DNA of 64,000 nucleotides from Apostichopus japonicus (lineage: Eukaryota; Echinodermata; Holothuroidea; Aspidochirotida; Stichopodidae), in NCBI RefSeq assembly GCF_037975245.1, contig NC_092564.1, positions 8,219,984-8,283,983 of the forward strand, read 5' to 3'. Shown here piece by piece: positions 1 to 64,000 of the stretch. The notes beneath the pieces were generated by a model. That model did not search any database. It had not been told where the DNA came from and worked only from the letters and a program-made list of their open reading frames with translations. Numbering within the stretch: the first letter of the stretch is position 1; every line of letters starts with the position of its first letter. The position numbers and the translations under genes are program-made.

Positions 1-248
1 CCCAAATGAATGGCTTTGGATATTTGCAATCCACAAGTTTTTGTTTTAACCGTTTGTATGTCATAATCATTAAATAATGACAAAATTGACAAAAACAATA
101 AATAATGATAACAGGGTGGGAATTTTAAGTCAAGTTTTTATCAGTCCATATCTTCTGCCCATTGGCTATTTCGTTGTTGTTTTTTTTTTTTTTAATTTAA
201 AGTAAATACTTTAAATTTAATTTTTTTTTAAATTTAAAGTAAATACTC

Positions 249-254
249 TTTATT
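249..254 (-). promoter_or_regulatory. Candidate polyadenylation signal of the lectin gene
   Basis: TTTATT on the plus strand reads AATAAA on the minus strand, about 120 nt past the lectin stop codon. No other good signal lies between the stop and this site. Confidence 0.5.
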
Positions 255-373
255 GCCTTCTAAATTTCCTCCCCCGCTTAGATTTACAAATGCGAAACAC
301 TTTGAATTTAAAACACATTACACTAAAACAATTTTTTTTTCCAGGCTTAAATTCCAAATAGCCGACTCCTGAT

Positions 374-645
374 TTAAGTAACAGAATAGAACATTACTCC
401 CTCACCTCTGGTGTAGTGGTCGTAATGTTCGTCGTAAGTGAAATCATAATTGGGGTCGTCTTTGGTGTGGTCGTAGAGTTGACACCAGTTGTAAAATTTG
501 TCTACGTCGAATGAAAGACAGACGAAAGACGTCTCGGCCTCGCAGAGTCTGCCACATTCCTCTGCTTGTACTGGAGTGTAATAGGCCTGGTACTGATACC
601 TAAGCCCAAACCCTCTCGTCACGTTATAGTGTGATTGGAGGTACT
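374..645 (-). CDS. Last exon of the lectin gene: PAN/apple-like C-terminal module
   Basis: The exon starts after AACAACAG and runs in frame to TAA at 374-376, giving residues 728-817. It contains EECGRLC, then FVCLSF and YNWCQLYD, the C-x3-C ... C ... C spacing of PAN/apple domains, which mediate protein or carbohydrate contacts in many extracellular proteins. The rest is rich in Asp, Tyr and His. NVT near its start is a possible N-glycosylation site. PAN assignment rests on the cysteine pattern only and is moderate. Confidence 0.72.
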
Positions 646-3600
646 CTGTTGTTACCCAAAGAAAGGAAGGAAAGAAAGAAAGAAAGAAGGAAAAAAAAAA
701 CAGAGAAATTAAACTCTCTTCTGAGTTAAAGATGGAACAAATTTTAAGCAGAGGGCAAGTAACAAAGGAAAAACAACGAATTCAAGAAAAGAGATAAGCA
801 CTTGATGACTAATTTAACAGACAAGACAAAACCAGAGGCTCAATCTCTTCCAGTGAACACACTGACACAGGCACCAAACACTTTGAATTTATCACACATC
901 AAATTTTCCAGACTTGAATTCCTCATAACAACCTCTATGATTAAGCTAAAGAGCATAGATTATGAGTTCCTCACTCTCAGGTAAATACTTGAATTTTTTC
1001 ACATTAACAGAAACTGATCAAATATATAGGGGGGGGAGTGACAGGTAATGAATGGCATTTAAATATATGACAATGAATGTAGGTGAAATACCAGGAGCAC
1101 AACCATTATTTCGTTGTGGGATGGGAGGCGGGGGGGGGGGGAGGAGGGCTAAGATGTATTGTCATCTTTGGGAGTGGTCTAGAGGTATCCTCTCTACTTT
1201 GGTAATATGGAGGGTGCTTAGATGCAAACTGGTGCTCTATTTTGCAACTTTTGGAAAAAATGTTGAAGGATTTTCAATTGTTCTGTACAGATATACATGC
1301 TATATATTGTACACTGGAATGTTCTTTCTGTGAGAGGGGTGGGGAGAGAATGAGCTCCCATTGATTTAATTTGGGGGGGGAGGTCTAAAAGTGGTAGGCC
1401 ATTAAAACATTGCCAACAAAAATCCTCATTAATTTTTCTAAGTGGTATTAGTTTTCTTTTTGGTACTGTATCAAGTAAAAAGAAAGCTACAGTAGCCTAT
1501 AGGACTTGTATCTATAAAAATACATTATCCACGTAAGGGTCATTTCAAGTCCTCTGTAACAGCTTCTTTTGCATTTTTCAATACCAACTAGATATGAAGC
1601 TACAAGTTGAGTTGGAAATATAATTATTTGATATTTAAGGATAAAACTGGAAAGACATGTTTTATATTGAGTAATATCATAAACCATAATAAACCCAAAA
1701 GAGGATCATAACTTACCAGAGCCCATGCAAACAAAACTATTATAATCGCTACAACGGTTGTCGTTCCATTTACCAGTGGTAGAAATCATCTCTCCACAGT
1801 CCTCTTCTCCAACATTGTTTGGTTCTCCTATTTTTTTTGAAAGAGAGTTTATTCATGAGTGGAAAGCTAGGGTTAAAGTTGTCAAACACACAGACTTTTT
1901 ACAGAACATTGTGATTGATTTTTTTTGTCGTTCATTTTTGAAACACTCTGCTCTCTACCGACAAATCTGCCCCTCCCACTATGAAAAGAAATCAAACAAA
2001 TAATCATTCCAATCAAAATGAAAAGCACCTCAAAGTCATTACAAATAGATCAACTTATGACAGTGTTGTTTAGCCATTTTCCACGACTCGCAAACCTGCT
2101 AATAACATTGGGAAAACGTTGCGCCCCCTTTCACCTATCACCTGTGGATGCACTGTCTCTTTCAGGAAATTTTGCTGCTTATGCCTATAGGTTTTGCACC
2201 CCAACCTGAGGTCCTGGGCCTTGCACCCTTGGATTTGTATGTTTTTTAGATCCTCCTGCAAGCAGGAACTCGCAAAGAAGCCTCATCAAAGCCACAAGCT
2301 GACCGAAGTCAGTTTCTTAGATTCATATTTAACGTCCATGATAATGAATTGGCAATTGTCAACAACTCTGTAACTGAACGACATACATTAATCTTGGAGT
2401 GACCCGAACTGGGGACCTTATGATTGGAAGTCACCGGCGTCAACTTATGGAAACAGACTTATGGAAACAGACTTATGGAAACAGACTTATGGAAACAGAC
2501 TTATGGAAACAGACTTATGGAAACAGACTTACCACTATTCCAATTCAAGAAATTGACAGCTGAGCCATCAGCCCATTGGAAACCACCCTCGGTATTCTGA
2601 TCGTCTAAACCGATAAACAAAATGAAGGATATTCCACTGCTGTCTATCAGATCCAAAAACATATCTGTTGTGAAGAAATAAAATCAATTTCAAATAAAAA
2701 TGAAAGGTCTGATAAACATGATCAGTGCTTATGAAATCTAAGTTGACATGAGAAATCAGTAAAATGGAATCAGGACAGTAGAGAAATAATATTATAAATA
2801 AAAAATTATATTTATATAGTGCTTAATACAACATTTCAGAGTGCTTTACAAAGTAGGAAAGAGTCAAAGGAAACAAAGGGAAAGTTAGAAACTAGGAATC
2901 AAACAGAAATGTTTGAAGCTGTCTCTTGAAAATAAAGAGGGAGGGAGAGTCACAAACGTAAAATGGGAGTTTGTTCCAAACAGAAGGCGCAGCGACAGAA
3001 AAGGCTTGATCGCCATAACGAGTGCGGGTACGTGGACCAGGAGCTAATTGCAAATGCGCATGATAGGAAGAGCGAAGCGTAACGGTAGTTAACCGAAGCA
3101 AAGATCGGTGGTAAATCAATGTTAGTTGTTTATAGTATGGATGGATAAATGCTAAGAAAACTGATATATAGACATGTCACATTCTTCCTGAGTCAGGATA
3201 GGCCGCGAGGACGATTGTGTCATGAGGGCCCTTTTAGAGTTTGTCTTGTTTCTAATCTGTTTTTTTTCAAGAATACAAAATGCTTCTTCCCATATTTTCC
3301 CAGGCCCCTAATTGCCCCACCCCCAGGGCCCCTCTCATCAGGCTTATCCGGTGTCAGTGAAGATTGTGCTATAAGTAGTGTATTAATGTAAGTCTAACAT
3401 TAGGCTTATTATTACTTGCTACTAAAGCAGTGTGAATAACATCACAGAAATGACTGACGAAGGCCCCTTGTTTGCTATAGGAAAGCTTTTTGTCTTATCG
3501 AACAAGCCGTGGCAAGCTGGATGTTGTATCTAATCCCACGAGTAGTGTTTCGATTTTATTTGATCGAATTCCACGAATAGTGGTTCGATTTTATATGACC

Positions 3601-6600
3601 GTTCGTAGTGAAGTGTGCATGAGTAAAGCAGAGCAGTGCGTAATTTTTCTTAATAACAAGTCTGATGAACTAGGCCAACTAGCATTTCATTGGTCATGGA
3701 ATAATGGTCTTTGATATATTTGAGAAATGAGTCTTACCATGGATAAATTGGTTCTCCGCTAAGCTATGGATACTGCCCAACTCTCCACCTAGCAGTCTGC
3801 ATTCAAGTCTGGCTTCATCATAGTTCATTGCAGCATTGGGATCCATGAAGTAACAGCGGTTGTTATCTTCATTCAGAACCCAGCCCTCACCGCATTCATC
3901 AAAGCCAGGAGCTAGTAGAGAAGATGTAATACCATCAAATCAGGACTATCAATACAACAAGCTGATGAACTCATACATTAAAACTGCATCACTGCTGCTT
4001 TGCCAGACCTGGGTTGGAATAAACACTCAGGTGGCAGCATTTTATATCTAGACCATGTATTCAATTCTTTATGCAGATTTTGTAAATAGAGCCCATAATG
4101 ATACTATTTGTTTCATATGGGTTCATTTGCTATGATTTTCTTTTCATCAACTTTCAAAGCAAGATGTTGATATGCAGCAAATTTGTTTACATGTAAAACA
4201 AGCTTGAAACAGTTTCAATCTGTCCTCTGGTACATATAGGAAATACATACTAGACAAACAATCGTTTTTTAAGCGACTCTCTACATTTACTAGACACTCT
4301 TAGATGTTACTTGACTCTCTATACATGTTACTAGACACCCTATACATGTTACTATACACTCTATATGTACCGCACCACAATTAGAGTAGTGTACATCCGA
4401 ATGGTTAACCGTCAGAGAAAAGAGGTAAAAGTACCTAATATAATGCTTGTTTAAGCATGTTATCAGTTACAACCATTATTTGATCTGCCTTTATATGAAA
4501 GCGCATAAATTTAAAGTACAGATTGTGTGAAAATAGGGAGGATCGAATGTGTTATAAACCATTTTAGAAAATATTTGGTTAAATGTTGATACTACTCCTA
4601 GCGAGCAGATGGAAGGAACGTGCTCCTCTTCTAGCTCAAAATCTAAAAGGTCATGATTTGGAAGTTTGCAAGTGCCATGATTGGCCAAGATCTCAGCTAT
4701 CATGTGGTGGGTAAACTATACCAGTTGAAAACTTCTATCTATGCTTTGGCAAGTCTTGAAAGTGATGAGTTTAGTGTGTAAGTCAATGGAACAATTAATT
4801 GTGGTGCGAGACCTATACATGTCACAAGACACTCTCTACATGTTACTATACACTCTACACTGTTAGGGTTGCCACAGGTAACTTAGTTCAGAAATCTTAC
4901 CATAAAAACACACACACAAACCTACATGTTTGTATTACATTCAGACCGAGGACCCCATTGTATTTTCCATTGTTCAAATCCACGTACCCTAACCTTAACA
5001 ATAACCCATACAATAGAATTCTTCCGAGGACGTGGTGATTCTTTAGAAATCACAACCGAGGACCTAGAATTCTTTTGTTCAAGTCCTCGGTCAGATAGAA
5101 AAACAAACGCATACACCCACACACATGGGATTACTGTTAGGGTTGTTTCAGGTAATCCAGTTTAGAATTCTTACCATAAACACACACACACGCACATTGG
5201 ATTACTGTTAGGATTGCAGACAGCATCATATATGTATATATTTTTTTACTTACGAGGTGTTGGTGGAAGTGTGGTAGGAGGATCAGGCACTGTTGAAGGA
5301 GAAAATTAAAAACAATCTTAAGAAGATAACAAAGGCATCTTCAGAACGAGTAGATCCAATCTACATCAACTGAGCAATTCCATCAACTTACATTAGGATT
5401 CTAGGACTTCTGTTGCCTCATCAGAGTGTATGACTATTAAAGTCACCATGGCTTGTGTTAGAATATCAAACAAGCTACAACAAAAAAATAACACTTAACA
5501 TATAAAACCAATAAGAACGATCAAGCAAACTTGTAAAGAATCGTTTCATTTTTTATGACAAATAATGCAGACAAACATTCATCTTATCTGATTCCACATC
5601 AAGAGCAGTCAGCAATTAACATTCACCAAAAAATAAAGAGAATTAAAAGAAATCAAAGAAATCAAAAGAAATCAAGGGTTAAAATGAAAAACAAAGCAAT
5701 CTAACTAAAGAAATTTGCAGAATGGAAAAGAGCAAAGAAGTTTCTTTGTCAATTGTCCAAAATCTTTTCCAATGTCTGATATTTCCCTGTCAGGTTTCTG
5801 TTATTTATATTTTTTTTAATTATGTAAAATTTTATATTTATATTTATATTCAGAATAAATATGTATGAAAAACACAACACGACCCAACTTTACTCATCCT
5901 CCAACCACAAAAATCAAACAAGATTTGACATCAAAGGTACGCTCTCGCAAAGAATTATTCAAGGCATCACAGTTTCTGTTTGATTTTTGCATAAAAATCA
6001 AATATAAATCTAAATGTCGCCCTCCGACATGCTTGACTGATGTTATTGGAGGGATATCTTATGACAAATAGTTTGCTACTCTGATACAAATTTGGGCACA
6101 TGTTTCTTCCATTCTTCAAACTTTTGGGTCCGACTGGTCGTTTTGTAGAATTGTTTGTTTCTTTCGTTCGTTTCTTCATTCAAGGCACCGAAATATTCAA
6201 TGCAGCTCTAAAGTGGCTTAACACGAAATCATTAAAGCTGTTTGTCAAACTTACATTTTCCTTTCTTGCAGATGTATTTATGTGCATTGGTACACCTGAT
6301 ATCATTCCATGTTCCTAGTTTCCAATATTCTGATTCTAAATGGACACAGTCTTCAAAACTACCCGGAGATGGTTCTCCTGGAGCCCAGTTTGTGAATGAT
6401 GACGAACTGTCAAACTAGATGGCGCAAAACAAAACAAAATTATATTATTATAATGAGACACAGGTAACCCTTAATGGGTGAGAACCAACCATTCGTACTG
6501 TTATAATACAGAGATAGAAGGGAAGGTTGGGGGGGCGGTGAATTTATTCTATCAAAGGGGGTTATAAGCTATGAAAATATGAATTTCTGTTTTTTTGTTC

Positions 6601-9600
6601 GACTTGGTCAAGTCTAATATTGCTTCATTTGCCTCAAGCAAAACACAATCTTCTTTGTTCATAATACAGATATAAGCAGTCCGTATTAATTTATGTAAAT
6701 ATATATATTATTTTCATTGTATGTCAGATGTTTTAAATGAAGAGAAACTGCTCACCAACTGGCCATCTTCCCACACATAATTTCCTTCAAGGGCAATATC
6801 ATTCAGACCAATCCATAAATTTGTCCTGATTGAATCCATGCGAGCTGACAAAATGAAACAGATGAAAATTTGACAATTACTTTAAACCAGTGTGAAACTT
6901 TCCAATAATCATTCAGTTTTTGAGTATAATATATTTTCAGCGTGATCTGAGTTAATATGTTTTTGTAAACAAACTTGTTGAAAGTTTGTAAACTTTGTCA
7001 AGCAGCATACTCCTCCCTAAGTAACTGAATTTAAAAGGAGGCTTGATACAGTTATTAATGCAATTTAATATGAAAGCAGACAATATGCAGATCAGTAGAT
7101 TCAGAGTTCCAGCTAATAATTTTATGATAGTCTCAGCAACAAATCATTTTAGCATCACATCATATCATATTGCATCACTTCAGATTGTACAATTCATACC
7201 ACATTGCATCCACATCATACTACTTGCTTCAAAACACATCTATGCACTTTGAATCATATCACATCACATCATAGCAATTCATTGTAATAACTGCATATCA
7301 TATCACATCATATTTAGTCACATCAGATCACTTCACATCATACCATCTTAAAGTAGAGCTTGAAGCATCATTTTTGGAAATTAAGCTTTATAAATGTCAC
7401 AACTTTTGAAAATTTAAACTATCATGGGAACTAGAATAGATGCAGAAGTATATGCACCCATTTGGTTCACACTGTTTAATCATATTTTGTACGGTTGATA
7501 GAAAATCTTCCAGATTTTCCAATATTGACTGGAAATTCAAGTATCATTTCATAACCTAAAGAGTCATCAATACTCTCTTGATTCATCGGCCTCCACCTTT
7601 ACAAATTTTTACTAAAACAGTGTTCTCCAAAACATAAGGATGACAGCAGTCTGCCAAAGTCATAAAAATAAACCAAACCAGAAAGCACCCCTGATTCGCA
7701 ACAAGCGAAGAAAAACTCAACGTTATTGAAGAGAAAATTGGAGTGTGTTGGCAAGACTAGTTAAACCATAAACTAACTTGTGATAAAAGATTGTTCTTCT
7801 GGTGAGGTGATGGATGTAAGATTAGCATCTACCGCTTCGCACGCTTTGACCGCATCTTCTTGCACCTGGACGTCTTGGCTAAAGTAATAACAAGAGTCTT
7901 TGAAGAGGTTCCAGCCAACCTCACAGCTACCGTATGCTGTACAGGGAAACAATATATTGCCATAGAAGCTGTTCAAAGAGTACTTCAGCAAACCGAGTAG
8001 AAACCGACATTATTTTCATAAATATGTGCATCAATAACTCTTGTGAGAAATTGGTTTCTTTAAAATGAAATAATAATATCTCAATCAAAACAAGTCTGTG
8101 AGAATCTGATTGACTGATGGGATAATTTTAGTGAATTTCCATCAAAAGGCAGAAATGCAAAATGCATTAAGTGTTGATGAGGTAAATTAGCTGAATCATT
8201 TGGGAAGCCACTATCTGAAAATTTGTTAGCAAGGTTTCAACAGTGTGTTTTCTCTGTTGACCACAAATGACCAATAAATTCAACTACAATCAATACAGGG
8301 TGTGCATCATTAGGAAACAACCTCATATAAGGCATGACTTTCTTTCCAACGTTCCCGATTTGAATGATTCTTTTACAAGGTTTGCAGACTTTGACCTCAG
8401 ATGACCTTTGAACTCCAATAGAAAAAAAATATAGCATATTCACTCATGCATCCACAATCTAAAGATGAGATACGTCAAAGGGTCCTTTCTTGTGATTTCA
8501 TGTAAATAAATGCTTCTTGGCATTGAGCTTTGCTGACTTTGACCTTCAAAGACAACAAATTTCATCTAAGCATACAGTCAAATATTGTACCCAAGATATT
8601 GAAGAAATATATATAATAATATGTTAACTAGGTTTTCAGACCTCTGATTACCTCAAATGACCTTCAACCTCAACTAGAAGCACCAGGCTCCATCTAATCA
8701 ATAAAAGGTATCCACTAGCCACAAAAAAAATTATGAGACTTCATCCAAGTTTCCCTCCTTACCCACCCACTCACATACACCCCTACATAACCACTCATAA
8801 TGATTCACACTAAGTGTAGCTATAATATTATTGTTTGTGCTTTTGCATGAATAGTAAATTGTGAACATAAACTGCTAACCTGAGCTCCTAAGTCTAATTT
8901 CTATTATTTTTCTACTCGGATGTTCTTTAATATTATCGATTTTGGCTTCAAAAAATGTGTCAGACAACTTAAACTCAAATAAATTTTTACTTACTGCTAT
9001 CTGGAGAGGAAGGATTTAATGTGGCTCCTGAAAGAAAAAAAGAAAAATAAATGAAACTGATGGTACTTCAAAATTCAGCATCAAATTTGTTGACACAAAA
9101 TGCAACCATTCAGGTTGCAATTAGAACAGTGATGGAAGGACTGAGAGATTTTTGGAGGGTGGTGGGGGGGGGGGGAGAACTTGCGATAAAGAGCTGGTAC
9201 CTTTCATAGGTTTTTTTGCAACTTTTCACCAGATCATCTGAAGTTACTCCAGCAATGTCCTGTACAAAGCCACACAGAATTTTATGTGTGTGGAGAACAC
9301 TTCGTACAAAAGAGTTTCAGAATAAAAGCGGTACAGCGAAAACGTCAACTGAAAAATGTAGTTTTCTCACCTAATGGTGCTTTACAATAAAATGCCTTCA
9401 GACCATAGCAAGTAGTTGTGTCCCATTTGCTATCCGCAAACCCTGTAAAAGAGTACACATAATATACAGAACTTTTATTATCATATGAAAAATGATACAA
9501 ACAAGATGAACCAACTGAAGCATAGAAATATAGATCAAATCAATAAATGATAAAAATGTGGTAAATTTATGGAACCATTTAACAGCTTTTTTAGGTGAGA

Positions 9601-12600
9601 TGCCCCTAGGAATATAATTTATCATTAAGAGGGAGGAGGTTGGGTGGGGGGAGGTGGGCGAAAAGAGTAGGAATGTGTAAGTATGTTTCTTGATAAAATT
9701 ATGTATTTCCTTGTTTGAAATCTAATAAGTGTAAACATATTTTAGAGGCATGAAACGGCTATCACTGAGAAGTATTGCCAATTAAGTGAATTTCATATTG
9801 CACAGGAAAACCACATCAGTATTTTTCAATCAGACTTCTTTGATCCTTACGACTTGGACATCCATTTTCAAACTTCTTAAATTCAGGTATGTTATCAAAC
9901 TTTACGGCATAAACTGGGTCTTTCCACAGTTATTTACCACCGATTCCCCTACTCCCATCGGACACAAGTCATATTCTAATCTCTGTTTACTGTGTTTTTT
10001 TCTACTTAAGACATTTTCTTAACGAATTATCTGATATAAAATAGCACCCGAACGATATAGAACATATACTTCATTTATTAAATTATAAAGAGACAAATGA
10101 CGCATATCCTACCAGTGTAGATTGTGCCGCAGTCCGTTTGGCCTGCTACTAGAGAAGGTTGAGACGGGTTCCAGTTAGTGTACCCATCCACAGCTCCACC
10201 ATGTTCCCAAAGAAGCTGGTCGTCATTGATGAAATCTGAAAAACGAAGGGAAAAAAAAAACATGTTTGCTATTTGACAGAACCACTCTCAAAGTACAGAG
10301 GGACGAAAGTTAAAAACGAAGAAGAGAATACATTGCTTTGAAGATAATTACCACTCTACCCAAATAAAGAAAAGCTTTAAAATCACATGCAACAGAGTTC
10401 CTGTGTTACTAGTGGATCATATCTTAGCTTAGGCTTGATACCAAAAGAATGTATATGGTGTTGTAGCTAATTAAATCTGTTTACTTAAAGTTTCAAATGA
10501 TTAGGTCAAGACATATATATTACTTGATACAGCCAACTTTGGATATAAATAGTTTTCTGGCTATCTGCAGTTAAACGCAACTTCATTAAGTATCAAAACA
10601 GCAAAATGAGTATCAAGTGATCTATCAAGTCAGAGATATGTTTATTATTTGTCACATCAAGACAAACTCAATATCCAGGTTATAGTCAAAACAGATACAA
10701 CCTAAAAAAACCTCCTGTTTTTTTTCATATCCAATAACTTTTCTTCATTGGGATTACATTTGAAAGTTAATTAACCATTTTCACATATCTTATTCGTATT
10801 CGAGTTCTATAAATACCGACAGTAAATTAAAAGTGTAAATTCATAATATTCCAATGATGCTGCATCAGCAAATTAAAGTACTACAATATCTAACAAGAAT
10901 TCCGGGTATTTTTGTTGTTGTTAAGCATAGGGCTCGTTCCAATTCCTCATGATGTAAGATCTAATAATGAACTAAAAAAGCTATAAAGTTATAACCAAAT
11001 TTGGAAGGAGAGTACACTTACCACTGACACCAAGCCACATGCTAAAAAAACCATTAAAATAAAAACTTAAGAGGTTTTCACCAATAAACTGGCTTTCTGC
11101 ATCCCTGTGAAAGGTAAGAAATACAAAATTCAGGATCTTCGATTGGTCTTTGAATATCAATTTACACTTTTTCCTGGAAAGTTCAGATCCAACTTTTTCC
11201 CTCCAAATATCTACTAACTATTAAAACCACCTCGGTACCCTTTGTCTATGCTAAATAATACTCTTAACATTTGCAATTTATCCTTTGTTTATATCAACAG
11301 TTCAACTTGACATGATGCTTATATCAGCAATGATATCTACATTCTCTCTTGGCCCGTAAGTTGGCATTATTTTATGTTATATCAGGAATAGCTAAGCAAA
11401 TTTTCAGAATGTCCTCAATCTGTACCACATCATAACTTCAAACTTGGTGATTGCAGACTGAGTTGAAATAATTTAAGATAGGAGACAGCTTAAAATATTT
11501 GGCAAACTAATGTGATAACCAATGCTTCTCAACAACATTTTGTAGTTGAAGACTGGGACAAATTATTATATTGTTCTAATTCTAATGTTTTGATGGCATG
11601 AAGAAAACATCAGTTTCAGTTCACTGTACAATTCATTAATTGCTTTACTCTGTAAACTAAAACTTTACAGCATCACACTTCACTAGAAGTTTTCAAGTGG
11701 TAAAAACCCTGACAGAATCTAAAGATTGAAGAAAACTTACGATAAAATTGTCAGTAAGTAAGCTCCCTCATTTTCACAGAAGTGTTTAGCATCAGTATAA
11801 GTCTTTGCAACCTTCACAGCCTGATAACAGAAACCATTGAAGTTTTCCCATCCGACTGGACAGAACCCTAATGACAAATAATATTCAGTTAATCAATCAA
11901 TCCATTGATGTAAATCAATTAATCATTTACTAACAGTAAAAGGAAGAGTAAAACTAGTCAGATAATTGTCTGTTGCAGATTTGTTAAGACCAACCATTTA
12001 TTTAAAGGGTGTGAAGACTCGCGTCAAAAGAAATGCCGGTGATCTGACCTAGTTTCGAATGAGGTGTAACAGAAGTGTTAGACACCACCATCGATCCCAG
12101 AAAATACACACACAGCTTGCTACCGTTGGTAATTAGACACTAGTGTGCAGTCAGTACATACAGCTGTGGTCAATACCCACAGCACAGTGTACAAACGATA
12201 CAGCGATGGACATCTTAGGTCTAGCTAAAGATAAGAAGGTATCACGTTTCATTACTGTCTGCATTTCGTAGCGACAAGCAACGGAAAGTTAACTTTTTAA
12301 AGATGGCGGCACGCTGTTTGAGGCGAGTCTTCAATGCCTTTAATGGCTCAGTTGCTTTTGCAAGAACTACATCAATAGCAACAGACTAGGAAAGCTCGAC
12401 AACCATCAACATTGTCACTGCCCATATGCAATGATGAATTATATAATTATTATGAAATATCCTAGATGTCAATAACTGATGCAAGATGCAGGACTCAGCT
12501 GTGGGTGGTCATTTAAGTTAGTTTAAGTCTCATATCCTGCTAACTTCCTGTCAGAGTTCAAGTCCTACTTTTGTCTTCTTGTCCTTCTTCTTGTCCTACA

Positions 12601-15600
12601 GATTTCTTGTCCTACTTGTCCTACTTTTCCCTGGACCTACTTGCTATCTGTCTCTGTTGTCATGCCTATTTTGATCGTCTTTGAAAACTGATACTCCACC
12701 ACAAACTGGTCAAGAAAATGCTAAAAAAGCATTATTTTGTAACTCTGCTAACTTTCATTTTCTCTTTTATCTGTTCTTGCCAGCTATTTTGAAATACCAA
12801 ATACTGTAAAGCAATGTTTTTTAGAACCTGACTACAATTATTTTTTGATACACAGACTTTCACTGAAAATGTCATCATTATTGGCCCCCAAGGATTTAGC
12901 ATTGCTTTAAACTTGCTACAAGTTAGCAAAAGAACTTTACTAGAGGTTCTGATCCTTCAAATTGTTACCAGCCATTGAGGATTATTAACATAGATAATTA
13001 ACTATATCATTGTGGATAACAATATTGTATAGATAATTAACTATATCATTGTTGAAAACTTCCGTTTAAAGGTTCAGTATAATTGATTGTTGAATATTCA
13101 GCATGGTTGACCATTATTTGATTTTTTGGCATATTTGGGGGCAAAATTGATGACCTTTGAAGGGTGAACTTATAATACTGATCTTTAAAGCAAGATATGG
13201 GATGTTTGTTTTCTAAAACCATATTAATTTTCAAAACAAACCTGGATCCTTTTCACAAAGAAAGTAATGCTTTGAAGAACATGCATCTGTGCTCCAGTTG
13301 CCGTTAGCAACACGATTAAGCCCAATCTGAACACAATTTGCACCATCACTGTCCCAGAAACTGTTGATGAGAGGAGGGAAGAGCAATATTGTGTGATTAG
13401 TGTTTTAATATGGAAGAAAAACATCACTTCAAACAGAGACATAAATATCTGTAATAATGCAACATGAACGATCAGTGTGCTGTGCAATTGGTGTTATGAA
13501 TAATGCTGTTAGAGTGATATAAGTATCTTTCGTGAAGAGGGGAGGATGTAGAGATCATAGTCTAGTTCTCTCTAGTTTCCACCATTCAACCCTTTCACAT
13601 GTGTTGCATACCAGTACATTCCAATCATAGTAATTAATTAGTGATATGTACAGTATACTTACCTGTAGACACACACCTTGCATATATATTCTAGTATAGT
13701 GTCATTGTTACTTACCTGTAGGTAAATACCTTACAGTCCTGTATAAATGCTTTAGGTATTGTTTTCTTTATAGTTGTTTCTAGGGTGGACCTTCCTGCAT
13801 GTAAAGGACTCCTTATGTTTTGATTGGTTACTGTTTTTGTATTATCATTTTGATTGGTTGAAACACTGATGACCAGCCTGTGCATCAGGTTCTAGTAAAT
13901 AGTGTTATAGAAAATTCAGCAGAGTAGCACAGAACCCCAGAGTTTTCCAACTCGGTCTCTACAATGGCGCTTAATGAATATCATTCAAAACATTGTTTAT
14001 TATGCAACGCAAGACTGATATATTTTGTTTGAATCATTTTCAACACAGTATCGGTTATACAGTAAAAAAAAAAGCATCGTTATTAGATTTGGTGTATGGA
14101 TAGTATGAAATCAAAATTAGTTGAAAACAATACAACTAACTTACTACATGTTCACAAGTGAAGTAGGGAAAATAACAATTAAACATCTCTATGGGGGCTC
14201 TTCATCAAATCCCAAAATGAATTTGACTTTAGCAAAGAATTTGTGATCCTCTTTCAAGTTTATGGCAATAAAAAATGTAATAAATAACAAATCCACTGAT
14301 TTAACCAGTTGTTCTAGGGTGATTTTATAACAGAAAAGATGCAAAATAAAACTAACAAGATTTATTAATGCATAGCTAAATTTTTTAACATTAATAAATG
14401 AATCTGGAAATATATACTGACCTTAAAATTCAACAACTTGATGAAGTGAAGTTAAAGACATACCTTACATCTGGCTGATTTAAGCCCCAATTTTGGAAAG
14501 TTAAAGTGGTATCTGGGTCGGCCCACTGGAACGCACCCTTCGATGAATACTGTGGGGATTAAATCGATCGTAACAGGTATTTTAATCCTTGAAATAGTTA
14601 CACAGATTGTGGTTTCGGATACTGACTGTGATTTCTGCTACCGTTAAGTACAGTACTAAAGTAATCAAGTATCAACCTTGCAGATTTTTTCACAAATTAG
14701 CACTTCAAATTACAAGATCAATTTAAACTGGTAAGAAAATGAATACAACAGAAAAGGAAAAAGGAACAAAGTTTTCACAAGGGCCGTTACCTTAACTATT
14801 AAAACTCTAACTACCAGATGTGAAAAGCTATAGAAACCTGCATGTGGATCGTGATTACTTAATGAGAGTAAAAATTGTGTTCTCCTCGTTTGTGAGAGCT
14901 TAACGAGGGAACCGAGAGACAAAATTCACATACTGAACATTGATAACTAGAATCAAGAAAAAAACCACCCTGATATTAAGCCCAGTATTTCCTACCTGGT
15001 CTGTGAGTCCGATCCAGAATGGTAATCCCTCAAAGGCCTGAATATTTTGTACAAATTTCTGTTCTGTTTCATCGCCGATGGAAACAACATGGCCGCCAAA
15101 CTGCGTGCAGACCTGCTCGGCATCTTCATATTTTTCTCGATCTACTCCCGACCACCAATAACATCTGTCGTTGTACTCATGCCAGCCGTTGTTGGCATCA
15201 CACTTGAGTGGTGCATCTGCCCAAAACAGGATCAATCACGATCGATTAAAATGGATGCCATTTATATCAAAATTTAAAATCAACAAGGGCAAATTTAGTG
15301 GCAGAAATGTTTTTTTATATATATATTTTTTCATCTTCAATCCGGAATTGTTTGCATCGTAAAACAACGAAGTAAGTATAAACCAATCATATATTGTTTG
15401 GGTGTGATTCACCAACATCCGTACTTCTAACCCCATCTCACTCATCCAATTCATACTACCCTTAAAACGCTAATATCACTAACTATTCCACTGTTCACAA
15501 TTTCCTGGAATGATCTTGAAGAAAGAAAATCTGCCCAACAGCTCCCAACATATCATTCACTTGAAAACAAAATGCAATGCAAAACTATTTTTTGCTCCAC

Positions 15601-18600
15601 AATTATTAATGCAAAGAAAGCAAACTTTTTGTCACTGAAAGGTGAACATCTCGTTTGATAACCTCATTTGACATAATGACATACTTAGTCTCCGCTCGCA
15701 AACAAATCCGTTGAGGTCGACGCAAGTTTCATCGTTCCACTTTCCAGTATCACTGCTTAATTCACCGCAGTCTTCGCCCGGTAACTCTGCATTATTAGGT
15801 TCACCATTTCTGAAGTTTCTGTGCATTACCGAAAAACAAAAATAAAAATACAATCGAGAGAATAAAATACGTAGATCCCCTGAAAAAAGACTATCTACAA
15901 ACCTGCTAGTTGCTTGTTCCCAGAACAAATCCTATAGAGTTAATTGAACAGTTGAGACAATCCTCTGTTAGAGTTCCCGTAAGTCCTTGTTACCCTGGGT
16001 ATTATGAAGACTTTGAGGCATTCTCTTTTCATAAATACTAACATCTTTAGGGGCAAGCTTTAACTTCAACAGAGATACCACTGTAAGTAGCATTTGCCTA
16101 GGGAGTATCTAAGTTTTATACATAGATAGACACTTTATTCTCATAGGGAGTATCTAAGTTTTATACATAGACACTTTATTCTTAATAGGGATATATTAGT
16201 TTTATACATAGACACTTGATTCATAACGGGAGTATCTAAGTTTTATAAATAGACACTTTATTCTTAATAGGGAGTATCTAAGTTTTATACATAGACACTT
16301 TATTCTTAATAGGGAGTATCTAAGTTTTATACATAGACACTTTATTCTTAATAAGGAGTATCTAAGTTTTATACATAGACACTTTATTCTTATAGGGAGT
16401 ATCTAAGTTTTATACATAGACACTTTATTCTTAATAGGGAGTATCTAAGTTTTATACATAGACACTTTAATTTTAATAGGGAGTATCTAAGTTTTATACA
16501 TAGGCACTTTATTCTTAATAAGGAGTATCTAAGTTTTATACATAGACACTTTATTCTTATAGGGAGTATCTAAGTTTTATACATAGACACTTTATTCTTA
16601 ATAGGGAGTATCTAAGTTTTATACATAGACACTTTATTCATAAAGGGAGTATATAAGTTTTATAAATAGACACTTTATTCTTAATAGGGAGTATCTAAGT
16701 TTTATACATAGACACTTTATTCTTAATAAGGAGTATCTAAGTTTTATACATAGACACTTTATTCTTTTAGGGAGTATCTTAGTTTTAATCATGGACACTA
16801 TATTCTGATAGGGAATATCTTCGGTTTATAAAATCACTTACGCATATCCTGTTGCAGTGAGGTAAGTGTTGTCCACCCAAACAAACTGCCCTTCATCACT
16901 GGTATCATGAAGGCCAATCCAATAGAACTTCCCTCCTCCGGAGACTTGCGTTTGTATATAATTCTGTCAAGAGAAAAACAAAATCTAAACAAATCTTTTA
17001 CAGCAAGAAAGACATTTGGAGATATTTAAAACATGCAAACTACATGAAGAGCTGACATTATTTTGAAAACGGGCAAGAAATATGTGCCACTTGTCGGCTG
17101 GTGGTCTTGGGGTGGAGGGAGGAGAGGGGTGGGGGAAGGGAGGAGAACATGTGAGTTAACTTTAAAGGGCAAGATGGCATATTTAGATTTTCAAAGGACA
17201 CCAATGCCACAGCTTCCTCTGTTTGCCCAAAAAGAACAAAGAAAAAATTGAAGCAGAAAATAATTATGTTAGCATTATAAACAGTGTATCAAACCAAATT
17301 TCATCTAATTTAGCTGTTTTTGTGATTAATAATGGATTTCTCCTCTTGTAAACCCTAAGAATGTGATCAAGGTGAATGAGTAAAGAGGAACTGTTTCCAT
17401 GAAGGCTTTAAGAGTAACCGAAGGGTGGTATCATGTCATCATGAACATCTGTGAGTACGAGCAAAGGATGTTATCAGAACTTGATAATAATTCTCATTTT
17501 TTTCAAATTAGACAAAAAACATGTCAATATGGTAGCACAATGGTCCCCCAAAAAATGGCTGAAGAAAAGAGCATAATTAGACCGTTAAGTTGCTCAATGG
17601 AATTTTGGGAAGTTTTAATAGTCTGTTTGGAGGAGAGTACCATTTTACTGTTGTTTATTCTAAACCAACAGATGGTCATTTATATCTCTTGGCCAGTAGT
17701 GCACACCCTAATTCTTGTATGCCTAACAATTCCCATACAGTATTGCCCTTTGGCTTAAATGCATTTGCTCAGAATCCCTCAATAACCGTCTTACAGAATA
17801 CAAAACTTATTTGGTCGGTAGGGGTGATGATTCAGAGTTCATAAAATCTCTAGTAGATTTATAACTCTACACTTCCCAACTGGAAGAAGATGATTATCCA
17901 CAGGAACATCCATCTGTTGCATACAGTCGCTCCCTAAATTTTTATGAAGGCTAAATTCTCCCAGAATTCCATCTTTATTGGCATTCAGAAGACCTAAATC
18001 TTTAAAGGAACATCTGCAACATACTACAAAGAATAACTTTAGTACATCTAATCAGGACAATTTAGTAGTAGGTTGTTACAAGTGTAATAGAACAAAATGT
18101 GAGGTTTTTTTTCTTAATTTTCTAGTAGCTAATACTCCTTTCCAGAGTGCCAGTACATGCATTTCATACGCTACAGTATATATGCTGTTTCTTTTCTTGA
18201 CACTAAAAGTAAACAAATTTAGAAAGATCATCTTACATTTTCTGCTTGTGAAGTGATTATGACTAGGTCCGATATGGAGTCGATACACCGCTGACGGGCC
18301 AACCTCCATCCAATTCTTTCATTCCGAAAAAGGTAACATGAGCCTTGAAATTCCTGCCATTCTCCACCACATTCCTGACAATGTCCTGAAGAGTGACAAA
18401 GAAAAAGGTTACAATTAAGCATTTGCATTTAATTTGAAAAAAAAAGAGGATGAAGGTCAAATGCCCAACTTTAGAATATCTTATCCAGAAAAAATGGCTT
18501 TGTACAATACAATTCAAGAAAATTATTAATGGGATCTGGGGAAAGGCGGGGGCATCTCCTCAAAAATTTGGGTTGTCTGGTCATCTTCCAGGGGCTGTTT

Positions 18601-21600
18601 GTTTCCTATTCTAGCCTGTAAAAGGTTGTAACACACCTTGAGATATGTTTAACAGCTCACAGTTAATCATAGAATTAATTCCTGCATGGGTCAGCAATTA
18701 CTGTCACACTTAGTTAACCATTCTTTCTGTTTGATGTTGAAAAACGTCAGACGCTGGGTCCGATCTTCCCTTGATCCTGGTCTATAGAGGGGTCCAAATC
18801 AGGTTGTCTGACCCTCAATTACACTACAAATTGGACCCAGGGCCTGGGAAACCATGCTCTCCCTCATGAAAAAACAGGGCTTTAAATTAGTAGTGGAAGA
18901 TTCTTAAACTAATAAACCTGTACGATTAAACATTTAGACATAGCTATAGACTGGGTGATATAGACTGGGTTTCTTTGGCTTGGCCTATTTTCAGTCGGCC
19001 TAGTAATTTGAGGCACGGAAGGATACCATTGTAAATATGATATGATATGCTTTTGTGTGGTTTAATTAAGTAGAACAAACTTAATTATATCATCACCATC
19101 ATGTATACTTGGGTATTAAAGACTTTACAACAACTTATCAAAACATGATAGCAATGCTTGCCAGTTCAAAGTTTTTTTTCCAGTTTGATTAACATAGTTG
19201 GCCAACTACAGTTAATTATAATCACTAAATATAGTAAAATATCAACACATTTTCAAACAAAGGTACACAATGTATCACATCCCCTGGTTATCTTCAAATT
19301 TAATAGGCAGTGTTACATGAGTGTCAACAATATCTTGCTGGGTAACAACAAGTACTTTGTATCCAAGATCATAATCAAAGTTAACTTACAACTGTTTGTT
19401 TTCTTCTATTAAAGTTTTATATCATTTGCTCACAACACACTATGAACATGTAATTAGAAGTGAGGACCTTCTTAATTCTCAAAGTGAAAGATGCAGTTAA
19501 CTAAACACAACTTACATTGAAACTGAATGTACCTTCTACATCAATCAGACATCAATGGAAACTGCATTTAGAGTATACTCTCAAATTGATTTCTTGAGCA
19601 ATGTTAACGTACAGTAGCCGAACTGGTCACCACTACACACCGATTGTGTTGTTACAATTCCGATTGTGTTAAGGACATCTTTTAGTTATATTGAATTAAA
19701 AGGTGTGAAGACTCACGCCAAAAAACCTGTCTTATGCCGGTAATTTGACCTAGTTTCGAATGAGGTGTAACAGAAGTGTTAAACACCACCATCGATCCCA
19801 GAAAATACACACACACAGCTTGCTACCGTCGGTAATTAGACACTAGTGTACAGTCAGTACATAACAGCTGCGGCCAATACCCACAACACAGTGTACAAAC
19901 GATACAGCGATGGACAACTCATGTCCAGCTTAAAATAACAAGGTATCACGTTTATTACTGTCTGCATTTTGTAGTAACACGAACAAAACGTCACTTGCAA
20001 GCAACATAAAGTTAACTTTTTCAGATGGCCACACACAGTTTGGGGCGATTCAATGTGATGTCATCCTGCCAGCCATAAACAACATCTCATTCAAGATGAT
20101 CGGCATGTACTAGTTTCCATGATAAGAAACAAAATTAGCTTGCAGAATGGATGTTTTGTTTGGTGTATTAGTTTCAATCGATCACATTAAGGGTTTTGCA
20201 CTTTGAGCATACAATGATCATGTTTATATATTGCTGTACCTGTGATACCTGATAGCCACATACTGTAAGCTAACCAACAGGACTGTTAAACAAAATGAGT
20301 ATAAACGAAAGGACATGATTACGCCTACCAATGTTACATGTCTGCCCCCCACACATGCCATCCCTACAACTTAATCACATGTTAGCAAGCTACTATAGGT
20401 ATAAGTAAGGCTCGTCATAAACATTTTGGAAATTACTCTGACACGGAAATTCACAAGATGTTATCTCATCGAAACTAGGAACCTATCCATCGATCACCCA
20501 TTGATCTACATGTACTTTTCTGGTTCTGGTTTTGTAGAGCAAAGAAGTTATTTAGTAGAAAATCTTAATTATTATTATCTTCAGCATATAATATATAAAA
20601 TGAAATAATTTCTATCACCTTGTGAAAGATCCTACTATATAGTGCAAAATATATGTTTAATTGTGCCTTGTAGTAAAGGTTGAAATATGCAGTAATTAGT
20701 AGACAAGTGTAAAAGATATGAATAATATTATAAGTTCATGGAAGTTTTTATCCTTGGAATCCATATCTAGAATTATACATTAAGTAATACAGAATCACTA
20801 AATTACTTTTAACCTGGTAGATTAGAAAACATAATAAACTGCGCTAATAGCATACCAAAATCTATCTAACACAAACAGAAGCTCTTATAATTACATCGTT
20901 ATCTTTCCTTTAGGATTTCAAAGTTTATTTAAGTCCCTAGTAAGCAAGCAGTTATTTGATACAATAAGATTGTGGAACACATTTGGTTTGAGACTTTGTG
21001 ATCTTAGAGATCTTCATCGAAACGTGTGTGTGTGTATTTGGGTGATCAAGGCCATCGTGCCAACAGGCTGTAATCTGTTGAACAAATGTTTCTTTATAAT
21101 GTCTCCCAAAAAAGTTAATCAAAGCGACTCATGGAAGGTTTCCTGGCATTCAAGATTTGTAAAAAATTGAAAAACTAGAAAAATGTTTGCAACTTAATAG
21201 TTTTGGAGTTTTACCACTACTTCACACCTTTGAAAACTCAGTCCAACAAACCTGTAAAATACATCGGTTTTCAGGCACATTTAAAATGATTTCTAATTCA
21301 TAATGGTCGATATTTCAACATCTCATTGGCTCATTTCTGGCTTTATAGAAAAGGAAAGAATTCCAAGTGGCTTCGAGGTACTACACAGACCTATCACCAA
21401 CTACATATATAAAGCGGTCAAAACGATGGCATTCCCTCCTCGTAAATTTACAACAACAATGCATAGGAATGGGTGTTGTGCAAGAAGGGAAGTGGATCTT
21501 CTGTGTTAACAATGGTTAAAATATACAGCTCAAATCTATTGAAAGGAGCTCTGATGTTTTAATCGAAGGTACAAGTTCCCAGTGTCGGTCAGCAACTATC

Positions 21601-23282
21601 CCTTTTACCATTTCCTCATCCCCCCTTACCCACTTCTGACCACTCCAGTATCAACATTTTAACCTGCAGAGCTTTCTTTAGTTAGACACTAAAATCATTG
21701 AGGAATTAATAACAACTGCAAGGTTACAATTCACTTTACACTCATTATCATTTACACAAAACTCCTTTAAAATGATTTAAAGACCTACTAAGATCTCTTA
21801 TGTATAACTTGCAGATTGAGACTGCATCTTACCATTCATTAATTGACTCTTCTCCTCGTTTAGCCCTCTGTATCATAAATCACATCATTAATAACCAAGG
21901 GCGTAGGAACCGGGGGGGCTGGGGGGCACCAGCCCCCCCCAGTGAAAAATGTGGAGGGGCGGAAGTATCATTCCGCCCCCCCGCTCCGCAAGTCAGAAAA
22001 CCCCTTTTTCATTTCCAAATGAGAAAAAAATCTCATTTGGAGCACCAAATTGCATCTAAGGCCAGGTGAAAATACAAAATTAAGTTTACAAAATGGAGTG
22101 GGTATTGAAGTGTGCTATATTGCACCAAATTGCATCTGAGGCCACCTGGAAATGCAAAAAATTCCAAAGGGGAGGGGGACACCCCCTCCCCTTAGACCCC
22201 TCCCCCAGGCCGGCCATCAGTCTTCAGCCCCCCACTCAAAAGTACCTTCCTACGCCACTGTTAATAACTGCCACGGCATGCACAATACCAGTATAATTTT
22301 CAATGATTGTTTCGATTCGACATTGCTATTAGCATGAAAATTGAACAAATATCCTCCTCAACTTCCAAACCCCACCCCTCCCCTTTGCTGCCTCCCTATG
22401 TTTTCTTCTTTCATGATTTGCGAACGGATTAACGACATGCATCGATCACTAACTACTTTTGACATATTAATGAGTACTTTTTTCCGAGTCATGACAGTTC
22501 ACTGTACAAACTAACCATAAAAATATTTTCATGTCAATAGGTAACAAATTTTCATTCCCCAAATTGGTATGTATGTAATCCTCCCCACCCCTCCATCCCC
22601 CTCCGACCCATTAGCAGAACAAACTGTTTGGTGATTTCCTATGCACCCAATATACAGATGCATATTGTTACGTTGTGTGGGGTAATAAGTTCAAGACAGT
22701 GTCATTCGTTGTTTTTCTTCCTTTATTTTTCAGGCTCCACATAACGCCACTGCTTCCTTTCACAATTAACTAACATCGATTCTCCATTAACAACCTCTGC
22801 TACCTTGCAACACTATCCCTGCTATCCTCACACACTCCCTCCGCTTCTCTCCTTTTCTCGTCTCTCCCTAATACCTTGGCTCCTCACCTCACAAAAGCCA
22901 GTCCAACTGCTCTAAACCCCTCTCCTCATCTCTAGCTCTATCCTTTAATCATATTAGCAAGTCTTTACATGTCTAAGTAATCCCAGCTTTGTAATCCCCT
23001 TAAGCTATCCCTAGGACATAAGCAGCTTTCTTCTCCTTACTTGCAGACTTCACAACACATATGAAACATCATGGAGACCCCAAATTGTAACAAACTATAC
23101 ATAAAAAGTTTTCACAGCAACAACAATAAATTTTTGTCTCGATACTGTAAAATGCAATGGCATATGTGCTAACCATGCAGACAACATTTCAACTGTTTCT
23201 TAGCATTAAGAGAAAACTTTGGAAACTTACCTAACTTTGCGGCCAGTAATGTGACTGCTATAATGACGAGGTAAAGCTTCAT
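374..23282 (-). CDS. Secreted protein with five C-type lectin domains and a C-terminal PAN/apple module (20 exons)
   Basis: Exons (plus coordinates, transcription order): 23231-23282, 18237-18385, 16842-16963, 15685-15818, 14996-15216, 14464-14549, 13242-13360, 11741-11867, 11022-11104, 10113-10235, 9371-9442, 8995-9027, 7778-7936, 6756-6844, 6255-6414, 5254-5289, 3738-3911, 2533-2664, 1717-1827, 374-645. All junctions are GT-AG and sum to 2454 nt, 817 codons plus stop, with no frame break. Order: signal peptide, CTLD1 (~18-152), CTLD2 (153-294), CTLD3 (295-429), linker, CTLD4 (441-576), linker, CTLD5 (589-727), PAN-like (728-817). No transmembrane segment follows, so I infer secretion. It resembles mannose-receptor-like lectins in domain stacking but has no fibronectin-2 or ricin domain. 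Every module boundary is a phase-1 intron, as expected for exon shuffling. Likely role: multivalent glycan binding, perhaps in immunity. A different first exon or alternative splicing cannot be excluded. Confidence 0.9.
1717..5289 (-). CDS. Lectin linker 2 and CTLD5 (exons 16-19), EPN/WND type
   Basis: Exon 5254-5289 is a 36-nt Pro/Thr linker (PDPPTTLPPTP) between phase-1 introns. Exons 3738-3911, 2533-2664 and 1717-1827 encode CTLD5: CGEGWVLNEDNNRCYF, LFIGLDD in place of WIGL, NWNSGEPNN with EPN at 692-694, WND at 711-713 and SFVCM. Both calcium-site motifs are intact, so mannose-type binding is predicted. The donor of exon 18 at 2532 abuts a 14-bp tandem repeat made of copies of the donor region itself. 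Confidence 0.88.
2443..2532 (-). repeat. 14-bp tandem repeat overlapping the exon 18 donor
   Basis: Six perfect 14-bp units (2443-2526, plus strand acttatggaaacag) run directly into the real donor of lectin exon 18. On the transcribed strand the donor reads GTAAGTCTGTTTCC and each later unit reads ATAAGTCTGTTTCC, so the array consists of copies of the donor context in which GT has become AT. Confidence 0.9.
2790..3125 (-). mobile_element. 3' end of a CR1/L2-like non-LTR retrotransposon
   Basis: On the minus strand 2892-3119 encodes RYGDQAFSVAAPSVWNKLP followed by FKRQLQTFLF, the typical C-terminal tail of reverse-transcriptase polyproteins in CR1/L2-like LINEs. It is followed by the usual short 3' UTR with AAAGCACT and TATATAAATATA-like end repeats. 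The copy is truncated at its 5' side and lies in the intron between lectin exons 17 and 18. Confidence 0.75.
4250..5215. repeat. Intronic tract of local duplications (CTLD5 intron)
   Basis: Degenerate direct repeats of an ACTCTCTACATGTTACTA-like unit fill 4275-4365 and recur at 4818-4860. A block reading ctgttagggttg...caggtaa...cttaccataaa...cacacac occurs at about 4860-4917 and again at 5135-5190. An inverted decamer gaccgaggac (4944-4953) / gtcctcggtc (5083-5092) frames part of it. No coding signal is seen. Confidence 0.6.
6255..9027 (-). CDS. Lectin linker 1 and CTLD4 (exons 12-15), EPS/WND type
   Basis: Exon 8995-9027 is a 33-nt cassette (about residues 430-440) rich in Ser/Pro/Thr, a probable flexible and O-glycosylatable spacer flanked by phase-1 introns, so it could be skipped without a frameshift. 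Exons 7778-7936, 6756-6844 and 6255-6414 encode CTLD4: SCEVGWNLFKDSCYYF, LWIGLND, NWAPGEPS with EPS at 537-539, WND at 559-561 and YICKK. EPS is a conservative variant of EPN and WND is intact, so calcium binding is plausible. NLT near the start is a possible N-glycosylation site. The exon 15 acceptor was set at ATCTAG because it keeps FDSSSSF in frame. Confidence 0.87.
7130..7345. repeat. Degenerate CATCATATCA-type simple repeat
   Basis: The stretch is dominated by loosely repeated atcacatcat / catatcacat words in the intron between lectin exons 13 and 14. It looks like a decayed microsatellite. Confidence 0.7.
7937..8994. repeat. Lectin intron 12 with repeated TGACCT words
   Basis: No exon is seen. 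Around 8385-8690 the words tttgacct, atgacctttgaac and tttgaccttcaa recur at irregular spacing (about 8391, 8401, 8530, 8659). A similar pair (tttgacctttgaccttgc) lies at 45357-45375, so this is probably a dispersed repeat family. Confidence 0.4.
9371..11867 (-). CDS. Lectin CTLD3 (exons 8-11), non-canonical sugar motif
   Basis: Exons 11741-11867, 11022-11104, 10113-10235 and 9371-9442 encode residues ~295-429. It opens FCPVGWENFNGFCY and shows MWLGVSD in place of the usual WIGL, then TNWNPSQPS with QPS at 390-392 and KWDTTTC where WND is expected, and ends FYCKAP. Neither EPN nor QPD is intact and WND is WDT, so canonical calcium-dependent sugar binding is unlikely; a structural or protein-binding role is possible. 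It is the only domain split over four exons, with internal phases 2, 1, 1. Confidence 0.87.
12008..12330 (+). repeat. Dispersed ~330-bp repeat, copy 1
   Basis: Runs from ggtgtgaagactcgcg to about gatggcggcacgctgtttg. It shares long blocks with copy 2 at 19702-20050, including tagtttcgaatgaggtgt, aacagaagtgtta and gtacaaacgatacagcga. It has no open frame and no clear inverted ends, so it is probably a SINE or MITE of unknown class. It lies in the intron between lectin exons 7 and 8. Confidence 0.8.
12331..13241. other. Intronic AT-rich sequence before lectin exon 7
   Basis: No gene seen. It contains a short tandem duplication in which agataattaactatatcat occurs at about 12992 and again at about 13032. 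Confidence 0.5.
13242..15216 (-). CDS. Lectin CTLD2 (exons 5-7), QPD type with degenerate WND
   Basis: Exons 14996-15216, 14464-14549 and 13242-13360 encode residues ~153-294. The domain opens GWHEYNDRCYWW, has FWIGLTD, then NWGLNQPD with QPD at 251-253, the position where EPN sits in CTLD1, and ends with NWSTDAC and FLCEK. QPD is the known galactose-type motif, but the WND triplet is replaced by WST (277-279), removing two calcium ligands, so binding may be weakened or calcium-independent. Intron phases inside the domain (0 then 2) match CTLD1, which suggests these two arose from one tandem duplication. NWS at 276-278 is a possible N-glycosylation site. Confidence 0.88.
15685..18385 (-). CDS. 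Lectin CTLD1 (exons 2-4), EPN/WND type
   Basis: Three exons (18237-18385, 16842-16963, 15685-15818) encode one long-form C-type lectin domain, residues ~18-152. Visible marks are an N-terminal Cys pair (HCQEC), the FQGSCY start, the WIGL core (YWIGLHD), EPN at 114-116 and WND at 135-137, and the terminal cysteines (EDC, ETC, FVC). EPN with WND is the known calcium-2 site signature of mannose/GlcNAc-type binding, so this domain is predicted to be active. Internal introns are phase 0 and phase 2. The intron between exons 3 and 4 holds a 42-bp minisatellite. Confidence 0.9.
16098..16815. repeat. 42-bp minisatellite, about 17 copies
   Basis: A unit of about 42 bp, beginning gggagtatctaagttttata and ending cactttattcttaata, repeats about 17 times with few substitutions and small indels. 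There are no unique spacers. It fills much of the intron between exons 3 and 4 of the lectin gene and stops about 26 bp short of the exon 3 donor at 16841. Confidence 0.95.
19702..20050 (+). repeat. Dispersed ~330-bp repeat, copy 2
   Basis: Same orientation as copy 1 at 12008-12330, with substitutions and small indels spread throughout (for example an extra block aaaacgtcacttgcaagc near 19985). Both copies lie in introns of the lectin gene, antisense to it. Confidence 0.8.
21896..22260. mobile_element. Non-autonomous hAT-type element (MITE)
   Basis: Ends are caagggcgtaggaa and, inverted, cagtggcgtaggaa (12 of 14 match), the CAGNG-type ends of hAT transposons. They are flanked by a perfect 8-bp direct repeat ttaataac (21888-21895 and 22261-22268), the known hAT target duplication length. 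The 365-bp body is a G/C-run palindrome plus two diverged copies of a segment containing gcaccaaattgcatct. It has no transposase. Related sequence occurs at 42837-43392 and near 63700. Confidence 0.85.
23231..23282 (-). CDS. Exon 1: start codon and signal peptide of the lectin gene
   Basis: The exon encodes MKLYLVIIAVTLLAAKL plus one base of the next codon, then a GTAAGT donor. A lysine followed by a hydrophobic run of about 13 residues is a classic secretory signal. The frame stays open upstream to another ATG at 23358-23360, but a good acceptor (TTAACACAG) lies 8 bases before the chosen ATG, so the upstream stretch is probably intronic and a 5' UTR exon lies further up. The following intron is about 4.8 kb, the longest in the gene. 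Confidence 0.85.
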
Positions 23283-25385
23283 TTCGGATGCTGTGTTAAC
23301 AAACGTCAGACAAACTGTCCCATGAATATCATGAGAAAATTGTATGAAAAGGCAGAACAAGAAAAATATTAGTTGTAAATAATTTATAGAATTTTAAAAC
23401 TTGTCATATTTATGTCCAGGTTCAAGTTTAACTCTTTTTTCCTGTTTTATTCCTACAAGTTCCACTGAGAGAAGTAATTTATACAGAGAGCTGACATTAT
23501 ACTATGCCCAAACCCCATAAGGTTGTAATGCCAATCTTACTGTGAGTTGGTGCCCAAGTTAAAATCTTAAACTGACAAAGTCCAATTCCACAGAATGGTT
23601 ATGAAAAGCTTTTTTGCGGTTTTACAACAGTTGGATGAACTTTGTTTGCTTGTGATAAATACAGCATCTGTAAGTTTACGTAAATCACGATGATCTTCTG
23701 ATACAATCTTAACAAGGGTGTGCTCCATTCAAATCAAACAGAGTAGTCAACTAAATAGACTAAGCTGGTATCCACAAATAGTATGGAGAAAACATGTACA
23801 CACACCGGATTCAAAGATTAAGAGGAGAACCCTCTATTTTCTGGATTATGGATTATCCAGATCATATATCCAATAATTCATTATTGTATAATCCAGAATA
23901 ATAACTATCACTAATCAAGGGTTCAAATGCAAGGTCCCTAACTTTTGGTTGAAAATTTTTCACAGACATTTTATCACAGAGAATAGAGCAGATCAACACA
24001 TGAAAAATTAAATGGTAAAGCACATACTTAAATCAAATCATACAACACAGTTACAAGGATCAACAAAATAGATAACTGGGCAATATATAGACAAATGGAC
24101 TATTTCATAGCCAAAAATCTCTCTCAATTTTGGCATCTTTGGTTACCAAATGATTTTATTTGTATAAGCTACCCTGCAATGCAATAATACATTTTACTAT
24201 GTACTAAACAAAAGAAACCGGCTTTACTCACCCTTACTGGCTGTTTGATTCCTGTAATGTCTTGCATTCCATTCAAGTTGTTGTAAAATATTCTTATGAA
24301 TCCTGTTTTTATGTCAGACTTGCTCTCTTAATTACATTTATCACCGCCTATCAGATTTCTAGTGAAAACTAGCAAACCATCTAGTCAAAACATCCCATTA
24401 AACAGTTGTTAAATAAAGTATAAACATTTATTGTCAACTACCAACCCTGACTAGCTTTGCTGTCGAGCAAAGTTGGGTATTCCTTTCCGCATGAGTGGAG
24501 TGAGGTGCTCATAGAATTCAATTCCTTGAAAAAGGAAAGTGGGTATACCATTCCATAGACTAAAGACGTGTTTACTGAAGGATCAACGGCTACAGTTAAT
24601 CATAAGAATGGGATTTGCCGAGTGGCGATGACCCATTGAAAATCATCGGGCGTGACGCTTGTCTTAGACAATTCATTGGAAAAAGCCTTCTTGACCTATG
24701 AATTGTATTGATTCTGTTGTATGGCATACTACTTGTGGTTTAACATACACTGTCTACACGGAGTGAGTCATATTGTAAAGCACACATACCTGAATAATTC
24801 ACACATATTTGGAAAGACTACAACTAAACTGACACACTAACCGGTAACTCCTATCGGTAAGTAAAGTCACTAGATATATAGCCACAAATTACTACAACAC
24901 TTTTTGACAAGTTTGGAATATCTCTTTGCATGGTATGCATAATTTTGAAGGAAAAATTGTGGATTCGTTTTTGTGGTGACTAAAACTATGCAGTTTTCTA
25001 ATTATCTTGAACTTTGATTTTTGGTACCACCAGCAAAGCTTTGACTTCACTGCACAGTACCTTTTAACCCAAACAAAAGTACAATGAATAAAGGACTTTC
25101 AAAAGCAATTCTACGCTACGTGATGTCACAATGGGTCGTCAAACTACGTCAAAGTGCGGTCTCTTGTTGGAAGGACTCCATAAAGGAAATAACCTGGTTA
25201 GCAATCAACCAATCTTAGACATTTTCATGACTTTGTGTGCTATTGTCAATCTAACATAAAATGGTGATGACGCATGTTTCCTGGAATAAATCTTGTGTAC
25301 TTGTTAGGTCAATGAGGGTATTCTGATTGGTGAAATATTGTGTCATGTGATAAAGGCATTTTAGTAGTATAGTCTGGTGTTCAAT
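23283..25385. other. Region upstream of the lectin gene
   Basis: AT-rich, no supported gene. The lectin promoter and any 5' UTR exon should lie here, but I see no convincing TATA box or other fixed landmark. Confidence 0.5.
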
Positions 25386-25393
25386 GATCAGAG

Positions 25394-26363
25394 GGAAGCA
25401 GGTCACTTCGCCCAACAACCATTTCGCCAACTGCCATTTCGCCCAACCTTACCATTTCGCCCAACCAGCCTGGTCATTTCGCCCAACCAGCCTGGTCATT
25501 TCGCCCAACCTTGATTAAATATGATACTTCAAAAGGAAACGTTCGGGAATTGTTAACATTGCAGCATACGAACCGAATATTAAGGAAACTTGAGGATCGA
25601 TCAGGGTGTGGGGTTAGGTTTGATAGTAAACATTCAAATATTAAGGAATATTAAGGAAACTTGAAGTCCTTTACTTTGTATAACTTTAGTAAGAAAACAT
25701 TCAGGAATTTTTAACGTTACAGGATACGAACCGAGTATTAAGGAAACTTGAAGTTGTGGTTAAATTGATTACATATGTGATTAAATATGTGGTTATATAT
25801 ATTTATTTTTTTCCAATTTAATAAGGAAACGTTCGGGAATTGTTAGTCAGTAGGATGGATCAGTAATTTTAGGGGTTAGGTTTGATAGGTTTTCATGAAG
25901 ACCGATTCCCCTGTGTTTGTATAATAATATAACTTCCATTGTATGCGTAAACGCCTAAAGTAGTGTAATCCTCCCATTATACCCGAAATAACTGCTCAGA
26001 CTCTGATCGATATCGAGCGGACCTCACTTTTTTATTTACCTATTATGAAGTAACCTAACCCAAAATAAATCAAACTGAACTAGTGGAAAAGGAAAAGTAA
26101 TATTATTCTGACTGAATATTAGTAAAAATAAGGTTGGGCGAAATGACCAACACTGTTGGGCGAAATGACTATACTGGTTGGGCGAAATGACTATGATGGT
26201 TGGGCGAAATGTCCATGCTGGTTGGGCGAAATGTCCATGCTGGTTGGGCGAAATGACCAGGCTGGTTGGGCGAAATGACCAGGCTGGTTGGGCGAAATGA
26301 CCAGGCTGGTTGGGCGAAATGGCAGTTGGGCGAAATGGTTGTTGGGCGAAGTGACTAGAAAGC
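25394..26363. mobile_element. Foldback-type element with tandem-repeat inverted arms
   Basis: The left arm (about 25402-25509) is built from tttcgcccaaccagcctgg-like subrepeats and the right arm (about 26131-26353) from their reverse complement (ttgggcgaaatgaccaggct), so the arms can pair over about 100 bp. Outer tips (gtcacttcgcccaac / gttgggcgaagtgac) are inverted. A perfect 8-bp repeat gatcagag flanks it at 25386-25393 and 26364-26371, a likely target duplication. The core has repeated ggaaacgttcgggaattgtt and ttaaggaaacttga words and no open frame. Confidence 0.82.
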
Positions 26364-26371
26364 GATCAGAG

Positions 26372-27773
26372 ACTGTAGGGTAATATTGGAGTATAGAACC
26401 ACACCTGCTCTCTTTGAAAAAGAAAACTAATCTAGTGGTTTTTCATATTATTCATAGCTAACTGTGCTTTTTCTTCACAATTAAATTTGTACTGTTCAAC
26501 ATATGCAGGGGGCTGCAGGGAATAGCTTATCCAGTATCGCATTGCAAAATACTATGTAAAATGGGCAAGTCGCTATGCAAAGGCAAGGATGTATAGTTAA
26601 GGCAAGGATGTACAGAAACACAAGGATGTGTTTCATTTTACACAGGAACCAAACTGTTTCATTAGAGACCATATTCAGAGACGTTAAGACTGCTACACAA
26701 AATCTGAACACTGAATTATTCCCTGGGCAAGTGGTAGGTTTCTTTGGAAAATCTATGTTCACAATTGTTTTCATGTTTTGAAATCGACGTGATGTGTGTG
26801 CGAAGGGACAATACTTTGCATGTTTCTAAGTCTGTAACTTCCGATGGAATTATTAAATTGTCACTTCGAAGGGGAAAAAAGGAGAATATTTAAAAAATTT
26901 CTAAAGTTACTGTTTAATTTGAAGTAAACAGAAAATATAAAGAGAAAATCAATGAAAACCTCTTATACTTTTATTCTTTATTCACAAATTATTTACAAGC
27001 TTGAAGCTATACAAATCTTTTACAGTGAATTCCTCTTAAAGGAAACAGATACAAACTTAACATGTAAACAAACCAGAAATCTACAAAGTTCAAACCAAGA
27101 TTTGTTTAAAAAGATGGGATGGTGCGTACCAACCTGATCAAGCCTCTTTGGAACTAATTGCGTGTTAAAGGTGCCCAGTAAACAAACAGATTGAATTCTT
27201 GTCTAGTGCAGGTTGTGCCACTCTCTGCTATCACTATGCTAATTTATTGGCACTGGAAGTGGTAGTTTAAGTAAATGATTAAAGATATTATATTCTCAAA
27301 GTCTAAACTTAAAAGATTACAAACTCAATCATGGTTTCAATAATTAGTTTAATAGTAATAAGATTGCAAACACATGTACTACTGTGGACCAGTAAAGCAT
27401 CAAATTCTATCAACAAAGCTGGAGGTGAATGGTTTTTTGACCAGGGAGTTGGTATTCCATAACAACTCCCTGGTTTGACATAAAACCCTTTTCTATAAAC
27501 CCAGCAATACCGAAGTGCACCACCTATCGGGTTATATGGTCCGCAATATTTCAGGCAAGTTAATAAGAGAATTTTCCAGTGCCTGCAAATAAACAGTCAC
27601 CTGATCGAGTCACTGGCAGAGTTTGACATATAAATTTTCAAACAAGCTTGCATTGTCTCGAACCAAACTGCTCCGAGAGGAGGAGGTACGTGGCTTATTA
27701 ATGAAGAGAAAACGAATGTGCATTCTTGAAGGTGCAACCTATTACAGTGCAGAACAGAGAGTATGTCATCACC
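26372..27773. other. Intergenic sequence, nothing recognised
   Basis: AT-rich with only short open frames lacking domains. Small inverted piece around 27440-27475 (ccagggagttg ... caactccctgg). Confidence 0.5.
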
Positions 27774-27781
27774 CCCTAAAC

Positions 27782-28288
27782 CAGGGGTTTCCCTAACTTT
27801 ATCCCCCCCCCACGGACCCCCTGTGGATGTCAGCTTTTCGAGACACGATCTGAGTCATTATTATAAGTATAATACGCAAACCAGTGCTTTGTAAAATATC
27901 AAGTACTGTACATAGTGTAACATTGTAATGAAAAAAACCGAGATATGAACAAATATTTATTTGGAAACTTGAAGATCAGATCAGCTCTTTATCTTCCAGC
28001 GTACTGTCATGCGTACACCAACTTGACCAAAGTCATGCGGCCTGTGTCTGTTTCATAATTCAGTTATTTATCACATGCACGGTACTACTATGGCAACATA
28101 TGCGTATGGAACGCGAAAAGAGTTTGTCGATAGGTACGACTTTTGTACATTACTAAATTATATGATATATCAGATTTTAGTTCAACAAAAAGTACTCTAG
28201 TTTTGACTTTCAGAAAAGTCTCACGAACCCCCTTGGATGGACTCACGCACCCCCTGGGGGTTCATGCACCCCAGTTAGGGAACCCCTG
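27782..28288. mobile_element. Non-autonomous hAT-type element
   Basis: Termini caggggtttccctaact and agttagggaacccctg are inverted repeats differing by a one-base indel, and CAGGGG is typical of hAT ends. A perfect 8-bp duplication ccctaaac lies at 27774-27781 and 28289-28296. The 507-bp interior has no transposase. Confidence 0.88.
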
Positions 28289-28714
28289 CCCTAAACTGAC
28301 CAGTCTCTGCCAGGAAAGAACAAACACAGAAACATAACAGCCATATCTAAAAAGTTAAAGACGGATTTGAATTCAGGATCACCAGATGGGCCGAAGGTCA
28401 ACCAGAAGTGAAATAAGCCAGCCAGCCCTAGGAGCTGAACAGTGCACCTAGCTGGCCAAGTGGGGCCCAGAGATCTCCGAAACAAATAGTCTGGGTGCTT
28501 CTTTAGTTTTTAACTTCTTTCTTAACTGATCAATATATTGTAAGTTGAGTGCAAAGAGCAATTATTTGAAATAATTCAGTTTGCACAAATTCTTTTGTAA
28601 CTTTGTAACATCCATGATAACTTGCAAACTGTTCCTAGCACATGTTGTCATGTAGTTGATACTTTAAGTCTTGCATGTAAAAAACTTAGCAGCTCCCTGG
28701 TATAACTACTATAT

Positions 28715-29104
28715 AGGGGAACATGGGGTTAAAACAGACCTCCCGGGGTATAACAGAACCCTCTCACTATATGGAAAACCCAATACCACCATTTAGTTTT
28801 GACTCAATATATTAGAGCCTTACAATGTGACTATTGCAACACACAAAGGATGTTTACCGCAAGCAAAATTCCAGCTATCCTATCTTGAGTATGTGAGGTT
28901 TTCATTATTTTACAGAAGCTATACACGTTTTTATAAAACTAATTGGCTTTATATTCGCAAACAGAGAAGTAACTGACAATATAGTTATGTTTGATGTCTA
29001 CTTAGAATAACAGGCTGCAACCTATAGTGAATGTACAGTAGCAACAGTAATGCATACAGGGTAAAACAGAACCCTTGAATTGGGTCCAAACGGACCCCGG
29101 GTTC
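28715..29104 (+). mobile_element. Left end of a second pogo-like element copy
   Basis: The sequence matches the left 430 bp of the complete element at 30053 nearly throughout (ggggaacatggggt, attggctttatattc, gaagtaactgacaatatag) and is preceded by TA. It stops abruptly after ggaccccgggttc, where LINE sequence begins. No matching right end for this copy is visible. Confidence 0.82.
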
Positions 29105-30050
29105 CATCCAGCAGTCATCATCGTTCATTGTGGAACCAATAACATTATTATGCATAACACCAGCGAGACCATCAATCTTCTATCAGAACTTGACTCTACC
29201 ATTAAAACCCTTGTTCGTGGAGTGAAAGTGGCTTTTTCGGGTCTGACTGGCAACAGAAACTGTTTCCACACTGATGTTCAGATACAGTATGCCACATTAA
29301 TGACAATATTAAGCAATTTTGTCAGGAACACAATTCTTCATATAAGACAATTACAATATAACATTATCACATATTTCTTGTGATGGAATACATCTAAACA
29401 GGAGGGGCATCGTGCAACTTGCCATGAATTTTATTGCTTACCTCCGCTGTTAGAGAAGATACATGTAAATCACCAAATTTTTGGAAGGAACAATTATCAC
29501 CAACATGTAAGAACTCATGTCCAGATTTACTAATCATCCAATTCCTGTGTATATTACTATTGACAGGAGAAAGCATGTTAATACTATGGTCCAAAGTATT
29601 AATAAAAATAACCTGATTGAATGCCTATCTGTTCCTGTATTTCAAGATTTTAATCTCTCAGTCCTTAATGCTCGGTCAGTATGCCACATGACATCCACTA
29701 TATTGGACATTGTTCATGAATACCACCTGGACCTATTTGCCATTACTGAGACCTGGTTGGCTCCAACTGGTGATGACGTGTTAATCCGTGCCCTTACACC
29801 ACCTAACTTTGACTTTATCCATTTGCCACGTGGATCACATGGAGGTTGTGTCGGCTTTCTCTCCAAGAAATTGTTTAGTTTTAATATAATTTCTTCAGTT
29901 ACATATCAATCTTTTGAGAGTCTCAAAGTTTTTATTGCACTAGCAAATCTGAGAGTTGTGGTTATCTACCGTCCACCTCCTTCTACTACCAATAAATTCA
30001 GTTAATTTATTTCTGGAAGAATTTACTGATTATGTACAGTTTCTTAACAG
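29096..30050 (+). mobile_element. LINE fragment: ORF1 esterase-like end and ORF2 endonuclease start (CR1/L2-like)
   Basis: The first part encodes PAVIIVHCGTNNI, FSGLTGNR and, after a frameshift near 29375, DGIHLNRRG, the marks of the SGNH/esterase-like ORF1 of CR1/L2-type LINEs. From about 29640 a second frame encodes LNARSV, DLFAITETWLAP and HGGCVGFL, the N-terminal half of the apurinic-type endonuclease; it shifts frame near 29998 and continues FLEEFTDYVQFLNS up to the pogo insertion. Several stops and frameshifts make it inactive, and I do not find its continuation on the far side of the pogo element. Confidence 0.78.
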
Positions 30051-30052
30051 TA

Positions 30053-33000
30053 GGGGAACATGGGGTAAAACGGACCACCGGGGTATAACGGAACCCCATC
30101 ACTATATCAAAAACGCAATACCGCCATCTAATTTTGACTCGAGATATTGCGCAAGAGCCTTACAACATGACTATCGCAACACATGAAGGACGTTTACCGA
30201 AAGCACAATTCCGTCTGTCATATCTACAAATATCCTGTGCATGCCGATCTAATGTGAGTATGTGAGGTTTTCATTATTTTACAGAAGTTATGCACGTTTA
30301 TATAAAACTAATTGGCTTTATATTCCTAAACAGAGAAGTAACTGACAATATAGTTATGTTTGATGTCTACTTAAACTAACAGGCTGCAACCTACAGTGAA
30401 TGTAGCAACAGTATTGCATATGGGGTAAAACGGAATCCTTAAATTGGGTCAAAACGGACCCCGGGTTCTGTCTTGCCCCACAACATGTTCCGTCTTGCCC
30501 CTATGTAATGATCATGTATTTATTGGAATTATTTGCATTTAATAAATGATTCCAGTGAAGTAGCCTACACTGCACACTGTTTATTATTGTTTTTTATTTT
30601 GTAGATCAAAATGCCGCGAGATTACAAAAGAAGGTCTAACAGAAATTCATGGGACAGCAAGGCTATGGAGAATGCTATTGCAGCTGTTTCGAGGGGAGAA
30701 ATGGGATTGAAAAGAGCCAGTAAAGCATTTGAAGTACCAAAAACCACCTTGAGACGACGAGTGAAGGGAACAAACATATACGCAAAACAAGGAGACAAGT
30801 CATTGGGTAGATTGAAGGTAGGTTCATTCGCTCATGGGAGATTTTATGCGTCACAGAGTCCAGTGATATAGTGGAGAATGATATGGAAATTTAGGATGAT
30901 TTTCGGGCTATAATCGAGTGAAACACGGTTATCTGTGAACAAAAAAACAACACTAAATCTGCCCAGGTGGGCTCTCTGTAGAGTCTAATGTCGACTTAAG
31001 ATATAATGGGGGTGGAGGAGAGGGGTGGGGGAGGGGGGAGGGGTTAGTAACTTTGAAGCATGTCATGTTTTTGTTAGGTAATCACCAGTAAGCTATAACA
31101 CAACTCAGGAAAGCTATTTCTTTTTTATTCCAGCCAACATTTCCACCCGAAATCGAAGAAGAACTTGTGTCATACATTATTAGAATGGAGGAGATGATGT
31201 TTGGCACAACCACCACTGATGTCCGACGTCTCGCATATCAGCTAGCAGTCCGGAATCAAATTCCAAACAAATTTGATGACGACAAAGAGATAGCATGGTT
31301 AGACTGGTTGGCTGGATTTATGAAGCGCCATCCGCAGCTATCCCTTAGAACCCCAGAAGCTACATCTGCTGCAAGGGCGAGGGGGTTCAACCAAACAGCG
31401 GTTGGGAAGTTTTTCGACCTGCTAGAGTCTTTGATGGAGGAGCATCATTTCGAACCTCATAACATTTACCATGTCGATGAGACGGGTATGTCTACAGTTC
31501 AGGGGAAACCGTCGAAGATAATTGCGAAGAAGGGACGCTGGCAAGTTGGGACCCTAACTTCGTGGGACTCTTGTCACAGCGGAAATTTGCATGAATGTGA
31601 CTGGGTCGTTTGTTCCTCCGCTCTTTATTTTCCCCAGGGTAAGGATGAAGCCAGAATTGATGGATGGCGCACCGATCGGCTCCATTTACGAGTGTCACAA
31701 GTCCGGCTGGATGCAGCTTCCGATATTTACAAGGTGGTTTCTTCATTTCATTAAGGTCTCCGGAGCAACCAAAGACAACAAGGTGCTCCTGCTGCTCGAC
31801 GGTCATGCCACCCACACTAAAAATCTAGAGGTCATCAATCTAGCACGACAAAACGGTGTGTATCTTCTGTGCCTACCACCACATTGTTCACACAGGCTGC
31901 AACCGCTCGATGTAGCATTCATGAAGCCTTTGTCCACTTTTTACACAAGGGCAATCGAACAATGGTTGCAGAATCATCCTGGCCGGAACGTCACCATATA
32001 CCAAGTTGCTCGTTTATTCAACAAAGCTTACTTGAAGTCTGCAACAGCTCTGAATGCAGCGAGCGGTTTCCAAAAACCGGGATATATCCTTTGAACCGGT
32101 ATATCTTTCAGGAGCACGAATTTGCTGCAGCGGATGTAACAGATCGGCCACTTCCGGAGCAACAGCAGCTTATTAGGCCTGAACTACAGTCTGAAAACTC
32201 GGACACAGTGATGGAGGAAACTGATGAGAATGTCCCCGATCAGCAGAGCACATCAGCGCCCACAAGTCCAGCTGGCTCTGAACCAACATCATCAGTAGGA
32301 TCAGCGGCAAACACCCCTATCCAGCAAAAAGTGAACCAATCAGAACAGTCATTGCCCCAAGGACAAGTAGGCCTAATCGAGGCTGGAGAGACTGAGAAGC
32401 AGCTTCCAAATAGTTCTCACCAAGTAAGCGTTTCCGCCGATGTGCACCCCCCGCCAAGAACAGAAAAACAGCCGGCCAATTTCATCATGCCCATGGATAT
32501 CTCACCTCCTCCTAAGGCACCTGCATCAAACACTTCATCAATGAAGAGGAAGAGCACGATGACAGGGGCGCAAATTTTAACCAGCAGTCCATATAAAGCC
32601 CATCTCACCGAGGCTGAACATGAGAAAACACTCGCGCTGAACCAGAAGGAAGCAAAAAAGAGGGAACGAGAGCAGAAGAGAAAAGATAAGGAAAATAACA
32701 AAAGAAAGAAAGGTCCTGTTCCAGTAATGAAGGCGATACTGAGGATGAAGGGTAGGCCCGCCAAAAAGGGTGCTGGGAGGAAATCCACAGTAGCTAAACA
32801 ACTGTCAGCAAAATTCAGCAGTGCTACTGCACAGGACGATGAACAGAGTGCCAATAAACAGGACGACACATAGTGTTTGTTTTGCGGCGAACTCTACAGC
32901 CAAACGCAAGTTGATGGATGGATACAGTGCACAAGTTGCAAAATGTGGGCCCATGACGACTGCGCGGGTGTTGAAATTGATGACAATGAGTTCGTTTGTG

Positions 33001-33440
33001 ATATGTGTAAATAAATATGCACATCAGAGGTGCTGACAGGTATTACGTTTCATGACTTGAATTCGCAAGTAAAACGCCTTGAAGAAAGCTATGAAGAAGC
33101 CTTGAACCATTTTTTAATTATACCAGTTGTAGTAAGACATTTAGTAGTATGATACACGTTATATGTTTTAAACGTTATATGTTTTAGTTTTTTTTAGTAC
33201 GGGGTAAGACGGACCCCGGGGTCCGTTTTATCCGAGTCACGGGGCAAGATGGAACACTCACCTCATTTTATGTTTTGTAACATTTCTACTTAATTCCTAT
33301 TTTAAATTGCTCCAAATGTACTTGAGTATGTTCGTTGCCATTCGAGAGTCTGCTCCTAGTCCCAAACTGACATTCATTTCGTTCACAGTGCCAATTAGGC
33401 AGCCTCGAAGTTAGGGGTTCCGTTTTACCCCATGTTCCCC
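30053..33440 (+). mobile_element. Pogo-like (Tc1/mariner superfamily) DNA transposon
   Basis: The ends ggggaacatggggtaaaac and its inverted form (33420-33440) flank a 3.4-kb element bordered by TA on both sides (30051-30052, 33441-33442), the target duplication of the Tc1/mariner/pogo group. Subterminal GGGGTAAAACGGA-like words recur in both ends. It contains one transposase gene with an intron. The ends are well kept, so it may once have been mobilised recently, but its gene is broken. Confidence 0.9.
30611..33014 (+). pseudogene. Broken pogo/Tigger-like transposase with C-terminal PHD finger
   Basis: Exon 1 (30611-30817) encodes a psq-type helix-turn-helix (GLKRASKAFEVPKTTLRRR). A 316-bp intron with GTAGGT donor and TTCCAG acceptor follows; exon 2 starts at 31134 with PTFPPEIEEELV, a CENP-B-type DNA-binding region, then the DDE core: HVDETGM (first Asp), LLLLDGHATH (second) and LQPLDVAFMKPL (third). 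A Lys/Glu-rich basic tail and a PHD-like zinc finger (CLFCGELY ... QCTSCKMWAHDDC ... FVCDMC) close the protein. Breaks: a small deletion near 31563 changes frame, a one-base loss near 32085 changes it again, and an in-frame TAG at 32871-32873 separates the PHD finger (32874-33014). Confidence 0.88.
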
Positions 33441-33442
33441 TA

Positions 33443-34711
33443 CGTATAGTGCACGTTGTTCATTGTAAGGCAGTCTAGAAACGGGGCTTTGCCGAACGTA
33501 GTTTGTTTCATATTATCGACAGTTTTGTTGTAACTTTTTAAAGATTGTAAAACAGATTTAATCTCTTTTCATTTTATCACGTAATATAGCTACTCTAACT
33601 TGTCATTTTAAAATTTTCATCAGTTTCCGTTTTGTGACAATTTAAACTAAAAAAGTTGTCAGTATTTTTTTCGCTAATAACATTACTGTATTCCATGGAT
33701 ACCTTACAACTGCGTCACAAATTCAGCGGTATACGCTAGATTTCCCCAATTGACTTAGTGTGCTGTTAGGCAACCATGTGGTCGAAGATAACAGCAATAC
33801 TTAAAGTATTCCATGGATATCTTATAACTGCGTCACAAATTCAGCAGTATAGGCTAGATTTCCCCCATTGTCCAGCAATGCATTTTCACTCGGCCTATAG
33901 ACTGTCAGTGTCTGATCGACTGTTGTTACAACACCGTACAAAATGCATTGCACTGACATTTAGCCACAAGTCTCATTTGTTTTCTGGGTACATCATTAGA
34001 GACTAACGTTAGGCGACTTTATTAGTGAACAGATTTTTTCTAACGATGTTGTAAAGTTAATATTTCGCGCATGTTCTTAAATAATTCATGTTTGGTTTGG
34101 GTATTATTCAGAAAGGACTACCAAGCACACAACATTTTGAAACATTTGGTAGTCCGACGTAATTTCTAGTCGTCACGGACGACCGTGAAAGTCCTACACT
34201 GCATTCTATATTTCACCTTAAGTCCACAAACTTCCTAAATTAATAGCAGACGCTCAACAAGCACTACCCTGAGTGACCCATTCTGACCCTGCGAATATCC
34301 ACCGTTCACATACTTGTAAACTAGCCAGGACACTCTTGTTAGCTATTCCCTCCTTACCGACCTATTATTTCAGGCTAGTATAAACATAGTAGCAGCAGTT
34401 GGGGCGTGGCTCATTACCATTATTATTATGTCGGTACAAGAGTGACGACGCACTCTTCCATACCTTGCAGGTATACTGTCTGTTTCCTGCTGAATTTAGT
34501 CAAATGTAGTTACTGTGTGTTCCTGCCTATTCTTATGTATTGGAAGTCGGGTTACCGAGTGTTCCCTCATATAGCTACAGGGTAACTTTATTGTTCCCAA
34601 ATGTTTTGCTGACATTGAAGAACGGGGAGTGGCTTAAAAATGGTCCAGTAAGTTAATGCATACTTGTTGTCATTACGTTTACTTTAGAATACTGTTCTGC
34701 CATTTACGTAA
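33443..34711. other. Spacer with a short tandem duplication
   Basis: No gene seen. A ~65-bp segment (ttccatgga..cttacaactgcgtcacaaattcagc) occurs at about 33690 and again, slightly changed, at about 33809. Confidence 0.5.
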
Positions 34712-35360
34712 ATGCTATTGCTAGTCAGCACTGGTTTGTTGAAGCTTAACAACACACCAGAACATTACCGATCTTGGAAGGTATCCTTTATCAGAGTAGC
34801 GAGGGAATTGAAACTCTCACCTTCAAAAGAACTGGACTTCATCAATAAGTGGCTAGGAGACAAGTCATCGGAACTGGTGTTGCCGATACGCAGCATCTAC
34901 GTTCACAATCCAGCAGAAGGTCTGAAAATGACTTGGGAACGACTAGACGAAACGTATGGCGCACCAGAGGCCATCGAACATGCATTGTTCAGTAGGTTGG
35001 AGAATTTCCCTAAACTTACTCCTTAGGACAAAACCAAGCTTCAACAATTAAGTGACCGCCTTCTGGAACTACATGTCGCGAAAGAAGAGGGCACACGCCC
35101 AGGTCTTCTCTGGTTGGACACACACCGCGGAGTGAACCCCATTGTGGAGTAACTGCCGTATGGACTGCAAGAAAGATGGATATCCAGAACAACAATGACC
35201 GATTCATAGGAAGCCTCATCCGTTGCAGAAATGTTGCACCTTCAGGAGCAAGGACATAGCAGGGAGACGGACATTTCTAAAGGAGCACGGCATCTGCTTC
35301 AAGTGCTGCACATCCTCCCAACATTTCTCTAAGGACTGCGAGGCTACAATCTCATGCATC
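34712..35360 (+). pseudogene. BEL/Pao-type gag fragment
   Basis: In one frame 34712-35025 encodes YRSWKVSFIRVARELKLSP, DFINKWLG, AEGLKMTWERLDETYGAPE and ALFSRLENFP, a DUF1759-like region of BEL/Pao retrotransposon gag. After a stop the frame continues with LPYGLQERW, and about 35270-35350 encodes a CCHC knuckle (CFKCCTSSQHFSKDC). Stops and frameshifts mark it as dead. Confidence 0.75.
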
Positions 35361-35433
35361 TGAGTGTGAGGTTGTACTACCTCTATAGACGATCACCAAA
35401 GAGGTGGCGTAGCTGAAAGCCGTTGCCAAGATT

Positions 35434-35790
35434 TTGAAGAGCAATGTAGTAAAGCCATCGCGGGCCCAAGGAACCCGTTGGATAGACCACATACGAAAAG
35501 CGCTGCACTGTCTGGCCACGAATTATCAGTTTGTGGCAACACAATTAGAAGAGCAGGCCACTGGGCAGCAGAGAGATGTACCACCTGCTGATGCTGCCAA
35601 GATGAAAGGTTACTTGAAGCTTCTAAAATCCTGCAAGTTTGTTTTACCCATGGCATTATACCAGGATTTGGTTGATGACATAACTGAGGTATCTCTCGAG
35701 TTTCAGCGTGACGACCTGCCTCTTTCTTCAGGGAGAACCAGTGTTGTGCTTGCAGAAGCAAGCTTAAGGAGGAAGAGGACAACTCCAGGC
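35434..35790 (+). pseudogene. hAT-family (ZNF862-like) transposase fragment
   Basis: The frame encodes PSRAQGTRWIDHIRKAL, SCKFVLPMALYQDLVDDI and VSLEFQRDDLPL, which resembles the central region of ZNF862-like proteins derived from hAT transposases. The N-terminal part of the same family lies downstream at 36002, so the pieces are out of natural order. Assignment is from motif memory only. Confidence 0.6.
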
Positions 35791-36001
35791 TCTCACCTGC
35801 AGGGGTCGAAATTTACACTATTCCACTATCCTGAGAATAGTAAAATTATGAACAGAATACCAAGTTGCTTGGGATCACTATTCCGTATGGATAGTGCTAA
35901 AAGTGATAGCTAACAACAAATTCAGACAAATCCATCTAAATTTTACTTGCCTGTCACTAGTCAGGCAACAATTTTTTCACTAGTCAGGCAAACAACCAAA
36001 G

Positions 36002-36466
36002 ATGTGGCATTTTTTGCCTAATGTGCAGCCACCAACTAAAAAAACAAAATCAGATAAGAGGGAAAGAGACACTGAATATGACAAGGATAAAAGAGAAAGA
36101 CAGTTCTTGCCATCCTGGAAATCAACATTTCTTTGGGTTTCGTACAATAAGGAAACCAATAAAATGTTTTGTGACATTTTCATCGAAAAACCTGGAATAG
36201 CAAACAAACAAGGAGCCTTTTATCTTGGAACCAGTATTAAACTTTGCCCTTTGTTCAATAAAGGCCCATTCGGTGTCAAAGGAACATGCAAAAAATTGAG
36301 GGGATTGAGAAAGCCACATGCAAAAAATAACGCAGTATTAAGTCAGCTGAAGTTAATAATGAATGACCACAGGTCTGGTCTTAAAGAGGAAAGTTTGCTG
36401 AGAGTACTTGAAACAAAGTTAAAGTTAAAGGCCCATTCGGTGTCAAAGGAACATGCAAAAAATTGA
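36002..36466 (+). pseudogene. TTF-type zinc-finger fragment of a ZNF862-like hAT protein
   Basis: Reads FLPSWKSTFLWVSYNKETNK, MFCDIFIEKPGIANKQGAFY and later AHSVSKEHAK. This is the N-terminal TTF zinc-finger layout seen in ZNF862-like proteins, with one expected cysteine changed to Phe (MFCDIF). The frame then runs into a repeated block and stops. Confidence 0.6.
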
Positions 36467-37188
36467 GGGGATTGAGAAAGCCACCAAAATTCCTGAAGGC
36501 CAGTCAGTTGCTGAGAGGGTTTTAAAGCAACTCAATGTCTTCAAGTTTTTCAGATGGGTCACCTGTTCCGTACATGTCATGCGCTAGTGAACAGATTTTC
36601 CCATTCTCTAACGCAGTATTAAGTCAGCTGAAGTTAATAATGAATGACCACAGGTCTGGTCTTAAAGAGGAAAGTTTGCTGAGAGTACTTGAAACAAAGT
36701 TAAAGTTAAAGGCCCATTCGGTGTCAAAGGAACATGCAAAAAATTGAGGGGATTGAGAAAGCCACCAAAATTCCTGAAGGCCAGTCAGTTGCTGAGAGGG
36801 TTTTAAAGCAACTCAATGTCTTCAAGTTTTTCAGATGGGTCACCTGTTCCGTACATGTCATGCGCTAGTGAACAGATTTTCTGTGGCATTGTGAACTGGA
36901 TGAAAAGAAATGTTTAGATATTGGGAACAGCTACCAAAATGACAAGTCTGCAGCAATTCTGAGGAGAATTTGTCTTTTCATTCTCAGAAAAATCGCCAGA
37001 GTGCTTTTTTCTTTCCCATTCTCTAACGCAGTATTAAGTCAGCTGAAGTTAATAATGAATGACCACAGGTCTGGTCTTAAAGAGGAAAGTTTGCTGAGAG
37101 TACTTGAAACAAAGTTAAAGTTAAAGGCCCATTCGGTGTCAAAGGAACATGCAAAAAATTGAGGGGATTGAGAAAGCCACCAAAATTC
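36328..37188 (+). repeat. Three copies of a ~140-300-bp block from a hAT remnant
   Basis: The segment beginning aacgcagtattaagtcagct and ending catgcaaaaaattgagggga starts at about 36328, 36609 and 37024, nearly identical each time. Parts of the flanks (ttcctgaaggccagtcagtt, gtacatgtcatgcgctagtg) are doubled too. Spacings of 281 and 415 bp show unequal duplication steps. All copies encode the same peptide ending AHSVSKEHAKN. Confidence 0.9.
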
Positions 37189-37339
37189 CATATCTCACGA
37201 TCCACGTTTAGATAGATTTAAAGACAGGCCTCAAGGTCCAGGGGAGCCAAACATCACCGAATGGGTTGCAGTATGATGGTGATGGTAAGGATTCTGTCCA
37301 ACATGATGTCGCGAGTCCACATTGTTAAGATTGACTCAC

Positions 37340-37565
37340 CACATTCTGCTTCAGGACCAAATCAACCAATTATAATGAAATATTACCTCAAAAAATGTGG
37401 AAAAGAAACATTCCAGAGAGATTTCCAATCAGAATGGTTTAAAATCAATCCATGGTTGTCATATGACAATGCTACAAACAGTGGCACCTGCTTTGCATGT
37501 AGAGAATGCATGAACACAGATGATTTCCTTTTCACAAACTGGAAGAAACCAGAACGCTTAATGTG
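37340..37565 (+). pseudogene. TTF-type zinc-finger fragment of a ZMYM1-like hAT transposase
   Basis: Encodes QRDFQSEWFKINPWLSYD, then CFACRECMN and FLFTNWKKPERL, the start of ZMYM1-like hAT transposases. The reading then ends. The matching C-terminal dimerisation domain is found 2.4 kb downstream (39903-40190). Confidence 0.65.
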
Positions 37566-38390
37566 CTGTTCGCGATTTTTACCTTGTCGTTTGCTTCTAC
37601 GCCCTCTATTTTCGACGAGGAACTGAGCTTTGTTTGTTAAACGTGTTTCTGCCATTATAGCTTGTGCCCAGCAGTAGCTATCATTTTTTAAATTACAGTT
37701 GCTAAGTTGTTAAGCGATGCATACAGTTAAGATGTAACGTTGTTTATTTTGTTGAAGTATTGCTGTTTATTCACCTACTGTTGTGTCACGTGCCGGCTGC
37801 CCACGAGTTATGTATAAGAATATATTATGAAAGCCACAGAGATTTTGCTGCATGCCGTGTTACAAGTTATACATCAATTGACAGAATTTATATGATCTTG
37901 TACCATTAAGTTTTTCTTCTGTCATTGTTTTGTATTATTATTATTAAACAATTTTTTTATATTCGTTCATTGTGATCTTTATATCATTCTGATTGCGTGT
38001 GTTGTATTATCTACATAAGCCTTAGATTTGAGATGTGAATGGTTATTTGTAAGAGATAGATGTATTCTTATGCGTTAGATTGTATGCAGTGTGATGGGGT
38101 GTATGGTTGCTGCCAGTATGTATTCAGGTTTTCCTTGCTACCTTGAGCATCTTAAAGCTTAGATGTTTCGCTAGTCATCGACTGTGTTTATTTTCAATGT
38201 TTTCATGTACACATTAGTTATTAGTCTTTTGTTTATTTTTCAGTTTTACCGTTCATGCACTCGCATGATTTGAAGAGAAATTAAAGAAACGAAGCACAGA
38301 TTTCGACTTTCCCTTCATTTGGTTATCTGGTTGGTTAGAGGGCGCCCCGCACCCCAAGTCCAATTAACAGTAAAAAGAATACTCGGCTCA
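37566..38390. other. AT-rich stretch, possible lone LTR
   Basis: No coding signal. It precedes the second BEL/Pao gag fragment and contains a TATA-like tataagaatat (37812-37822) and attaaa near its end, so it could include an LTR. I found no partner copy to prove it. Confidence 0.3.
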
Positions 38391-38392
38391 AG

Positions 38393-39030
38393 ATGATCGA
38401 AGAAATCGCAGACTCAGATGACATAAAGGACTCATCTCACCGTGGAAGCTCACGATCAACAACAAGCTCAGCTGCCGTCCAAGCAAGAGCTAAGGCACAG
38501 GCCCTCAAAGCAAAGTTTGAATTCACAAAGAAGGAGGCCAACCTCAGGCAACAAGAAAGGGAGCTCGCAAATGCACTGCTGCTCCTCGGGGCCGAAAAGG
38601 ATTATGCAATGGCTGAAGCAGAAGCAGAGGTTTTCGAGGCAGCTGCTTCAGAAGAAGGTACAGTAGGTCTATTATTAGGCCAAATTTGTCATTGCCAAAG
38701 GTGGACCCCCAGCATCGCACAACGCAGTATGTTTCAGAACATTTCCCGGAGAGCCCTAAGGCTGGAGAAAATGATGAGCTGAAGGCTGACCCTGTGTATC
38801 ACACTTCTCACCATGCTGGTCTTGTGAGAAAACCTGAAAAGACTTAAGGAAGAGCCCAGAAATGATATGAGTGTGTTACACTTAAATTCATTTAGCAACA
38901 TGTTTTTTGAAGAAAGAGCTGGTGAAGAGTGGATTCCGGAAATTCTCAGGTAACCCAGGGGAATACAGATCTTGGAGGGGGAGTTTCAAACAGGCAACCA
39001 GAGACCTAGAGCTTAGTCCCATCCAAACAG
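38393..39030 (+). pseudogene. Second BEL/Pao-type gag N-terminal fragment
   Basis: Encodes a Ser-rich start (GSSRSTTSSAAVQARAKA) and an Ala/Glu coiled-coil-like helix (FTKKEANLRQQERELANA), as at the start of many BEL/Pao gag proteins. After frameshifts, EYRSWRGSFKQATRDLELSP appears at about 38960-39020, parallel to YRSWKVSFIRVARELKLSP in the copy at 34712. It is a distinct, decayed copy. Confidence 0.65.
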
Positions 39031-39234
39031 TCAAAGCTGTTGACTCATAAAACCAGTCAAAGCCAGATGAGCAGTCAAAGCAATCAAAGCCAGATGACTC
39101 GTATAATCAAAGCATTGCTCACACTATCTAAGGATCGAGACCCAAAGACTTATTCTAAATGCTGTATGTGATTTTGTTTCTGGTTTATATGTATTAAAGT
39201 TAATTCTATCGAATACAAGCAGCCTTAGTCAGTA

Positions 39235-40190
39235 CCTCCAGGGAAAGTCAGTGGATGTAATATCTGCAAAAAGGAAAGCAGATGCAACAAGACAAACACT
39301 CAAAGATAGTAGAACTGATGAAATGTTTCAACTTGTTTAGAAATAACATCAAAGAGTGTATAGCGAATACAGACTATGAATTCAAAGAACCAGAGCTTCC
39401 AAGAGCACATAAGCCACCTCGTCGACTTGAGGTTTTCCATGAGGACAACAGGAGCTGGCTAAGCACAACCGTACACCACTCCACAAGATTATTGTTGTAT
39501 CGATGCTTATTTTTGTAGCATAGATAAATTGGTTTACGAGATGGAACCAAAGTTTGAGGTGGATGACCAGAGCGTACTTTGTGCCCTCGGTGACATTGTA
39601 TTAAATGAAGCTACAACTGCAAGTTGGCGCAGGACAGTAGACTAAGAGAGAGAGAGAGGGCTGGTTGGTGATCCTGGAATGAGGCCAGGAAAGCAGCTGC
39701 CGAGGCTCTATGGAGGCCTTATTTGCCTCTAGGCAAGAAGAAGACAGATGATGAGACAACTGCAAGTAGTTCAGATATAGTAGCAGGATATTATGATTTA
39801 GATCGAGACATTCTCGAAGCTGAAAAGAAGAGTTTCATTAACTGTAGAAAACGAACTTAGCAAACCATTCATCTGGATTCTGGTCATTCTGCAGCAAATG
39901 TTGTGGAAGATATGTATGAGTACCATCAACATGACATTTTGTGTACATATTATAAGTGTGCATGCATTCTTGCAACTATCCCAGCAACATCGTTTTCTGC
40001 CGAGAGGGCTTTCAGTGGCCTACGCAGATCAAAAACATATTTACGAAACACGATGGGGCAACATAGACTCAATAACCTTGCAATTCTGAACATTGAACGA
40101 GAGTTTACGAACAGAATAATGCAAGAACAAATGGAAGACATTATAAATATATTTGGAAGCAGGAAGGGCAGAAATTCTTACTTTCATTGA
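39235..40190 (+). pseudogene. hAT transposase remnant with C-terminal dimerisation domain
   Basis: The first part carries DATRQTLKDSR and EFKEPELPRAHKPPRR in shifting frames. The end (39903-40190) is a clean hAT dimerisation domain: LATIPATSFSAERAFSGLRR, LRNTMGQHRLNNLAILNIER and IINIFGSRKGRN. Multiple stops lie between. Nearly the same upstream segment is present again at 42203-42420, so two copies of one family were here. Confidence 0.75.
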
Positions 40191-40549
40191 GAACTTTTTT
40201 TACAGCTAAACGATTAATTTGCACAACTGTTTGAGGGGATGTCGGTAAATGAAATGCCTGGTGATTTGAATTGCACCGGCACCTTTATATTCGGTAATTC
40301 ACCAGTGTGTTTTTCAATGGTTAAAGTTATATTATTATTATCATTATTATTGTAACAACTTCCCCAAAAATTATAACCAATATGGAAGGGTAATAACATG
40401 GCAAATGATTATATGTACTTGGCATGCGATGTACATAAACATGTTGAATGGTGCGAAAAATTTTGGCTGTAATTTTCGGGCAAGTGTTTACAGCCCCCAA
40501 ATCAAATTGGGCTCCTACACTGATGGCCAAAGGTAGAAGATATTTTCTG

Positions 40550-40775
40550 GTGGAGAGAAGTTAACCAAACTTGACCTTAGTCAGGCCTACCAACAAGTGT
40601 AGTTAGATGACAAAACAAAGGATTATGTTGCTATTGAAACACACACAAAGGGTTGGTTAGGTATAACAGATTTGATGTGTCATCTGTGTAACGATATCAC
40701 GATCAGAGTCATTGCGTGTAAGCTTGATAGCAATACACTCGTCAAAGAACACAACAATCGGCACCTGGTATTTTT
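40550..40775 (+). pseudogene. Ty3/gypsy reverse transcriptase fragment
   Basis: Reads GGEKLTKLDLSQAYQQV, stop, LDDKTKDYVAIETHTKG, the conserved LDLSxAYxQ block of gypsy reverse transcriptase. It is cut by the copia insertion immediately downstream. Confidence 0.65.
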
Positions 40776-40780
40776 CAAAG

Positions 40781-42164
40781 TGTTAACTATGCTTTTGCAT
40801 ATGGACTTTAGTCGCTTGGGGCTGTTATTATTCACTGACGGCCTTCCATAGTATTCAGTATTGCAGCCATGTTGTGGAGAAGGAATCCCTATGTGAACCA
40901 CTGTGTATAGCAACGGATATACAAGCAACGTAGCAGTGTCTACGTGAGCCATCAAAGTGAGTAAACATACGAGATTTACATGGTAGCAGAGCGAAATAAT
41001 TAAGCCGAAAGAAAATGGCACAATCGTACAAAATTCCGCCAAAGCTCTATACAACCCATCCTCATAAGCAAAGAGAGAGAAACGCAGAAAGAAGATTTCT
41101 TAACTTCAGAGGAATTGGAGCTCATGCGTTCCAAAGTGGGGCAAATCATGTGGATTGCTAACCAGACAAGACCTGATATTCTATTTGACGCCTGTTCTCT
41201 AAGTGCTGTATTTAAGAAAGCCAAAGTATCAGATCTCCTTGAAACCAATAAGGTAGTTCGGAGAGTTCAGTCAGAGAATGTCACTCTTAAATTCCCACAG
41301 CTTGGCCACAGGAGTGCATTAAAACTACTCATATACAGTGATGCCTCATTAGGCCATCTTCCAGATGGAGGTAGTCAAGGCGGTTATTTCATCTTCCTTA
41401 TTGGAGAAGAGGGCCAAGTAGCTCCCCTTGCATGGCAATCTAAAAGGATAAGACGTGTGGCTAGGAGTACTCTTGCTGCTGAAACACTAGCTATGGCTGA
41501 CGCAATTGACACAGGGGTTTTTGTAGCTGCCCTGCTCACTGAGCTTCTCTATGGGGTTTTAAATACCCTTCTACTGCCGTTTGTTTGTGTTACAGACAAT
41601 CACTCCCTTTTCGATAACATATATTCAACCAATCTTGTGCATGAAAAGAGACTACGAATTGAAATTGGAGGGATTAAAGAACTACTTCAAACAAAGAAGA
41701 TTTCAGCAGTTAAATGGTATCGGGCCAAATCCCAAGTAGCAGACTGTTTAACCAAGAAAGGAGCCTCTCGTCTTGCTCTTCTAGAACTACTTGAGGGAGG
41801 AATCCTGAAGCTTCAAGATTAGAGTGAGCGAGGAGAACCATGTATATAGTGTTTCATAGTTTTCATATTCAAGCCCAGACTTTTGCTTGAGGAACTCCTT
41901 TTGCCGTTTTGTTTTTTTACGTTTTCTCCTTCATTCTTTTTGAGGGGAGTGTGTTAACTATGCTTTTGCATATGGACTTTAGTCGCGTACGGCGTCCCTT
42001 GGGGCTGTTATTATTCACTGACGGCCTTCCATAGGATTCAGTATTGCAGCCATGTTGTGGAGAAGGAATCACTATATGCTTACTCTGTGTATAGCAACGG
42101 ATATAGAAGCAACGTAGCAGTGTCTACGTGAGCCATCAAAGTGAGTAAACATACGAGATTTACA
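40781..42164 (+). mobile_element. Ty1/copia retrotransposon, internally deleted, with both LTRs
   Basis: The 5' LTR (40781-40980, TGTTAACT...TTTACA) and 3' LTR (41952-42164) are nearly identical; the 3' copy has an extra ~13-bp block (gcgtacggcgtcc). A primer-binding site tggtagcagagc (40981-40992), the known initiator-Met tRNA complement of copia elements, follows the 5' LTR, and a purine tract gaggggagtg precedes the 3' LTR. The 5-bp duplication caaag flanks it (40776-40780, 42165-42169). Only about 970 bp remain between the LTRs. Confidence 0.93.
41014..41822 (+). pseudogene. Copia polyprotein remnant: gag start joined to reverse transcriptase/RNase H end
   Basis: A gag-like ATG at about 41014 (MAQSYKIPPKLY) is followed within 60-80 bp by the far C-terminal part of the polyprotein, in a different frame. 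From about 41085 it reads FLTSEELELMRSKVGQ, ANQTRPDILFDACSLS, the RNase H motif YSDASLG, ARSTLAAETLAM and the end ADCLTKKGAS, stopping at 41820-41822. This RNase H part is open without a stop over more than 230 codons. Protease, integrase and most of the reverse transcriptase are missing, so the element cannot act alone. Confidence 0.88.
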
Positions 42165-42202
42165 CAAAGAATTATGGAAAATGCTTTGAAGGTAATTCCA
42201 AA

Positions 42203-42424
42203 GTCAGTGGAAGTAATATTGGCAAAAAGGACTGCAGATGCAACAAGGCAAACACTCAAAGATAGTAGAAATGATGAAATGTTTGAACTTGTTTAGAAAC
42301 AAGCTGAACTCCTATGTAACAACATTAAAGAATGTACAGCTGATACAGACTATGAATTCAAGGAACCAAAGCTTCCAAGAGCATCTAAGCCACCTCTTCT
42401 ACTTGAGGTCCTCATGGGGAAAAC
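42203..42424 (+). pseudogene. Second copy of the hAT remnant
   Basis: Matches 39247-39440 closely (tcagtgga.gtaatat, gcagatgcaacaag, caaacactcaaagatagtag, gactatgaattcaa) with a different set of small changes. It is broken by stops and runs straight into gypsy sequence. Confidence 0.7.
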
Positions 42425-42836
42425 AGGAGAAGAATGCAAGGCATTTATCAAGTCAAAGAAATTGTTGACATCTGACAGTCTTAACAAACTGTAATCTAGA
42501 GCTGCAATTCTCTCTTCTATTGTGATGGGTCACAGTATGGTGTAAGCACTGTATTGTCTCATGGAAAGCCTGGTGGGTCAGAAACACCAGTTGGGGTTGC
42601 CTCACATACTCTGTCGAAAGCGGAGCAACAGTATTCACAAGTTGAGGAGGGAGGACTAGCATGTAATTTTGGCATTAAGAAATTTCATGCTTCTTTATAT
42701 GGTGGAAGGTTTGAACTCATCACTGATCACAAACCAGGGCAATCATTATTTAAAGAATCAAAGTCGATTCATTCACAAGCATCTTCTCGAATCCAGAGAT
42801 TAGCATTGATGCTTTAAAATTACGAGTATAGTTTAG
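42425..42836 (+). pseudogene. Ty3/gypsy RNase H fragment
   Basis: Encodes ECKAFIKSKKLLTSDSL-like sequence, then 42554-42817 in one frame: GGSETPVGVASHTLSKAEQQ, YSQVEEGGLACNFGIKKF and FELITDHKPGQSLFKES, the gypsy RNase H block. It ends at the tandem G/C-rich repeats that follow. Confidence 0.8.
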
Positions 42837-43392
42837 TGGGGGAGGGGTCTAAGGGGCGGGGGTGTCCCCCTCCCCTTTGGCAATTTTTTAGATTTGAAAC
42901 GTCCTTAGATGCAATCTGGTGCATATTTTAAGTCAAACTTGAATTGCCGACGGATCTGGAAGTGGTGACTGAAATGGGGGAGGGGTCTAAGGGGAGGGGG
43001 TGTCCCCCGTCCCCTTTGGAAAATTTTTAGTTTTGAAACGTCCTTAGATGCAATCTGGTGCATATTTTAAGTCAAATTTGATTTGCTGACGGATCTGGAA
43101 GTGGTGACTGAAATGGGGGAGGGGTCTAAGGGTAGGGGGTATACCCCTCCCCTTTGGAAAATTTTTAGTTTTGAAACGTCCTTAGATGCAATCTGGTGCA
43201 TATTTTAAGTCAAATTTGGCACGGAAGAAGCTCCCATTCTCCTTTTCTCTATTCAGCTTTCCTTCTTTCTTCCCCTTCCGCTCTCTTCACCTTTTCTCCT
43301 TTTGCCGACAGACCCAAAATTTGCCGACAGCGACCAAATTATTGGGGGGGGTGTGACACCCCCCACACCCCCCCGCTCGCTACGCCCCTGGG
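42837..43392. repeat. Three tandem ~138-bp units related to the hAT MITE family
   Basis: Units starting tgggggaggggtctaagg begin at 42837, 42975 and 43114 (periods 138 and 139). Each contains ccttagatgcaatctggtgc, the reverse complement of sequence in the MITE at 21896-22260. The block ends with a G/C-run palindrome and gctacgcccctg, a hAT-like CAGGGGCGTAGC end. No left terminus was found, so the element is truncated or rearranged. Confidence 0.78.
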
Positions 43393-43514
43393 CCTAATCA
43401 ATGTCCATGTGGTGAGTTCAACCCTTATTTTCAATGGTGAAGTGAACTAAGCCTTGAAGATGGTTGTTTATTATGGGCTAATAGAGTAATATTTACAAAA
43501 AAAAACCAAATGCA

Positions 43515-43866
43515 AATGCTAAATGAGTTACACAGAAGTCACCCAGAAATAGCTTGAATGAAAAGCTTAGCCAGAATGCTAGTTAGGTGGCATACCCTGA
43601 ACGCAAATATTGAAGCTTACATTAAACCGTGCTGCAATTGTTAAAACTACTTCCAATGCCACCACAAGCGACAATGCATCAATAGGATTGGCCTGAAAAG
43701 CCTTGGGCTAGAGTACATGCAGATTATGCAGGACCATTTATGGGATACATGTTCCTTATGCTAGAAGTTCAAAATGGTTACTGAGTTACTGATATTGATA
43801 CATGTTTCGTAAGTGATGAATTTGAAAAGTTTTATACATTAAATGGCATAAAGCATGTTACACCCT
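43515..43866 (+). pseudogene. Ty3/gypsy integrase, 5' part
   Basis: Reads LNELHRSHPEIA, stop, MKSLARMLVRWHTLNANIEAYIKPCCNC, the zinc-binding part of gypsy integrase, then PWARVHADYAGPFMG-like core and EFEKFYTLNGIKHVT, where a LINE/SINE tail interrupts it. Several stops and frameshifts are present. Confidence 0.72.
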
Positions 43867-44141
43867 GGCTCTGGACTGCGTTTATGCCCACCACATACAC
43901 TTAGGGCCCGCTACAGATACTCATTTGTGCCTAATTCTATCCCAATATTTAATTCACAAGTGAGAAGATAAGTTTATTATTTGCAGGACTTGCTGTATAT
44001 ATGTTTGTATTACTGTATGTGTATCACAGTCTATTGATACTTATACTATTGCTTTCTTTTTTCCTTTCTTTTTCGTTTACGACTTGTGTAAGCCGAATTT
44101 CTGATTGTGGACAATAAATTCAAATTCAAAATTCAAATCTT
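43867..44141 (+). mobile_element. Short LINE/SINE 3' end inserted in the gypsy integrase
   Basis: A 275-bp insert separates integrase peptides ...GIKHVT and SSPYHPALNGLAERA..., which are adjacent in intact gypsy elements. It ends in aataaattcaaattcaaa, a TTCAAA-repeat tail as in some non-LTR elements, and caccct occurs at both borders (43861-43866, 44142-44147), a possible target duplication. Confidence 0.65.
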
Positions 44142-44470
44142 CACCCTATCATCATCCTGCCTTGAATGGTTTAGCAGAGAGGGCAGAACAAACTCTCAAT
44201 TCAAATCCAAAGAAAATGGAACATGGCACATTAGATGATAGATTATCTAATTTTCTATTTCACTATAACATTACACCACAGACCACCACTGGATTATCCC
44301 CAGCAGAACTTTTCATGGAACGAAAAGTAAGGTCTCGTTTGACGTATCAAATGTCAGGAGGAGACAGGTCAAACTAAAGCAATTCCACGACAAGCACGCT
44401 GTAAATAGATCATTTAATGTTGGAGACAAATTTTATGCAAAGAAATATTAGCCGAGGTCAGAAATGGTGC
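44142..44470 (+). pseudogene. Ty3/gypsy integrase, 3' part
   Basis: Encodes SSPYHPALNGLAERAEQTLN, FLFHYNITPQTTTGLSPAEL and, after a frameshift near 44345, KQFHDKHAVNRSFNVGDKFY, the C-terminal half of a gypsy integrase. Confidence 0.8.
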
Positions 44471-46388
44471 GTGGGTAAGTTAAGTATTTAATACTATCCA
44501 GTCATGGTGCATGCAAACAAACATTTCTGCACCATTGTTCTGGGACAGGAACATGTAGGAGTACTCTGCCTGACTAAGGTCTTACACAGGGTTGGATTCA
44601 ATGGCTGAACAGGTGCAGATGAGGTTTGCTAATTTGGAAGAAATTAATGCTGTTTGTAATCTCACCTAGGGTGAGGTAGTGAGGTATATGGTAAGGCCAG
44701 TGTTGCCTTGCCTGTTGCAATGAGATCACAGTCAGTACTTTTTGTATTGATAAGTTTGTTCACCTTCCTCCATGAGCTGGAACTAATACTAGAGTAATGA
44801 GCTCTGGTCAAATGGTGTAGATGAATGCATTATTGGACGGTGGCTCGAGACATACAGTTTGTTCTGAAGTTATATCAGACAGTATGTGTGTGTACCACTG
44901 TGAAAGCAGGAATTCACTCTTGAATTTCTAATGACCAGACAGAATCTCTGAGTCAAGTCTAAAAGTAAAGCCTGGCAAAGAGAGTAGTCGTAATTATTAC
45001 CTGACTACTGAATGACTGATGAACAGAATCCAACAACAAGTCTTTTCTCTGGACCAAACTGATGAAAACAGGATTTTTTGCTAAGCGATGTGCCACAAGA
45101 CTAATATGCGTAAGGTTATGAATAAGATGGAAGTTTGTGCTTGTTTGAAGCCACATGCACAAAACTATCTTTCACTTTTTTGATGAGTTAGGCATCCTAT
45201 TGCTTCTTTCTGTAACCTTTTGTGATCAGTTTAATAAATTAAAGGTTCCTTGAACAAGATAACTTGACTAATGTTATAATTTTAAACACTTAATTATTTG
45301 CCAAAGGTGAAAGATGAATATGACACTGTTAACTTGAACTTTGTAGATTTCTGGCTTTGACCTTTGACCTTGCAAGAACATTAATTTTTAGTGCCTGTTC
45401 AGTCCTGGTAACTCCAATTATGTTTTTTTTTCAACATTAGGGAATAAGTTGATCATACTTTCACTAAGTAATATGAGAGGATCTTGCTTGATGAACTGAA
45501 ATAGTCACATAAAATGACATAATCTCATAAATAATACCCCAAAAAGTATCCTTCCCAAAGTTGCAACAAATGCAAAAGTATTGAGAAATAACCTGAAATG
45601 GACTATCAAGGACAGACATGTCTGCTAGCCTCAGGTGAACACTTCAGCTAATTTATTTTCAAATGCGGGCATCAGAAACTGCTACAAATCTGAATTTGAG
45701 TATTAGTTAGGTTTCCCCTAAAGTCGCGATTTGGAAGAGAACCTTCTATGACACTTAGTGTACAGAGTACATTATGATTGTCATCACACAGTTGAACACC
45801 AGCTTCATTTAACTAATTCCTAAAATAGTCTGCTTGGCAGGCTACGATATTCCAGACTACAATTATATTTAATCAATGAATATTAACTTGTTTCTTACAT
45901 GGTCTTCCTGTAGAATTATGCAGTAGAGTAAGCATGTCTCATAATAAATTCTTATTCCATACACATCACACGAAATTGATGCAGTAAATAAACTGATTGC
46001 CAAAATGGTAGCTATTTCCCAGGTTAAGGACAAAACCAAAATATTAAAATATTACTGGAAATGATTCCAAGCTAAAACCAAATATGATGACAATAGTTAG
46101 TTCAATAGACAGATCGGAAATTACGCCCACCATCCCCGAGCACAACCTGTTTGTTAACTTGCTAGTTTGCTCCAATCGGTGTTGGGCTGGAAGAATTCTG
46201 GAATTGTAAATCACCATCTTCCCATTGTCAAAAAAAATTCTTCCTGATCCAGAGCATACGATCTACTGGTGTTGTGCAAGATATGTAGTTGAATTATCAC
46301 ATGGGTATCGACCATTATCTCTCAGTCCAAAGGTTGCTATGGTAACATCTCAGACCCTGTTGAATCTAACAAAGCATACCTGTCGTCT
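44471..46388. other. Decayed repeat DNA and 3' flank of RNF113A
   Basis: No gene is seen. The first 300 bp may be further transposon debris. The part near 46388 should include the RNF113A 3' UTR; I did not find a clearly placed AATAAA close to its stop. Confidence 0.45.
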
Positions 46389-53612
<7,224 letters not shown>

Positions 53613-53870
53613 GGTAGTGTCTTTGGAAGTGTCTCTAAATTGGTATTCTTAGTAAGATTGTATTAAGTACGCTATTGTATTGACCAGCGCATGTTTTGTA
53701 GTGACGTCTCGCGAAACTAAATCAAAAGGGTGTATAGTAAAACTACTTCAACGATGCAGGCAAATGATACGACTATTATACGAGTACGAGTGTGTATTTA
53801 GTGTACACTAACGTTATGCTACAACCGAGGCATTGGCTTTGTAGATCGTGACAAACCATAGCTTCACATA
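53613..53870. promoter_or_regulatory. Bidirectional promoter between RNF113A and NDUFA8
   Basis: Only 258 bp separate the two start codons, which point away from each other, so both 5' UTRs and promoters must lie here (or overlap the first exons). I see no clear TATA box. Two housekeeping genes sharing such a gap is typical of a bidirectional promoter. Confidence 0.75.
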
Positions 53871-56800
53871 ATGCCTACTAAAGTTGAGTTGCCCACCAAG
53901 GAGGAATACTCTTTCCCCGAGGTTCCTCTGACGTCTGCTGCTATGGTATCTGCTGGTCACCATCTTGGTAGACAATGCGACAAAGCAAACAAGGTAGACC
54001 TACCTTAGGCCTATGCCCAGGCCTAAGTTAGTCAATATCATAGAGGCATCACATTCTGTACAGCAGCCTATCACTATTTAACAACCTAGTACTAGTAGAA
54101 CTTTGAAACCTTAGTCAACTGTGCAAGTTTTTGCATACAGTGTTGCGATAGGTAGGCCTATACGGAAACAAACAAATAAAATTAAGATCAATGCAAAGGC
54201 CTGCATTTCGTAGTACTTTTACTTAAGTCTCATCATTGTATCTATAAGGCTTTGCCTATTTAGTTTGCCATTACTTTTAGTAAAAGAAAATATTTAGTCT
54301 GTAGCAAAGCGCTGAAGAATGTACAAGGTTTAGCAGCAAGTTGATCTGGTGATATTAAATTAAAATGTTTCTTAGGACATATAGGCCTTGTGTATTTAAT
54401 CTGTTGGAACAAAACTGTGCTTTGATTAATTTTTCATAGTGTGTTTGTTTATGCAGATTTCTTTGATCTAGGGATTTTGGCTAAATTTTCTAGAATGGCC
54501 ATTGAACAGGCTTGGGGTAATCGTAATCAGTAATCGATTACATTTTTTGAAGTAATCGTAATCGATTACTTTTGTGAAAATTACAAAGTAATTTTAATCG
54601 TTATCGATTACAAGGGCAAAGTAATCGTAATCGTATTACATTTATGATTACAGTGAAATTTGAATGAGGGCAAAATTAGTAGAAATGATTAAAACTAATT
54701 CTTACTAAATTGGCTTTTAGTGTGACCAAAGAAGTGTTCCTGCTTCTAGAATTCTCTAGCATGTACCGTGGAATGCCCAATTTCAAAGCTGTTTAGTTTT
54801 ATTTTGGTGTTATAATGTAAAAGAGTTTTTAGTTTTGCTGCTATGCAGAAATTATTAGTTTACAAAATACAGTGTTGCATGAAAATCTTCATTTGTTTTA
54901 CTTTAGTATTTGTCTGTTTACTCTTTGTCTGTTTAAATTGTATTTTTTACTGGACTTATGGGTTACGCATCTTAAACGTGTTAAGGAATAAATGTGTAAT
55001 GCCTGGTAGGAATTGTAGATATACTTCCACAATTTTGTCCGTATATACTGTAAATGCCCTTTCTTTGCCCTATTTCATTGCCCTATTTCCCGGCAGAGAG
55101 TTATATTAAACAGATATGCAGAGGATTGTGCAAGTAACCACAATGTAATCGTGATTGTAATCACGATTACATTACAATGTAATCGTAATCGATTACTTCA
55201 ACTTTAGGCTGTAATCGTAATCATACACTCTCAAGTAATCGTAATCGATTACATTCAGATGTAATCGCCCCAAGCCTGCCACTGAATCATGCTTTTTTTG
55301 ATAGCGGTATTGTGTATGTCATTGATCTGATTTTTGAGGTTCTAATTTACATCATTAATACCTATATACCAAAGGTTGAATTTGAATTGACATGAAATTT
55401 CCATTGCAAAAAAGAGTTGGGCCATTCCTTGATTTACATGTGACATATAGAGGTTGAAAAAATGTTTAATAGGCTTAATACATTTGCTCTACATTGTGAA
55501 GATTTTGACCAAAGAATATTTTGATGTTTCTTTATTAGACTCATGTTATTTTGTTTAAACATATGAAAAAACAGTTTTTAGATTGAAGTAATTGAAATAT
55601 TTTGTGATGAGAATTTGGCCCACAAGCTGATGAGACCCCTCCAATTTCTGTCATACAAGAACTTCTTGTATCAGTAAAAAATTAAAATGATAACTTTTAT
55701 AAACTTATTTGTGGATTCTGAAGTGAACTTAAAATGCTGATGAATTCTCCAGGACCCTCTCAAGTTAGTCTATAGGCTTGGTCTCATTGTACAAGCTTGC
55801 AGTAGGTGTTGCATGAATTTTTGTTCCTCTGTTTTTCAGGAATTCATGTTGTGCAAAGCAGAAGAACAAGATCCACGTAAATGCTTAAGAGAAGGGAGAG
55901 CCGTTTCTCGATGCGCTTTTGAGTTTTTTGATCAACTTAAACAAAATTGTAGTGAATCATTTACAGCCTACTGGACATGTGTGGATACCTCGGAACATCG
56001 TTTGTACAGGTTTGTCGTACTTTGATATCATTTCATCAGGGTACAGAAGCAATGTCTCAAAGCAGTCCAATTTCCATAACAACAATGTCATATGTCTTGG
56101 ATTGTCAAAAGATATGAGCTGTTAATGACTTTGCACAATCTTCAAGGATGAAAAACTGTCAATGACTCGAGAGGTTGACCCTTCAAGTTTTCAACTGAAA
56201 GCAATACAAGTCTATTTTGACAACGTTGAACAAAAGTATAGTGCAGATTTAAATATTTTGGCTGTGGTTAAGGAACTTTGATGAGCCTATACCTATACTT
56301 ACGACTTGAACATGACATCACTTGGAAAGTCATGGAATACCCTCTCATTATATGGTACAATATATATTTGCTCACTGAATCCTCAATGAGGGCAGTTTTG
56401 AAGATTACTCCTTTCCCCAAGCAATTGGTAAATTCTCTTCACTGCTGTGATCTTTATTTGAACTTCCTTTAACAATATGACATCTTATTTTGACTCATTT
56501 TATTGCAGATTTAGTGGAAATCATAATAGACTAATTTTGGTCATTTAGCTAACTACAGTACTACTTTTTTTAATTTTGCAGGTGTAGAAAAGAACAAGGT
56601 GAATTTGACAGGTGTGTTTTTGACAAACTGGGCTGGGTCCGACCAGAACAGGGAGATTTAAACAAGGTAATGTCATTTCTCAAGCAACTGTTAACCAAAC
56701 TGAGAGATACGTGTGGAACACTTGCCAAAAATTGGGATATGTTTGATGTATTTGTAAGAGCAAAGATATTCAAAGTTCACTGGTTTGAACTCCTGGAAAA

Positions 56801-57689
56801 AGAATCACATTTTGTAATGCTATGCAAAATAGGCCAATGCTCTACAAGTCCACATATGTATAGCAGAATTTCATTTTATAAGAAAATATATACAGAGCCT
56901 TGAAAACTGATGTGCTAAATTATTTCCTCCCTTGCTGTAGTCAAACAAAAAATTTGATTTGTTGATTTACTATCTTGTAAATAGAAGAAAAAGAATAAGG
57001 CAATTCTTTTGGTCTTATCCAACACAACCAAATTCTAGACACAAGTGTTTATTCCATATATATATATATATATACAGGAGGGATTAACTGTATGCAATAC
57101 CGGATAAATTATTCCCTGAACAAATATGTACCATACAATCTAAGCAGTGGAGAAGTTTCAAACTATAGGACTATTTCTGAATCTAACAATGCTCCATTTT
57201 ATGACTTTCTCAGAGGAACCCCCTCCCCCAGTTCAGCATTATCACATATCTTAGCCTACCCATAATCAAAACGAAACAAAGGTTGCACCCCTGACATATA
57301 TACACATGCTTTTGACTACTGTTCTTAAGTACAATTTCATTACAGTTAATGTGTTTTCCAGCTTCATATTACATAAGTATTCACATTAATGTGTAACCTG
57401 CAGAGTTTCTGACAAGCTTTGCAATGTGGTTGGTGACTAACAGCCCACAGCTTGTGGAGGCGGGGGTTCTGAGTTGAAAGGTTTCCTTACTCCTTTATGG
57501 GACAAATGGATTTTGCCTCTTAATGTTTGCATATTTTGGTATACTTGGCAGGTTACCGTTGTGAAGACTGAAAGGCCCAAACCTGTGTTGGATGGAGATG
57601 TACCAATACCAGCCCCTACACCAAAACCACAGATACCAAAGGATCTCAAAGCTGCCAGACTTGGTTCAAAGGCCGAATTCTTTGCATAA
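53871..57689 (+). CDS. NDUFA8: NADH dehydrogenase (ubiquinone) 1 alpha subcomplex subunit 8
   Basis: Exons 53871-53993, 55840-56009, 56582-56666 and 57552-57689, all GT-AG, 516 nt, 171 aa plus stop (human 172). The start MPTKVELPT matches the family pattern MPxxVELPT. Four CX9C motifs are intact: C36-C46, C56-C66, C78-C88 and C99-C109, the twin CHCH folds oxidised by the Mia40 route in the mitochondrial intermembrane space. LGWVRP follows the last motif. The protein is an accessory subunit of respiratory complex I. The C-terminus (from VTVVKTERP) is Pro-rich and divergent, ending GSKAEFFA. Intron 1 contains a hAT-type MITE. Confidence 0.96.
54507..55278. mobile_element. hAT-type MITE with arrays of GTAATCGATTAC
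   Basis: The ends caggcttgggg and, inverted, ccccaagcctg are hAT-like inverted repeats, flanked by ccattgaa (54499-54506) and ccactgaa (55279-55286), an 8-bp duplication with one mismatch. Both subterminal regions (54515-54660 and 55140-55270) are packed with variants of gtaatcgattac, a palindrome. The middle is A/T-rich without a supported gene. It lies in NDUFA8 intron 1. Confidence 0.87.
57060..57076. repeat. AT dinucleotide microsatellite
   Basis: A run of tatatatatatatata in NDUFA8 intron 3. Confidence 0.85.
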
Positions 57690-58223
57690 TCTGTGATTTA
57701 TCACCTCATGGACTGTGAAACATGTAACATGTTTATATATAAAGAAAAAGTTCTATTGGAATTCAAAATACTTTCAAGAAATATGCATAGAAACCTTTGA
57801 AAGTGTTTCAAAACCAGGAATTCTACCAATCCTCCACTCAGTGGCCAGTTTTAGCTTTAGGAATCTGCCTGAGCCAGTTGCATCACCAATTTCCTAGTAA
57901 TTTCATGGATACTTGAATCTTTGAAATCAAAGCAGTTTCATCTCTAGAGTGTTTACAGAAATACTGTGCCAAACCTGAACTCAACTGTAAACTGGTAACT
58001 GTTGTATATTGACAAATTATATGAATTATCAGGTTGCACTCAGTTAGACCATGTATCTTTGTTACAAAATTCTACCGTTTTTGGAGGTGAGCATTGTAAG
58101 TGGAAGGCTTGTTTGCTGTACACAATGACAAATTGTGTTAAGCTATGACATGAACTCTTGTGGGCACAACATAGGAACTAATTTTGCTAAGGGGACGGCT
58201 TATTTTTGGTAGAAAAGGTAGCA

Positions 58224-58329
58224 AATAAAAGTTGGCTTGCCATGAGGTTCTTGAATTGAGGTATTTCTAGCTGAGTGCTTCATCTACAGTATACTACTTG
58301 AAATGAACCACAAGCAGAAAGGCAATAAA
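58224..58329 (+). promoter_or_regulatory. Candidate NDUFA8 polyadenylation signals
   Basis: AATAAA occurs at 58224-58229 and 58324-58329, 535 and 635 nt after the NDUFA8 stop, with T-rich sequence after the second (58351-58378). Either could end the transcript. Confidence 0.45.
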
Positions 58330-58712
58330 TGCATATTCAAGTAATGTGATTTTTGTCAGTTTTTTTCACTTTTGTTTGTCATCTCTTGTAAGTAGTCAGT
58401 AACTATCCTCTGTCAAGGTGTCCTTGTCTTTAAGGAATACCTTATGCAGAAATTTAGTCTTGATACGTTATACTCCCATGAAAGAAAATTGATAGTAATA
58501 TTTTTTACAAAACTCTTCTGGTTTGCAAGATATACCACACTAAAAGATGCTAAATCTCTGGAATGTTTGCAAAACCCTCAATGCTAATTCTTAAAATCCA
58601 TTGTTTTGTAAATTATAATAACTCACCCAAAACATAGAAATTCAATACCATATGTCCATGGCAATTTTAGTGTGTTCATAGACTCTTTAAGGCCACACAA
58701 GTCTTTGTTTAA

Positions 58713-58718
58713 TTTATT
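58713..58718 (-). promoter_or_regulatory. Candidate polyadenylation signal of the SPO16-like gene
   Basis: TTTATT on the plus strand reads AATAAA on the minus strand, about 207 nt past the stop at 58925. With the NDUFA8 signals at 58224-58329, this suggests that the two convergent transcripts end about 400 bp apart. Confidence 0.4.
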
Positions 58719-58924
58719 AAAGCATCTGAGGAGTTGATTTAAAAATGATGTGTGCATTAAAATAAGTAGTAAAATGTAATTGATGAATCTGACATGTCAT
58801 TTCTGACAAAGTAAAAGTGATCAAGAAATATAACCTAAACAGAGCAATTTCTTTTGGCAGTCTACAAAATATCTCTTTTTCAAGCAAATCTCTGCTTCAA
58901 GTTAGTTGAAAGTCAAGGGTTGTT

Positions 58925-61900
58925 TTACTGGGAGTCCATTGCAAAGAAGTTTATTAACTTTTTAACAGCTTCTGGAGAGAGACTGCAATCCAGGAGCTGG
59001 TCTTCTGTAGCCTGAGAAATATTTCTGAGGCTTCCTAATCCCTGTTGCAGGACAAGACAATGTGGACAAAGACTTAAGGAAATCAAAATATTTGGATATT
59101 TTCAAAATAACTATTCATTTTGCAAGGTCACATCCGCTCACTCCTTCAAAAGTTGAAATGAATTTAATCTATTTCATGTCAAATAATGTGTTACCTGATC
59201 TGTAGTCATACACCTCCTTTGAATGTGCATTTGTTAGTTTCAGGTGTTTCATATGAAACACACAGTTTATTCTTTGAAATACACAGGAGTTATTAAGGAT
59301 ATCATGTTCTGATAGGCCAGTGGGCTCCAAAGTGCTTAGAATCTTCTCAACAGAAAATTGTCCCCTCAGGTGTTCCTTCAATTTTGATTGAAGAATTGTT
59401 GATGCTGGCTTACAAGTAGCCTGTTTAGAAGGAAATAGACATTTCAAAGTAACAAAAAATTATTATTGAGAAACTTAAGACAAAACAATGTACATAAATA
59501 GAAAAGGGCCATTTGAAGTGTAAAATCACTGCCAAAAAGTATCATATAAATGTGAAGTTTTCAATGTTGCAATGATTACTTATTAGTGCGATAATGGTGA
59601 CTTACTTGAGCAATGGTGATCATTGACTGAATGCAGCTCATATCCTTTTCAGCAAATATCATCTGCAGCTTGGTATCCATGAATCTATTGTTGTTAAGAA
59701 CAGGTTCAAATGAACAATCAGGGTTTCACTTAGCTCAAAGAGTTACAACAAGAGGCAAATACGAACATATAATTATTTAATTTGGAAAATCATACAGGTA
59801 CCACAAAAGTTCAGTATATAGAAAGTTAAATTCAGGGATGACTAGAAGTACATTACTGCAACTTGTCACTTCAAATTGTGCAGGTCATTTATGCAAACAA
59901 TATTAACAATTACACCTATTTCCTGCAGTTTCCTCCAACTAGAACTCTTGGGTTCAATATGAGTCAAAGAAACACTGTTAACCATCAGTAAAATGGAACA
60001 GCATGAATGTTTGTGTAACTTAAAAAGAATGAAATCAATACTGGTTTGACTGATGTGACCTAGTAAGGAAAATAGGAAATCTTAGTTTATTTCAAATACC
60101 TGTGCTGTGTTGAGTGCTTTGTTGTTGCCGAATCATATTTCAAGCATAAGAAGCAATGGTCAGTTTAAAGGATGGAATTTAAGCAACATGTCAGTTATGA
60201 CATGTTATAGTCCAGGACTAAAGAATACTAAATGTGTTTTGTAACTACTCTAGCTTCCAAGCTATTAACCTATTAAGTATGCTTAAACTTTGGAATGCTC
60301 CTTTAAGGCTAAGTTGACGATGATATCAGCTCCTCAGTGCAGGCTATATTGTTAATATCTATCCCATTGTTCCGGAAATTGTAATAACTTAAGCAAAATA
60401 TCTTCATTTTACTTCAAATATCATCAGAGCATTCTTGGATGCCATTCAAAGCTATTTGTCCTTGACAAAATTTGAAACACATTATAAACATGTCATTTGG
60501 GACCACTAAATTATTTTGTTTTCATTGAGTTTTGTGTTGCATACGTATGAACTGATCTAATAGTCTGCATGGTCCAGCCATTCTTAAAAGGTCATGTCTC
60601 AAAATGTAAATGTGGTATCGGAATACAACATTTACTAATAGAAGTGGTTGTAAATGATCTATAGCATATCAAATTAATTTTTGCGCCTCAAAGTCATCTT
60701 TTTATTACAAAATTTAATCAGCGAACATGTTCTACAAAGATAATTTGGGAAAGCTCTTTGTAGAGATGAAATTAACTTGTAGACATTATTTTTTGTCTAC
60801 ATTAAAACAACTTTTACATCCTTGAGAAGATACCTCTTTTGTGATATTTTGATATACTAAGGAGTAAGGAAAACCAAAGTGAATTTGAGTAACTTTCTTC
60901 AGCAGCTGAGGTGGATGAACGAGGAGTCATAAACTTGTTCAAAAAGGACTAGGTTTAGGCCTATATGGTGAGGACATTTATTTTCAAAGCAATTATCAGC
61001 TCAAGGCTTTAAGCATCTGCTGTGATATATAAATTGCAGCAAGCAAAAAAGAAAATGCATCTCCCCAAACTGATAGATGGTAAGAGAAAGTAACATAATT
61101 CAAACACAATCAGCTATTTTACCTCTAATCAATATGAAGATCTACACACAAGGTAAAATTAGTTCGTCCCATATTTAATCAAAGATGTTGCTCCCGTAAA
61201 TACATTACAGTAAATATAACCGTCTAAAGAAGATGAATAACTCTTCCAATTTAAACACAAAACATGTTTTTGGTACCTATGTGGCAAGTAATCTAAGTTT
61301 TCAATTAAATTCATCCATAAACTTCTCCAACAGGAAAGTACTGGGTCTACTTGATTCACTGATGTAGTAAAATTTGAGGCCCTGATAGATAATCTCTGAG
61401 CTATTTATTAATGACAAAATCATTGGTAGGTGTCTGACACATTTTTTGGATTGCACTACTAGGTCTTTAACACATAAAATACACATTGATCTTAATGAAC
61501 AAAGTACTGTTGATCAAATGTATAATGTGTCCCAGGAAGGGGGGGGGGAGGGGAACAGAAAACCATTACCTCATCTGCACTCTTTCTATAGCATTCCACA
61601 TAGTCTCTTCCAGATTTGCTATCTTCAGCAGTAGGTAGCAATTTCTATGTGTTGATGTAAACTTTTCCAGCCTGCAATGTTAAAAGTGACTGAACTTGTA
61701 TTCATGCTTATTGCCAGTGGACCTTTGCAAGAAAAAAGTGTTACAGACTTTCACAATTTCTTCATCATTGGGACTAAGTTTATAAAATTGTGTTAATTTT
61801 TTTTAAGAGGCCTTTGTTGAAGATCTAAATTCCTGTCTCTCTCTTTCCCATCATGAGGCATTCCTTGCAGGTTGCAGATTAAACGTATACTCTGAATTTC

Positions 61901-62998
61901 TAATGTTTTTTTTTTGCAAGAATGAAACAAAAGTTATATCTAGGAAGTCTGCCATGTGATATATATAGAACAAATCAGTTTGAAAAGTCTTAGCAAAATA
62001 TGTAACTCACCTTTTGAACATCTTATTTTCTAAAGAAGAATGTGATTCATTTTCTTTTGTTGTCTCCAAGAAGTTACTACTCTGGGTGATTAAAAATGCG
62101 ATGCTAGATTTTGGGAAAATGATTGTCGATGGGATGATATTGTCTGAAACTTAAAAAAGAAATAGGTTAGTTTCAGTTAATCCATCTAAAGTGAAGTAGT
62201 TTTCTGAAACTTGATGAAAATATGCCATACAAAAAAAGAAATTTACCAAGGGGTTTGGAGGTCAACCTTGTGAACTCAGTGAGAACAATTCAGCTCTACT
62301 CTTTGGTGCCAGTCAATTGTTAACAGAGGTCAGAGTAAAAAAAAACTCCAACTTTTGTCAGTTAAGGCTTATAAAGTTATATGTTAGTATATATGTAGGC
62401 CTACGTAGGTCCCTTAATGATATGAATATAGTGTATAAAAGGCCCTAACTCTGTTGTAGTTTTCATAGTCAAAAATGCCTAAAGATTATACTATAGAACT
62501 AGGCTAGGTTAGTTCCTAATGTTAGAACTTTTAACATTAGGGCTTAACAATAACAGTTAGGCCTACCTAGGCTAGGTTTAGCTTACTTTCCCATCCGGCT
62601 CTAGGCCTAAGTATAATCTTCGCTTAAGACCAAACAGATAAGGCCCTCTTGAAGATGTCATAAACTGAAGTTAGACTTTGTGCTAAGAATAACATTTTAA
62701 AATTGTAAAGTCAACATTAATGATTAAGATTTAGAACATCCTATGCTAGTTTTGAGTTTACTGGGGCTTTGCGTTAAGCTTGCCCTAGTACTATTTGAGC
62801 TACAACTGTAAAAGGCTATAGTATAACGTTACTCGTTAGGCCTAGGACTTGCATGGGTCTGAAGTTAGCATTTAGCTAGGATAGAGTTACTTTCTTACAT
62901 CTAACTTTATGTCCTTGCGACTGAAAATAGTGTGATATCTGCTCATTCTTCAAGTTTGTGTGGATAACAATGGGCCACGAGTCAGTAATACCTGACAT
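58925..62998 (-). CDS. SPO16: SPO16/C1orf146-like meiotic crossover protein
   Basis: Exons: 62899-62998, 62011-62143, 61570-61671, 59606-59684, 59214-59420, 58925-59041; 738 nt, 245 aa plus stop. The start (IVIHTNLKNEQ ... QGHKVRY), then IIFPKSSIAFLI, LEKFTSTHRNCYLLLK and the MDTKLQMI ... SMITIAQATCKP block follow the order of vertebrate SPO16 (C1orf146), an XPF-like protein that pairs with SHOC1 to promote meiotic crossovers. The C-terminus (GLGSLRNISQATEDQLLDCS) looks like a helix-hairpin-helix unit, as expected for the fold. The exon 5 donor is uncertain: GAG|GTGTAT at 59213 joins cleanly to CAACAG at 59042; a donor at 59194 would need an acceptor at 59035. Human SPO16 is shorter (180 aa). 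Identification is from motif order by eye. Confidence 0.75.
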
Positions 62999-63680
62999 TA
63001 TTATTTTTAAAACTATTATTCGTTGCACATGAACTATGACAAAACTCCATCTGGAAACTTATGCAGTTCTAACGTAACCGAGACTGCGAGAGAACTGTTG
63101 TACGGAACTGTTGTACATTTTGCCACCAACGAAATTGAGACAAAGTGTCAAACCAGCTAGCTGTTCTTTCATTTTTATGAACTTTTTTTTTGGGGGGGGG
63201 AGTCTGCTTTTTAAATTATATTTCTTGAAAATTAAAGAAGAACTAACACCTTCGTAAAATAATTATTCGTAATTTTGTAACGTTTTTACGAAATTTTGAC
63301 CAAATTTTATAATTACGAAAACCATTTCGGGCACAGCTACACCTCTCCCCGGCTGACAGATTATTTAAAACGATCAGTGCATTACAAAACTTATGAAATG
63401 TAAATGTAGTACAACCAATATAATGCATTCGAAAATTCTTCAAGCAGGTGCGAAATATAGCACTTTGCATCTAGGTACCCTCCATATTTGCCACATTTTT
63501 CAGGGGAAACCCTTCCCCTTTGACACCTCCCATCTGCAACGTAACATCTTAACCTCCCACTACATATAAACGTTGAACCATGCATGTTTAATTGGCCCCT
63601 TTCGTAGAAAGAACAGTCATCAAAACAGGCGTTAATTTAACACATGGCGATTAATTCAGTACAATACATAAGCATATGAG
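62999..63680. other. Upstream region of the SPO16-like gene
   Basis: Should contain its promoter and 5' UTR. No further gene is seen. There is a poly-T/poly-G tract near 63184-63200. Confidence 0.45.
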
Positions 63681-63689
63681 ACATACATG

Positions 63690-63750
63690 TCTACCAAATT
63701 CCTCAAAAGGGAGGGTACTCCCCTTAGACCCCTCCCCTGGGCGATGTAAC
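63690..63750. repeat. Fragment of the G/C-run hAT MITE family
   Basis: The text ctccccttagacccctcccc is the same block found in the MITE at 21896-22260 and, inverted, in the tandem units at 42837-43392. The ends are not clear. A long G run follows at about 63869-63884. Confidence 0.55.
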
Positions 63751-64000
63751 AGGTTATAGCTGCCTTCCACTAAATTAACGCAGTGAATGTGTGTATTCCT
63801 GGACCCCTAACTACAGGGGCCTCTTTCGTGTATTGGAAACTCATAATTCCCGAGCTCTCTATAAATGGAGGGGGGGGGGGGGCGGGGTGTGTGAGGGAAT
63901 TTATTTAAAAATTTGACGTTTTAACGACATTATACAAGATCTTTGTTATTTTTACAGATATGGAAGAGTGCAAGTCGGTAATTTCCATGTTTTTGGTATT

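What the first reader, a model, noticed from the sequence alone, without database searches (positions are those of the whole stretch)
374..23282. Five-lectin-domain protein with a different sugar motif in almost every domain
Seen: one gene, one frame, five CTLDs with motifs EPN/WND, QPD/WST, QPS/WDT, EPS/WND, EPN/WND, then a PAN-like end. Known: EPN marks mannose-type and QPD galactose-type calcium sites, and WND supplies calcium ligands. Inference: active outer domains flank degenerate inner ones, so the protein could read a composite glycan pattern or use the middle domains for protein contacts. I do not know of a named family with exactly this order.
Basis: partly seen in the sequence, partly recalled or inferred. 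Interest (0 to 1): 0.7.

Follow-up and report, generated by a model that had tools for sequence, protein, structure and literature searches.

The report
Ordinary tandem C-type lectin gene
This is a spliced animal gene for a protein with five lectin domains in a row, three of which look able to bind mannose-like sugars; tandem lectins with a different motif in each domain are already described in invertebrates, so it is ordinary.

Summary
The motifs read as stated. By Ca2+-site residues domains 1 and 5 (EPN/E/WND) and also domain 4 (EPS/E/WND) look competent; EPS occurs in DCIR, reported to bind fucose and mannose, and in human CL-10. Only domains 2 and 3 have lost most ligands, so 'active outer, degenerate inner' fails, and QPD in domain 2 does not imply galactose binding. 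Whether the gene ends at 374 is open: an in-phase donor directly follows the PAN domain, but poly(A)-like signals also follow the stop. Most likely a recognition lectin working by multivalent mannose-type binding. Mixed motifs in tandem CRDs are already described (AiCTL-9, CfLec-4, ScCTL-1, Cnlec-1). No animal collection was at hand, so whether this exact domain order is new was not tested.

The parts
23231..23282 (-). exon 1: start codon and signal-like peptide MKLYLVIIAVTLLAAKL, donor phase 1
   Evidence: highest of 3 signal-like ATG + phase-1-donor hits on both strands of the whole window, the other two overlapping each other at 5229/5226
15685..18385 (-). CTLD1 (exons 18385-18237, 16963-16842, 15818-15685), EPN / GEDC / WND, 5 of 5 site-2 ligand positions
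   Evidence: Pfam Lectin_C 8.3e-23; alignment; exons
13242..15216 (-). CTLD2 (exons 15216-14996, 14549-14464, 13360-13242), QPD / GANC / WST, three of five ligand positions lost
   Evidence: Lectin_C 5.5e-21; alignment; exons
9371..11867 (-). CTLD3 (exons 11867-11741, 11104-11022, 10235-10113, 9442-9371), QPS / QTDC / WDT, ligand set lost
   Evidence: Lectin_C 8.6e-15; alignment; exons
8995..9027 (-). 33-nt mini-exon, linker about GATLNPSSPDS, phase 1 on both sides
   Evidence: mini-exon scan; with the next mini-exon it brings the length to 817 aa
6255..7936 (-). CTLD4 (exons 7936-7778, 6844-6756, 6414-6255), EPS / FEDC / WND, 4 of 5 ligand positions
   Evidence: Lectin_C 3.5e-22; alignment; exons
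5254..5289 (-). 36-nt mini-exon, proline/threonine linker PDPPTTLPPTP, phase 1 on both sides
1717..3911 (-). CTLD5 (exons 3911-3738, 2664-2533, 1827-1717), EPN / EEDC / WND, 5 of 5 ligand positions
   Evidence: Lectin_C 4.5e-21; alignment; exons
406..645 (-). PAN_1 domain exon, 240 nt, phase 1 on both sides if the donor at 405 is used
   Evidence: Pfam PAN_1 4.1e-6, 27.0 bits; donor GTGAGGGA
374..405 (-). either the end of the coding sequence (GEGVMFYSVT and TAA) or the start of an intron
   Evidence: not settled

Best explanation
A metazoan lectin of the tandem-CTLD kind. It is secreted, or is the outer part of a longer receptor whose 3' exons lie past the window's left edge. Domains 1, 4 and 5 each hold a Ca2+ in site 2 and bind the vicinal hydroxyls of mannose/fucose/GlcNAc-type sugars. 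Weak single-site binding is raised to useful strength by three such sites on one chain, spaced by domains 2 and 3 (fold kept, ligand site lost) and by two flexible linkers on either side of domain 4. The PAN domain would make a protein or second glycan contact. Likely role: recognition of microbial or self high-mannose surfaces, then agglutination, opsonisation or uptake. Shown: gene model (by sequence only), domains, residues. Inferred: Ca2+ and sugar binding, avidity, PAN contact, role.
For: 20-exon model in one frame. Pfam 5x Lectin_C + PAN_1. Site residues. The 11 best of the 60 solved sequences shown (203 matched) for the CTLD array are long tandem-CTLD receptors: IgY receptor 2.2e-68, PLA2R 1.6e-67, Ly75 1.1e-64, MRC1 6.9e-41, MRC2 8e-35 for the best chain of each. 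Among single-CTLD chains CTLD1 is closest to DC-SIGNR and DC-SIGN, and CTLD5 to DC-SIGN, then macrophage mannose receptor and, lower, MBP-C. EPS in DCIR with reported fucose/mannose binding. The 4-CRD scallop lectin CfLec-4 binds several microbial ligands through its separate CRDs, two of them opsonic, as a review reports.
Against: No expression, binding or orthologue data. [quoted passage not shown] For a membrane receptor there is no separate transmembrane stretch in the part seen: the only 19-aa windows at or above 1.3 on the Kyte-Doolittle scale are the signal peptide (up to 1.65) and one inside CTLD5 (1.75 at aa 648-666).
Confidence: 0.7

Rival explanations
1. A composite-pattern reader: the different motifs let each domain read a different sugar, including galactose at domain 2, so the protein recognises a mixed glycan.
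For: Motifs differ between domains; a review of bivalve lectins argues this for tandem lectins with mixed motifs.
Against: Domain 2 has QPD but A, S and T at the other three ligand positions, and domain 3 reads Q, S, T, D, T, so neither should hold Ca2+ in the usual way; the three competent domains are all of mannose type. The same review warns that motif and specificity do not always agree.
Confidence: 0.12
2. A longer endocytic or scavenger membrane receptor: exons past the window edge add further domains and a membrane anchor. (Compatible with the best explanation; it differs on where the gene ends.)
For: The PAN_1 match ends at residue 80 of its 90-aa piece, which is the last residue before a phase-1 donor at 405. 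8 of 8 domain or linker boundaries are phase-1 introns, so a phase-1 donor there fits the pattern.
Against: 5 of the 11 introns inside domains are phase 1 too (13 of 19 in all), so the pattern is less striking than it sounds. TAA comes 10 codons on. On the minus strand one AATAAA (249-254) and two ATTAAA lie within 374 bases after it, against about 0.5 and 0.3 expected from their density in 1-23282. No further mini-exon was found in bases 5-405. In the 794-aa scan the PAN match stopped one residue earlier.
Confidence: 0.4
3. More than one gene: CTLD5+PAN has its own start in the intron before exon 17.
For: A second signal-like ATG with a phase-1 donor lies at 5229-5175 (a nested one at 5226), upstream of CTLD5.
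Against: Markov simulation gives a mean of 0.5 hits per strand of this length, with 1 to 3 hits in 8 of 20 runs. The linker mini-exon at 5289-5254 fits a joined gene.
Confidence: 0.08

Closest known systems
Tandem-CRD lectins of bivalves (AiCTL-9, Cnlec-1, CfLec-3, CfLec-4, ScCTL-1)
   Same: Several CTLDs in one chain with different motif pairs between CRDs; low identity between domains (23-33% in AiCTL-9; 22-42% here)
   Different: Three or four CRDs, and no PAN domain mentioned in the passages read; here five CRDs, WND kept in three, linker mini-exons and PAN
Mannose receptor family (group VI: MRC1, MRC2, PLA2R, Ly75)
   Same: Best solved-sequence matches; an array in which only some CTLDs bind sugar (in MRC1 the central two of eight)
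   Different: No R-type or FNII domain in the model, five CTLDs rather than eight or more in the part seen, a PAN domain, no separate membrane segment seen
DCIR (CLEC4A) and human CL-10
   Same: EPS in place of EPN, as in domain 4
   Different: One CTLD per chain (recalled), not a tandem array

Membership tests
C-type lectin-like domain superfamily | CTLD signature (Pfam Lectin_C above cut-off) | tested here: met
   5 of 5 domains
C-type lectin-like domain superfamily | conserved disulphide cysteines (six in a long-form domain, recalled) | tested here: met
   7, 6, 6, 6, 6 cysteines per domain; pairing not tested
Ca2+-dependent mannose-type lectin | site-2 ligands E, N, E, N, D (positions recalled from mannose-binding protein) | tested here: met
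   domains 1 and 5 have 5 of 5, domain 4 has 4 of 5 (N to S); domains 2 and 3 fail
Ca2+-dependent mannose-type lectin | Ca2+-dependent sugar binding | not testable with these tools
   needs protein
Galactose-type (QPD) lectin, domain 2 | QPD together with the E, N, D ligands | tested here: not met
   QPD present, the other three are A, S, T
Mannose receptor family (group VI) | N-terminal R-type domain and FNII before the CTLDs | tested here: not met
   signal exon splices in phase to CTLD1; none seen by eye in intron 1 peptides of 22 or 25 aa and more; Pfam was not run on intron 1, so a missed exon there is possible
Mannose receptor family (group VI) | eight or more CTLDs and a membrane anchor | tested here: inconclusive
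   five CTLDs, no separate anchor in the part seen; the gene may run off the window
PAN/Apple domain | Pfam PAN_1 above cut-off | tested here: met
   27.0 against 21.4 bits, 4.1e-6 alone; 22.5 bits, 1e-4 in the 794-aa chain. No PDB sequence match up to E 10; fold prediction too poor to use

The most novel reading that the evidence does not exclude
A previously unnamed architecture (signal peptide, five CTLDs with competent sites in 1, 4 and 5 and lost sites in 2 and 3, two linkers, PAN) in which the lost-site domains have become protein-binding modules, so that one chain couples mannose recognition to a protein partner.
Probability: 0.12. Interest if true: 0.35.

Novelty: new member of a known kind. 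Interest (0 to 1): 0.12.

Why it matters
If right it adds one more tandem lectin in which sugar binding is kept in some domains and lost in others, with an exon map in which each domain or linker is a phase-1 module, as expected of arrays built by domain shuffling. It does not change what is known of the family.

Tried and rejected
Galactose reading of domain 2: rejected on missing ligands. My recollection that CL-K1 carries EPS: a term search of the CL-K1 paper found no such term and another paper gives EPN for human CL-11 and EPS for human CL-10, so dropped. First exon table had exon ends off by one and did not translate; corrected. First full model lacked two mini-exons (794 aa); added after the scan. 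A third mini-exon candidate, 1013-975 (SVNVKKFKYLPE), was left out as a judgement: it has no linker-like content, and the plus-strand control gave one phase-1 hit (four over three phases). Signal-like start at 5229: within chance. PAN structure prediction: mean pLDDT 39.8, not taken to fold search. Rfam: 0 matches at gathering scores. ARAGORN: 0 tRNA genes.

Papers. 'five CRDs' + C-type lectin + invertebrate: 0 papers. PAN or apple domain with C-type lectin: 20 of 28 listed, 15 of 103, 15 of 390, 3 of 3; no title or abstract start names this architecture. Of those listed I looked only at passages of PMC514892 and PMC10140915. So absence from print is not claimed. A term search of PMC5794833 found nothing.

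The species was not identified: no whole genome is held. By their descriptions the sequence collections hold prokaryotes, viruses, phages, plasmids and metagenomes; I ran no search for relatives in them.

Full report
Observation. The region 374-23282 holds one minus-strand gene. From peptide anchors I listed acceptors and donors around each exon, built an 18-exon model of 794 aa, and after a scan for phase-compatible mini-exons added two of 33 and 36 nt. The two mini-exons encode ATLNPSSPDS and PDPPTTLPPTP. Their linker-like content and pyrimidine tracts support them, but the scan's chance level is not zero: three candidates in 20,524 intron bases, against one phase-1 candidate (four over three phases) on the opposite strand. 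No RNA was available.

Domains. Run singly against Pfam, the five CTLDs give Lectin_C at 8.3e-23, 5.5e-21, 8.6e-15, 3.5e-22 and 4.5e-21, and the last piece PAN_1 at 4.1e-6 (27.0 bits against a cut-off of 21.4). These searches used the 794-aa version and its pieces. Pairwise identity of the five CTLDs is 22 to 42%, with domains 1 and 5 the closest pair at 42.2%.

Sugar site. The alignment gives, for the five positions that hold the site-2 Ca2+ in mannose-binding protein (positions recalled): domain 1 E N E N D; domain 2 Q D A S T; domain 3 Q S T D T; domain 4 E S E N D; domain 5 E N E N D. So three domains look competent and two do not. EPS is not in itself a sign of loss: DCIR carries it and has been reported to bind fucose and mannose (PMC3679074, passages); human CL-10 carries it (PMC12077231, passage); a mosquito lectin with EPS and WND was predicted by its authors to be mannose-specific (PMC4223726, passages).

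Exon plan and the end of the gene. All 8 domain or linker boundaries are phase-1 introns (exons 1, 4, 7, 11, 12, 15, 16 and 19 end in phase 1). The 11 introns inside domains use all three phases, but 5 of these are phase 1 as well, so 13 of 19 in all. The PAN_1 match covers residues 7-80 of the 90-aa piece, and residue 80 is the last before an in-phase donor GTGAGGGA at 405. If it is used, the PAN exon is itself a phase-1 module and the gene goes on past base 1. If not, the chain adds GEGVMFYSVT and stops at 374; in favour of that, one AATAAA and two ATTAAA follow on the minus strand within bases 1-405. I leave this open.

Relatives. By sequence, the 11 best solved relatives of the CTLD array are chains of yolk sac IgY receptor, PLA2R, Ly75, MRC1 and MRC2 (203 sequences matched, 60 shown). 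[quoted passage not shown] It is not filed as a mannose receptor: the R-type and FNII domains are missing from the model, and no separate membrane segment is seen. In MRC1 too neutral oligosaccharides are bound by the central two of eight CTLDs (PMC7949135, passages).

Known pattern. A review of bivalve C-type lectins (PMC12842671, passages only) lists AiCTL-9 (YPT, EPD, EPN, QPN), CfLec-4, CfLec-3, ScCTL-1 and Cnlec-1 as proteins whose domains carry different motif pairs, and reports that the single CRDs of CfLec-4 differ in the microbial ligands they bind. I did not find the five-CTLD plus PAN order named, but the library is open-access only, I looked at listings for the most part, and no animal protein collection was at hand, so this says little.

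Alternatives. A second gene start before CTLD5 was looked for: one signal-like candidate exists at 5229-5175 (with a nested ATG at 5226), against a simulated mean of 0.5 hits per strand of that length in 20 simulations, so it is not evidence.

Verdict. Real, correctly read, ordinary. Interest 0.12.

Noticed in passing
16099-16820: 42-bp minisatellite, about 17 copies, 91% matches, inside the intron between exons 3 and 4 of the lectin gene.
   Followed up: partly
2443-2531: 14-bp perfect tandem array, 6.4 copies, that begins two bases inside the intron after exon 18 (exon end 2533), so it includes part of that donor site.
   Followed up: no
28886-43253: A stretch dense in mobile elements: Tc5-type HTH and DDE_1 transposase pieces (31092-32091), an Exo_endo_phos piece below its cut-off (29511-30002) and a hAT dimerisation piece (39861-40187), with direct repeats.
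   Followed up: partly
47225-53648, minus strand: Pieces that look like RNF113: a CCCH zinc finger at 49156-49482 (Pfam zf-CCCH 7e-10) and RING-like pieces at 48220-48357 and 47225-47392 judged by eye; the gene name is recalled.
   Followed up: partly
55744-56022, plus strand: A cysteine-rich peptide that resembles NDUFA8; name recalled, not searched.
   Followed up: no
26132-26321 and 25443-25515: 22-bp tandem array, with inverted copies about 0.6-0.7 kb away.
   Followed up: no
12033-12249 and 19734-19953: Two copies of a dispersed repeat (89-96% alike in three pieces) in introns of the lectin gene.
   Followed up: no
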